Below, one piece after another: positions 1 through 64,000 of a stretch of 64,000 nucleotides of DNA. The translations under genes and the position numbers were made by a program. The notes below the pieces were generated by a model that worked only from the letters and a program-made list of their open reading frames with translations, was not told the origin of the DNA and searched no databases. The DNA comes from Cavia porcellus (Eukaryota; Chordata; Mammalia; Rodentia; Caviidae): the NCBI RefSeq assembly GCF_034190915.1, contig NW_026947486.1:23801001-23865000 (forward strand), given 5' to 3'. Position 1 is the stretch's first letter. Every line of letters begins with the position of its first letter.

Positions 1-518
1 CGGATTGTAGTTTTCTTTTTAGGTTGGAACCTTATCTGGTTTTGAAATCAGGTGAATGCTAACTTCTAGGAAGGAGTTTGGAAGTACTGTTTTCCTTTTG
101 ATTTCATTAAAGACTTTACTTTTAAATCTTTGTATCTTCCCTGAAGTTCTTGTAGAACTCAGCAGTGAATCCACCAGATTCTAAGTTTCTTTTAGTTGCT
201 AGGATATTTTTATTATTGCCCAAATTTTATTTTCTGTTATTGGATTAAAGCTTTTAAATCTTCTTGCTTCAGTTTTCATAATTTCTATGTATCTAGGAAT
301 CTCTATTTCTTCTAAATTCTCTAATTTGTTGGAGTACAATTTTTCAGTGTAGTTAATATCATCTTCTGAATTTTAGCAGTGTGTATTGTGACTTTGTACT
401 TTTATTTCTAGTAGTACTGGTATAGATCTCTTCTTTCCTTCTGTTGGCAAGTTTGGCTAAGCTTTTATCTGTTTTCTGTATTATTTTGAAGAATCAGCTC
501 CTTGATTCATTGATCCTT
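1..518 (-). mobile_element. Old L1 ORF2 fragment (antisense)
   Basis: Read on the minus strand, this is the part of L1 ORF2 just upstream of the reverse transcriptase core. It aligns by eye with 28290-28800 of the better preserved L1 in this window: the plus-strand text around 155-180 (aactcagcagtgaatccacc) matches its gaattctgcagtgaatccat. It is much more diverged than that L1, with no usable frame, so it is an older relic. It is cut at 518 by an LTR. It continues off the left edge, so its true extent is unknown. Confidence 0.7.
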
Positions 519-845
519 TGACCTGGCTCCTGGGTCAATCCATGGGGCAACCATCTGGAGGAGGAATGGGGATTGACAAAGGCAGGGCAAGAGACAAAGA
601 AAGACAGAGACAAGTTGAGGAATTCCAATCAAGTCTCATTTATTGAGGAAGTGGTCACAGCTTTTATAGGGCAAGGGTGGGCCAGTGGGACAGGAAGAGG
701 CTATGGGGTGATCTCTGATGGGTCATTGTCACGTCCATGTACGTGACATGAGCAGGAGAGGATCATGATTGGTGTAGATGCACTATGTGCCCATACAAGG
801 GAGAGGCAGGGAGACAGCAGTGGGGTGGTCACACCACCCCCTACA
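519..845 (-). mobile_element. Retroviral LTR (3' LTR, betaretrovirus type D-like)
   Basis: On the minus strand the segment starts TGTAGGGGG and ends CCAGGTCA, the usual TG...CA ends of an LTR, directly after a polypurine tract (846-859). A TATA box (CTATAAAAGC, about 661-671) lies only ~17 bp before an AATAAA signal (639-644), so the R region must be short, as in type D betaretroviruses. Upstream on the same strand is a retroviral env tail (1065-1292), so this is the 3' LTR of a once env-bearing provirus. The 5' LTR is not seen. The LTR cuts into an old L1. Family assignment is by inference, not by database match. Confidence 0.65.
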
Positions 846-859
846 TCTCCTCCCTTTTT
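846..859 (-). other. Polypurine tract of the provirus
   Basis: Minus-strand AAAAAGGGAGGAGA directly abuts the LTR start TGTAG. Retroviruses use such a tract to prime plus-strand DNA synthesis. The position between the env stop (1065-1067) and the LTR is as expected. Confidence 0.6.
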
Positions 860-1064
860 ATATTTTTAACCAGGAGTATGGCAGGCCCTGTGAGGACAGC
901 GCCTGTCTTGGGTCAAGGACCTCTTTACATGAACTCAACCGAGCCTTACCCATCATGGGCTTGCAGGACAGCAATTGGTCCTGTGCCTGTCTTAGGCGGC
1001 TGGTGGTGTGGCATGTATGTCCTAGTTGCCTGTCTCTGGCTGCCTGTCCATTGCCCCAGGGCGG

Positions 1065-1292
1065 TTAGGCCACGTCGTCATATGGGCCATTCATGGGAAT
1101 TCTTTCCCGGTAGGTTTGTTGATCTGCCATCTCCAGCTGGTGATAGTGTACCTGAATGGGCTTTGCCATAAATGGATCTATCCGGTTATTAACAAGTGTT
1201 ATAACCCTCTGAAAAATACAAGGACCCACAGAGAGGAGAAGCAACAGGGTGGCTAGGGGCCCCAGGAGGGGTGCTAAGTAGGGGATTTACAG
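1065..1292 (-). pseudogene. env: Retroviral env transmembrane subunit, C-terminal tail
   Basis: On the minus strand about 75 codons stay open to a TAA stop at 1065-1067. They encode a leucine-rich membrane segment containing LLLLLSVGPCIF followed by a basic/polar tail with VNNRI. This matches the membrane anchor and cytoplasmic tail of gamma-type env proteins (murine leukaemia virus, type D retrovirus and syncytin group), where a run of leucines, GPC and an IxxRV-like stretch are typical. An in-frame TAA just upstream (about 1291-1293) breaks the gene, and no surface subunit or fusion peptide is recognisable further upstream. It is a dead remnant, linked to the LTR at 519-845. Confidence 0.6.
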
Positions 1293-1879
1293 ATTAATAG
1301 CTGAAATCTGTAACACCCAGATATATCTGAACTTTCAAAGTTTAGAGCAAAGATAGAACAGAGGTAAAAGGACACAACAAAATATTCCTTTCGAACACTA
1401 CAGAGAAAATGGACCAGGGAGACGTGCGTGTAGTTCAAATAAACCTAATTCATTTGTGGTTTGGAAACAACAAGAGGAATATATCAGGGCCTAAGATACC
1501 TAAAAATCTTAAAAATTGAGATAAAATCTAAAAAGTATCTACTTCACTTGCTTTTAGATAACTTTAAAAATTATTAATTTGAGAGATGGCTTACCTGAGC
1601 ATTATGATTTTAGTTTTTTCTTTGCTTTGCTACAGATAACTCCTCTGGCAGGTGGGTTATAATAATGGTTAGTGAGGTTACTGTTCAGAGTCCCAAACAT
1701 TGCTGTTGTTGAAAGTACTGACTCTTCATTTGGGCCTGTGCAATTGTCCAATATATGATTTTTTGATCTCAGGGAAATGAAAACTGCATCCTCAAATAGT
1801 GCTACCACCATTTTCTGAGCATATATCCTATGATTAGCCAAATTTCATTATACCTATGCAAACCATTGACTACTTCATT
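1293..1879. other. Unassigned sequence next to the provirus
   Basis: AT-rich stretch. The first ~150 bp may be more provirus interior, but I cannot recognise a retroviral motif. A 79-codon frame on the minus strand at 1602-1841 has no recognisable domain and looks like chance. Confidence 0.3.
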
Positions 1880-2092
1880 TCCAATTACCTTTCCTCATGC
1901 CTTAATTACCTGCTTCTATACTCCATAAATATTTTCAAAAACTTATCCTCAGGAAGATGGATTTGAGAAATGGAGCTTCTTCGCTACTCTCAGCCATCTG
2001 GCGAATAAATTTTGCTTCCTTTGCAAAACTTGTTGTCTAAGTGATTGGCATACTGTATAGTGGGCAAAATGGGTCTGGTTCAATAACTAGCT
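1880..2092 (+). mobile_element. Probable LTR relic, R-U5 part
   Basis: Contains gcgaataaattttgcttcc (AATAAA about 2003-2008) followed by ttgcaaaacttg and ending ggttcaataac, a pattern typical of the R-U5 end of class I/II retroviral LTRs. No TATA box or paired LTR is obvious. The assignment rests on this pattern alone. Confidence 0.4.
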
Positions 2093-2163
2093 TATCAGTA
2101 AGCTGCATAAGCACAGCCAGGTCTAAGTAAATTGAAAATATGATTTAAAGTATAATTGAAATG

Positions 2164-2262
2164 TAAAGTAGCTAGAGGTGCAGTTCAGTGTTACACCATA
2201 TTCTTGGCATGCTTGAGGCCCTGAGTTCAATGCCCAGCATCAAAATCAAATTAATAAAGAAA
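2164..2262 (+). repeat. ID-type SINE (tRNA-derived)
   Basis: Begins gctagaggtgcagttcagtg and carries a B-box-like gagttcaatgcccagcatca followed by an A-rich tail, the layout of ID elements derived from a tRNA-Ala-like gene. Clearly diverged. Not a tRNA gene: no cloverleaf end. Confidence 0.65.
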
Positions 2263-2950
2263 ATGAGAATGAATGACCTGGAGGACAATAAGTTCCCACT
2301 CTGTTGGAGGAAAACTGTAAAATAGAAACATTGAGAGAAAAATGAGGTAATTATCTTTAAACAATAAAGATCCTCACATACAATATATATTATTTGTTAT
2401 ATGAATCACACTTAAGTACTAGCCTAAGAGAATTTCTCCTAACCACAACCACCACATTTGTTTCTGTTGCATTAAATGCAGTCATTGTGCTAATCCACTC
2501 AGGAAAAATAATTTATCTATGCATATATGTGCACATATACCATAATATTTGGGATGAGCACTATTATTGGAAGTTAGGATTGTACATCGGTGAGTGAGCT
2601 TTCATAATCTATCTTGTCTCTTAAATTTCACTCATTACTTTTTGTCAGGACTCAAAGTTACATTTTCTCAGATCTCTCTCAGTTGTCTTCATCTGTCATT
2701 CCAAGAAGATGAAGACAACAGAAAGCCGTATTTTCTCCCCTGTCCATAGCTTCTGCTTACAAGAATCCTGCCAAAGCTAAATGAAACAGTAGATATGAGC
2801 AGCAAAGTGTTTATGAAACATGTGATTTCCAGAAACTTCTTATAGTAGTGAGGCACTTTCTTTCTCCACTGCCTACTGTTTTCTTTCAGGTAAGAAAACA
2901 GAAGTTGTGTGATAAAGTGAGAACTTAATTCAGTTAAAGGCACATTTTTA
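2263..2950. other. Unassigned, probably unique sequence
   Basis: AT-rich sequence with no repeat family that I recognise and only chance-length frames (67 codons plus at 2394-2597, 89 codons minus at 2689-2958). Confidence 0.4.
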
Positions 2951-3050
2951 AAAAACATTTTATTTTTATTTTTATTCGGTAACAGGGATTGAATTTATAA
3001 CCTTGTACTTGCCATACAGGTGCCATGCTGCTGAGCTATATCCTCTGTTT
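2951..3050 (-). repeat. ID-type SINE, minus strand
   Basis: Reverse complement reads agaggatatagctcagcagc, then aattcaatccctgttaccga and an A-rich tail (the T/A-rich 2955-2975 on plus). Same family as the SINEs at 5079 and 62190. Confidence 0.7.
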
Positions 3051-3099
3051 GAAGGCACATTTTAACATTCATAATTTTAAATTTTTTAATACATTTTTT

Positions 3100-4405
3100 G
3101 GGCTGTAAATTCACTTTTGTTTTAATTTTTTACTTTAAAGAGATTAAGACAAAAGAGGACATAACAAAGCAGATCAGAACAGAACAATGCAAGCAACACA
3201 GTATTTCATCACAAGATAAAACATAATTAACAGTAACTACCATGATGTCTTTCTTTGAAATAGTTGAGCATAGCTTTATATATGATAGTATCAAATATAA
3301 CAAAATAGTATAAAACCATTCAAGAGAATGAAAGTATTACAGGGCATTCAGAACCAAATAACATAGGACCAACAATGGCTACTATATTATCTCATTTTCC
3401 ATGGAAAATTTGTTTATGCTATCACACATAATAAAATCCAATAAGATACAATATGATAGAACCAGTGGAAACAGAAGAACAAAAGTATGGTAGAACTTCA
3501 GAGTGAGATGATATTAAATCAGCACTGGCTATTATAATGTCTTGTTTTCATCAAAATAGCTGTTCATACCATCACAGATAATATATAAAATCAAACAAAC
3601 CAGGATAAAATCATTCCAATTAATGAATGCAAGCATTATAAGGATTCAGAGCAATGTAATGGGGAATCATGATTACCATAAACTCTTATGTACTCTTACC
3701 ATTTCTTACACTAGGGAGACTATATGGTATTTATACATGTGAGTTTGATTTATTTCGTTTATGAGTATGGTCTCAACTTGCATCCATTTATTTATAAATA
3801 TCTCAATGTGATCATTCTTTATAGCTGAGTAGTACTCCATTGTATAAAAATACCACAACTTTTTTATCCATTCCTCAGTTGATGGAAACATAGGTTGTTT
3901 CCAAGATCTGTCAATTACAAATTGTGCTGCTATAAACATGGGTGCACATATATCACTGTGGTATGATGTTTTCAATTCTTCTGGGAATATGCCTAGAAGT
4001 GGAATAGCTGGAACAAATGGGACTTCCAATCCCAGGTTTCTGACAAATCTCCAGACTGACCTCTACAGTGGTCGCACCAGTCTACACTCCCACCAACAGT
4101 GCAAGAGAGTTCCTTTTTCCCCACAGCCTCTCCAGCATTTGTTGTTGGTAGTTTTCTTGATTCTGGCCATTCTTTCTGGAGTGAGATGGTATCTCAGTAT
4201 TGTTTTAATTTGCATTTCTCTAATGACCAATGATGGTGAACATTTTTTCATGTATTTATTTGCCATTTGTATTCCTTCATCTGAGAAGTGTGCATCCACC
4301 TCAGATGCCCGTTATTGGATTGGATCTTTGAATTTTGGGGGTCTGATTTTTTAAAAATTCTTTATATGTTTTAGACAGAAGTCCTTTGTCTGAGAGTGTT
4401 TTAAT
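3100..4405 (-). mobile_element. 5'-truncated L1 (3' UTR and end of ORF2)
   Basis: The 3' UTR is about 3100-3705 and ORF2 codons run from 3706 up to about 4405. The minus-strand frame 3706-4029 encodes the ORF2 C terminus ([11 protein letters not shown] ... [15 protein letters not shown]), and 4063-4299 encodes the zinc-knuckle region [18 protein letters not shown] with all its Cys/His present. A frameshift separates the two. The element stops abruptly at ~4405, as in incomplete reverse transcription. The 3' UTR is nearly the same as that at 62505-63060, so both come from one L1 subfamily. Confidence 0.85.
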
Positions 4406-4409
4406 GTTT

Positions 4410-4605
4410 ATTGACAAACATTTATAAGTCTGATAGTGCAAGGCTGTCTTCTCCATTAGTTGATGCATTTCTGAGAATAATTCTGTGAAACAGGTGTGAT
4501 TAACTCTGCAGTTGTGGAAAGTGAAGCTCACAGAGATTCACTAACTTGTCTGTTTCTTGTGGCAAGTGGTAGATCTGGTATTTGAACCCAATTTGCTTGG
4601 ATTCT
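4410..4605 (+). repeat. MIR SINE relic
   Basis: The stretch aaagtgaagctcacagagat (4518-4537) then gcaagtggtagatctggtat and ttgaacccaatttgcttgg follows the MIR core and 3' region (aaactgaggctcagagaggt ... gtggcagagccaggattcgaaccc). This is an ancient mammal-wide SINE, strongly diverged. Confidence 0.65.
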
Positions 4606-7600
4606 ATGCATAATGATCATATTCATCATAGGGAATTTATACCTGAATATGATATATCTTGATTTCTCTTTATTCCCAATTCCCTCTGCTTCTTTCAACC
4701 CTTCTTCTTCCATATTTGCAAAAGCTTCATTTTAATTTTATCCTACTTTTATTATTTTATCATTTTCATTTCTTCTTTTTCCTCTTTCCACACCTTAGTT
4801 TCTCTTTACCTTTGAACAATTTCTTACTATTTCACAATATATATATTGTATATTTGTTTTACTCTTTCAGTTTCTCACAATAGGGAGACAATGTGATATT
4901 TGCACGTGCATCCACTTTATTTCACTTAAGAGTACATTATCAAGGTGCATCCATTTGCCTAGAAATGTCACAAGTTTATTCTTCTTTATGACTGAATAGT
5001 ACTCCACTATAGAAAAATATCATTTTAATCATTTCTTGTTTGAGAGACATTTGAGTTGTTTCCAAGATTTAGCTATTATCAGGCTGGGGATACAGCTCAG
5101 TGGCACAACACATGTCTGGCAAGCATGAGGTTGTGAATTCAATTCCAGGTACTGAAAAAAAAAGATTTAGCTACTATAAACTATGCTGTTATAAACATGG
5201 GTACATATGTATCACTGTGGTATGATGTTTTTAATTCTTCTGAGAAAACATCCAGAAGGGGAATAACTGGGTCAAATGGGACCTCTAATTCTAGCTTTTT
5301 GAGGAATTTCCAAAATAGATGTACCAGTCTACACTCTCATCAGCAGTGGAAAAGAGTTCTTTTTTCCTCACAGCCCAATCAGCATTTGTTATTGGCTAAT
5401 TTTTTAACTATATCCCTTCTTTCTGGGATGAGATTGAATCTCTGTTGTTTTAATTTGCATTTTTGAGTGACTAATGATGCTGAACATTTTTCTTTTTTTC
5501 TAAAACCATTTTATTTCAAAATAAATATATTTCATAAATATATTTTATTTCATATATTTATTTGCCATTTATATTTCTTCATCTGAGAAGTGGGTATTCA
5601 CCTCAAATGCCTTTTTGGATTGGGTCTTTGAATTTGGGAGACCTGATTGTTTTCAGTTCTTTATATATTCTAAATTCCTTTGAGGTAAAATAGGCTAATT
5701 TTTTCCAATTCTGTGGGCTTTCTTTTTCACTCTGTTGGTGATTTATTTTGATGTGCAAAAACTTTTTAATAAGATGAATCCTAATTTTGATTCTTTGAAG
5801 TACTTCCATATATTTTGGTTTTTGTTCATGAACTCTCTGCCTACACATGTGTCTTCAAGATTTTTACCTCATTCCTTTTCCAAGAGATTTAGTGTTTCTG
5901 TTTTAATATTTAGATCTTTGATTCATTTTGACTTTAATGATACATCTGGGTCTAGTTTTAGTACTCAGCATGTGGAAAGCCAGTTTTTCCAGCAATATTT
6001 TTAAAAGAGGTTATGTTTCTTCTAGTGAACATGCTTGGTTCCTTTGTCAAAGATAAGGTGACTAAGTGTGCCTGTAGTTGTGTCTGTGTCTTCTAATCTG
6101 TTTCATTGATCCTAAAGTCTGCTTTTTTGACAGTGCCATGCTTATTTTGTCACAGAAATTAGAAGTATAATTTTAAGTCAGGAATTGTGATGCCTTCTGC
6201 TTTACCTGTGTTTCCCATGGTTGCCTTTGTTATTCTAGGTCAATTATGTTTCCAAATGAATTTTAGGAATGCACTCTCTACTTCTGTCAAGTATGTTAAT
6301 GGTATTTTGATTGGGATTGCATTAAATCTGTATAATAGTTTTGGTAATATGGCCATTTTCACAATATTGGTTCCTCCTATCTATGAGTAAGAGATCCCTT
6401 TACATTTTCTGATATCCTCTTTGATCTCTTTAGTCAGAGTGCTTACATTTTCAATGTAGAGATCTTTTACTTCCTTTGGTATACTGAAATACTATTTCAG
6501 CTTTTTGGATGTAATTGTGAAGGGCACTATTTTCCTAATTTCTCTCTCACTGAGTTTTTTGTTTGTGTACAGGAATGCTATCGATTTTTTAGTGCTGACT
6601 TCATATCCAGCTACGCTACTGAATTTGTTTATTAATTCTAGAAGTCTTTTGGTGGCGTTTTTGGGGTCTTTTATGTTGAGTATCATGTCATCCATGAATA
6701 ATGATAATTTAACTTCTTCCTTTCCTATCTTTATTCCTTTTATTTGTCTCTCTCATCTAATTGCTCTGGCTAATGTTTCCAGAACTATATTGAATAGGGG
6801 TGGTGATAGTGGACATCTTTGTCTTGTTCCTGACTTTAGAGTGAAAGCTTTCAGTTTTTGTCCAGTTAATATGGTGTTGGCTGTTGGTTTGTTATAAATG
6901 GCTTTTATCAGATGGAAATAAACACCATCTATTCCAATTTTCTATAGGATTTTTATCATGAATGACTGTTGGATTTATCAAAAACTTTTTATGCATCTGT
7001 TGAAATGATCATGTGATTTTTTTGTTTGGCTGTGTTGTTATGATGTATTATGTTTATTGATTAGTGTATGTTGAACCATCCCTGCATTCCTGGGATGAAT
7101 CCCACATGATCATGATATATTATCTTCTTGATGATTTTTTGTATTTTGTTTGCCAGTATTTTATTGAGGATATTTGCATCTATGTCATGAGGAAGATTGG
7201 ATGGTAGTTCTCTTTTGGTTGGGCCTTTCTCTGGTATTTGTATCAGAGTAATACTTACCTCCAAAAATGAATTAGGGAAAATTGTTTCCCTTTCAATTTT
7301 ATTAAAGAATTTGAGGAGAGTTTTCATTAAATCTTCTCTAAATATCTTATAGAATTCAACCACAAATTGATCAGGATTTGTGCTTTTATTTGTTGGTAAA
7401 GTTTTTAATTAAATTTTCAATTTCATTAACTGATACTGGGTTGTTCAAAATTTTTTATCTTTTTGATTCAGCTTTGGTAATTCACATGTTTCTAGGAATA
7501 GGGCCATTATTTCTGCATTTTCTACCCTATGCAAGTAAAGATTTTTAAGGGAGATATTGATGATCTTTTGAATTTCCACAGGATTTGTAATGATTTCACA

Positions 7601-8060
7601 TTTTTCATTCCTTATTGAATGGATTTGTTTTTTCTGTCCTTTTAAAATATGGTTGGCTAGGAGTTTATCAATTTTATGTATTCTTTTAAAGCACAAACTC
7701 TTTGATTCATTAATTTTTGTATTGTTTTCTTGGTCTCAATTGCATTAATTTCTGCTCTGTTCTTTATAATTCCTTTGCTTTTATGGACTTAGGGCTTCAC
7801 TTGCTTTTTTTCTAAAAGCTTGAGGAGCTGCATTAGGTTACTTATTTGCACTTGTTTTGTTTTTCCTCAAGTGAAAATTCATCACAATAAATTTCCTCCT
7901 TAAAATGACTTTCATTGTACCCCACAGGTGCCAGTAAGTTGTATTTGAAATTTTGTTTGAATGTAGATATTTTTTAAATTCTTTAATTTCATCTGTGACC
8001 TATTGATTGTTCAGGAGGGCATTATACAATTTCCAGGTGTTTATGAGGTTTTTGCAGTTT
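4606..8060 (-). mobile_element. Long decayed L1 (copy 1), 3' UTR and most of ORF2
   Basis: The minus-strand order is 3' UTR (4606-4900), ORF2 from the C terminus (near 5170) to the part after the endonuclease (near 8050). Recognisable pieces are the RT region (6492-6695), the helical part upstream (7061-7363, [12 protein letters not shown]) and 7445-7696. Stops and shifts occur throughout. The L1 is interrupted by an ID SINE (5079-5161) and by a half-LINE (8061-9380), and it resumes at 9381-10955. Its 3' UTR differs from the young L1 but matches that at 16985-17290, so it belongs to an older subfamily. Confidence 0.85.
5079..5161 (+). repeat. ID-type SINE inserted in L1 copy 1
   Basis: Starts aggctggggatacagctcag, has gtgaattcaattccaggtac and ends in an A run. 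It is flanked by a 15-16 bp target duplication, aagatttagctatta (5064-5078) and aaagatttagctacta (5161-5176), the hallmark of L1-driven SINE insertion. Confidence 0.85.
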
Positions 8061-9380
8061 CTTTTTTATATATTTTTTAAATTTTTAAATGAATAAAACC
8101 AAACTAAATGAGACAGAATAAAGCCAATCAGAATAGAGAAATGAAAGTGATACAGGACTTCAAAACAAAATAATAGAAAATCAACAATGGGTATCATAAT
8201 GTCTCCTGTTTTCTTCAAAATAGTTGTCTGTACCATCAGATATAACAAAGCAAATAAAACAAAACAGAATAAAACCAATCAAAACAAAACAATGAAAGTG
8301 ATACAGGACTTCAAAACCAGAAAATAGGAAATCAACCATAGCTACCATCATATAGCTTATTATCTATAGAATAGCTGCCCATACCATCAGACATTTTTAT
8401 GCTAGAGAAATAACATAATGTTCACCCATGTGAGTCTGAACCATTTTGCTCATGAGCATGATCTCAAGTTGCATCCATTTTTCTATAAGCACCTCAAAGT
8501 TATCCTTCTTTATAACTCAGTAGCTTTCCATTGTATAAAAATACCGTATCTTTCTTATCCATTCTGCAGCTGATGGGAAAGTTACTCTTGCTTTTTTCTG
8601 GTTTTCTGTCACATGGAACATTGTTTTCTCTCCTTTGACTCAGTCTATGAATTTCCTTTCAAGTTAAATATGTGTCTTATATACAGGATATTAGTGGATC
8701 TTGTTTCTTGAAACACTCTCCTTGTGTTTATATGAGCAATTCTTTCATTAAGTTTGTGACTTTTTCTTTTACCTGATATGATTATTTTTACAGCCCCATG
8801 AAGTTGTTTCTTTACTTTATTTGCTATCCTTTCAGAGATTTCAGGTGTATGTCTTCCATTTTCTTTCATGTCTATACCTCCCAAACTTGTTCTGTGTGGA
8901 CTGGAGGTTTGAGATTGCCTTTTACTCCTTCAACTTGACATTTTTCTGGTTTCCACCTAAGGAGCCAGTTTTGGAGTCCTAGGTGTTTCTCACATTGACT
9001 GCCCCTCCACAGTGTAGGGGAATGGGCCAGGCATCTCTGAACCCAGATTCTGGGTCAGACTGTGGGGCATGGCGTATCCCTCTCCAGCCCTGTACAGCTA
9101 CACCAAGGCGTCCCAGATGGCCATGGGTGCATGGTGGTGGGGCTGTTTCTTCTCTTGATCTTCATGGCTATACTAGGACTTCCCCCTATGGCGGTAGCTG
9201 CACAGGGCATGTTTGTCTGATTCTCTCAGCTTGTGCTGGCTGCCTGCAGAAAGCAAGCATTTCGAATGGTCGCCTACAGGCTCATAGAGCATCTGGCTGT
9301 TTCTTCTCACCCATGCTGTTTACTTGAGGCAAGGAAGCATCCAGATAGGGTCAGACACACAGGAATGTGTCTGGCTGTTT
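8061..9380 (-). mobile_element. Half-LINE (HAL1-like) copy A, internally deleted
   Basis: Minus-strand order: 5' UTR (9370-8960), ORF1 N-terminal part (about 8950-8720), a short endonuclease piece (about 8720-8590), then straight into the last ~60 codons of ORF2 (8580-8400) and a modular 3' UTR (8395-8070). The join near 8580-8588 is the same as in copies B (32290) and C (19650). This copy has also lost the ORF1 C-terminal domain: the frame 8645-8884 runs from ORF1 N terminus into endonuclease-like sequence. Flanks look like a worn target duplication (tttttgcagtttcttttt left, ttttcatgatttctttt right) in L1 copy 1. HAL1s are known non-autonomous L1 derivatives that keep ORF1 but not RT; the family assignment here is inference. 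Confidence 0.7.
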
Positions 9381-9769
9381 CTCATTTTCATGATTTCTTT
9401 TACCATTAATTTCCAATTTTATTGCACTACGGTCAGATCATAAGCATGGGATAACTTCAATTCTTTTGCACTTACTTAAACATGTCCCATGGACTAACAT
9501 ATAGTTTATTTTAGAGAGCATCCCATGTGTAGCTGAGCAAAATGATAACATTTCTTTTTTATCCAAGAGATTTTTTTCTGATTCAATTTCCTCTATAACT
9601 ACATGGATTTGTTTGTTTACTTTGGTTGCTATCATTTCAGAAATTTCAATTGTGTGTCTTACAATTCCTTCTATGTTGATGTCTCCTGGACTTGTTCTGG
9701 GTGAGCTGGAGGTCTGAGATTGCAATTTGCTTCTGTGTCTTGTCATTTTCCATTTCAAAATTTTAAAAT
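9381..9769 (-). pseudogene. L1 copy 1: ORF1 N terminus fused in frame to ORF2 endonuclease
   Basis: The minus-strand frame 9758-9438 (106 codons) starts like L1 ORF1 (MTRHRSKLQSQTSSSP, then a helical stretch to about residue 68) and continues in the same frame into the C-terminal part of the ORF2 endonuclease (LVHGTCLSKCKRIEVIPCL). All of the ORF1 RNA-binding and C-terminal domains, the inter-ORF gap and the endonuclease N terminus are missing, a deletion of roughly 1.4 kb compared with the L1 at 25.7-31.7 kb. It is part of a decayed element, so no function is implied. Confidence 0.75.
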
Positions 9770-10955
9770 TTTGTTTCTATGGTTCTTGTGAATTTTTGTA
9801 GTAGATAGCTATATCACTAGTGCCAACGCCTCTCTAGGAAAAGTCTATTCTTCAAGAATGTCTTCTGTGTGTAGGAGATTTTGGTTTGTGTACATTACAA
9901 GAGCCTGCCTACCCAATTAATAAATTGAGTATCTGTTTGGCTTAGTTCCCAGTCCTTTGGTGTTGGGGGAGTGTGGTGAGGTTATTACACTAAAGCTTCC
10001 AGTATTGTTACAGAAAGGAGAACAACTGATTGCAACAGATCTGACATCCTAGTTAAAGTAGTAAAATTAACAGCATCAACTGCATCAAGCACAGTTTAGA
10101 AACTGACACACTGTAGTAACTATTGATTTCATATTTTAGACCATAGGAGCAGAGTTTAAAGCTGTATAACAGAATCAACCATAAATCAGGAATTTGTATG
10201 CCATGTTTCCTCTTGGTAGAGTGATTTTAACCTGTGGCTGGGAAATTTAAGGAAGATAGTGTATAAAGCAAAGATAACTGTAAACAAAGTAGAAGCAAGG
10301 CTGGTGGACAAAGGATGATTGCACAAGATTTGGAAGACTAGAGAAGGGGGTGGAAAAGAAAGAATGAAGGAGTAGTCAAGTAATTTTTCTGAACTTGATC
10401 TCTGGACTTAGGAAATGGGATGAGTTTCACGTGGTTAGAGTTCTCCCCAGTCATTTAGAAAACTGAGAGAAAAAAGAGTGAAACAAAGAAAGAAAAAGTA
10501 GAAAACAGAAAGGAATGAAGAATAAAAAGAAAAAAATTAAAGAGAAAAAGGTCAGTACCTAATCCTGGAATCTTTCTGAGCTGGTTGATGGTCCTGCAGA
10601 GGCCTCAGTCACTTGTTGGCTCATACTCTCATTGTTAATTCAGACTTTTCACACGAGTCTCACCTGTCCATTCTGTGCACCTTAGTTAGTACTCTACTAT
10701 GTCACTGGTATTATTGCTGATGTCTGGGACTTCGCAAGCAGTTCACCTTAATAGTGGCAGTAGCAAAAGGAGGGGCCTCTCTCCTCTGGCATGGCTTGCC
10801 TGAGTTCCTGTGTTGGCAGTTCACCTGAATTCCTACAGTGGCCTAGACGTGATGGGAGGGGCCTCTTTCTGCTGATTTGGCTCACCTGGGTTCCCGCAGT
10901 GGCTAGCAGGTCACTAGCTTCATTTTCTATGGTAAAACCAGCCCCACTGCACTGT
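9770..10955 (-). mobile_element. L1 copy 1, 5' UTR with short promoter repeats
   Basis: The sequence from about 9958 aligns with the 5' UTRs of L1 copies 3 (39604 on) and 4 (46801 on): all contain a ...tgacacccta/tgacatccta... motif followed by a run of cagttagcaa-like text. A purine-rich block lies at 10450-10550. At 10756-10915 two related segments (gaggggcctctctcctctgg and gaggggcctctttctgctga) form a partial tandem repeat, the layout of monomer-type L1 promoters. The 5' end is placed near 10955. Confidence 0.6.
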
Positions 10956-11944
10956 CTGAAAAAAAAAAGATTACCTAAAAGAAGAAAACTATTCCTATGC
11001 ACTCTTGGAAGACCTTAGGCTCTTCTTCAAAAATAAGATTCCAGTATTGGTCTGGGTGCAGATAAGCTGTATCACTAGTGACCCTTAATCCACCGTAGGT
11101 TAAATGGGCACCTATGTGGAGATTCTTGCCTTTAATTAGATCCGTAATGGGGGGTAATCTTGCTACAGGGATGCCTCTCACACTCTTGGTAATTTATCTA
11201 ATATACCTCTTTGCCATACTTTCTCCTCCATGGAAGCACGGAAATCTGGCCCATTTCTTCTCATATTTGGGATCATCATCCACAACCTAAAAGTAAAGTT
11301 ACTCTCTTGACAAACTTACCAAATTTTCTCCCATTAAACAGGCAGCTCAATGATTCTTCACATATAAACACTAAATCCTTTACTATCTTCTGACACATTT
11401 TTTAAAAATGTCTGGTGGACCACAACATCCCAAGGTAGCTGGAAAAAATAAAGTCTTCAATAGGTAAGGCTTATGACCCCTTTCATCAGGGAAGGTTATA
11501 TGAAGATGGAAACCTTCACGTCCTCAGTACCCCATAAAGAATTATGGTGATTTATGTCTCCAAGGGGGAAATGAGGTAGGAAACTAGGGCATAGTCAACT
11601 GTCTGGGAGGGACTGTGACCATTCATCACAGAAATCCAGATGTGTGCTCAAGCCCTGCCCCTGGGAGCAATCAGAAAGTGATATCTCCAATTCTCATGAG
11701 AATTCAAGCAGGTTTTGTTGAATGGCCTAGATCTGATATCAGTCTGAGAAGTGGATGCTAAAAACACAGCTGCCATTAAACTGGTAGCCATTGTAGCTTC
11801 TTTCATTGACCCACTCAGCAGAATATAATACTTTTCTTGCTTTTAATTGACCTGCACTCACTTTGCAGAACATATTATCCTTTCCTACATCTAATACCTT
11901 TAATAAATGTAAAACCTAGCCACTTTTTTGCTTGTCTTGACCAA
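10956..11944. other. Unassigned sequence
   Basis: No repeat family recognised. Frames are short (68 codons minus at 10975-11181, 60 plus at 11211-11393) without recognisable domains. The A run at 10959-10969 could be the tail of a retroinsertion but I cannot define its body. Confidence 0.35.
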
Positions 11945-12440
11945 GTGTATGTTCTTAAAGTGAAAGTGTGTTTCTCCTAAATAGCATAGAGTTGAGTCTT
12001 ATATTTTTTATCCATTCAGCCAGTCTGTGTTTTTTGATTAGAGAATTTAATTCACATATTCAAGGAAATAATCAATGGGTAAAATTTATTGTTGCATTAC
12101 TACTTGTTGCTTTCTGGATTTAGGGGAAGGGATCTGCTGCTCCTTTCTTCCTTTCTTGGTGCTTTTCCTTTGAGATGAGATAGTTTTTGGACATGTATAC
12201 TTTCATTCCTTCTTTATCTGTTTTGTGTGTGTAGGTGTTTGCTTTGTGGTTTTTCAGGAGGCCTATACAACATATGTTGTAGCACTTTATAGTATTTTAA
12301 TCTGATAATAGGTTAACTCCAATCCCATACGAAAACCTACACTACCCCCATTCACATCTTACATTTACCCCACTCTCATTCCTGTTCTAGTGATTCAACA
12401 TGGACCTTCATACTTACCTATGTTCCCAGCCTTTCTTATT
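11945..12440 (-). mobile_element. Old L1M fragment, endonuclease start and inter-ORF region
   Basis: Plus-strand text ttatttttt atccattcagccag then tttttgattagagaatttaa matches the antisense start of L1M ORF2 (atccattcagccactctatg ... ttggagaatttaatcc). The following stretch to 12360 (ggttaactccaatcccatac) matches the L1M sequence upstream. Very diverged and without open frame. Confidence 0.6.
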
Positions 12441-12447
12441 TCATATT

Positions 12448-12545
12448 TTTGAGACAAATGTCACTAAGCTGCTAAATTACTCAGGCTGGGCTCAATCTGT
12501 GATCTCTGATAGAGTACAGACAGGGACACCACCCACTATTTTAGA
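12448..12545 (-). repeat. Degraded B1/7SL-type SINE
   Basis: Plus-strand tttttgagacaaatgtcact ... aattactcaggctgggctca ... gacagggacaccaccca follows an antisense 7SL-derived SINE (gagacagggtctcact ... cccaggctggcctcga ... ggtgtgcaccaccac). Heavily diverged, hence the modest confidence. Confidence 0.45.
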
Positions 12546-12554
12546 ATGTACATT

Positions 12555-12880
12555 TCATTTTACTTAGGCCACCAGAAGACCCCAGAGCATATGTGAGTAG
12601 GTAACAGAGGAGATGTCAATAGGTCACAAGCAGTCCCCTGAGAATGTCAAGTGTGTCACAGAGTACACATCATCAAGCCCACCATATATCCAGCCTACCT
12701 CCTCAAAAGCCCACCAAAAACAGTATAAAAGGTATTTTATCCTGCAAGAGACACCTTCTCTGTTCTTCTCACAGAGCAGTCCCTGTCAAGTTTAGCAATA
12801 TACCTTCTTGGACTGTTGAATTCATGTTCCTTCTTTCCTGCTCAATCCTCCTGTTTCAGACTTCCAGAGCCCTACAATTA
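12555..12880 (+). mobile_element. Probable class I (ERV1-type) solo LTR
   Basis: Carries a TATA box (cagtataaaagg, 12721-12732), then tgcaagagacaccttctctg and cagagcagtccctgtcaag, then a decayed AATAAA (caatataccttcttgg). TATA, a pyrimidine-rich R region and an aataaaccttcttgg-like signal in this order are typical of ERV1 LTRs. Ends are uncertain, and no paired LTR is seen. Confidence 0.45.
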
Positions 12881-13632
12881 CAGGGTCATGCCTGTAGCTT
12901 ACTATCATACATGGATATATTTGATAGAGTATTTTAATGTTACATTTTTTACAGTGTATGTTCTATAACAAAATATTGTAACTAATAATCTAAATTTGAC
13001 AATATATTTTACTTTACCAACACACAAAACTTCAGAATACACTATATGTTAGTTGCTAAGACAAGTCAACAAAAATATAAGAACATCAGTATCATTGTAA
13101 GTAATTTTTCAATTACAAAGGAAAATAGAAACAAATAACTTCATTAAAACTAGAAGATTCATGGTGGAACCTAAACAACATTCTTAGGTCAAAGATGAAA
13201 TACAAAAAAATTTTAAAAGTATCTCAAAATAAATAATACTAGAAAGGAAATTTGCTGCTCTCTTTATTTTTCTTCACTAAGTTGTTATTTTCTGATGTCT
13301 GTATTCAGTTTAAAGGATAAGAGGTTTATTTTTGCTGACTTTCAGAAATTTCAATCTATTGTTGGAAGAATTAAACACAAAACCAGAATGAGGCAAGGGC
13401 TTGCTGATGAGGAAAACTTTTCATGTCATGGTGCCCAGGAAGCAAAGAGAGAGAAGGTAAGGAGTAGGGAAGGAGACGTGTCCTTCCAGGTCACATCCCT
13501 AGTGACTTACGTCTAACAGGACCCTACCTCCCAAGAGTCAGCTGTAGTGCACCATAATTCAATCACCTTCCAAAAGCCCTGACTATGAGCACATGAAATG
13601 TTTGCGGGGGGGGGGGCATTTTTCTTATAAAT
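12881..13632. other. Unassigned AT-rich sequence
   Basis: Mostly A/T-rich with no recognised repeat. Contains a G run at 13605-13614. A 73-codon plus frame (13295-13516) has no recognisable domain. Confidence 0.35.
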
Positions 13633-14440
13633 CAAAGCATCATATAGTCACACTCATATGTGAGATCTAAAAGGTTTAGAAGAAAAGAATAGAATGATGG
13701 TTACTAGTGGCTTAGGTAATATGGAGATTTTGGTCAAAGGATATATGATTGCAGTTAGGAGATGTTATTGTTTGTGTCTTCGTCTCTCCCCACAGCCTCA
13801 TGTGCTGATAAATAGGGCTTTTTGGAGGTGGCTGGGTCTAGGGTGTGTAACACTGGGATTAATGGTGTAATAACTAAATTGGTTGGGCATAGTTACAGGT
13901 GAGGACAATGGAAGCCCCAACCTGGGTGTGGGTGGCACTACCCAAAAGGCTTTAAGGGATAAAAAGAAAGAGAGGCTTGCTTCACTGTGTGTTGCCTTCT
14001 GCATGCCATTCCATGGTCCATTTCTCCTCTGTGATTCCCCTCTGCCGTGCCACCCTGTCCTGGAGTCAGCTAACTGTGGACTGAAACTTCTAGAAACTAT
14101 GAGCCAAAATAAAGCTTTCTTGCTTCTACTTGTGTCATGTATTTTGTTCTTGCAGTGAGAAAGTAGCTAAGACGAGTTGATATGTCCAGAAAAGGCAAAT
14201 ATATAAAGATAAAATGACAAAGTGATTGCCTGTAGCAGGGAGGCAGAGGGTAAGTAAAGGGGGATGACAAATTGTGCATGACTACTCATAGTTATGGAGT
14301 TTCTTTCTTGAGTGAAAAATGCTGTAAAATTAATGGTTGCACAACTCTGTGAACATACTAAACTGGATTGTAAAGCTTAAGTTAGTGAACTGCCTGATAT
14401 GTGAATTGTGACTCAATAAAGTTGTTATTTTAAAAATGAT
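13633..14440 (+). mobile_element. L1M 3' end, split by an LTR
   Basis: The first part (13633-13762: cactcatatgtgagatctaa, then gaatagaatgatggttacta) matches the end of old L1 ORF2/3' UTR. The second part (about 14176-14440: ggttgcacaactctgtgaac, atgtgaattgtgactcaata, aagttgttattt) matches the terminal 3' UTR with its AATAAAG signal. The gap between is filled by the LTR at 13763-14175. The order and orientation of the halves agree with one element later interrupted. Confidence 0.65.
13763..14175 (+). mobile_element. MaLR-type solo LTR
   Basis: Starts TGTTATTGTTTG, continues with ccccacagcctcatgtgctg and ends ...gtagctaagacg (a worn TAAGACA). An AATAAA lies in ccaaaataaagctttcttgc. These are features of mammalian MaLR LTRs. 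It interrupts an L1M 3' end. I did not find a clean target duplication. Confidence 0.65.
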
Positions 14441-15171
14441 AAGGTAAATGCCATTGATGTGGATATGGTCAAAGGCTCCTGAATCCCAGAAGTTCTATCT
14501 TTTTCTCAGGGGCCCATCCACAGCCTCAGATATCATGAAGCCAGTGTTCTGGTTCTTAAACTCGTCTTGCAGAAATCAGTTTGGTTTGGGAAGATGGCAG
14601 ATTGGTGAACAGCAGCAAAACAGCCTCTCCAGGATTAAAACTCAAACACTAGAAAATAATAAACTACAGAAGAAAAGAAGGTGGGAGATGGAGTCCTGGG
14701 ACTCAACAAGCAGCTGATGGGAAAGTTGCAGCCTGCTGAAAAACTGAAGAGAAAGAATATATTGCAGAAAAAGGGAGGGGCAATTCACACTTTTTCCTGG
14801 CTTCTGGCTTGTAGCTTGGGAAAAGAGAGGGCTGAATTTATGAGACAGTGAAAGAAGGGGTTTCCAAAACTCTTCACATAGAAATACAACAGACCAGTGG
14901 ATCCTATGAACTGCAACAGTTGTTGAGTGACTCTAGTACAAGCATGTGCCATAACCCCTGAATACCAGTAGATTCCATACCATGGAGGGGGTTGACTGAG
15001 CCTGGGATTCAGAGAAGAACCAAATAGGCTTTATTTCAGGACTGTCAGTTTTATACTCTCACAGTGATGGCGGGTGGGATTCAGCCATGGGAAACATCCA
15101 TAGTTAGAGATCCATGGTCATACTGGCAAAAAAATACCCACGGTGTTTTAAGCTAAATGACCCAAACTCTA
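14441..15171 (+). mobile_element. Possible L1/half-LINE 5' UTR fragment
   Basis: The segment from about 14588 (gggaagatggcagattggtg, then aacagcagcaaaacagcctc) resembles the start of the half-LINE at 17568 (gggaagattgcagaacaata, agcagcaaagtaaaaagcct). A GAAGATGGC start matches the YY1-like site at L1 5' ends. No ORF1 follows, so it would be a broken copy. 14441-14587 is unassigned. Confidence 0.35.
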
Positions 15172-15276
15172 CCTGCACAGATGTGTCCCTACTCTCAGTG
15201 GCAGAAAAAGAAGGCAGGTCCACACTGAATACAATCACCAGTAAGCAGTCAGTAGGGTTAGGGTAAGAGCACCAAC
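15172..15276. repeat. ~105-bp segment duplicated at 24047-24164
   Basis: gatgtgtccctactctcagt then ggcagaaaaagaaggcag and gtcagtagggttagggtaag occur here and, with a 12-bp insertion, at 24047-24164. The flanks differ. It is therefore a dispersed repeat of unknown family. Confidence 0.6.
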
Positions 15277-16984
15277 CTTTTTGTTTTCTATGCACACTAT
15301 GAAAGTTTATTATTTGTGGTTGCTCTACAATGAGGTAGGTGAAGTGAGTTAAGTACAGTTGGAGTTGTTTGGATGAGGAGTGTTATACACTAGAGGGGAA
15401 GTTTGAAGGGAGATACTTGTAGACAAGAATAAAAGGTTAATTTTGGCTCTGATTTTATTGGAATAATTTAAGTTGAGTTGAAGGACTCATTATTAAGAGT
15501 TTACAGATGATATTTGGGGAGCAAGGGTAAGATATGGAAGAAATGGGGTTTACTTTGTGATTGAGGAGTGCTATGTGGTTTTCAGAACTTGCTCATAGGG
15601 AGGACAATATACTAAGTAACGCATGGAAGAACTAAACAGAATGTGGAGGATCAAAGAATAATACTAGAGAGAACAAGATTGACTGTGAGGGGTCTAAGTA
15701 TGAAAAATTTAAAAATCTGGGAATAGGAGTTCACATGTTTGCAAAAAATATAAAGAAATGTGTTAATATCATCTAAGGAGTTTGAGGTAAAGAAACTAGA
15801 CATGGCGCTAAGAGAGAGAACCTAAACACCTGTTACAAGGCCAATGAAAACCAAATACATAAAAATAGAAACCTGATAAACATAAAAACTACAAAAGAAC
15901 ATAACTCATTACATTATTAAATAAATTGAGAAACACATATAAACTTAAACCTATGAGATGTCTGATCGGAGCATAGGCTAAATATTCCAATGAGACAATA
16001 CATATGTGATTCCCAAGTAACTTCTTTGCCAGAGAATCTGAATGCTCACACCCCAATAAGACTTCTGGTCCCTCCACCACAATACAGAAGCTAATCCAGA
16101 TTCATTACTTCTTTCTGCCAAACATTCTTGCAGAGACTGATCCAGATTGAGTTCTTGGGTTAGGAACTCTTGAGTAGACAGTCTCAACTGGCATGAAATT
16201 GTCCACTGAATCAGGATTATTCCTATCCAATCAAATCAGATGCAACAGTAACAGATTAATCTCCTATAGTTTTATGTATCAGTGCCAGTTGAGAAAAAAA
16301 CATAGCATGAGACCTTGTTTTGGGTCTCCCTTAGGCTAGAGAAGAAATCCATGGTTATAATGTGAGCATCAAACCAACCCATCTTAACCACTTTTAATGT
16401 GCACTACATGTGTTGGTTGTGTCTCCTCTAATCTTGAAAAACAGCATTCAACAGTAGTTTTATAGAGCTGAGTATATAAAATACAGGGGTTTGCAGACTG
16501 GGTAAAGCTACAGAGTTTAAGAAAAGATAAAAATAAAAAGTCTTCTCTGTGGTGTGGGAATGAACAAGTGGTTATGGAGGTGGGCAAAAGGTCCTATTGA
16601 GTGTAAGGGTATATTACATGTTTAGAAGTAGATAACAGGGAAAACTGGATATAAAATTGGTGGTGAGGATTGGAGATGGGAAAAGATTCCTACTGATATA
16701 AATATTAGAGAAAAAGTAAACAAACAAAGTAGAAGGGGAGAGAAAAGTCAACAAAAATTGAAAATGCATAAGACCCAGGAAAAATATGTTAGGCCAAGAG
16801 ATATGGGTAAAAGTAGTAGGGATATAAACAGGATAAAAATATAGGGGAGTATACAGAATGAAAAAATAGCAAATAATAAAAAAATTTTAAGTACCATAAA
16901 AATTAAAAATGAAAGATAATACAATAAAATAAATAATAAAAGGAAGCTTTTTATTGTTTGGATTCATGACTCTTTTTGAAATTA
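15277..16984. other. Unassigned; partly L1 5'-UTR-like
   Basis: 15335-15400 (gtgagttaagtacagttgga) resembles 47050-47085 in the 5' UTR of L1 copy 4 (gacgttaagtacagtaggag), and 16640-16960 is purine/A-rich like L1 5' UTR blocks. The remainder is unrecognised. Two overlapping minus frames (15889-16080 and 15978-16187) have no known domain. Confidence 0.3.
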
Positions 16985-17549
16985 ATTTTATTGGTACATT
17001 TGACAGATAGACAATGATCACATTCATCATAGGGAATTTGGGTCTATACATGATGTGTCTTGATCCTTCCTTTTTTCCCATTGCCCCTTCATCCTTTCAG
17101 CCTCTCTTCCCCTCCTTATTTAAAGGAGCTTTGTTTTCATTTTTTTCCCCTTCCTTCTTTTCTCTGTTCCCTCTCCCTTGTTCCTCTTCTTCCTACTTTA
17201 CAATATCTATTATACATTTTGTTCCTTATTTATACTTTGGTTTCTCTCACCAGAAAAAGTATTAGATATTTACACATTTGTCCAATTTATTTCACTTAAG
17301 AATATAGTCTCAAGGTGCATCCATTTATCTAGAAATGCTTCACGTTTATCCTTCATTAAGGCAGGGTAGTACAACATTGCCTAAAAAACCCACATCTTCT
17401 TTATCCATTCTTGGTTGATGGGCATTTGGGTTGTCTTCAAGATTTGGCTATTCCAAACTGCTGCTATAAATATGGGTGTGCATATATTACTATGGTATAA
17501 TGATTTCAATTCTTTTGGAAAGATACCAAGAAGGGGAATAGATGGGTTA
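16985..17549 (-). mobile_element. L1 3' part of a 5'-inverted element
   Basis: Minus-strand L1 3' UTR (16985-17290; same subfamily as 4606-4900) and the last ~85 codons of ORF2 (17290-17549). It stops near the [12 protein letters not shown] region. The adjacent upstream ORF2 piece is present in opposite orientation at 20481-20775. Together they form the inverted-5' structure produced by twin priming, now separated by a half-LINE. Confidence 0.65.
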
Positions 17550-17567
17550 AGAATTCAAAAAAGTCAG

Positions 17568-20480
17568 GAGATTCTGGGAAGATTGCAGAACAATAAGCAG
17601 CAAAGTAAAAAGCCTTTCTGAGAGAAATAACCCAGATGCTGGGATATAGCATTCAAGGAAGACCAGAAGGAAAGAAATGGATCCCCTTGACCCAGGAAGA
17701 AACCAAAGTGAAAAACAAAACAAAAAAACAAAAAAAAACAAAACAAGAAGGTGGTAGCCAGACACGCTTTCACCAGAGCCAGTCCCACTATGTGTGAAGC
17801 ACCACTGGAATCCAGAGACACCCAGTTACAGTGAAGTTGGGGATTGGCAAGCCCTAAGGCCTCAGCACAAAGACATGGTCATAGAGAGGAACAGTGGACT
17901 AGAGAACTTCACAGGATCCTGGTGAGTGTGGGGGTAGGAGATTGGCCAGATGCCATTTTGGAGTTGGGGAGGACAAGCCTGGAACCAGAACTGCAGCCGG
18001 CTTCATTCGGCCACTCCTAGCACAGAGCAGATTGGTGAAAATTGCTTGGATTGAGTCCCGACCCAGTGCACAACCCAATAGCCAAGGCTGAGATTTCCCT
18101 AAAGCTATCCCTAACCAATCCTGCCTGCGTGGCACACACTAATGTGAAGACTCACTGTGGTTAACCATCTCAGAAGGGAGGGACCAGCCTGCCCTGCCCC
18201 TGCTTGTACTCCAGTAGTCACCAGCAGATTGGGGAAAGCAGCAATTCCCAGCCAGCATGCTACAGAGTAATTTTTTTTTTTGCTACAGAGTAATTATAAC
18301 CAATACAGGAAGTGCCCAGGACCCCACTAGCCACTTGTCTGGAAGAAACCAGGAACATGACAAGAGGAAGAAACAAAAGACAGTCTCCGGCCTCCAACCC
18401 AAGCAGTACTGGCCCAGGAGAGGTAAACACAGAAGAGATTGGGAATCACACACCTGCAGTTTCTGAAGCTTAAAACAGAAATATTAATACAAGTAAAGGA
18501 AGATATAAGAAAAATAATAAGCATCTCTCAAGAAGACATAGATGGAAGAATAGAGGAGCATAGAAAAAGGAGGGAAACATTCGATAAAGAATATAATAAA
18601 AATTTAGAATGCATGAAACAGATTCAAAGAGATTACCTGGAAGTTAAAAACTCCATTGAAAGCTGGCAAAACTGCTTGATATGAACTAGAGATAGACTAT
18701 CAAACCTTGAAGACAGGTTTGCAAATTGCAATCATAAAAGGAGAGATCTATTAAAAATAACAAGAAACCAAGAAATAACAATACAAAGGCTAGAAGATGA
18801 CAAGAGGATCTAAAACTTAAGAATAAAAGATGTGATTGAAGAAGCAGGAATAAACACAAATGAAATACAAAGGATATTTACAGAAATAATTAAAGAAAAC
18901 TTCCCAAGCATAGGAAAAGGAAATGATATTTAGATGTATGAGGCATACAGAACTCCAGCCAGCTATAACCAAAATAGATCTACACCCAGACAAATAATAA
19001 TCAAGATCCCAGAAATTCAACACAAGAATAGAATATTAAAAGTTGTCAGAGAAAAGAAACAGATCACCTATAAAGGAAAACTCATCAGAATCAGGACAGA
19101 CTTCTTGACACAAACCACCAAATCAAGAAGAGCTTGGAGTAAAGTATTCTAAGCCCTGAAGGAAAATAATCTCCAACCCAGATTGATGTACCCTGAAAAA
19201 CTATCTCTCAAAATTAATGGAGAAGCATGATGCTTCCATGACAAAGAGGAACTGGGGGAGTTCATGACCACCAAACCATCCCTACAAAAAACTGAAGGAC
19301 ATTTTAGAGAGAGAGAGAAAAAAAAAACCCAGGGTTTCAGGCACAATGGCAGAGAGGCCTCAATGAATGGGGCAGACAGTGGAATGAAGGGGAAAAGTAG
19401 ACAACTAATGGCAGAAAAGTAGCATGGCAAAGATGAGGCAGAGGAAGTTGGACACAATCATCACTAACATAGATGACATCGATTCATCAATAAAAAAAAC
19501 ACAGGCAGAGTGTATCAGGAGATAGGGTCCATTAATAAGCTCTACATAAGAAATATAATTAACCTGAAAGATGGTTTATGGACTGAAAATCAAAGGTGAG
19601 AAAACAATGCTCTATGTGATAGGGAACCAGAAAAAAGTGGGGGTAGCTCACCCTTCAGTTGCAGATTGGTTGGAAAAACATAACACTTTTGTTTGGAGAA
19701 CTACTCAGGTATAAGGAAGGAAAACCTAGAGGCTCTTGTAAGTAAACTGATACAACTTTAGATCATGCTCAGGGGTAAAAAGGTTCAAAATTACTTAGAT
19801 AAATAGTGGGTTGCTTCCCTAATCTAAAAACTAAAGGAGTTTGTGGGATACAAAATGTACAATGCATCCTGTGAAAGTGAAAGGGGAGGAATTGTATAGA
19901 AAGGGAAGGCAGTGGCCATTGTTAATATTGTAGCATGATTTGAAACCTGTATTGTTTTCATTGCTCTGTTTAGTTTGGTTATATTCTGTTCCAGTTTGTC
20001 TATTTGTACTAGATTTGATGGCATGCACAGCTATTCAAAGATAGCAGGATATACTAATCATTTTTTATTTCCTCTTAACTTAATTTGAAGCCCTATATTG
20101 CTTTCACTGTCTTGTTTTGACTGATTTCATTTCAATTTGTTTTGTTTGAAACAAAATCTGAGGATATAGGCAACTACTTTGAAAACAATAAGATTCACTA
20201 TGATACCCATTCTGGTTTATCTATTAACTTCTTTTGAAGTCCTATAATGTCTCCAATGTTTTGCTTTTATTGATTTTGTTCTGTACTGTTGTATTCAATT
20301 TTATGATGCCTGATGATACGAACAATTCTATTGACGATAACAAGAGACATTATGGTAACCATTGTTGATCATCTTGTATTTTGATTTTAAGTCATGTACT
20401 ATGTCCATCCTTTTGTTTTCACTGACCTCGTTTTGTTTTGTCTCATTTGGTTTTATTCTCTTCAAAATAAATTTTAAAAA
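17568..20480 (+). mobile_element. Half-LINE (HAL1-like) copy C, near full length
   Basis: Plus-strand order: 5' UTR (17568-18356, starting gggaagattgcag), ORF1 (18357 to ~19310, broken), a start-of-ORF2/endonuclease remnant (about 19440-19650), a junction at 19645-19656, the last ~60 codons of ORF2 (about 19656-19820) and a modular 3' UTR ending with AATAAA (20465-20470) and an A-rich tail. RT and most of ORF2 are absent. Target duplications agaattcaaaaaagtcag (17550-17567) and agaattcaaaaaaaatcag (20481-20499) define the ends exactly. It sits in the inversion junction of another L1. The length (~2.9 kb) and layout fit HAL1-type elements. Confidence 0.75.
18357..19310 (+). pseudogene. L1-type ORF1 (RNA-binding protein), broken
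   Basis: ATG at 18357 begins MTRGRNKRQSP, matching the L1 ORF1 start. The frame is lost after ~38 codons; the coiled-coil region continues in another frame (18439-18684, with a helical EDIRKIISISQED stretch), and the C-terminal nucleic-acid-binding part is seen at 18934-19152 (TPRQIIIKIPEIQ, KKQITYKGKLIRI). At least two frameshifts and several stops are present. In L1s ORF1p forms trimers that coat the element's RNA. Confidence 0.7.
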
Positions 20481-20775
20481 AGAATTCAAAAAAAATCAGA
20501 GACCCCCAAATTTAAAGACCCAATCCAAAAATGGGCATGTAAAATGAGCAGACATTTCCCAGATGAAGATGTACAAATGTAAAATACATATATTAAAAAA
20601 ATGTTTAACATCACTGGTCCTTCAAGAGATGAAAATTAAAACAATGCTGAGATTCCATCTCGCTCCAGAAAGATCAGCTATTATGAAGAAATAAACCAAA
20701 AACAAATGCTGGTCGAACTTCAGGGGAAAAGAAACTTTTCTTCATTGTTGGTGGGAGTGTAGACTGGTAGAACTA
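20481..20775 (+). mobile_element. Inverted ORF2 piece of the twin-primed L1
   Basis: Plus-strand ORF2 codons corresponding to the region from [16 protein letters not shown] to RLVQPL in the L1 at 26-28 kb; they end exactly before the [12 protein letters not shown] region where the minus-strand part (16985-17549) begins. On the minus strand the layout is antisense 5' piece then sense 3' piece, as expected of twin priming. Confidence 0.65.
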
Positions 20776-21774
20776 CATGACCTCAGCTTAGGGTTAAGGC
20801 TCAGAGTTCAAGCCAGAACGTGTCTCTGTTCATGCTAAATGTCTAAGAAGGCAGTCTACTCTCAGAATTTCGACAGGTGTAGAGATCTGCTAATAGTCAG
20901 AAAATGACACAATTGTGAGTATCCAATCCTGTATAACTCAGGCTGAACCTGGCTTCTGTGTACAGGACCTGGATCTGTGATGACCAAGCCTGCCTCTCAG
21001 TGGGACTTTCCCCCTAGAGTGCTCTCGAATTGTCAGAAGTCCCCAGTGGCTGTCTTTCTGTCATCTACTCTGGGAACTTAGCAGTTTGATGCAGCCAAGG
21101 GGCTGTTCTGGGACCCAGGTTCACAATCAGCCCTTCTCTACAATGGTGTCCCCTCCAGCATTTGCTCTGCACTTATAGCTGTAGTCACATGTTCTGAGGT
21201 CACCTACCAACTCTTGACTGCATTCTGGAAAGAGTGCTACATGTTCTACTTGCTGGTTCCAAATGCAGATGATTCTTTCAGTCTTGATGCAGTTCTCCAG
21301 TTCTCCTTGAGTAAAAATGTTGTTAGCTTCACTTCACCTCCCAGGTGGTGAGTAGCCATCCACTGTCAATAGTGCTGCACCATCTCTCCTCTGAGGTGTG
21401 ATCTATTTTAATTTTGTATCAGTCCTATTTTCTTCTCCTCTGTCAATTCCCTCTTGGCTCCCAGGTAACTTGCACCCACTTTAATTCCTCTCCAAGCTAT
21501 TGTTCTCCAAACTATAGACAATTTGTCCTCAAAAAGTTGGCATGCTGGCCCTCACTGATCTACTATTTTGGGTCTCTCCAGAAGTCATTATGTGGCTTCA
21601 GGGTCTCTCAGATTGTTTTCTATTCAGCATGTGGTAAAAGTCACAGAGCAAGTGGTCTGGTCAGTTGGATACTAGCAATGTTCTCAGGATTTTGTGTTAG
21701 TGTGCTCTGAAATTTCCTGCATCTTTTGGTTATTACTTCTATTATCTGTTTAGTTATATATTTGTTAATCCTGA
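20776..21774. other. Unassigned sequence
   Basis: About 1 kb without a family that I can name. It is less AT-rich than its surroundings and may be an old L1 5' region, but I have no motif to show it. A 98-codon plus frame (21414-21710) has no recognised domain. Confidence 0.3.
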
Positions 21775-22206
21775 TGTTACATTTTGGGTCTAGATGTCCC
21801 TCCCAAAGCCTCATGTACTTTTGGTTTGGGCTTTTTTCAGAGGCAGCTGAATGCTACCTCTGATGTGTGATTGATGTATGATACAACGCTAGGATTGAGG
21901 ATACTGGGATTAAGGGTGGGTGATTGCTGGATCAGTACACTGATTGGGTATGAACCTCCCTAATACCATCAGTCTGGATAAGATAATAGGGCCAGAAAAA
22001 GGCCTGTTTTCTCTTTTACTCTTTTTATTGCATTTGCTGTCTTCTGCCACCAGGAACTGTTGCCACTCTGCCATATGCCACCCTGACTTGAAGTCAGTCA
22101 ACTATGGACTGAAACCTTTGTAACTGTGAGCTAACTAAACCTTTTCCCCTTTAATATTGAGTGTCAGGTATTTTGTTTCAACAATGAGAGAAAATTAGTT
22201 AGGCCA
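21775..22206 (+). mobile_element. MaLR-type solo LTR
   Basis: Starts TGTTACATTTTGGGTCTAG, then atgtccctcccaaagcctca; ends gttaggcca after a ctaactaaaccttttcccct signal region. The layout is that of MaLR LTRs and resembles 13763-14175. No clear target duplication. Confidence 0.65.
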
Positions 22207-22830
22207 TCAGCTGAATACATCTTTGAGCAACTTTCTAACCTCCTTTGCTATCACTTTAATGACTCCAGGTGTATAATTTGTGCTATTCTGCCCTTTGATC
22301 ACCCTGGGAATCACTTTGGGGGAGTTAAGAGTTGGGGGAGTAATTTTTTAAAACTTTTATTCTCATATTTCTGTTGTTTTTATTTATGGTCAGTTTGTGC
22401 TCTGGCTTGTGGATGCCAATAGACTAAAGACTTTGTTACCAGTACTGAGATCTCTTTAGCTGCTTTTTAGTGATGTACTGTTGACATGGTTAACTGTAGT
22501 CCTTTGCAAGAGAGCCAGACTTCGGTATCCTTGGTCAATTTGAGAGGTGAGGATTCAGTGTAGTTAGTCCAGCATCCAAGTTCTCTGGGAATGCAATATA
22601 TTGTTGTTAATGTCATGAAGGTCATCTGAATATCAGTTTACAGAGGAATAGCAATGGTGATCCTGTTAATATCAAGCAAATAAACTATAGTAATGTTTTC
22701 CAAGATAAAATAGATATTAACATACCACAAGAAAATATAATGTATTGCTCTTGATTCTAGAGAAAAAGTTAGCATTATGATGTAAATATTAAGGCAACTC
22801 AGGGTATAGATATATAACTAATATATGCTT
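22207..22830. other. Unassigned sequence
   Basis: AT-rich, no recognised repeat or coding frame. Confidence 0.35.
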
Positions 22831-23420
22831 GTGGTGGTTAATTGAATAATTATCAACTTCAGAGAGGAATGTCCAGCTGAATTGAGTCACTATGGTTCTG
22901 GATTTTGAAATCCTTCCCTTTAGTTCTCCTTTTATACTGTTCTGACAACAGTCTCTTTAGGTGGGTCTTCTACACCCAGAACCATAAGCATAATTGTAAC
23001 AGCTTTGGAGAAATTTCTGAGGTTTTTCTTCCAAAGAGTTTTGGCTATTTTCTTTCTTTCTTTGGGAGAGCTTCAATCCTTATCTTTAATTTAGATGTTG
23101 TTTACTGGCTTCCAATACAGATTCCTAAGCCTTCTGGTTCAGATCCTTCAAGCCTTTGGCACACTCAGCTTTCAGTACTGGCTCTTAGGCCTTTTCCTCC
23201 CAGATCCTTAGGTCACCCATTGCAGATCCTTTGACCTTCTCATACAAACTTGTAAGAGACATTGCCATGGGTTCCGGGCCCTTGTCTGTATCCTTTAGGT
23301 CTCTAGTGAACAGATGTGCTTTACACTCTTCTACATTTGACTCTGGATAGATATTGTCTGCTAATCTTGTAAATTTCTGTGTCTGGCAGTAAATCTGTTT
23401 CTCTTGCAAATTCTGACTAC
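22831..23420 (+). mobile_element. Possible ERVL-type LTR relic
   Basis: Starts gtggtggttaattgaataat, then repeated gattcctaagccttctggtt / actggctcttaggccttttc units, a style seen in ERVL/MLT2-like LTRs. No polyadenylation signal or paired copy confirms it. Confidence 0.25.
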
Positions 23421-24046
23421 AATAGTACTAAATCTAACAACTGTAGCTTCGTTAATGATTAAAAAACAATTCAACCATAATTTTACAGACTTAAGTATTA
23501 AAACAGTAACAAAGTTTTATAATTATAGTACTAACACTATAACATTGCATTAGGACATGCAAGAAGTTTTTGAAGTTAAAATTACAGTATAATAAGGAGA
23601 GAAAATTGGTACAAGGGATCCTAATGAGGGTATAAGAATATTTATAGCATTAGACAAAAGACAAAAAAAAAACTGGGAAGAAAAAGAAGATAAAAGAAAA
23701 AAAGGGACCAAAAGAAAATTATGTAGTGAATGAAAATAAAAGAAATAAGGGGAGAGAAATTAAAAGGAAGAAGAGGAAAAAACTAGAGAAGTTAAACAAA
23801 AAAAGAGATTAAAAGCAAGGCAGAGAACAAAGTAAGGTTACCCAAGTCCCAAGAAGCCAGTGATGAAGAAAATAAGAAAGGAAAGAAGAGAAAAACAAAC
23901 ATGAAAAAACTAAAAATAATGTTCACATTTTAAGAACAAAAATAAATTCAGAAAGGAAAAATCCAAGCAAATGAACAAAAAAATTTCTCTGTGATTTCAA
24001 CATGTGTGCTTATCTTCTGGAGCACAGTATTAGGGCAGTGACCAAT
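23421..24046. other. A-rich, unassigned
   Basis: 23640-23990 is dominated by A and G runs, resembling the purine-rich block of the L1 5' UTRs at 10450, 40070 and 47220. No other support. Confidence 0.3.
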
Positions 24047-24164
24047 TCAAGATGTGTCCCTACTCTCAGTGGCAGAAAAAGAAGGCAGTCAAAGCCCAGG
24101 TCCATACTGAATACAATCACCAGTAAGTAGTCAGTAGGGTCAGGGTAAGAGCACCAACCTTGGG
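24047..24164. repeat. Second copy of the ~105-bp repeat of 15172-15276
   Basis: Shares ctactctcagtggcagaaaa, aagaaggcag, tgaatacaatcaccagtaag and gtcagggtaagagcaccaac with 15172-15276; contains an extra tcaaagcccagg. Family unknown. Confidence 0.6.
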
Positions 24165-24174
24165 GCTCTCTAAT

Positions 24175-24825
24175 TTAAGATGAACCATACTCATAAGCGA
24201 AACAATATTAAACTCACATGTATAAATACCAAATAGTTTCCCTAGTGTAAGAAACAGTAATAATACATAAAAGTATGTGGTAATCATGAATCCCCATTAT
24301 ATTGTTTTGAAGACTTATAAGATTTTCATTCATTAATTGGAGTGGTTTTATTCTAGGTTGTTTGATTTTATTGTCTGTGATGGTATGAACAGTTATTTTG
24401 AAGAAAAAAAGACAATATAATAGCTAGTGCTGATTTAATATCATCTTGTTTTGAACTCCCATTAAGCTTTTGTTCTCCTGTCTCCATTGGTTTTATCATG
24501 TTGTATCTTATTAGATTTTATTACATGTGATAGTACAAACAAAATTTTTTATAGATAAGGAGATAATATAGAAACCATTGTTCATTTTCTGTTAGTTCTA
24601 AATGATCTGTAATATTTTAATTCTCTTGAATCGTTTTACACTGTGTTGTTATGTTTGATACCAGAGTATATGAAGGTATGCTCAAATATTTCAAGGAAAG
24701 AGACAGTATGGTAACTACTGTTATGTCGGGTTATTTTGTGGTGAAACACTATGTTGCTTAAATTGTATTCTGTTTTGATCTGTGTTGTTATGTGGTTATG
24801 TCCTCTTTTATCTTAATCTTCTTTT
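24175..24825 (+). mobile_element. 5'-truncated L1 3' UTR, plus strand
   Basis: It is the reverse complement of the L1 3' UTR seen at 3100-3780 and 62505-63120: catactcataagcgaaacaa at the start and gttatgtcctcttttatctt at the end. It begins at the last codons of ORF2 and lacks a clear A tail; it meets a minus-strand element tail-to-tail at 24825/24826. Confidence 0.75.
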
Positions 24826-25690
24826 AAAGTTTTTTTTTAGTTTTATTTAAAAGGAAAGAGGGAAAAACACAAAACAAAACAAAGCAGTGTAAGGGTAGAA
24901 GTAATACAGAACTACAAAAAAAACAGTAAGAAATCACTAGTTAATAGATTACATATTATCATCTTAGAGATAGTTGCTCAAATCACAGTATCAAAGCATA
25001 CAAAGTGGACACTCAAACAGTGAGTCTGCAAACAGTTGTGTTCAATGATCTAATCAAAATCATTAATATGGTCAGCTATTTAACACTCCTAAACACAATT
25101 GCTGTTGTATCCTTTAGAGCTCTTTTTCCCTCTCTTTTTTACAACAAAATCCATACATTTTGGGTTTTATTACACCGTAGTTCTAATTAATTTTGGGGGA
25201 GGGGAGAGAATAAAGTCCAATATGGCAAAACAAAGCTGTCAGTCAAAACCAAGGATAGACATAGCACATGATGTAAAACAGAGTACAAGGTTACCAACAA
25301 TGGTTATCAACAATGTCTCTTGTTTCCTTAAAAAGAATTGTCTATCTCATTAGATATTATAAAGTTGAACAAAACAGTAGAGAACAAGATCAATAAAACT
25401 TAAGCATTGTAAACATTACAGGACTTCCAAAGGAGACAATAGTCAAACCAGAATGGGCATCTTAGTGAATCTTATTGCCTTCAAAGTAGTTGCCTATACC
25501 CTCAAAATTGATACTATCATACAGAATGGAACAGAGTCTAATCAGTCAAAACAAGATCGTGGGAGTATTACAGGACTTCAAAACAAGTTAATAGGAAATC
25601 AAAAAAAGTTACTATTATATATCCTGCTAATTTTTAAAAAATTTCCCTTCATTAAAAAAACCATAAACTAAATAATTTTATATATCCTGC
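24826..25690 (-). mobile_element. Half-LINE/L1-type modular 3' UTR, truncated
   Basis: 25200-25640 matches the reverse complement of the 3' UTR of half-LINE copy C (20040-20470): e.g. aaaccagaatgggcatctta and gtagttgcctataccctca. 24840-25190 is an extra portion shared only with 63530-64000 and looks like further modules. ORF sequence is absent, so it is a 5'-truncated copy. Confidence 0.65.
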
Positions 25691-25740
25691 TAATTTTTTT
25701 AAATTTTTTCCCTTAATTAAAACAAACATAAGAAATAACT
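25613..25740. repeat. ~63-bp tandem duplication
   Basis: tatatatcctgctaattttt followed by an A/T stretch, ttcccttcattaaaa and taactaaataa occurs twice in a row (from about 25616 and 25679) with small differences. It lies between the half-LINE tail and the 3' end of the young L1. Confidence 0.6.
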
Positions 25741-26054
25741 AAATAATTTTTTAATGAATAAGGGAGAGATTGAGAGAAAAGAGGGCATAACAATATAACA
25801 AGACAGGTCAAAGCATGACTGTTTCACCAACCTAGTGCTTCACCACCAAATAACCCGACTTAATAGTAGTTACCATAGTGTCTGCCTTTTTCCTTGAAAT
25901 ATTTGAATAAAACTTCATATAGCTTCAAATATTTCCATATCAAGAAGCCCAGAATAAAGCCTTTCCAATTAATAAGTGAAAACTTTATAAGGCTTCAAGG
26001 CCACATAATAGGGAATCATGATTACCACATATTTTTATATATTTGAATCATTAC

Positions 26055-29000
26055 TTACATTAGGGAAACCATTCGGTATTCACAAATGCGAGATTGATTT
26101 ATTTCACTTATGAGTATGGTCTCAAGATGCGCCCATTTATTGATAAATATCTCAATGTGATCCTTCTTTATAGCTGAATAATACTCCATTGTATAGAAAT
26201 ACCACAACTTTTTTATCCATTCCTCAGTTGATGGACACTTGGGTTGTTTCCAAGATCTGGCGATTACAAATTGTGCTGCTATAAACATAGGTGCACACAC
26301 ATCACTGTGGTATGATGCGTTCAGTTCTTCTGGGAATATGCCTAGAAGAGGAATAGCTGGAATAAATGGGACTTCCAATCCCAGCTTTTTGATAAATTTC
26401 CAGACTGACCACCACAAAGGCTGCACCAGTCTAAACTCCCACGAACAGTGTAGGAGAGTACCTTTTTCCCCACAGCCTCTCCAGCATTTGTTTTTGTTGG
26501 TTTTCTTGATCCTGGCCATTCTTTCAGGAGTGAGATGGTATCTCAGTGTGGTTTTAATTTGCATTTCTCTAATGACCAATGATGATGAACATTTTTTCAT
26601 GTATTTATTTGCCATTTGCATTTCTTCATCTGAGAAGTGCGTATTCATCTCATATGCACATTTTTGGATTGGATCTTTGAATTTTGGGGGTCTGAGTTTT
26701 TTTAATTCTTTATATGTTTTAGACAACAGTCCCTTGTCTGAGAGAGAGTTCACTAAAATCTTTTCCCAGTTTGTGGGTTTTCTTTTCACTATGCTGGAGA
26801 TTTCTTTTGACATGCAGAAACTTTTTAATAAGAAGTGGTCCCAGTTATTGATTCTGGAAAGTATTTCCCATGGGGTTTGTGTCTTGTTCATGAATTCTCT
26901 ACCTACTCCTATGTCTTCAAGGTTTCTACCTAATTTGTCTTCCAATAGATTTAGTGTTTCTGTTTTAATATTCAGATCTTTGAACCATTTAGATTTTAAT
27001 TTACTACATGGTGATAGACATGGGTCTAGCTTTAGTTTTCGGCAAACAGAGAGCCAGTTTTTCCAGCACCATTTATTAAAGAGACTGTCGTTCTTCCAGT
27101 GAACCTGCTTGGCTCCTTTATCAAAGATAAGATGGTTGAGTGTGTTTGTAGTTGTGGTTGCATCTTCTAATCTATTCCATTGATCTTCGGCTCTGTTTTG
27201 ATTCCAATACCATGTTGATTTTACTACTGTTGCTTTGTAGTATAATTTCAAGTCAGGGATTGTGATGCCTCCTGCTTTGTCTTTGCTGCTTAGAATTGCC
27301 TTTGCGATTCTAGGTCTCTTCTGGTTCCAGATGAAATTTAGGAGTGATTTCTCTAGATCTATAAGGTATGTTGATGGTATTTTTATTGGGATTGCATTGA
27401 ATCTGTATAACAGCTTTGGGAGAATGGCCATTTTCACAATGTTTGTTCTTCCTATCCATGAGCAAGGGATGTCTTTCCACTTTCGGAGATCATCTTCACT
27501 TTCTTTTTTCAGTGTATTATAATTTTCACTGTATAAGTCTTTCACTTCTTTCATAAGAGTAATTCCTAAATATTTCATTTCTTTGCTTGCTAATGTGAAT
27601 AGTCCAGTTTCTCTTATTTCCCTCTCTGTGATTTTGTTGTTCGTGTATAGGAATGCTATTGATTTCTGAGTATTGATTTTGTATCCAGCCATTTTACTGA
27701 ATTTATTTATTGTAGCTAAGTGTCTTTCAATGGAGTTTAGGGGGACTTCTAAGGAGAGTATCATGTCATCTGCAAACAATGATAATTTAACTTCTTCTTT
27801 TCCTATTTTTACCCCTTTTATTTCTCTCTCTTGCCTAATTGCTCTGGCTAGTACTTCCAGTACTACATTAAATAGGAGTGGTGATAAAGGACATCCTTGT
27901 CTTGTGCCTGATTTTAAAGTAAAGGCTTTCAATTTTCGGACATTTAGTATGATACTGGCTGTTGGTTTGTCGTAGACAGCCTTTATTATATTGAGGTAAA
28001 GACCATCTATTCCAATTTTCTGTAAAGTTCTTATCATGAATAAATGTTGGACCTTATCGAAGGCTTTTTCTGCATCTATAGAAATGATCATGTGATTCTT
28101 ATTTTTGGCTTTATTGATATGGTGGATTACATTTATTGATTTACGTATGTTGAACCATCCTTGCATTCCTGGGATGAATCCCACTTGGTCATGGTGTATA
28201 ATCTTCTTGTTGATTTGCTGCATCCTATTTGCCAATATTTTATTGAGGATTTTTGCATCTGTGTTCATTAGGGAGATCGGTCTATAGTTCTATTTTTTAG
28301 TTGGGTCTTTCTCAGGTTTTGGTACTAGAGTAATATTTGCTTCCAGGAATGACTTAGGAAGGATTGCTTCCCTTTCAATTTCATTGAATAGTTTGAGGAG
28401 TGTCGGCATTAGGTCTTCTTTGTACTTCTTGTAGAATTCTGCAGTGAATCCATCTGGGCCTGGGCTCTTCTTGGTGGGTAAGGCCTTAATTACATTTTCA
28501 AGTTCATTAGCAGAGATTGGGTTATTCAACAGTTTTATATCCTCTTGATCTAGCTTTGGTACTTCATATGTTTCTAAGAATCTGTCTATTTCTTCTGTGT
28601 TATCAAACTTTTGAGAGTAGAGGTTTTCGAAATAGGTGTTGATGATCCTCTGTATTTCTATTGGGTCTGTAGTGATTTCTCCTTTTTCATTTCTTATTGC
28701 ATGAATTTGAGCTTTTTCTTCCCTTTTTTTTAATAAGGTTGGCTAGGGGCTTATCGATTTTATTTATTCTTTCAAAGAACCAACTCTTTGATTCGTTGAT
28801 TCTTTGGATTGTTTTCTTAGTCTCTATTGCATTGATTTCTGCTCTGATTTTTATAATTTCCTCTCTTCTTTTGGCTTTGGGCTTGACTTGCTCTTCTTTT
28901 TCTAGCTGTTTGAGGTGTAGCATCAAGTTATTAATTCGTATTCATTCTGTTTTCCTGATGTGGGAACTCAGTGCAATAAATTTTCCTCTGAGGACGGCTT

Positions 29001-29895
29001 TCATTGCATCCCACAAATTCTGCTAAGTTGTATCTGCATTTTCATTTTCTTGTAGGTATTGTTTAATTTCTTCTTTAATTTCTTCTGTGACCCACTGATT
29101 ACTCAAGAGTGTGTTATTGAGTTTTCATGTGTTCGCAGGATTTTTGCAGTATCTTTTATCATTAATTTCTAATTTCAGAGCACTATAATCCGATAACATG
29201 CAAGGGATGATTTCAACTCTTTTGCATTTGTTTAAATATGTTCTGTGAACTAATATATGGTCTATTTTAGAGAATGATCCATGTACTGCTGAGAAGAATG
29301 TGTATTCTGATGTTGTTGGGTGGAACATTCTGTATATGTCTATCAAATCAATTTGTTCGCAGGTGTGATTCAGTTCTGTTATTTCTTTGCTCATTTTCTG
29401 TCTGGTTGATCTGTCCCTTGGTGTCAATGGCGTATTAAGGTCTCCTGTTACAATTGTGTTACTGATAATTTGAGTTTTCATTTCTGTTAATAGTTGTTTT
29501 ATATTACTGGGTGCTCTGGAGTTTGGTGTATATATATTTAAGATAGTTATCTCTTCCTCTTGGAGTTTTCCCCTTACGAGTATGTAGTGACCTTCTTTGT
29601 TCTTTATGGTCATTGTTGGTTTAAAGTTCATGTTGTCTGCAAACAGACTGGCTACTCCTGCCTTTTTCTGGATTCCTGCTGCATGAAGTATTGTTTTCCA
29701 TCCTTTGACTTTCAGTCTGTGAGTATCCTTCTGGGTTAGATGGGTTTCCTGTAAATAGCATATGGTTGGATTTTGTTTCTTGAGCCATTCTGCTAGTCTG
29801 TTTCTTTTGATTGGTGCATTGAGACCATTTACATTAATGGTTATTACTGTTAAATGCTGGTTTATTGTTGGCATGTTATCTCTCTGCTGTTGCAT
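26055..29895 (-). pseudogene. L1 ORF2: endonuclease, reverse transcriptase, zinc knuckle
   Basis: Endonuclease at 29895-29125 shows NVNGL, QETHL and TGDLNTPL, but the catalytic SDH motif reads SDY: the His codon is TAT (29185-29187). A TGA replaces a Trp codon just after (about 29124). Further breaks: an in-frame stop near 28945, a slip in the T run near 28730, and a TAG at about 28288. The reverse transcriptase is open from 28268 to 26055 (737 codons) with [14 protein letters not shown] and the active-site FADD (27762-27776). In the C-terminal knuckle [14 protein letters not shown] the last Cys is Phe (26433-26435), while the copy at 4063-4299 keeps it. ORF2p would nick the target and prime cDNA synthesis; this copy cannot. 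Confidence 0.9.
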
Positions 29896-29914
29896 CTTTA
29901 TCTTTCTGTTCTGT

Positions 29915-30965
29915 TTAATTATCTGCTTTGCTTAGTGGTTTTTTCCTTTGTGTATCTAAACTGTCTTTCAATATTTTTTGCAGGGTTGGTTTGGTGTTCA
30001 TGAAGTTCTTCAGCTGTTCTTTGTCATGGAAGTATCGTATTTCACCATCAATTTTGAATGATAGTTTTGCAGGATACATCAGTCTAGGTTGGAAATCATT
30101 TTGCTTTAGGATCTGGAATACTTCACTCCATGCTCTTCTTGACTTTATTGTTTGTGCTGAGAAGTCTGCTGTGATTCTGATAGGTTTTCCTTTATAAGTG
30201 ATCTGTCTTTTCTCTCTGACAGCTTTTAATAATCTATTCTTGTTTTGGATTTCTGGGATGGTGATTATTGTATGTCTGGGTGTAGTTTTATTTTGGTTAT
30301 GACTATTTGGATTTCTATATGCTTCACTGCTCCTGATGTCGGTTTCTGATCTCATGCTTGGGAAATTTTCAGCTATTACTTCTCTAAATATCCTCTTGAC
30401 ATCCTTTATGTTGTCTCCTTCTTTTTCATTAATCCTTATCATTCTTATGTTATTTTTCTTTGCATCGTCTTGCAGTTGTTGAATTGTTGTTTCCTGATTC
30501 CTTGTTATTTTTAAAAGATCTTTCCTTTCCTGTTCACTAGCTGCAATCCTGTCTTCAAGGTCTGAAATTCTATCCTCACTATCATGAAGGTGGTTTTTAC
30601 AACTTTCAGTGGAGTTTTTTATTCCCTGTATATCTCTGTGCATCTGCATTATGTATTGTTTGTTTCTTATATTGCTCATCTAGGGATTCTATCTTTTTGT
30701 TTAGTTCCTCCAATTTTTTATCTGTGTTTTCTTTAGATATATGCAGAATCTCTTTCATTTCTTTTATCATTTCTTCTTTTACCTGGGAGATTATTTCGAG
30801 TTTGAATTTCTTTAAAGCTTCCTGGAATTGCTTGTTAATTTCAGTAGCTATTGTGTCCGATATTTGAGGTGAATGGCATATATTTTCTTCTATATACATT
30901 GCTCCTAGGGTTTCTTGAGATGGGCTGGAGGTTTGAGGTTGTAATTTGGTCTTTCGTTTTGTCAT
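29915..30965 (-). pseudogene. L1 ORF1 with one frameshift
   Basis: N-terminal part 30965-30606 starts MTKRKTKLQPQTSS and includes a long coiled coil. The rest (30679-29915) holds the end of the coiled coil, an RNA-recognition-like domain (NNIRMIRINEKEG, TPRHTIITIPEIQ) and the C-terminal domain (RLMYPAKLSFKIDGE). The two frames overlap at 30606-30679, so a single shift there breaks an otherwise full-length ~350-codon gene. It is followed by ORF2 after about 20 bp, as usual for L1. Confidence 0.85.
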
Positions 30966-31139
30966 TTTCCTATATTTCTGTGTTTCAAGTGTTATTTGAA
31001 AGCTTCCTCAGGATCTGTTGGAAATCCCCTTCTATGTCTGCAGCTACTGAGACTCTGGCACCATGCTACCCCAAGCCACTGGGCCTGCAGAACCAATGGC
31101 CCTCCTCTGCCTGTTCAGAACTCTGCAGTTCCAGATAAG

Positions 31140-31740
31140 CTGGGCCTCACGGACACTGTGCGCCCACCTGCCCGTTGGAAGCTCCACAGCTCTCCAATCG
31201 CAGCCGGGATGTGGAGGTGGATGTAGATGCCTCAAACTTACCTCTCCACTTCACTGCACCAGGATGCCTGGAGGGACGCGAACAGTCTGAGCTTTGGGCA
31301 GAGTACGCTGAGCACTCACCACAGGCTGTAGTGCCTCTGGAACCTGTGATGCTCCACTGCCTGCTGAGACATCCACAGTCCTCCAGACACACGGGGAGGG
31401 TGATGCAGGTGCCCCAGATCTGCCCAGCCCCTCCTCTGCACACCTATGGCTAGGTGTGGGAGTCCCAAACAGGCAAGGCTCCGGGGATAGCGTGGGCCCG
31501 CCTACCCGCTGGAAGCTCTGCAGTTCTCCAAGTGCAACCGGGATGGGGAGGCGGATGTAGAGGCCTCAAACCCACTTCTCCACTTCACTGCACCCGGAAG
31601 CCTGGAGGGTCCTGAACAGTCTGGGATTTGGGCAGAGTGCACTGAGCACTCACCACAGGCCGCAGTGCCTCTGGAACCTGCGATCCTTCCCAGCTTGCTG
31701 AGATATCCACAGTCCTCTAGACACATAGGGAGGCTGATGC
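31140..31740 (-). promoter_or_regulatory. L1 copy 2: ~334-bp 5' UTR monomers
   Basis: GC-rich tandem repeat: gcccacctgcccgttggaag (31162) and gcccgcctacccgctggaag (31496) are 334 bp apart, and gcctggaggg, gagcactcaccacagg and ccacagtcctc recur at the same spacing. The outer copy is cut at ~31740. Tandem monomers serve as the promoter in several rodent L1 lineages. Confidence 0.75.
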
Positions 31741-32345
31741 CTCTTTTAAAGTTTTTTAAAATAAAAAAGCCTCAAAAACTCCAGAATACAGTAAAACCAA
31801 TAAAAACAAAACAATGAAAGTGATATAGGAATTCACAACAAGACAATAGAAAAATCAACAATGGCTACCATATTATATCTTGATATCTTCAAAATAGCTC
31901 CCCATGTAGTCAGACAAAGCAGACTCTAACAAAAGAGAACAGAATAAAACCAAATGAAACAAAACAATGAAAATGATACAAAACTTCAAAACATGGGTAA
32001 CAGGAAAAAAACAATGACTACTACCTTCCCTTTTTAGACATTTTCTCCCCTTTCACATTCACAATATCCATTGCACATTTTGGATACCACTAAGTCCTTC
32101 AGATTGTTATACTAGGGAAACAACACGGTGTTCACCCATGTGAGTCAAAACCATTTCACTCATGAACATGATCTCAAGTCATAGTCATTTACCTACAAGA
32201 GCTTCGAGGTTATCCTTCTTTATAGATGAGTAGCTTTCCATTGTGTAAAAATACCGTATCTTTCCTATCCATTCCACCATTAATGGGCAAGTTATTCATT
32301 ATTTTTTCTGGGTGTTCATCACATGGAGCATTGTGTTTCTGAACA
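31741..32345 (-). mobile_element. Half-LINE (HAL1-like) copy B, 5'-truncated
   Basis: 3' UTR modules (31745-32040), last ~60 codons of ORF2 (32100-32285), then the diagnostic join at 32286-32298 into endonuclease sequence (ttttttctgggtgttcatca, up to ~32340). The junction is the same as in copies A and C. The element ends at ~32345 where the tail of L1 copy 3 begins. Confidence 0.65.
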
Positions 32346-34170
32346 TAACAATAGGTAACACGGTGCCTATTGTTACTTTAAAGCAGCTACTAAGAGAATA
32401 AGATATGTGCATAACAATTGTTCAAACAGTATTAGCACAAATCTCTCTTTTCAATGAATTAAATGAAACAAATAGTGTAGCTATGTTGCATTTTTTCCTT
32501 TTCCCTTCCTGCCTTTCCCCTTTTCCCTGCTCTAGTTTCTCCTTCCTTTGGAGCAATTTCTTTCTGTTTAACAATGTCTAACTAACATTTTGGAACTTAC
32601 TTACTCTTTCACTTACTCACTCACTTAACTCTTACACTTTCACGCCAGGGAGACAATAGAATATTTATATGCATGAGTCTGATTTATTTCATTTATGAAT
32701 ATGGACTCAAGTTGCATTCATTTACCTATAAAAATCACTTTTATTCTTGTTAATGGCTGAGAAATACTGTATTGTATCAAAGGACCACATATCCACATCC
32801 TTTTTATCCATTCCTCAGTTGACAGACATTTGGGTTATTTCCAAGATTTGGTTATTAAAATTTATGATGCTATAAACATGAGAACACATATATTACTGCA
32901 TTATGATGTTTTAAATTCTTTTAGGAAGATACTCAGAAGGGGAATAGCAGAGCTGAATAGGATGTGTAATGCTAGTTTTTTGAGGAAGCTCTATACTGAT
33001 TTCCACATGGTTTCGCCTGTCTACATTCCCATCAACAGTGGAAAAGGGCTCCTTTTTCACCACAGCCTTGACAGCATTTGTTGGTTGATTTCTTGATGGT
33101 AGCCCTTCTTTCTGGAATGAGAATGAATATCAATATTATTTTAATTTTTATCTCTTGAATGACCAATGACATTGAACATTTTTTCTATATTTATTTGTCT
33201 TTAATTTCTTCATTAGAGAAGTACGTATTCATCTCAGATGACCATTTTTGGATTGGGTCTTTAAATTTGGGGAGTTTCATTTTCTTCAGTTCTTTATATG
33301 TCCTAGATATAAGCTCTTTGAGGGACAGCTGAGTAAAAGTTTTCCCATTCTATGGGTTATGTTTTTAATCTGTTGATGATTTCTTTTCTTGTACAGAAAC
33401 ATTTTAATAAGATGAGATCCCATTTGTTGATTCAGACTGTGTTTTCAATGCAGTCCAAGTTTTGTTCATGAATTTTCCACCTACCCCTATATGTTCAAGA
33501 TTTATAGCTATTTCTCTTTCAGTAGAGTTAGTGTTTGTGTTTTAATATTTAGATCTTTGAGATACATGTAGATGTTAGTTTAGTGCCTGGTGATAGACAT
33601 AGGTATAGTTTTTAGTCTTCAGCCTGTGGAAAGCCAGTTTTCTCAGCACCATTTGTTACAGAAGCTGTCTTTCTTCCAGTCTTTTGGTCAGCCTCTTTAC
33701 CAAAAAATCAGGTGGCTGAGTGGATTTGGAGTTGTGTTCGCATCTTCTAGTGTGTATCACTGATTATCAGTAATGTTACTGAATATCATGATTTTTTTAT
33801 GATCACAGTAGCTATGTAGTATAATTTCCCTTTACAGATTGTAATGCCCCCAACCTTGCCTTTGTTACCCAGAATTGCTCTGGTTATTCTAAGTTTCTTC
33901 CATTCCCAAATGACCCATGGAAATGTTTTCTCTAGTTTTTTGAGGTATGCTTATGGAATTTTTATTGGGATTGCATTAAATATCTATAAAAATTTTGAGA
34001 ATATGGTCATTTTCATTATATTCATTCTTCCTTCCCATGAATATAGAATGTCTTTCCATTTTCTGAAATCCTATTTCATTTCTTTTTTTCACTGTAATGT
34101 AATTTTCAATGTATTTCAATTTTACATTCTTTGTTAGATTGATTCTTGAGTATTTCATTTATTTGGATGC

Positions 34171-34507
34171 TGTCTTAGTTATTTTCTACTTGTTGTTGAG
34201 ACAAAATACCTGATGCCCAAACTTAGGGAAGGAAAGGTTTATGTCTTACAGCTCTTGGAGTTTTCAGTACATATTCAGCTAGCTCCAAGAGCTGCCTTTA
34301 ATGGCTGCTGCAAATAGCAAATGTGAACTGGCAAGAGAGAGACATACCTTCTTCCCCCTGTTACATGATGGCCTGGCTCCACTCCTAGGTAGGTGTAGCA
34401 CTCACACCACCAATCCAAACCCTAGACAATAAACCAATCATAAATTCAAGATTTGATGAAGTCCATAATCGTATGAGGCTTGGGGTCCACTGACATAAAC
34501 CATGACA
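34171..34507 (-). repeat. 3' LTR of MaLR-like copy 1
   Basis: Plus strand begins tgtcttagttattttctact and ends aaaccatgaca. Pairs with 36063-36407. Confidence 0.85.
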
Positions 34508-35262
34508 TTCTACCCCTGGCCCCCAAAGACTCATGCACATCATTTGTACAAAAGACATTTAGTCCATCTCCAAGAATTTCCAAAGTCCTAACATTTTCAG
34601 CATTGCTGAGAAGTCCAAGTCCCAAATCTCCACTGAGATCTATGGCAAACTCTCAACTGTAATATCCCCTGTAAAAATGAAACAAGGTTAAACATTTCCA
34701 AAATGCAAAGGCACAAGATAAACATTACAATTCAAACAGTTACAAATAGGGGAATACAAAGCATTGGAAACAAAGTTAGCCCAACATCCAGCAGGGTAAG
34801 CATTAAGTCCAGGAGATCCACTCTCAGCATCTGAAACAATCTGGTCACAAGCTCCAAAAGGCGTGGATGATCCCCCCCCCCATGGCACTTCCAGGGATTT
34901 CAGTTCTTGCAGCTTCTCTCTTAAGACCCCTTTGCTAAGTTTTTGAAGTTTCCTTGGATGATCCATGTTACTGGATTTTTCAGACTTCTGGGGTCTTGCA
35001 CCTTTGGATTCACTCTTATACCTTTGTATATTGCCCATGCAGGAGCACACTGTTTGGCCTGTCAGTGCTTTTGCAATCAGGGCGGAAGCTGTCTTACTGT
35101 CAGAATTTGTGCATTTTCCTTGCACCTAAAATCAGCACCACATGGATGCCACCAAGGTTTGCTGCCAGCTGGAGCAGTCTTTTCTCTTTCTTGGCTGTAG
35201 GAGTCAAGTGCCTGGATCACTGGGCTTTGTGAATCAGTGAAGAAAAGCTTCTCTACATCACC

Positions 35263-35385
35263 ACCATTCTGGAACCTGGTCAGGCTTTCGCCATTTTGGA
35301 ACCTCATAGAGCTGCCTACACTTTGGAACCTCATATGACTGCCGCCATTTTGAAACCTTATGTGGCCTATGTCGTCATTCTGGAG
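35263..35385 (-). repeat. 27-bp tandem repeat inside the MaLR interior
   Basis: Four consecutive 27-bp units (35263-35289, 35290-35316, 35317-35343, 35344-35370) plus a partial fifth share the core ccattttggaacctcat. In the minus-strand frame 35427-35077 (116 codons) they encode nine-residue repeats with RFQ at a fixed place (NGGSHMRFQ, SVGSSMRFQ, NGESLTRFQ). Confidence 0.85.
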
Positions 35386-36062
35386 CACGGTGCTCTGGAG
35401 CTTTCTCCTCTGAGCAAAGTCTTTCACTTTTGCAGTTTTGTGATTGCAAAGGATGGATACTCAATGCTTCCTGGGTTGCCCCCTAGCCATCTTTTTTATT
35501 TCTCTGTTCCTTCTCAGCAAAGTCTCAGCTCTATCTTTACAATCCACAGCTTTACTGATTTTCCTTCTGGCAAACTCAGAGTTTTAGATTATCATGCTGG
35601 GCACTTTGCTCTTAGTTTCCAACATAAATCTGGCTAAAAGCCCCCAACAATAGCCACAGATGCAATATCTGACTGCCTTGAAATTTTTTCTCCCAGATTA
35701 ATCAGTCCATTTCCCTTAATCTCAGTCTCAGGCAAAGTCTCTGGACATGAGCAAAATGCAGACAAACTTTCTGCCAAGCCATAACATATATCAACTAGAG
35801 TCCAATAAACAATGCAGCCCTCTTCCTAGCAGAAAACTCCTGAGCCTTGTCTTTACCTGTAGGCTTTTTATCCACCTTCTGATCTCCTGAGTTATGACCA
35901 GAATCTCCTCTACAGAACAGCTTAAACTGTTCCAGCTCTGCATATTCTGGCAACATCTCCAAACCTTTCCAAACTCTGCCCAAAAGCCAATTTCCAAAGC
36001 CTCTCTAAAAATATGGTCAGCTATAGTCACAGCAATGACCCCACTTCTCTGGTACCAAATTC

Positions 36063-36407
36063 TGTCTCAGTTACTTTTTAATTGTTATTGAGACAAAATA
36101 TCTGATGCCCAAAGTTAGGGAAGGGAAAGTTTATTTCTTACAGTTCTTGCAGTTTTCAGTCTATACTCAGCTGGCTCCAAGGCATGGCATACCTGCCATT
36201 CATTGCTGCTGCAAACAGCAAGTGTGAACCAGCAAGAGAGAGAGACATACCTTCCTGCAGTTACATCATATCCTGGCTCCACTCCTAGGCAGGTGTGGCA
36301 CTCACACCACCAATCCAAATGCTAGACAACAAATCAATCAGAAAGGCTAGGTTTGGTCAAGTCCATAGTTTCATGAGGCTTGGGGGCCACAGACATAAAC
36401 CATGACA
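36063..36407 (-). repeat. 5' LTR of MaLR-like copy 1
   Basis: Plus strand begins tgtctcagttactttttaat and ends aaaccatgaca; followed by the target duplicate GATGT. Confidence 0.85.
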
Positions 36408-38184
36408 GATGTTGTGAGGGGTTTGGTTTCCCTTATTTTTCTCTCAGTGAGTTCATTGTTTGTGTACAGGAATGCTATTAATTTTTGAGTGTTGATTTTG
36501 TATCCAGTTACAGTACTGAATTTGATTATTACATCTAGAAGTCTTTGAATGGAGTTTTGGGAGTCTTCTATTTAGAGTATGATCTCATCTGCAAATAATG
36601 ATAATTTAAATTCTTCCTTTCCTATACTTCTTCCTTTTATTTGTCTCTCTTATCTAATTGCTCTGGCTAATGTTTCCTAGGCTATACTGAATAGGAATGG
36701 TGATAATAGGAATAGGATAATAGGAATGGTCTTTGTCTTGTTCTTGATTTTAGGTTGAAATCTGTCCATTTCTGTTCATTTAGTAAAATGTTGGCTGTTG
36801 TTTTATCATATATGTCTTTTATTAGATTGAGGTAAATATCATTTATTCCAATTTTCATGAGATTTTTATTGTGAATGAGCATTGAATTTTGTCAAAATCA
36901 TTTTCTGTATCTATTCAGATGATCATGTGACTTGTCTGTGGCTCTGTTGATATGGTGTATTATGTTTATTGATTTGCACAAGTTAAACCACCCCTGCATT
37001 CCTGGGATGAATCCCACTTTCTAATGGTGTATAATCTTCTTGACAATTTGTTTCATTCTATTTTCCAGTATTTCTTTGAGGATTTTTGCATCTATGTTCA
37101 ATACGGAGATTGGCTTGTAATTTTCTTTTTTGGCTGAGTCTTTCTCTGTTTTTGGTATTAGAGTAATACTTGCTTCCAAGAATGAGTTAGGAAAAATTGC
37201 TTCCCTTTCAAAGAGTTTGAGGAGTGTTTACAGTAAATCTTCCTTAAATTTCATGTAGAATTCAGCAGTGAATTCATCAGGACCTGGGATTTTCCTTGTT
37301 GGCAATGTTATAACTACATTTTCAATTTCAATAACTGAATTGTATTACTCAGAAGTTTTATATGTTCTTCATCTAGCTTTGGTAATTCTAGAAGTCTGTC
37401 CATTGCTTCTGTGTTATTGAACCTATGCAGGTAAAGATTTTCAAAGTAGGTAGTGATGATCTTCTGTATTTCCACAGGATTTGTAGTGATTTCACACTTT
37501 TCATTTCTTATTGTATGAATGAGTTTTTTATTTCCTCTTTTTGACAAGGTTAGCTAGGGGTTTATCAATTTTATTCATTCTTTCAAAGAATCAGCTATTC
37601 AATTCATTAATACTTTGTATTGTTTTCTTAGTTTCAATTGCATTAATTTCTGCTCCGATCTTTATAATTTTCTATCTTTGTTGGTTTTGGGCTGGAGTTG
37701 CTCTTCTTTTTCTCATAATTTAGGGTGCACCATAGGGCTGTTTATTTGTATTCATTCCATTTTCCAAATGTGGGAATTTACCATTATAGATTTCCCTCTT
37801 ATAGAGGACTGCTTTCATTGTGTTCACAAGTTCCAGTAGGTTGCATTTTAATTTTCATTCGATTGTATATATTGTTCACTTTCTTCTTTAATTTGATCTA
37901 TGACCCATTTGTTGTTTAGGAGAGTGTTATTTAATTTCCTTGTGTTGTTGGTTCTCGTGGGGGCTTTTTGTCATTAATTTCCAATTTTATTGTACTATGA
38001 TCTGATAATACACATGGGATTTTTTCAGTTCCTTTTGCACTTACTTATTCTGTGGCCTATAATGTGGTCTATTTTAGAGATTGGCCCATGTGCATCTGAG
38101 AAGAATGTGTATTCTGATGGTGGATGAAACACTCTGTAGACACCTACTGGTCCATTTGTTTACCCCATAAATTCACAGTGCTGC

Positions 38185-39602
38185 TGTCTTAGTTACTTTT
38201 TACTTGTCATTGAGACAAAATACCGGGTCCAAAGTTGGGAAAGGAATGATTTATTTCTTACAGTTTTTGGAGGTTTCAGTCCATACTCAGTTAACTCCAA
38301 GGCAGCGTGGCATGGTGGGACTGCAGTTCATGGTGGCTGCAAATGGCAAGTCAGAAACCAGCAAGTGAGAGAGACATACATTCTTGCAGCCATTACATTG
38401 TATGCTGGCTCCACCCCTAGGCCGGTGTAGCACTAACACCATTAATCCAAGCACTAGACAATGAGTCAATCACAAACGCATACTGCAAATGCATGAGACC
38501 CAGGGGCCACTGACATAAACCATGACATTTCACCCCTGTCCCCCAAAGACTCATGCACATCCTTTATACAAAAGACATTTAGTCCATCTCCAAGAATTGC
38601 CAAAGTCCTAACATTATCTGAGTGAATTCTTTCGTTTTTGCAGTTTTGAGGCTGCAGACCCACTGCTTCCTGGAAGTCCTGTGGTCATGTTTCTTATTTC
38701 TCTGTTCCTTCTCAGCAATTGAAGTCTCAACTCTGTGTTTACAATCCACAGCTTTACTGGAGTTTTTCTTCTGGCCAAACTCACAGCATTTTAAATTATC
38801 CTCCTGGGCCCTTTGCTCTTGATTTGCAACATGTATCTGGCTAAAAGCCCCCCAAAATAGCCATGCCACCACCTCTACATCCAACTGCCTTGAAATTTCA
38901 TTTGCCAGATTAATCAGACCATTGCCCTTAATCTCAGTCTCAGGTAAAGTCTCTGCACTTGAGCAAAATGCAGACAAACTTTCTCCCAAGCCATAACACA
39001 CATCATGGGGAGTCCAACAACCAATGCAGTCTTTCTTCCCAGCAGAAATCTCCCAAGCCTGGTCTTTAACATCAGGGTTTCTATCAGCCTTCTGGTCTCC
39101 TGAGCTCTGACCAGAATCTCTTCTACAGAGCAGCCTAAGCTGCTCTAGCTCCATGCATCCAGATGACATGGCCCACAAGCCATTTCCACAGCCTCTTGAT
39201 AAACATGGTCATGTATAGTCAAAGCAATGACCCTACTCCTGGTACCAAATTCTGCTTAGTTACTTTTTACTTGTTGCTGAGATAAAATACTTAGTGTCCA
39301 AAGTTGGGAAAGAAATGGTTTATTTCTTACAGTTTTTGGAGGTTTCAGTCCATACTCAGCAGTCCATGACTCGAAGCAGGGTGGCATGGCAGGGCCGCAG
39401 TTCATGGCAGTTGCAAACAGCAAGGCAGAAACTGATAAGAGAGAGAGAGACACACCTTCCTCCAGCCATTACAATGTATCTGTCTCCATCTCTAGGTGGG
39501 TGTATCACTGACACCATCAATCCAAGCACTAGACAATGCGTCAATCACAAATGCTCAATGCAAATGCATGAGGCCTGGGGGCCACCAACATAAACAATGA
39601 CG
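38185..39602 (-). mobile_element. MaLR-like retrotransposon, LTR-bounded, copy 2
   Basis: LTRs 38185-38527 and 39253-39602 (the last base of the TGACA end is mutated to G) flank 725 bp. Target duplication GCTGC (38180-38184) / GTTGC (39603-39607). The interior matches both ends of copy 1 but lacks about 830 bp corresponding to 34630-35430, including the 27-bp repeats. The minus frame 38579-39178 is open for 199 codons; it is not similar to any protein I recognise. Confidence 0.85.
38579..39178 (-). CDS. Open frame in MaLR interior, unknown
   Basis: 199 codons, the longest non-L1 frame in the window. Rich in charged residues, with KDQAWEISAGKK, QRAQEDNLKCCEF and AEKEQRNKKHDHRTSRK stretches. 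No transmembrane segment or signal peptide. A related but shorter frame exists in copy 1 (35795-35983: LEQFKLFCRGDSGHNSGD against LEQLRLLCRRDSGQSSGD), so the reading frame is shared between copies. Its function is unknown; MaLR interiors often hold a degenerate frame with no assigned role. Confidence 0.3.
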   Translation of the reverse strand: MWAMSSGCMELEQLRLLCRRDSGQSSGDQKADRNPDVKDQAWEISAGKKDCIGCWTPHDVCYGLGESLSAFCSSAETLPETEIKGNGLINLANEISRQLDVEVVAWLFWGAFSQIHVANQEQRAQEDNLKCCEFGQKKNSSKAVDCKHRVETSIAEKEQRNKKHDHRTSRKQWVCSLKTAKTKEFTQIMLGLWQFLEMD

Positions 39603-39607
39603 GTTGC

Positions 39608-40730
39608 CACATGGGGGAGACAAAAATGATTATAATGGGTATGACACCCTAGCTATTGCAGTGCAGTTAGCAATAACAGAAATTTCAAGCACAGCCTGGC
39701 TACTGACAAACTGTGTAGTCTGATGTCTTTAACCACAGGACCTAATTCTACATTACGTAACAAAAATCCAACACATACCAGGAACTTGTGTGCAATGATT
39801 TTTCCCTTAATAGAGTGATTTTGTGTTTTCATGAGTTTAAGATGGAGAGTGGCAATCCAGAGAGATGAATGAGGCTAAATACATTGGAAGCAAGCCTGGA
39901 GGGCAAAAGATGATCATCAAGGTTTTGGGAAACTGTAGGACACAAGAGAGAAAGATGGAAGGGAAAACAAAGAAGTATTGAAGTGAACCAGAAAGAGAAG
40001 AGACAATGGATTCTCACATGAAAGTGTCAAAAAATCAATGAGATAGTTTATGAAAGAGAGAAACAATATGTGTAGAAGAAACAAAAAGAAAAAATTGTAT
40101 ATTATGAAAGGGAAAAGAAAACAGAGTGAAAAAAGGGAAAAGAAAGATAAAGCAATAATAATCACAAAAACAAAATAAGACCAAAAGAAAAAAAAAAAAC
40201 CAGAAAGAGAAAGTACAACTAATCAGATAAACAGAAAAATAAATGTAGGAAAATTAATCTGGTGTCTATAGTTCTATAGTATAGCCAATTCATATTAAAG
40301 AAGAGTGTTGTGTACTCTAGCCACACACAGTGGGATTTTACTGGGTATGGGATGGCCCTGGCCTCTGAATGTTGGGGAATGGACTGGTGTTCTGTCTCCC
40401 TCATTTCTATTCTGTATTGTCTGCATGCCAAAGCACAATGCTGGTTCACCTAAATTACCAAGTGCTGCTTTGTATTTTCTTTGCTGCTCTGGACTTTTCC
40501 ACACTGCTAGTCTCCCCTGACCATTGTGTGTACCCCAGTGGGGGACTTGTGGGTTGCCGGGGTCCTGCCTGGACTGTGGTAGCATGTGCACCTACCTCTG
40601 CTGGGGCCTGTGTGTGTTATCAAAGTTCCCCCCCTAGGCTTGGCCAGCCTGTGTGTCCTCACTGGGGTCTTGACGAGTCAATGAGGTTGCTATCTGGGCT
40701 GGGCCCAGTAAAGAACTTTCAGAAGACAAA
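39608..40730 (-). mobile_element. L1 copy 3, 5' UTR
   Basis: Matches the 5' UTR of L1 copy 4: cacatgggggagacaaaaat against catataggggagaaaatctg (46805), then tgacaccct, gtgcagttagcaataacag and gcctggctactgacaaactg. A purine-rich block spans 40060-40210, then a GC-richer promoter part (40310-40725). Confidence 0.65.
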
Positions 40731-40734
40731 AAAT

Positions 40735-41140
40735 TATATATTTATTTAGGAATGGATTAGGCAATTGCAAAATCTGAGAATTCCCATAATATGTGATCTG
40801 CAGTTTGAGAACTAGGAAGGCTGGTAGTATAATATAGTTTGGGTCCAAATGCCTGAGAAGCAAGAGTGTTGCTATTTGAGGGCAGAAGACAATGGTTGTA
40901 CTGTACCACCTCAGAGGGTAAAGTTTCACCTTTCCTCCATGCCTTTGTTCTACATAAGGCCTCAAAAGACCGGATAATGTGTGCATACATTAATGAGAAT
41001 GCTCTTTGCTCAGTCTACCAATTCAATCTAATGCACATCTATTCTGGAAATATCCTCACAGACATACTCAGAAGTAAAGTAGTACCAGCTATTTTGGTAT
41101 TCATTAACTCATTCAAGTAGATACCTAAAGTAAACCATCA
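40735..41140 (-). mobile_element. Old LTR-like repeat, family unresolved
   Basis: tatttatttaggaatggatt, then gatctgcagtttgagaacta, tgccttt gttctacataagg, ctcagtctaccaattcaatc and ctcacagacatactcagaag follow in the order of a widespread old mammalian repeat (ggaattggctc ... gatctgcag ... ttgttctattcagg ... actcagtctaccgattcaa ... cctcacagacacacccagaa). I recognise the pattern but not the name with certainty. Confidence 0.45.
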
Positions 41141-41149
41141 AAAATTGTC

Positions 41150-41290
41150 TCTGTAATGATTTAGATCCAAAGTTTCCCTCAACGTCTTAATGAGCTCATG
41201 GGGAGGGCTTTTGGAAGATGATTTATAGGGGAATGTGTAGTTATTTAAGCCCTTTGCTGATAACCCTGATCTGGAAGGGCTAACTGTGAA
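41150..41290 (+). mobile_element. MaLR LTR 5' fragment
   Basis: tgtaatgatttagatccaaa then gtttccctcaacgtcttaat and gagggcttttggaagatgat follow the first third of a MaLR LTR. It is cut by the tail of L1 copy 4. Confidence 0.45.
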
Positions 41291-44200
41291 ACAAGAACTG
41301 AGTAAAGACTTGTTAAAAACAGAATTTCTTTTTAAAAAAATTTAAACAGAAGAAAGTAAAAATAACAATAAAACAGAGCTTCAAAACAGGCTAGTAGGAG
41401 AATATCAACAATTAAGACACTGTGTGTTGTGATATTCATACTAGTCGTTCAGAGTTCAAAATATAGGCATAAAATATTGTCCAAAAAGTATTAGCACAGA
41501 AATTTCTTTCCAATTAAGCAAGTGAAACTATCTATCTTAACTGCCCTGTGTGTATATGTGTTTTTCTTCTCTCTTGCTTCCTTTCCCCTTTCTCCCATCG
41601 CAGTTCTTTTTTCTTTGGGCAATTTCTCCCCTACTCCAAATATCTATTGTACTTTTTTGATCTTTTTTACTAATTCAGATTCTTGCACTAATGAGACAAT
41701 ACCATGTTTACACATGTGGGTCTGATTTATTTCACTTATGAGTATGGTCTTGAGTTATATTCATTTATCTACATACTTTCAAGTTTATCATCATTTATAG
41801 CTGAATAGTATTCTATTATATAAGAAAACCACATCCTTTTTTATCCATTCCTCTGTTGATGGGCATTTAGACTGTTTCCAAGATCTGGCTATTACAAATT
41901 GTGCTGCTGTAAACATAGGTGAATATATGTCCTTGTGGTTTGATGTCTTTAATTCTTCTAGGCAGATACTCTGGAGAGGAATGGCAGGGTTGAATATAAC
42001 TTTTAATTCTAATTTTTTTAACAAGCTCCAAAGTGATTTTGATACGGTTGCACCAATCTAAACTCCCATCAACAGTAGAGAAGAGTTCCTTTTTCTCCAC
42101 ATTTGTTATTAGTTGATTTCTTGATGATAAACATTCTTTCTGGAGTACAATGGAGTGAGATGAGTCAATGTTGCTTCAATTTGCAACTCTCAAATGACCA
42201 ATGATCTTGAATATTTTTCATATATTTATTTGTCATTTATATTTCTTTATCTTAGAAGTGTATACTCATTTCTGATGCCCATTTTTTGCATTGGGTCTTT
42301 GAATTTTGGGGGCCTGATTTTTTTCAATATTTTCTGTGTTCTAGATAAAAGTTTGTTGTCTGAGGGACAACTGGGTATAATTTTTCCAACACTGGGGTTG
42401 TCTTCTCACTTTGTTGGTGATTTCTTTTGTTGTACAGAAACTTTTTAATTTAGTGAGATCCCATCTGCTGATTCTTTGTTATATTTCCTGTGAAATGTAA
42501 GTTTTCTTCATGAAGTCTCTGCTACACCTATGTCTTCAAGATTTCTACCTATTTTCTCTTCTAGTAAATGTGGTGTTTCTGTTTAATATTTAGATCTTTG
42601 ATCCATGTAGATATTAGCTTAGTGCCTGGTGATAGATGTGAGTCTAATTTTAGTCTTTGGCACGTGGAAAGCCACTTTTTCCAGCACCATTTATTATAGA
42701 CTATCTTTCTTTCAGTGAACATATTTGCCTCTTTTTTCAAAGATAAGACGTGTTTGGAGTTGTGTCTACATCTTCTATTTTGTTTCTCTGATCTTTAGGT
42801 CTGTTTTCTTAAACCAATACTATGTTGATTTTATCACAGTAACTTTGTAGTATAGTTTCAACTCAGAGATCGTTATGCACCCTGCCTTACATTTCTTGGC
42901 TAGAACTGCTTTTGCAATTCTAGGTCTCTTCTGTTTCCAAATGAATTTCAGGGTTACTTTATCTAGTTCTTTACGTTCTGATAAAGGTATTTTGATTGGG
43001 ATTGCATTCCGTCTCCCTAACAGTTTTGGGAGTGTGGCCATTTTTGCTAAATTGATTCTTCCTATAGGTGGGCAAGCGTTATCTTTCCAACTTCTGATAT
43101 TTTGTTTCAGATTCTTTTTTAGAGTACTCTAGCTTTGAATGTATAGATCTTTTTTCTTTTGTTAGCTTGATTCTCAAATGTTTCACTTTTTGAATGCTAT
43201 TCCAAAGGTAGTGGTTTCCCTAATTTCTCTCTGTGAGTTTGTTGCTTGTGTATAGGAATGCTATTGATTGACTTTTGAACTTGTATACAGTGGCTCTACT
43301 GAATTTGTTTATTAAATCTACCACTGTTTTGATGGAGGTTTTGGAGGCTTTGAAATAAAATATCATGTCATCTTCAAGTAATATTTTAAATTCTTCCTCT
43401 CGTATCACCATTCCTTTTTTCTTTCTCTTATCTAATTGTTGTGGTAATAATTCCAGAACTATATTGAATAGGAGAGTGATAGTGAACATCCTTTTCTTGT
43501 TCCTGATTTTACAGCAAAAGTTTTCAATTTTTTACAATTTATGATGATGTTAGCTGATAGTATGTCATATATGACTTTTATCAGATTAAGACAAAGAATC
43601 TCTTTTGCAACTTTCTAATTTTTTTTTTTTACCGTGAATGTGTATTGGACTGTGTTAAATGCTTTTTCTGCATCTATTGATATGACAACGTGATTTTTGT
43701 CCTTGGCTTTGTTAATGTGGTGTATTACATTCATTACTTTGTGAATTTTGAACCATTGCTGCATTCCTGGGATGAATCCTACTTGGTCATGTTGTATAAT
43801 TTTCTTAATGAGTTGCTACACTCTGTTTCCAAGTATCATATTGAGGATGTTGGTTTCTACATTCATTAGGGAGATTCGACTGTAGTTGTCTTTTCTGGTT
43901 GAGTTCTCTGGTTTGGGAATCAGGGTAATACTTGCCTCCAGAAATCACTTTAGAAGTATTGCTTCCCTTTCAATTTCTTGAAAGTGTTTTAACATTAGTG
44001 TCATTAGTTGTCTAAAATTCTTATATGATTCTACAGTAAATTCATTAGGGCCTGGGCTTTTATCTGTTGGTAAACTTTTCATTACATTTTCAATTTCATT
44101 GGGTGATATTAGATCATTTAGAATTTTTATATCTTTCTGATTTAGTTTTGGCAATTTTGTTGTGTACAGGAATCTGTCCATTCTTCTATGTTTTTCATCT

Positions 44201-45479
44201 TTGAATATACGTTCTCATACTAGGTATTGATAATCTTTTCAATTTCTATATGAACTTTTGTTATTTTCTCCCTTTTAACTTCTAATTGATTCAATTGTGT
44301 TTTTTCTTTCCTCTTTTAGATTAGATTGGTTAATGGTTATCAAGTTTATTAATTCTTTCAAATATCCAACTTTTCAATTCACTGATCATGTTGCTTTCTT
44401 CGTCTTAATTTCATTCATTCTGCTATAATCTTTATAATTTCTTCCCCTGTCTGATCATTTGATTTGTTATTGTTTTTTGAGAAGTTTGAGGTTCAACATT
44501 CAGTTATTCATTTAAACATATTCTGTGTTCTTGATGTTTGAGGTTATTGCTACAAATTTTCCTCTTAGAGCTGGTTTCATTGCATCCCATAAGTTTTGGT
44601 ATATTATATAAACATTATCATTTAATTGTACATACTTTTTAATTTCAATTTTAATTTCCTCTGTTAACTATTGGGTATTCAGAAACGTGTTTAATTTCCA
44701 TGTATCTATGTAGTTTTTGTTATTTCTTTTGTCATGGACTACCAGTTTCATTTTGCTATGGGAAAATAGTATTCATGGAATTATTTCAGTTCTATTACAT
44801 TTACTTATACAAGTTTTGTAAACTGATATGTGGTCTGGTGTGTAGAATGTCCCAAGTGCAGTTGAAAAGAGTGTGTATTTTGATGTTTTGTGGTGTCGCA
44901 TTCTGTGGACATCTACCAAATCCATTTGTTCAGAGGCCTGAATTAATTCTGACATTTCTTTGTTGAGTCTTTGTCTAATTCTAGCTACTTGTGAGGGTGG
45001 GGCATTAAATTTTCCTATTACAACTGTGTTAATGTTATTTTTTCATGTCTGTTAAGATTTGTTTTATGCATTTATGTAGATCTGTCTTTGGTGAATATAT
45101 TTTTATGATTTTTGTTCTCTTTTTGACATTTTTCTTTTTACAAGTATGTAGTGACCTTTCTTGTCTCTTTTGATCAGTTTTAGTTTAAATTTTACATTGT
45201 GTATAACTAAAATAGCTACATCTGATTTTTTTCTGAGTTGTTGTGAAATGGAGAATTGTTTTCCTTCCATTGACTTTTAGTTTATGAATTTCTTTTTGGG
45301 TCAAATGTATTTCTTGAATGCAGCATATTTTTGGATGTTGTTTCTTAATCCATTCTGGCAGTCTGTTTCTTTTGATTGGTGAGTTGAAACCATTCTCATA
45401 GCTGATTTCAACTGATATGTGTTGGCTTATCTTTTTCATGTTATTTCCTTTTTGTTGATTCCCTGTCTTTCTCCTCTGC

Positions 45480-46480
45480 TCACATGTTTGACCTACTTGG
45501 TGGCATCTTTCTACTGGTGTTCTTGTGTTGGTGGTCTGTGTTACCTCTTTCTAATATCTCCTTCAGAACATTCTGTATAGCTGATATGCTGATCATGAAT
45601 TTCTTCAGTTGTTCTTTGACACGGAAGTATCTTATTTCTCCACTGATTTTGAAATATAATTTTGTGGGATACATCAATGTGGGTTGAAAATTCATTGCAT
45701 GTAAGATTTGAGATGCCTCACTCCAGGCTTTCCTTGATTTAAGGGTTTGTGTTGAGAAGTCTGCTGTGATTATGATGGGCTTTCCTTTATAGCTGATTTG
45801 TTTCTTCAGCTGCTTTCCATATTTTGCCCTTGTGTTAAATTTCTGGAATCTTGATTAGTTTATATGCCGTGGTATAAATCTGTTCTGTCCATGAATTTTT
45901 ACAGTTCCTTTTGCTTCATTTACTTGTATGTCAATTTTCTGGTCCATGTTTGGGAAGTTTTCTGCCATTGTTTCTGTGAAGAGATTTTCAGTAGCATTTG
46001 TCCTGTCTCACGCTTTCTCACTGACTCCAATCAGTCCTATGTTGTTTTGCTTTGCTTCATCTTGTTGCTGTTGGATTGATTTTCTCTATGTCCCCTTCCA
46101 CTTTTAAGATATCTTTCTTTTCCTGGTCGGCAGTCACATGACTGTCTTGTAGGTCTCATATTCTCTCCTTGCCTGCATTCAGTGTGTTGCGTATACTTTA
46201 AATGGAGTTAATAACATGCTGAATTTCTGTTTGAATCTGTTTCATTGATTGCATCTCTTGTTTATGCTGAACATTCATGGTTCCCACCATTTTCCTAAGC
46301 ATCTATACTTTTTATGTCTCTGATTTAATGTCTTTCATTTTGGTCATCATTTCATTTTGTGCCTTAGAGATAAATTTTTCTCTATTTTCTTCCTTTTTTT
46401 TTTCACTTGTGTTGCTCTCATTTGAGAAAGTTCTAGTGGCTAGCTTCTGATTTTCTCTATCTCATTGTACTCAGGGCTTG
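45480..46480 (-). pseudogene. L1 ORF1 remnant of copy 4
   Basis: The C-terminal domain is clear in the minus frame 45695-45480 (PTLMYPTKLYFKISGEIRYF). The RNA-binding and coiled-coil parts are only recognisable in fragments up to ~46480 because of shifts. Confidence 0.6.
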
Positions 46481-47771
46481 GCCTGGGCAGGCTGGATTAT
46501 GGGATTTCATTTTTGTTCTGCATTGTATCATTTCATATTTTTTGTTTTATTTTCTTTTCTGTATTGATGCTTGTAGATTTCTTATGTTAGATAGCTTTGT
46601 CCCTATTGTCTAGGTTTTCCTAAGAGGTGTGTGTTGTTCAGATTGTCTTATGGATACAGGTGTTTCTTGATCTCTATGCCTTTCCTAAGGACCTCCTTTG
46701 ACAATATATTAAGAAGGTAGAGTTGCCATCAATTTACCACAAGGCTCATTCCTTTTGTGCTGGACTATGCTGATGGTTAAGATCCCTTGTAATTTCAGTG
46801 TTATCATATAGGGGAGAAAATCTGATTATAACAGATATGACACCCTGGTTGAAATAGTACAGTTAGCAATAGCAATAGACTTGAGCATGGCCTGGCTACT
46901 GACAGACTGTGGTGACTATTTGCCTGATTTCTTTAACTATAGGAGTAAGCTCTAAAGTTATATATTAGCCAAGTTGTATGCAATGTTTTCCCACATAGAA
47001 GAGTGATTGTTGTGGTGGGCTTGAGAGGGGTAGGGGGTAACATGGAGAGGTGGATGACGTTAAGTACAGTAGGAGCAATTTTGATGTGCATTCGATGATC
47101 ATTCAAGTTTTGAGTAAATGTAGCATAGAAGAATTAGGTACTGGACTAGAAAGTCTAGAAGTACTTAAGTGAATCAGAAGGAGAAGAGAATGATTCCTCA
47201 CATGAAAGAGTCACAAAATGAAGTAAGGTATTTGACAAAAAAATAGGGAGATAATTAGAATAGTAGACAGAGAAAGTTCAGAAATCTAAATAATTAATGA
47301 GAGAAAAGATGATAGAAAATAGAAAGAAAAGAAAGAAAAATGGGAAACAAAACAAAAACATACATGGAGAAAACCAACAAACCTATAGAAAAAACAAAAC
47401 AGGGCAAAAGTGAATAGAGAGGAAAAGAGAAAAGAAAAGTGAAAGAGAAAAAAAAAACACAAAAGAAACAGCAGCAACAACAAAACAAAAACTAAAATAA
47501 TACACACTAACCCAGATGATTACCAGGAGGAAAACCAGTCAGACAGAGACACATAAAAGTGAGAATCCTGTAGTGTCTATGGTTTTGTGTTAAGTCCTAG
47601 TCTGATCCCAGAATGTGTTTTCTAGCCAAAATTGCAGGTGGATTTGTGCTGGGTTTGGGTCTGGTCTGTGTCTCTGGATTTGGTGGATGGGATGAGTTTA
47701 CTTTGGCTGGAGTTCTCAGCCATTTAAAAAAGAGAAAAGAAAAAAGCGATAAAAAGGAGTGAAAGTAAATA

Positions 47772-47850
47772 AAGACAAGGAAAGGAAAAGAAAGGAAAAG
47801 AAAGGAAAGGAAAAGAAAGGAAAAGAAAGGAAAGGAAAGGAAAGAAAAAA
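47772..47850. repeat. (AAAGG/AAAAG)n microsatellite
   Basis: aaggaaaagaaaggaaaaga units repeat for ~80 bp within the purine-rich block of the L1 copy 4 5' UTR. The lysine-rich plus frame and the phenylalanine/serine-rich minus frame across it are artefacts of the repeat. Confidence 0.9.
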
Positions 47851-48080
47851 GGGAGGTAGCCCCACTCACCTACTTGTATTGCATGTGTCTTGGTCTCCAG
47901 GCACAAAACTGGTTCACCTAACTTACCACCTGCTGGCTCATGTTGGTACTGTTGCTTCAGACTTTTCTGCACCACTAGTCTTACCTGTCCGGAATGTGAA
48001 TTCTAGGTGGAGTCCCAGTGTGTTGCTGGATTCCCTCTGGTCTCTGGGCCCTGAGTCCTGTCAGTTGTGCGAATGGAAGC

Positions 48081-48260
48081 CTGTTCTGGGCCCTCTTCCT
48101 CCCAGTTGCCATGGCTCTGGGTAAGTGATGGAGCAGGATTCTGTTTTGGACCCTTTTCTGCCAGTTGTGGCAATTCTGGGTCACTGGTAGAGTGCGAGCC
48201 TATATAGGACCTTATTCTGCCAGTTGCTGCAACTCCTGGACAAACTCCAAAAGCACTTCA
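48081..48260 (-). promoter_or_regulatory. 60-bp monomers in the 5' UTR of L1 copy 4
   Basis: ctgttctgggccctcttcct (48081), ctgttttggacccttttctg (48141) and tatataggaccttattctgc (48201) are exactly 60 bp apart, each followed by a ccagttg(c/t)-type stretch. A partial unit precedes (about 48040). It is a short-monomer 5' promoter, unlike the 334-bp monomers of copy 2. Confidence 0.7.
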
Positions 48261-48477
48261 TCCAGAACCTCTAGGTGTCTTGCTGCTCGGTTGTGTCTCC
48301 TTCACTCACTTGCTAGTTCTTGCAAATTTATACGGAAAGTTAAGTTTTGCCCTGCAAAAATGCAGGACTTAGCTAAATGTTTAATGCATAAAGGAAGTAA
48401 ATGCAGAATTCTCAGGATAGTCTCTAACAGGCCCAACAGGAAATGAGCCTGAACTCCATTATTCATGACATTGTATT

Positions 48478-49025
48478 TTAATTATTTGAGCAATTTATAC
48501 TCCAAAGGATAGTGCTCATGAACATTTCATCACAGATTAGTAGGGTCAGGATGAATATTAACTTGAAAAGCACATATCCTGAAGGGCTCTCCATTAAGGA
48601 CTGCTGTCTGACCAAGCTGTGAAAAGGAGACACTACTTCTGCCCCAGTCACACATGAGGGAGAAAGAGGAAGAGGAAGATGAAGAGAAAAGGGCCAGGGC
48701 TCTTCACCCTGATCTTCATCATCTCCCAAGAGTGCAGTAGGTGTGGGATGTTCTCCAGCAATTAAAGGGCAAAGAACGACATGGACCAAGTTTCATGTGC
48801 AGAAAGTTTCAGGGGAAATAATAGAGCCCTTGGATAATCACATATATACCTTCTCTTGATCCAAACTCTACAAACGCCCATTTGAGGAAACCAAGGATTA
48901 TGTTTGATAACATCTTGCAACATGTGAGAAATCAAGTGACTACTAATTCGAGTGTCATACTGGGGCAACAGACTTTCCCATAAAGGCATATAGTACTGTA
49001 CTTTAGTGGACGAAGTCTGCCACAT
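48478..49025 (-). pseudogene. gag: Retroviral gag, matrix region remnant (ERVK-like)
   Basis: The minus frame 49025-48762 includes DVIKHNPWFPQMG, matching the PWFPxxG motif of betaretroviral and IAP matrix proteins, and continues with a helical part. The next frame (48789-48478) contains LIAGEHPTPTALL and an acidic DDEDQGEEPWPF stretch, so a shift near 48770 breaks it. Upstream on the same strand are a leader, a primer-binding site and an LTR in the right order. Nothing after matrix remains; the remnant stops at the 5' end of L1 copy 4. Confidence 0.65.
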
Positions 49026-49173
49026 TACTCTGGCTGACTACTGCACACTCAAGGTTCTTTTTCTTTCTTTTGTCCTTTAGTCATATTCTTTTGCTGGCCA
49101 GCACCTTTGAACTGCAGAAGTACCATATGCAGATTCATCACACTTTACCACCTGGGTGGATTTCCTTGGTCAC

Positions 49174-49191
49174 ATCCATGTTCTGGTGCCA
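49174..49191 (-). other. Primer-binding site, tRNA-Lys3-like
   Basis: Minus strand TGGCACCAGAACATGGAT lies two bases after the LTR end and resembles the tRNA-Lys3 primer-binding site used by betaretroviruses, with several mismatches. Confidence 0.6.
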
Positions 49192-49193
49192 TC

Positions 49194-49583
49194 TGTAGTG
49201 GGCCAATCTACAAGCTTGTACTTTATCAAGGGTTGATGAAGATGAAACATAGAGACATAGAATAGGTTAAAATGTTGGGGACCAGGGGACTCTTGTCTCC
49301 CTTCGATAAAGAGCTCCCCTTGACTGGGGCACCTTGGCTTTAATCACTCAGACACAAGCACAAGCAATGAGAGTAAAGCAAGATTCATCTCTCTCGCACC
49401 ATTCATGGTACATGCCCAGATAAACACCAGAATCTCAGCTATATTAGTTTTCCCTGCAGTGTGTCAGCACACACTCTAACAGCCTTGGCTCACAGAAGAG
49501 GACAATTAGGGCTTAACCCTTTTATCTGATCTCCCACAGGGACTGAGTAGAGCAGACTTGTTAGGAGGTGGGTTATGTCCACA
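49194..49583 (-). mobile_element. 5' LTR of ERVK-like provirus
   Basis: Minus strand begins TGTGGACATAACC and ends CCCACTACA. A TATA-like GATAAAAGG lies at 49518-49526 and an ATTAAA polyadenylation signal at 49339-49344. It is directly followed by a primer-binding site and a gag remnant, which fixes it as the 5' LTR. The outer boundary is uncertain by a few bases. It is unrelated in sequence to the LTR at 519-845. Confidence 0.6.
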
Positions 49584-49596
49584 AGATGTAGGTCAT

Positions 49597-49942
49597 TGTC
49601 TTAGTTACTTTTAACTCATCGCTGAAACAAAACACCTGACGCCAGAGTTAGGGAAGGAAAGGTTTATTTCTGACAGTTCTTGTAGGCTTCAGTCCTCACT
49701 CAGTTAACACCAATGCAGGATGCCATGGTGGGGCCACAGTTCATGGCAGCTGCAAACAGCAAGGCACCAACTGGAAAGAGACACTTACCTTCTGCCTGCT
49801 GTCAAATCATATCTTGCCTCACACCAGGTGGTCGTAGCACTCACACCACCAATCAAAGCACTAGACACTGAACCAATCACAATGATGATTTGGTCAAGTC
49901 CATAATTTATGAGGCTTGGGGCCACTGACATAAACCATGACA
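49597..49942 (-). mobile_element. Solo MaLR-like LTR
   Basis: Same family as 34171-34507: plus strand tgtcttagttacttttaact ... aaaccatgaca. Target duplication GTCAT (49592-49596) / GTCAC (49943-49947). The interior has been lost, presumably by LTR-LTR recombination. Confidence 0.85.
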
Positions 49943-49947
49943 GTCAC

Positions 49948-50166
49948 TGAGAATGTGATTTGGAACTGCTTCCTCAGTTTCTCTCAACATGCTCTGCTTA
50001 CTGGCTACAATGATACAGGCAACTTTACTGCTCTGTGCCCCTCTGCCAGTTTTGTGTGGATCCTGCCAACCATGGACTACAAATGTTAGCCAAAATAAAC
50101 CTCTTCTTTTTTGAATTGTGGATATTGGATATTGTGTACCAGCAACTTAGCAAGTAGCTAAGACAT
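49948..50166 (+). mobile_element. MaLR LTR 3' part, plus strand
   Basis: Contains ccaaaataaacctcttcttt (AATAAA) and ends gcaagtagctaagaca, the 3' layout of MaLR LTRs such as 13763-14175. Probably a 5'-truncated old copy. Confidence 0.5.
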
Positions 50167-51317
50167 TCCCTTAATAACTTGTTGCTTATTTGCACATCCT
50201 TAACCCATACAAAATCTCAAATAAATTTAATAACAAAGTCATAATACTACCTGATATAAAACTATCCAACTGACAAATGAAAATACATTTCACCAAAAGT
50301 GATTGTAGTCCTTGAGCAATGTTTTCGCTCCTCTGGCTATTTCCCAGTTTAAATAATAACATGTAAAATTAATACAGTACATAAATATTTGCATAAAGTC
50401 AATATATCTTACGTTGCATAACAAATTGAAAGAAAAAAAGGTGTTTGAGCTCTCATTCTATCTAACTATATAAATGCATACATATATATATGCAAATATG
50501 CATAACAAAAAGAGGAGAAAATACTCCTAATAGTTGTTGTCCTAATTTATATAAATGGTCATATGTTCATAGTTGGTATTTATCACTGCCTTCTACTATT
50601 TATTCTATACTTGCTCTGCATTCAGCAAATACCTCAACCTCTCATGTTTCTTTCCTGGCAGAGTAACCCAAATCTTTACTAATGAAGGATCTGAGCCATT
50701 CATAGTCCAGTTTGTATTGGGTCTTAGTTTTACACTGACTTTAATCGCAGAGCTTAGCAATAGTAACAGGTTGGGATCTGTTTGAAGTTGGAAACTGACT
50801 ACACATGCAAGGCTGGAGCATGGCCACCTCAAGCATGAAAAGTACACAGGGCCAACCACAAGAAGAAGTTGCTTCAGCCAAGAGAACACCTAGCCCCAAG
50901 ACGATCTGAACACTGGGTTGCTAGGATAATGGGGTGTCATAAGTTGCTAAAATGTATAAACATTTCTGTAGTGAGGGGGCAATTCCTTTCCTCCTATCGG
51001 GAGGGGAAGGGCTCCACTTGACTCCAGCTTTCTCTCTTCTTTACTTTCTCAACCTCTCACCATCCTTCTCGCCAGAAAACATCTGGGGATGTGTGAGTCA
51101 TGGCACTAACACATGTCCTAAGAGATCTTCTGTATCCAGCGCACTGCTTTTTACTTCCATTGTGGAAGTAGTCCAATTTCCTTTTGGGGGCCTGAGTACA
51201 TCACTCCAGCAAACAACAAAAGTTCCTTCTTGTTCTGTGGAGGCGTGAAGAGCTCAAAGTGACTGAGATGCTGAACTTCCACTTGATGAGACTCATTATT
51301 GTACCTATTGGTGGAAG
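50167..51317. other. Unassigned sequence
   Basis: 50167-50560 is very AT-rich. 50600-51300 has a 94-codon minus frame (50605-50889) and a pyrimidine-rich part (51030-51080) but no domain or repeat that I recognise. An endogenous-retrovirus origin is possible but unsupported. Confidence 0.3.
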
Positions 51318-51322
51318 CATGG

Positions 51323-51664
51323 TGTCTTAGTTACGTTTTACTCGTCACTGAGACAAAATACCTGAAGCCCAAAGTAGGGAAAGGAAAGGTTTATTTCTTA
51401 CAGTTTTTGGAGGTTTCAGTCCACACTCAGTTGTCTCCAAGATAGGCAGGCATGGCTAGGCTGCAGCTCATGGCGGCCGCCAGCAGCAAGTTCAAATCAG
51501 CAAAGAGCAAGACACACCTTCTTCCTGCCATTACATCACACCCTGGCTCCACCCTTATGTGGGTGGAGCACTGACACAATCAACCCAAGCACTAGACAAT
51601 GAATGAATAACAAATGCACAATTCAAACTCTTGAGGGCTGGGGACACAGACATAAACCATGACA
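51323..51664 (-). mobile_element. Solo MaLR-like LTR with perfect target duplication
   Basis: 342 bp of the same family (plus strand tgtcttagttacgttttact ... aaaccatgaca) between two identical CATGG 5-mers (51318-51322, 51665-51669). Confidence 0.9.
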
Positions 51665-51669
51665 CATGG

Positions 51670-52407
51670 CAACTTCTAGAACTCAGATCTGTAGAACAGC
51701 AGAACATGAAGTTTCAGAAAGCTGCAGAAAAATTTTGCAGTTGGGTCACTAAAAGTCAAACTAAGTGATGTTGCTCCTGTTTCTTCCATTGCGTAAATTA
51801 CAAATCTTAGCTATTGGAGAAAAGCATCATATATTGGACGCTGATTTTGAGTCAGCACCCATAAATATATTCACATTTTTTGTTCATGCATTCATTTATG
51901 TCAAGTTACATGCCGTTCTCCAGACTTACTTGCTACCAATTTTCCAATTATATTTCATTCAAGTCCCTGAACACTTTGCCAAACCACGGCCAGGGCACAT
52001 CAATCGGGATGTAATCTCGTATCTTGACTTTCTTTTTTCAAAAAACTGAAAAATCAGGTGTATTGTTTCATGTTCTATTCACTGGGATAATGTCCTTTCA
52101 TCATGGTCCTTTGAGGATGTCCCAGAAAGGGGCTGTCTGGACTAGAACTGTCTAGTCTCTAGTGATGCCTGCATAATGTTCAGAACCATGTATAAACCAA
52201 ATCTGAGTCTTATTGTGTGAACAGACTGTAGAGGACTCCCTGGGAAGCCACTGGCTAGTAGACAGAAGACAGTGCAGCAGGTACGAGTATAATGAATGTT
52301 TCATCTACGGTATACTGCTTGAAGTTCTACCCACGAGGAGTCCCTTCAACTTTGGGGCTTATCAAAGGATCCAAACAGAATATCAATATTCCACGTTCAA
52401 TTTACCT
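51670..52407. other. Unassigned sequence
   Basis: No recognised repeat. A plus frame of 94 codons (51765-52049) has no recognisable domain. Confidence 0.35.
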
Positions 52408-52565
52408 GAACTGCCGAGGGCAGTGTCACAGGCATGTAATCCCGGCACTCGGGAGACTGAGGTAGTAGGATCATTGTGTGCTTGAGGCCGTCCTGGGCCG
52501 CACAGAGTTCAAGGCTAGCCTGAATTACAGAGCAGGGCCCTCTTTCAAAACACAACACAACACAA
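52408..52565 (+). repeat. B1-type (7SL-derived) SINE
   Basis: caggcatgtaatcccggcac then tcgggagactgaggtagtag, gttcaaggctagcctgaatt and an A/C-rich tail of (AACAC) units. This is the 7SL-derived SINE architecture with a polymerase III B box. Confidence 0.8.
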
Positions 52566-52599
52566 CAATACACAATAACCATCAACAACAAAAATAGAC

Positions 52600-53700
52600 C
52601 ATCAACAAAAAAAATAGACCCCCAAACTCCAGTGTACATGAAGTACATTAAATCTGGTGGATCATCTTGTGCATCTTGTACTGCAACCTGAGCCTTCTCC
52701 CATTCTGGGCCCCACTTAAAGCGCATAGCTGTTTTGGCCACTCAGAAAATGAAATAATAACAAAATTAGGCATACTTTGATTTCAAACTGAATGACCCCT
52801 CTATATCATGCCTCTCTCTTGGTTGTTAGAAGGGCCCATATGCAACAACTTATCCCTCACTGCAGAAGGGATATCTTGACATGCTCCACACAGCTGCACT
52901 TCTTCAAATTTCATGCAAGTAGTAGGTCACTGAATTTTAGTCATTTATTTCTCCCCTTCTGATGTACCAAAGTCTCACGAATATATTTAGAGTAGTTGCT
53001 GCTTCAGGCTCACTAGATCCAATCACCACATAATGATACCAACTTAATGGTGTGATATTGTGTGGTAGCTTGTGTGATATCTTGTGGAAGGGAAGAGCAA
53101 TCAAGATTCTTGCAGTTAAATTGTGGCACAGAACGGGAGAGTTGATATGCCCTTGAGGTAGGACAGTAAAGTTATACTGTGGGCTGTGAGAGCTGGAAGA
53201 AAATTGTTTCTGGTGGCACTCAGATAGATAGGTATAGAGCAAAAAGGCATTTCCAGATCACTAGGTGAAAAGCAGGTACCAGGGGATGTGCTAATTTGCT
53301 TAAAGAATGAAGTCGTACCTTGTTTAACCGTGGCATTTGGAGGCACCATTCAGTAAAACATATGACAATCCGCTGTTACTCAGCAAATTCCATCTGGGCT
53401 CTATATATGCCAAACAGAGGAGCTGAATGGGGATGTGGTGAAAATTACCAACTTTGTATTTCCCTCGTCTTTGACGGGAACACATCACTATGATCCCTCC
53501 AGCAATGTGATGTTGGTTCTAATTAACTGTTTTCCAAGACATGGGTTCTAATGACCTTTTTCCTTGTAGAAGATTCTCACTCCATAGGTCAGAGAACTAA
53601 TATGGGGATTCTTCCAGCTGTTTTCGATTCTAATGATATATTCTGGACACAATGGATGTTAGTAATTTATGCAAGAATAATTTCAGCAGGAAATCAATAA
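52600..53700 (-). pseudogene. pol: ERVL-type pol: reverse transcriptase remnant
   Basis: The minus frame 53242-52937 encodes FTVLPQGHINSPVLCHNL followed by a worn active-site strand (YxDD replaced, HYVVIGSSEPE) typical of ERVL RT. Upstream, 53349-53116 carries the preceding RT part, and the plus text to ~53690 matches the ERVL region before RT (e.g. aggtcagagaactaatatgg). Downstream 52741-52610 contains FKWGPEWEKAQVAVQ, the RT connection region (usually F-WGPEQEKAL). Several shifts; no LTR attached. B1 sits at its 3' end. Confidence 0.7.
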
Positions 53701-53766
53701 TATTTTATTAAAATGGGCACAGGAAATATTATCTGTGAATCCATACTGACACATAAACAATTTATG

Positions 53767-53844
53767 GCTAGTGTTGTAGTTCATTGGTAGAGCATTTGCT
53801 TAGTTGCCACTAGGCTCTGAGTTTGAACCCAAGCATCATAAAAG

Positions 53845-53876
<32 letters not shown>
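53767..53876 (+). repeat. ID-type SINE with (TAAA)n tail
   Basis: ggctagtgttgtagttcatt, gagtttgaacccaagcatca and a tail of aaataaataaataaa (53840-53876). Old copy. Confidence 0.7.
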
Positions 53877-54849
53877 AAAGAGTACGGAACTTCCATACAG
53901 AATGATCCTCAGTATTATATTCCATGTAAGTAAATACTTTTCTTCAGGAATTTAATTCCTCTTCCATGTAGCATGGGCTTCCGGAGATTACAGAATGGAA
54001 AATACAGACAGCAACTTTTGAATGACAAAACATGGAAGATACTGTCCTAAATGGATGGTCAACAATAATGTCGCCAGTGGCATATTACCCTGATGTTCTG
54101 ACATACTGTGATGAGAGGGAAACCTTACCTTTCATGACCAGTTTTAGTCATATTGGTATCATCTGATAAGATGCAATAGAAACAAATGTCATTTTTTGTA
54201 TTAGTTTACCAAGCCCATAACCCTGCTTAGTATGAAAGAACATTAGACATACATATCCACCTTACTTTAACACTATGCTCCAAGTGTATCAGGATCATGA
54301 AACTAAAGGAAAAGGTAGTTTTTATATCACAGGCTGGAAGTGAATATCGAAACCCTTGTTGAAACACAAAGTGCGGTGTGATATATTGTATAGTGTCAGA
54401 TTAAGGACTTTGGCAGCAAATTTGTTAGTCTGTGGTTCGGATGTTGTGTTAATTTCTTAGCTTCCACAAATGCACCGTTGCCGCATTAAGAATAAGGAAA
54501 GCCTGATAAAATGCATAGATCATTCTCTGTACTACCTTTGCAAGTTTTCTGTGAATCTAAAATTATCAACCCCCAAAGAATATACGCAAAAAACGTTTTG
54601 AGAAATATGCAACGTAGTGCCTGAGATTCAGAAGCTGACCTGGTACTCCCAATTAGATGATGTTTCTCTCCTGTGAGATACAAATATTTTCACAGAATAT
54701 CAGCTTCGGACCCGGGTACTCTGAGACAATGATAAAATGGGACAAAGCATGGCTGCTTCATCATTTTGTCAAAGGGCAGCCACAAGTAGGTGATCTGTGG
54801 GTGACAGTTAACCTCGATTCCCAATTGTTTGGCTTGAGAGATGACTAGA
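53877..54849. other. Unassigned sequence
   Basis: Nearly 1 kb without a repeat or coding signal that I can recognise. It may be more ERVL interior or unique DNA. Confidence 0.3.
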
Positions 54850-55112
54850 AGATTAATAAACCATACATCTGCGTGTATCTGAGTGCACCACGAGGACATC
54901 ATTTTGAGAACTATCTTATTTCTGGCCCCTTCTCTGGCCATACTCTCTGCTTCTGGTTGCCATGAAGCTTCTGACAAGGCTTTGCCATATTTCTGCCTTG
55001 CAGCTAGTGCCAATGGAGGACTGAAACTCTGTGCCAGAATAAATCTTTCCCTATTTAAGTTGTATGTGTCAGGTGTTTTGTCTCAGCAATGGAAAGTTGA
55101 TCAATACACTGT
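54850..55112 (+). mobile_element. MaLR LTR 3' part
   Basis: gccagaataaatctttccct (AATAAA) then atttaagttgtatgtgtcag, gtgttttgtctcagcaatgg and an end aaagttgatcaatacac match the 3' third of rodent MaLR LTRs. Confidence 0.6.
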
Positions 55113-55489
55113 GCACACTCCCTTTGTGCAAATGGATGGCTGTTACTTAGTTTTCCAAATGTTATATTTGCTCTTGTCTCTCCTCCCTATAGATAAACTT
55201 GTACTGAGATACACACTCAAAATTGCTCATGCCTCCCAAAAATTTACAATTTGATTGAACTTTTCTTTCCTTAGGCCCTCCAGCAAATCGGGCCATCAAA
55301 ACTCAAATCCTTTAATAGGTTTTAATACCCATCACTGACATACTCCCTGTTATTCCACGGTGCATGTTCTCCCTTGCTCAACAGTGCGTGGTGCACATCA
55401 AACAGTGTAACTTGTTTAACTACAGGTGTCTTTGTCAGTCTCTGTAGCTAGGAGGTCATACTCCTTAACCCATTGAATTGCATGATGCT
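55113..55489. other. Unassigned sequence
   Basis: No repeat or frame recognised. Confidence 0.35.
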
Positions 55490-56750
55490 TTAGGTAAGTA
55501 TCAGTTGACTGTGCATATGTGGGGCTATTTCTGGGGTCTATTATCTTCCATTTATCAACTGACTTTTACACTAATCTAACAGTGTGTTTCTCACTGTGCC
55601 TTTGTAGCAAGTTCTGAAGTAGAGTAACATAACTGTTGTCTTTAAAGAACATTTTGAGTTTAGAGCTTTTGTTTCTGTGCATGAATTTTAGCATCACTTT
55701 GTTAATTTTTCCAAAGAAATATCTGCTACAGTATCAGTAGGAATCAAAATGACTTTGTAGATCAGCTTGGGGAGAAGTTTCCTAAAAATATTGAGACTTT
55801 GAACCCAAGAACATGGCATATCTCTGCAATTATTAGATTTTTGTAAATTTCTCTTAGTGACCATTTGTAGTTTTGCTTGAGATGACAACACAAGAGTATA
55901 TGGCAGTTCTATGTTTAACTTTTTGAGTAATCTCGGTATTAGTTCCCACACTGGTTGCATATCTGTGTGTCTTCTTTGGAAAAATACCTATGCATGTCTT
56001 TGCATGTCTTTGCCTTTTTTGATCAAGTCACATATTCTGGGTATGAACTTTTAGGAGTTCTTAATTTTTTTAAATGAACTCCTTATCACATATATGGTTT
56101 ACAAATATTTTTCCCCATTTCGTAGCTTGTCTTTGCCTAGTCGTTTCTTCTGCTGTCCTAAAACCTTTCTATCTTGCTGTTATCACATTTGGTCTATTTG
56201 GAGTTTTCCTGATCTCTTTTGGGTATCGTTGCCTGTGCTTTGGTGTTATATTCGATTCAAGAAATCATTCCAGAGACCAATGTTAAGAAGATTTTCTCCT
56301 GTTTTCTTGCAGGAGAATAAGTTTTAGGTCTTAGCTTTAAGTGTTTAATCCATTTTGAGTTAAGTTTTCGGTGTGATATAAGATAAGGACCCAATTTCAT
56401 TCTTTTGGGTATGGATATCGAGTTTTCCCCGAATCATTTACTGAAGAGACTATACTTTCTCTCATGTGTTCCTGGCACCCTTGTCAAAAATGTGGGCATA
56501 ATTCTGGGATGTCGATTCATTGCAAAGTTTTGCGTGACTGTTTGTATGCTGGTACCCTAGAGTTAGGGGAGTGTGATACCTCCAACTTTGCACTGTTGTA
56601 GGATTCCTTTGGCCCCTTGGGAGATTTTGAATCTTTGGAGTTCTTTTCTCTTTCTGTGAAAAACATCTTTGAGATTTTGACACTGACTGGATCCACTCTT
56701 CATCACTTCAAGTAGGATGGGCAAAGTGTGTCTGTCTTTTTCTCTTTTTT

Positions 56751-56767
56751 CTTCCTTCCTTCCTTCC

Positions 56768-56840
<73 letters not shown>
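56751..56840. repeat. (TTCC)n(CT)n microsatellite
   Basis: Four ttcc units followed by about 35 CT dinucleotides. It lies at the T-rich tail side of the minus-strand B1, from which it may have grown. The leucine/serine repeat frame over it is an artefact. Confidence 0.95.
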
Positions 56841-56841
<1 letters not shown>

Positions 56842-56844
56842 TTC

Positions 56845-56973
56845 TTTTCTTTCTGTTTTTTATAGATGGGTTCTCACCGTGAGGCCCAGGCTGACCTTGA
56901 ACTCACAGCAGTCCTCCTTGCCTCAGCCTCCCGAGTGCTGGGATTGCAGGCATGCACCACCACACCTGGCTAG
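56845..56973 (-). repeat. B1-type SINE, minus strand
   Basis: Reverse complement reads gccaggtgtggtggtgcatg, cctgcaatcccagcactcgg, gaggctgaggcaaggaggac and gttcaaggtcagcctgggcc: a 7SL-derived SINE in good condition. Confidence 0.85.
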
Positions 56974-57560
56974 GATGGGTGTTTTAACGTGTTAATTCTT
57001 TCAATTCATGTACGCAAGATGTCTGTTCATTAATCTGTGTCTTTACTTTCCTTCATTATCTGTTTTAGTTATCAGCATACTAGTCTCATACGCCTATAGG
57101 TATGTTCCTAAGTATTTTATTATTTTTGTTGATATTGTGAATGAGCGGTTTTCTTTATTTCCTTTTTAGGTAGTTCATAGTTTCCATTTGGAAATGTTAC
57201 CAAAGTTTGCCTGTAAACTTTGTATCCTGCAGCCATTCTAAATTTATTCATTCTAACAGAGAAAAGTTTTATTTTTTCCTCTAGATTCAGGTTCTTTTGA
57301 TTTCTCGAATGCGTCTTTGTTATTCGGGCTGGGACTTGTAATTATAAGTGGTGAAAATGAGCATCCATATCTTGTACCTGAAATAGAAGGAAAGCTTTTA
57401 ATTCATCTCTGCTGTTTTGATGTTGACTATATGTTTCTCACGCGTGGCCTTTATTGTGTTTAGGCAAGTGCCTTCTCTTACCATCGGCTTAGAGTTTTGA
57501 TTTCACCCAAATGCTTTTTCTGCATCTAGCCTGTGATGATCCTGTGCTTCCCGTGTTCGT

Positions 57561-60444
57561 TTGTTTGTATTGGTTATTGTTTTAAATACAGGAGACTAGC
57601 ATGAGCTTCTCTCCTCACAGTCTCCCCAAAGAACACATACAACAGAGGTGGGCAGAAAGAGAGAGCCTTCTAAAGTGGCCCCAGGGTCTGGGCAGAGGTT
57701 TCTGATGCCACAGAGGAGTGGAGTGGGTGGTCTGTCCTGCATGATTCTGTTGGTGAGGTTGTAAAACTTCTCTGGAGACAACATTTCAGAAACAGGGCTG
57801 GAATTTTTGTTGTGTCATAAAAGTGAGCCTACCAGAAAACTCTATAATATGACAGACACTAGATGGTGGGGAAATAGGGCGGGGACAGGGACAGAGCAAG
57901 AATCCCACGTGCCATGCACATGACTGGGGGTGAGGGTGTAAACCAGATTCTTAGTAAGAAGGTGGCTAGGGGACAAAGAAAACTAGGTCTCCAAATTATG
58001 TAGGTGGGTGCTGTGGGGGATGTAGAAACTACTCTTGGATCCCGATGCCTTTCTATCCTCCCCCACCGAGCAGCGAGAGGAACTCAGGGTAGAACTCAAT
58101 AGAAATGCCCCCTTTTATCCCTGAATAAGAACTTGTGTACCTCAGAGGAACACAGAGCATGGGCGTTTCTTTGCTTTTCCCTTTGTCTAATCCTTAGTCC
58201 CTAGACCATTAGCCCTGTTGCCATGGGAATTGAAGCTGAGCACCTGATGCATTCATTCAGTTGTGGGAGAAAAGCAGAGGTGGCCCTTGAAATAAAGGCC
58301 CTCGAGGGCAGAGATTTTAGCAAAGTACGCACACTGAATGAATTCACAATTTCGACAGGTATACCCATCCTTGAGATTACTATTATTTCCTCCCCCGCAC
58401 ACACACGCGTAGCCCTCCTCCCACTGACCAGCTTCATCCTGAGGAGCTCGCTATGGAGCACTACAGTGGGTGGCCCATAGTGCGGGATGTTAGGTGCCTC
58501 AGGAAGGAGACTTGTTTCCTGAAATGTGTCTGCAGGAACCAGGTCTGGCAGGGGGAGGAAAGAAACAGGTAAGAGCTTGGCCTGGGCAGATGTAGCCTAG
58601 AGGTATGGAAGGTCCCTTTGTTGTCAAGGAATGCATTCCTGTTGCCATGGAAGGCTGAGATGTGGGGCACCCAGCAGAAAAGAGGCATCCTGCTTGCCCC
58701 TGACCCCTCCTTTTCTCTGTCTCTTGCCTCTGAGATGGTGCCTAGGAGAAGTCCCAGACCAGGCTTGGGAGGGGGTTCCTCAGTTTCCAGAGGCAGGGCA
58801 GAGCCCTCAAACTGGCAGACAGCTTCTCCTCACCATTGCAGCCTCCTAACTGTCTCTCTCTGCTATCCCTGCTCTCACATTGTGGTCATGTGTGACCCTT
58901 TGGAAAGACCCTTTCCCCAGTCTCTTTCTCTTTGCTCACACACGCATTTCCCCTAAACACCATTCCACTGTCCTCTCTTCCCACCTCACCTCTGTACCCC
59001 TCACCACTGCACATCTTTCCTCTCCGTCACCTCCCTCTTTCCTCCCTGCATTACCTTTCGGTTTGTCCTTCTGTTCCTCTTCACTTTCTCATTCTTGCTT
59101 TCCATTTCCACTTGGGTCCCTCCTCTTTCTCACCGTGACTTTTCTTCTCATCAACCTCCATTCCCTTTCCCTCCCCTGTTATGTATGGCGTGACTAATAT
59201 CCCAGTCACTTGGTTATGATGGGCCTGATTTGGTCCAGGTTGTGTTCAGCCTACGAGGGTAGTGCATCATGAAATGAATCACAAGCATAACTCTCAGACT
59301 GCACATTACCATGAGACATAAGGGACTAAGTAACCGGAAGCTATGGGAGTAAGTAATGGGAGAACTAATTTTCATGTTGGGCCCAGTGAAGACAATGCCC
59401 CATGCTTTGGTTTTTCTCACACCCAGCATCCTCCCACGGCCACTGGGTAACCACCGCCCTCGTAAGTTGGGGCAAGGGTGTTCTTTCATCTTGGAAGAAC
59501 GATGGACTCACTCAGGGCCGAGAAGGGGTGTGCTGCCCTCTGTTAGTCCAAGTGTGGACATAAAGTCCAACTGGGTGCCGACTTCATGCAATCTGACTAA
59601 CTAACTGACCAAAATGGGCTGAGGAGCAGTTTCAAATTGTCAGTGAGCACCTTTGTGCTCTCCTCATTCATCTATTCTCATTCTCAACGCATTTTGTCTC
59701 TCCATTGCTCTCCATTGTCTCCACCCAGTCTTTTCTTAAAGGGCTGGCCCCACAAAGACAAGGAGGTTGAGACAGGCGACCCTAGAAATACTGTAGCGGG
59801 AGTCAAAAAGGTCACAGATGAGTGCTATCTGATTAGCTGGTGTAAAAGAGCCATATGTCAAGGCAGCAACAAGGAAACCTGACCAGCATCCATCTTGATG
59901 CTCGCTTCACTAGGCACCAGGCACCAGGCACAGCTGGCTCATACTCCTGCACGTTGGCGTTTGTGTTGTAAATCGCACAAATGTGCTATGAATCGCCCAG
60001 GCCCCTGGAACCCTTCTCAGCTCCCTGTAGCCTGGCAAATTGCTGTTTCGCAGCTCTGGGTGTTTGGGGACAGACTCACCCTCTGCAGAGCATGACACAG
60101 CAGATTCATGGACTCTGGAACCTGAGGCTCTGTTGAAGGCATAGCCACATATCTTCACCCTGCACAGGCCATCTAAGTCTCTGTCTGCACAGATTTTCGC
60201 TGTCTAGCCTCACTGGAAACTCTGAGTCCAGATTGCAGTTCCCATGTGTGATTTTTCATGAAGCCAATGGTTACATAGCAGTAGCTTTATGAATTTAAAA
60301 CTTAAGGGAGGTCCTCTAATGATCTTTGCTGCTATTTTCTGGATTCCTGGCTCTGTGGTCAGAAAAGATACAATTTACCAAAGAATCAATTTTTATGATT
60401 CTATTTGTGTAAAAATCTTTTTTTGTAAGGTTGAACCCAATAAA
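57561..60444. other. Least repetitive region, probably unique host DNA
   Basis: No L1, LTR or SINE of confident identity. 58690-59190 is pyrimidine-rich on plus. 58275-58345 (ctcgagggcagagattttag) loosely resembles an L2/MIR 3' end. A consensus-like splice donor caggtaagag occurs at 58567-58576, but no coding exon with a matching acceptor is convincing. The open frames here (longest 112 codons, 58618-58956 plus) lack recognisable domains. Confidence 0.4.
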
Positions 60445-60660
60445 AGACAGCCATGTTGTCATGGCAAACACATGAATCTCAGTACTCTGGAAGGCTGAGT
60501 TAAGAGGTTCACGAGTGTGAGCCCAGGCTATGCAATTTAGTGACTAAGCAAGACCCTGACTCAAAACGAAAAATAGAAAAGAGCTGATGATATAGTTTGG
60601 TGTGCAAGCCCTGCTTCAATCCCCAGTACTTCAAAGACAAAACACAAAACAAAACAAAAC
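60445..60660 (+). repeat. B1-ID fusion SINE
   Basis: A 7SL-like first half (atgaatctcagtactctgga, aggctgagttaagaggttca, agcccaggctatgcaattta, gcaagaccctgactcaaaa) is followed by an ID-like half (gatgatatagtttggtgtgc, cttcaatccccagtactt) and an (AAAAC)n tail. Such B1-ID dimers are known from several non-muroid rodents and are the best taxonomic clue here. Confidence 0.75.
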
Positions 60661-61689
60661 ACGCATTTGTAGTAACCATGAATGCACCCCCGAGTAAAAT
60701 GTTGCACCAGAGACATCTCGATAACTTCAGTCCAGCTTATGAAACCCAGTATTGCTGTCAATTTGAAAAGCAAGCTCATGCCTTTCTTTGGTATCACACC
60801 CACCGGTCCAGCAAATCTGGTCACCAATTTGACTTTTAACTCCTTAATTTCGCCTCTTGTGAACCTCAGTACACATAATCAGTAGGATCGTTACAGTACA
60901 TATTCATACCATTTGGCTTTCTTTTAAGCAGTATCATGTTCCAATTTATTTCTATTCCTATTTGTTGTCCTGTGCAGCTGTAGTTCAATCCTCTTCATTA
61001 CCGAAGAGAAGTCAGTCACAGAAACACGTGGCAATGTTTCAAAAGTTTCCATGTCCACCAGGCAGGGCATTTCAGTAGTTCCCAGAGTTCGGCCTTGCTG
61101 TTACTACTGTGTGAGTATTCAGACACATGCCCTTCGGTGAGTAGAATTATGCTTTTACGGCTGTACTCCCTGGACCTCTTTCATTAGTTTTCTTCCCTTA
61201 TTTCACCTTAAGCTGCAAGCGGTGACAGCAGATATACCTAAGTCTTTTTCCTTGCTCTCACAAAGAAGGCTTTCCACATTTCAGCATTAACTGCCATGGA
61301 CTCTGTTGGGTTTTGGGATAGTCAGATTGGATGAAGAGAGTTCCCTCTTAGTCCTAGTTTACGCAGAGGTTTCCTCATAAGCAAACCTTCGCTTTTCAAA
61401 GTGAAGACTCTGCTTCCATAGGGAATATTATGTTTTTCTCCTTAGTGTATTACTTTTGTGACAAGATGGATTCTTTTAAAGGCTGAGAGGCTTCACTCAT
61501 AGAGTGTTTTCGACTTGTCTGTGATATAATTTGCCTTAAGATGTATAACTGGCTTGCTGTGGTAACACTTAATTCAAGACTCTTCTCTGTGTTTATGTGA
61601 AAGACGGGCAGGCCTCTGCCTTTCACTTCTCACCATGCTCTTGTAACAGTTTTGATCTCATAACACCAGCTGGGAACTGCTTTAATATT
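60661..61689. other. Unassigned, probably unique
   Basis: No recognised repeat or domain. Short frames only (80 codons plus at 60597-60839). Confidence 0.4.
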
Positions 61690-62504
61690 GTGTGACACAA
61701 CATGAGATTGACATCGTTTCTCCCTGAAATGTTTGCTGGGATTAAATTTTGGAGCTCTCGGGAAGTGGAAGCTGTTTCAGGTGGTGGTTGTACCTGCTGA
61801 CTGCCCTGAAACTTCACTCATCCAGTATATAGAGCACTTTTGAAGTTCAGATTATCATCTTTGTTGTTTTCGTGGCATGTGCATATTGTATCTGGGTTTT
61901 AAAATTGGTTAGCGTAAAGTTTTTCATGATTAGGACTAATGATCATTTTAGTGTCTCATTGTTGATGGCCATGTCTCATCAAACCTTGCAGATGTTTCTG
62001 TTTTCTATTTTTAATTTTTTTCTATTTTGTTGGGGCCAGCACACGATGAATGTGATTTATACTGCTGTCTTTTTGAAGAGCCCATTTTTGCGATCTTGTT
62101 TTACTGTTAACTGGTTTAAACTTTTATATCATAGTTAATAAAATCAAATGAACAAGGACAAAATTGCTCTAGTTTCTTTAGGTTTCACCTGATTTTTCTT
62201 TTTTATTTATTTATTTATTTATTTTTACCGGTACCAGGGATCGAACTCACGACTGCCTGCTTGCAAGGCAGGTGCTTATGCTGCTGAACTAAATCCCCAG
62301 CCCCTCACCTGATTTTTCTACTTGATTTTGATTTAGGTCGCTAAATGTCTGTCTTTCTTTCCTACGTAGTATAGCAATTTAAAGTTGCCCTCTATGTTTT
62401 TATGATGATTCAGTTGAAAACATTTTGTAATCTACTCGATGAGTTGTTGTTAGAGCTGTGGGATATTTAGAAGGACATTTCTCAACTTAGGTAGACATAG
62501 AGTA
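61690..62504 (-). mobile_element. Old L1M ORF2 relic
   Basis: Antisense text at 61890-61980 (gcgtaaagtttttcatgatt) and 62330-62450 (gatttaggtcgctaaatgtc) follows L1M ORF2 in the right order on both sides of an ID SINE. Very diverged. A 34-bp patch at 62127-62162 does not belong (see findings). Confidence 0.5.
62190..62305 (-). repeat. ID-type SINE with target duplication
   Basis: Reverse complement: ggggctggggatttagttca, gtcgtgagttcgatccctgg, taccggt, then a (TAAA)n tail. Flanked by tcacctgatttttct on both sides (about 62185-62199 and 62305-62319). The best preserved ID copy in the window. Confidence 0.9.
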
Positions 62505-63248
62505 TTTTCTTTTTTATTTTAAAGAGATTTTAAAGAGATTAAGACTAAACAGGACATAACAAAGCAGATCAGAACAGTACAATGTAAGCAACACAGAATT
62601 CACTAGAAGACAGCCTGCAATTGACAGTAACTACCACTATGTCGCTTTCTTTGAAATAGCTGAGTATAACTTCATATACAAGAGTATCAAACGTAACAAA
62701 ATAGTATAAAAATATTCAAGAGAATGAGGGTATCACAGGGCATTCAGAACCAAATAACAGAAAACAAACAATGGCTACTATATTATCTCATTTACTGTAG
62801 AAAATTTGTGTATACTTTCACACGTAATACAATCCAATGAGGTACAATGTGACAGAGCCAATAGAAACAGAAGAGTAAGAGGATGGTAGAGCTTCAGAGT
62901 AAGATGATATTATACCAGTACTGGCTATTATAATGACTTGTTTCCCTCAGAGTAGTTGTTCAGACCATCATAGTTAATAAAATCAAACGAACAAGGACAA
63001 ACCCATTACAACTAACCAATGCAATCATCATAAGGTTTCAGAACAATAATGGGGAATCATGATTACCATAAACTCTTATGTACTCCTACTATTTCTTACA
63101 CTAGGGAGACTATACGGTATTTATACATGTGAGTTTGATTTATTTCGCTTATGAGTATGGTCTCAAGTTGTGCACATTTATTAGTAATTATCTCAGTGTG
63201 ATCATTCTTTATAACTGAGTAGTACTCCATTGTATAAAAACACCACAA
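62505..63248 (-). mobile_element. 5'-truncated L1 (3' UTR and last ORF2 codons)
   Basis: Nearly the same as 3100-3860: 3' UTR modules, then the ORF2 C terminus (minus frame 63317-63096 with [16 protein letters not shown]). It ends at ~63248 in a (CT)n tract. Confidence 0.85.
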
Positions 63249-63256
63249 CCTTTTTA

Positions 63257-63261
<5 letters not shown>

Positions 63262-63302
<41 letters not shown>
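63262..63302. repeat. (CT)n microsatellite
   Basis: About 20 CT dinucleotides at the 5' end of the truncated L1. The RE-repeat and SL-repeat frames crossing it are artefacts. Confidence 0.95.
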
Positions 63303-63304
<2 letters not shown>

Positions 63305-63308
<4 letters not shown>

Positions 63309-63525
63309 CTTCTGCAATTGCTTTGGTTGGAACTTTTAGGACAATGCAGAGGAGAAATGGGAAGTGCACATGTCCGTCCTTTGTCCTGATGGAGGAAAAG
63401 AGTCCAGCCCTTCACCTTTGAATGCGATTATTCACGGTGCATTTTTCATGAAAAACTGACCTTTTGTATTTTGAGATTGCTTCCTTGGCTTTCTAGTTTG
63501 TTGACTTTTTGGGGTTTTTTTCCTC
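63305..63525 (-). mobile_element. Old L1M ORF2 relic (RT region)
   Basis: attgctttggttggaacttt, taggacaatgcagaggagaa and tgtcctttgtcctgatgg follow antisense L1 RT sequence just after the FADD motif. Probably the continuation of 61690-62504. Confidence 0.5.
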
Positions 63526-63529
63526 TATT

Positions 63530-64000
63530 TTTTTAAACTTTATTTAAAAGTAAAAAGAGAAAAAACAAAACAAAACAAAGTGGTGTAAGGGTACAAGTAA
63601 TACAGCATTACAGAAAAAAAAAACCAGTAAGAAATCACCAGTTAATAGATTACACATTATCATCTTAGAGATAGTTGCTCAAGTCACAGTGTCAAAGCAT
63701 ACAAAGTGGACATTCAAACAGTGAGACTGTAAACAGTTGTGTTCAATGATCCAACCAAAAACATTAATATGGTCAGCTATTTAACACCCCTAAACACACT
63801 TGCAGTTGCATCCTTTAGAGCACTCCTTTTCCTCTCTTTTTTACAACAAAATTTACACATTTTGGGTTTTATTATTCCTTAGTTCTTATTACTTTTTTTG
63901 GGAAGAGAATAAAGTCAAATATGGAAAACACAGCTGTCAGTCAAAACCAAGGATAGACATAGCACATGATGTAAAAACTGAGTACAAGGGTATCACAATG
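63530..64000 (-). mobile_element. Half-LINE/L1-type modular 3' UTR, runs off the window
   Basis: Closely matches 24826-25290 (aacaaaacaaagtggtgtaa, ttagagatagttgctcaagt, catagcacatgatgtaaa). Another minus-strand element of the subfamily with the longer 3' end; its body lies beyond 64000. Confidence 0.7.

What the first reader, a model, noticed from the sequence alone, without database searches (positions are those of the whole stretch)
8560..8620. Three half-LINE copies share one endonuclease/ORF2-tail junction: a replicating deletion derivative
At 8578-8590 (minus), 32286-32298 (minus) and 19645-19656 (plus), the last ~60 codons of L1 ORF2 are joined to the early endonuclease at the same place with the same spacing: a gatggg-like ORF2-tail end, a short gttactc-like bridge, then ttttttctggtt of the endonuclease. 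Independent deletions would not give one breakpoint three times. The simplest reading is a HAL1-like family (ORF1 plus a stub of ORF2) that amplified after a founding deletion and kept the L1 3' UTR for recognition by L1 protein. HAL1-type elements are known; whether this rodent lineage with a retained ORF2 tail is described I cannot tell.
Basis: partly seen in the sequence, partly recalled or inferred. Interest (0 to 1): 0.75.

Follow-up and report, generated by a model that had tools for sequence, protein, structure and literature searches.

The report
Old half-LINE (HAL1) family, guinea pig
Three damaged mobile-DNA copies in a guinea pig chromosome share one inherited deletion because they belong to a large half-LINE (HAL1) family that kept the first LINE-1 gene, lost most of the second and was still copied around the genome, a kind of element already known in this animal.

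Summary
Copies A, B (minus) and C (plus) join early L1 endonuclease (human ORF2p residue 75) to the last ~60 codons of ORF2 (human residue 1213) at one codon; the window's L1s are contiguous at both sites. A, B and C share 11 private columns in the tail; no other triple of ten tails exceeds 2. In the host genome, junction-spanning probes from C and from A each gave 39 further places at 88-93% identity, the scoring cap. All 20 C-type regions fetched keep the junction. Majority ORF1 is open while the ORF2 stub carries shared damage. This is a HAL1: an L1-derived, ORF1-only element that presumably borrows L1 ORF2p. The host is guinea pig, where HAL1-1 and HAL1-3 families are in print (PMC3183009, PMC3627910, passages). 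Younger guinea pig HAL1s (five loci 99.5-99.8% alike, intact ORF1) lack even the stub and end in a composite 3'UTR also found on an L1 of the window. No Repbase consensus could be compared.

The parts
17563..20478 (+). Copy C: near full-length HAL1 copy, about 2.9 kb: 5'UTR, decayed ORF1, endonuclease stub, ORF2 tail, 3'UTR with four repeat units, A-rich end
   Evidence: ORF1-to-junction match to L1; nine of 20 fetched relatives align from its first 15 bases to beyond its base 2900
17549..17562 (+). Target duplication of C, first copy (AAGAATTCAAAAAA)
   Evidence: perfect 14 bases
20479..20492 (+). Target duplication of C, second copy
19645..19656 (+). Junction of C: endonuclease residue 75 joined to ORF2-tail residue 1213 (human numbers)
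8084..9395 (-). Copy A: 1.3 kb HAL1 copy nested in an older L1; ORF1 missing (L1 match jumps at 8725/8729)
   Evidence: loss of ORF1 private to A
8578..8590 (-). Junction of A
31757..32345 (-). Copy B: HAL1 copy 5'-truncated inside the endonuclease stub (5' end approximate); a younger L1 begins at its A-rich 3' end
32286..32298 (-). Junction of B
24845..31756 (-). Younger L1 next to B, used as the L1 reference: ORF1, EN and RT recognised, composite 3'UTR; matching AACTTTAAAAGA at both ends

Best explanation
A, B and C are old insertions of one HAL1 lineage of the guinea pig. An L1 once lost the ORF2 codons between human-numbered residues 75 and 1213 (shown: one codon junction plus private substitutions). 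Its RNA still encoded ORF1p and ended in an L1-type 3'UTR with an A-rich tail (shown), so L1 ORF2p acting in trans could copy it by target-primed reverse transcription (inferred from A tails, target duplications and 5' truncation). ORF1 stayed open in the source while the leftover ORF2 pieces decayed as passengers (shown for the C-type set by majority of 15 copies). The family reached at least 80 scored junction copies in two subtypes and probably far more (inferred from first-look candidate numbers). Younger guinea pig HAL1s have no stub at all.
For: Same codon junction in A, B, C. 11 private columns against at most 2. C probe: itself and 39 places at 88-91% of 40 scored; A probe: itself and 39 places at 88-93%, plus one 35-base piece. 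20 of 20 fetched C-type regions keep the junction, 9 of 20 near full length. Target duplications: C, L017 and L028 beat all 90 mismatched pairs. Flanks unrelated except for dispersed-repeat pieces (5 cross hits of 75-77% among 20 flank pieces). Majority of 15 copies: ORF1 free of stops over P0010 1-83 and 87-347. HAL1 ORF1 copies form a group apart from L1 ORF1 (98). A-type relatives: ORF1 found in 6 of 7. HAL1 described as ORF1-only with poly(A) and target duplications (PMC5322556, passages).
Against: In the restricted duplication test 5 of 10 loci (8-9) do not exceed the 95% point of mismatched pairs (9) and 2 (10) only tie the maximum. B's own duplication was not found. In the wider tree the HAL branch has only 75 and A and B do not pair. 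C-type majority ORF1 lies in two neighbouring frames, with one frame change that may be alignment noise. L040, an A-type relative, shows no ORF1. Dependence on L1 ORF2p is not tested. Young HAL1s have a different, larger deletion, so the window family is not simply their unchanged ancestor.
Confidence: 0.92

Rival explanations
1. Three independent internal deletions of ordinary L1s at a hotspot, by splicing or by template switching.
For: Recurrent identical L1 deletions made by splicing and reinserted are known (SpIREs, PMC5860796, abstract and passages).
Against: Shared private substitutions; the deleted stretch begins AG or AT and ends AAG or AAA in the window's L1s, so it does not start with GT (read); dozens of dispersed copies with the same codon join.
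Confidence: 0.03
2. The junction spread by segmental duplication of one locus rather than by retrotransposition.
For: All three copies lie within 24 kb of one window.
Against: Copies differ in strand, 5' end and flanks; C has a perfect 14-base duplication; 39 further places on many contigs; flanks do not match beyond dispersed repeats.
Confidence: 0.01
3. The fused ORF2 stub (75 + 60 residues) was itself a selected small protein.
For: The join is in frame in A, B and C, and the majority of 8 A-type rows is open for 110 codons across it.
Against: Stops precede those 110 codons, and a two-base loss relative to L1 lies upstream in both subtypes (my reading). C-type copies share stops (14 of 18 printed translations at one codon) and a base missing just after the junction (20 of 20). 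RT and most of the endonuclease are gone. A search with the fused peptide of A had no candidate.
Confidence: 0.04

Closest known systems
HAL1 (half-L1) elements; guinea pig HAL1-1 and HAL1-3 families (names from PMC3183009, passages; primary source Bao and Jurka 2010, Gene 465:9-16, not held and not read)
   Same: L1-derived, ORF1 kept, ORF2 function lost, A-rich tail, target duplications, many copies, same species
   Different: Window copies keep an endonuclease stub and an ORF2 tail. Whether a catalogued guinea pig HAL1 has this junction could not be tested. The young HAL1 copies seen here lack it.
SpIREs (spliced integrated retrotransposed elements) of human L1
   Same: Internally deleted L1s that were reinserted with one and the same join in many copies
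   Different: SpIREs come from splicing in the 5'UTR/ORF1 and are mostly dead ends (PMC5860796, abstract and passages). Here an ORF2 deletion without a GT start was inherited by a lineage that kept ORF1.
Ordinary 5'-truncated or deleted L1 copies
   Same: Same sequence source; B is 5'-truncated and A has lost ORF1
   Different: The junction and private substitutions are shared by a family

Membership tests
HAL1 | Derived from L1 and carrying ORF1 | tested here: met
   C matches L1 from before ORF1 to the junction; 14 fetched loci plus C give an open majority ORF1 related to P0010; A itself lacks ORF1 but 6 of 7 A-type relatives have it
HAL1 | No working ORF2 | tested here: met
   About 1,137 of 1,275 human-numbered residues missing, including RT; stub with shared damage
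HAL1 | A-rich tail and target duplications | tested here: met
   C, L017, L028 clear; L012 and L024 tie the control maximum; five others not separable; A approximate; B not found
HAL1 | Amplified as a family | tested here: met
   39 further places for each of two junction probes, at the scoring cap
HAL1 | Moved by L1 ORF2p in trans | not testable with these tools
   inferred
Named guinea pig HAL1 families (HAL1-1, HAL1-3) | Match to the Repbase consensus | not testable with these tools
   Repbase and Dfam not on hand; primary paper not held
SpIRE | Deletion bounded by splice donor and acceptor | tested here: not met
   No GT at the start of the deleted stretch in the window's two L1s that span it (read)

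The most novel reading that the evidence does not exclude
The guinea pig HAL1 ORF1 lineage is a long-lived parasite of L1 that passed through a stub-bearing stage (the window copies) and later exchanged its 3' end for the 3'UTR of the L1 of the day, so that HAL1 and L1 keep matching 3' ends by recombination or template switching. ORF1 of young HAL1s groups with old HAL1s (98), while their 3'UTR is the composite seen on the window's L1, including a last ~340 bases that copy C lacks.
Probability: 0.3. Interest if true: 0.5.

Novelty: already known. Interest (0 to 1): 0.22.

Why it matters
It shows from raw sequence that an L1 that lost nearly all of ORF2 can found a large family if it keeps ORF1 and an L1 3' end, which bears on why ORF1p seems to be needed in cis while ORF2p can come in trans. 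Guinea pig, with many nearly identical HAL1 copies and intact ORF1, is a good place to test that. The window copies themselves are old fossils of a known kind.

Tried and rejected
Small fused ORF2 protein: searched with the fused peptide of A (no candidate) and set aside after shared damage was seen. Splicing: no GT start. Segmental duplication: set aside. I first took 25640-24845 for a separate element; young HAL1s show the same composite 3'UTR, and the A-rich end and matching bases place the L1's 3' end near 24845. Pfam was first asked with a wrong frame and then with right coordinates. A plan of random genome samples was drawn up but none was fetched, because answered in the same turn. A probe from the L1 tail and 3'UTR did not complete. 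The B junction probe did not complete and not asked again. Paper searches.

Full report
Observation. Reading the three places on the L1 sense strand and aligning them with the window's L1 copies gives one junction at one codon: endonuclease QKK..V(A/T) joined to (C/F/H)P(S/L) of the ORF2 tail. Ungapped alignment of the window's L1 to human ORF2p chains puts it at human residue 75 joined to residue 1213 (residues counted along those alignments), so about 1,137 residues are missing. Of 11 ORF2-tail matches in the window, 3 carry the junction, 6 have normal ORF2 upstream, 1 is truncated and 1 is a fragment.

One founder, not three deletions. In a 216-column alignment of ten tails, 11 columns are shared by A, B and C and by no other row; the next best of 120 triples has 2. 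The A/B/C split has ultrafast bootstrap 100 there. In a wider tree with 20 more copies, in which the L1 rows have the tail only, the HAL branch has 75 and the branch of C plus the 20 loci 73.

Separate insertions. C (17563-20478) has a perfect 14-base duplication. A interrupts an older L1 that resumes on the far side, with a diverged duplication. B is 5'-truncated in the stub, and a younger L1 begins at its A-rich end; I did not find B's own duplication.

Genome. The host assembly has 3.145 Gb in 584 contigs and the window is C3:23801001-23865000. Contig C2 has 158,269,776 bases, the contig length given for P0010, which its source names Cavia porcellus; the host is therefore taken as guinea pig. 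The 121-base probe over C's junction had 1,597 first-look candidates; 40 were scored and 40 matched, itself and 39 at 88-91%. The probe over A's junction had 3,564 candidates; 40 places, itself and 39 at 88-93%, and one extra 35-base piece. These are capped lists, and first-look candidates need not all be junction copies.

Copies. I fetched the 20 best-ranked of the 39 further C-type places. All 20 keep the junction; pairwise identity over the junction region is 85.4-93.1%, median 88.9%, 190 pairs. Six align to C in one piece from its first 15 bases to beyond base 2,900 (L009, L012, L017, L019, L020, L023) and three more do so in pieces (L024, L026, L028): 9 of 20. Duplication test on these 9 plus C: C, L017 and L028 score 14; L012 and L024 score 10; L009, L019, L020, L023 and L026 score 8-9; the 90 mismatched pairs reach 9 at the 95% point and 10 at most. 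An earlier, wider search with 13 loci put L012, L017, L018, L028 and C above the 95% point of their own shuffles, L024 at it and seven below it. Flank pieces of the ten gave 5 cross hits of 75-77%, as dispersed repeats would.

What was kept. For 14 of the 20 loci (those whose longest piece spans ORF1 to tail) plus C, the majority sequence aligns to P0010 residues 1-83 and 87-347 without a stop, in two neighbouring frames; downstream no open stretch exceeds 70 codons. Copies differ from that majority by 6.7-13.7%. In the stub, 14 of the 18 printed translations have a stop at the same codon (two loci were not printed, because their QKK motif differs), and a base is missing just after the junction in 20 of 20 and in C. 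The A-type majority of 8 rows (A included) is open for 110 codons across the junction, with stops before it. A-type pairs are 64-87% alike, median 80%, and B is 70-80% like A-type rows. tblastn finds ORF1 in 6 of 7 A-type relatives, not in L040. In five (L036, L037, L038, L039, L042) the two sides of A's gap lie 954-1,137 bases apart, so the loss of ORF1 in A is private to A among those seen.

Later HAL1. P0010 as a query gave 116 scored matches, listed at 99-100% identity over all 350 residues with no stop inside (144,411 first-look candidates, which will include L1 ORF1). The five returned loci are 99.5-99.8% identical over about 3.1 kb, have intact ORF1, end in poly(A) and show no match to L1 EN or RT proteins at E up to 1. 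Duplications of 13-16 bases in four exceed all 20 mismatched pairs (maximum 10); L030 has 9. They pass from just after ORF1 straight into the 3'UTR, so their deletion is larger than that of the window copies. Their 3'UTR matches the L1 at 3105-3683 (70.6% over 446), then the window's younger L1 (69.1% over 220 and 71.0% over 792); its middle part matches C equally well (71.9% over 445), but C lacks the last ~340 bases. Their ORF1 groups with old HAL1s and apart from L1 ORF1 (98). Exchange of the 3' end, or a separate origin from a close L1, are both open.

Known work (all read as passages). PMC5753468: HAL1 encodes only ORF1p and arose independently several times. PMC5322556: HAL1s have ORF1, poly(A) and target duplications. 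PMC3183009: its table lists HAL1-1H (106), HAL1-3D (54), HAL1-1G (50) and HAL1-1E (37) of guinea pig, as I read it copies under 1% from consensus. PMC3627910: citing Bao and Jurka 2010, ORF1 coding capacity of guinea pig HAL1 was kept for about 29 to 44 million years. The primary paper is not held. My searches and the passages I read showed no text on an ORF2 stub in HAL1; they cover open-licence papers only, so this is no proof that it is not in print.

Verdict. The finding is correct and its reading sound: a fossil subfamily of a known kind of element, in a species where that kind is described.

Noticed in passing
window 24845-31756 (minus): A younger L1 with EN, RT and ORF1 recognisable but frameshifted (ORF1 and ORF2 each split over frames), inserted at the A-rich end of copy B; its 3'UTR is a composite of two L1-type ends with A-rich sequence between, as a 3' transduction might leave (inference).
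   Followed up: partly
window 5162-9785 (minus): The older L1 that hosts copy A also lacks ORF1 and the first part of the endonuclease: its L1 match jumps at 9544/9546, near but not at the breakpoints of A's own loss.
   Followed up: no
window 3149-3687, 8098-8394, 19906-20451, 24276-24791, 25219-25649, 31772-32059, 62544-63077: The L1 and HAL1 3'UTRs contain tandem units of about 150 bases in differing number.
   Followed up: partly
window 17144-17550 and 20479-20791: Copy C sits at or beside the joint of two L1 pieces in opposite orientation, as after twin priming of the host L1.
   Followed up: no
window 34167-34507, 36060-36411, 38182-38527, 39255-39604, 49597-49945, 51319-51668: Six copies of an unidentified dispersed repeat of about 350 bases.
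   Followed up: no
L030-L034 (genome loci): Stubless HAL1 copies 99.5-99.8% alike with intact ORF1; two protein records named as Cavia porcellus genes (P0009, P0010) consist largely of HAL1 ORF1, so gene models seem to have absorbed it.
   Followed up: partly
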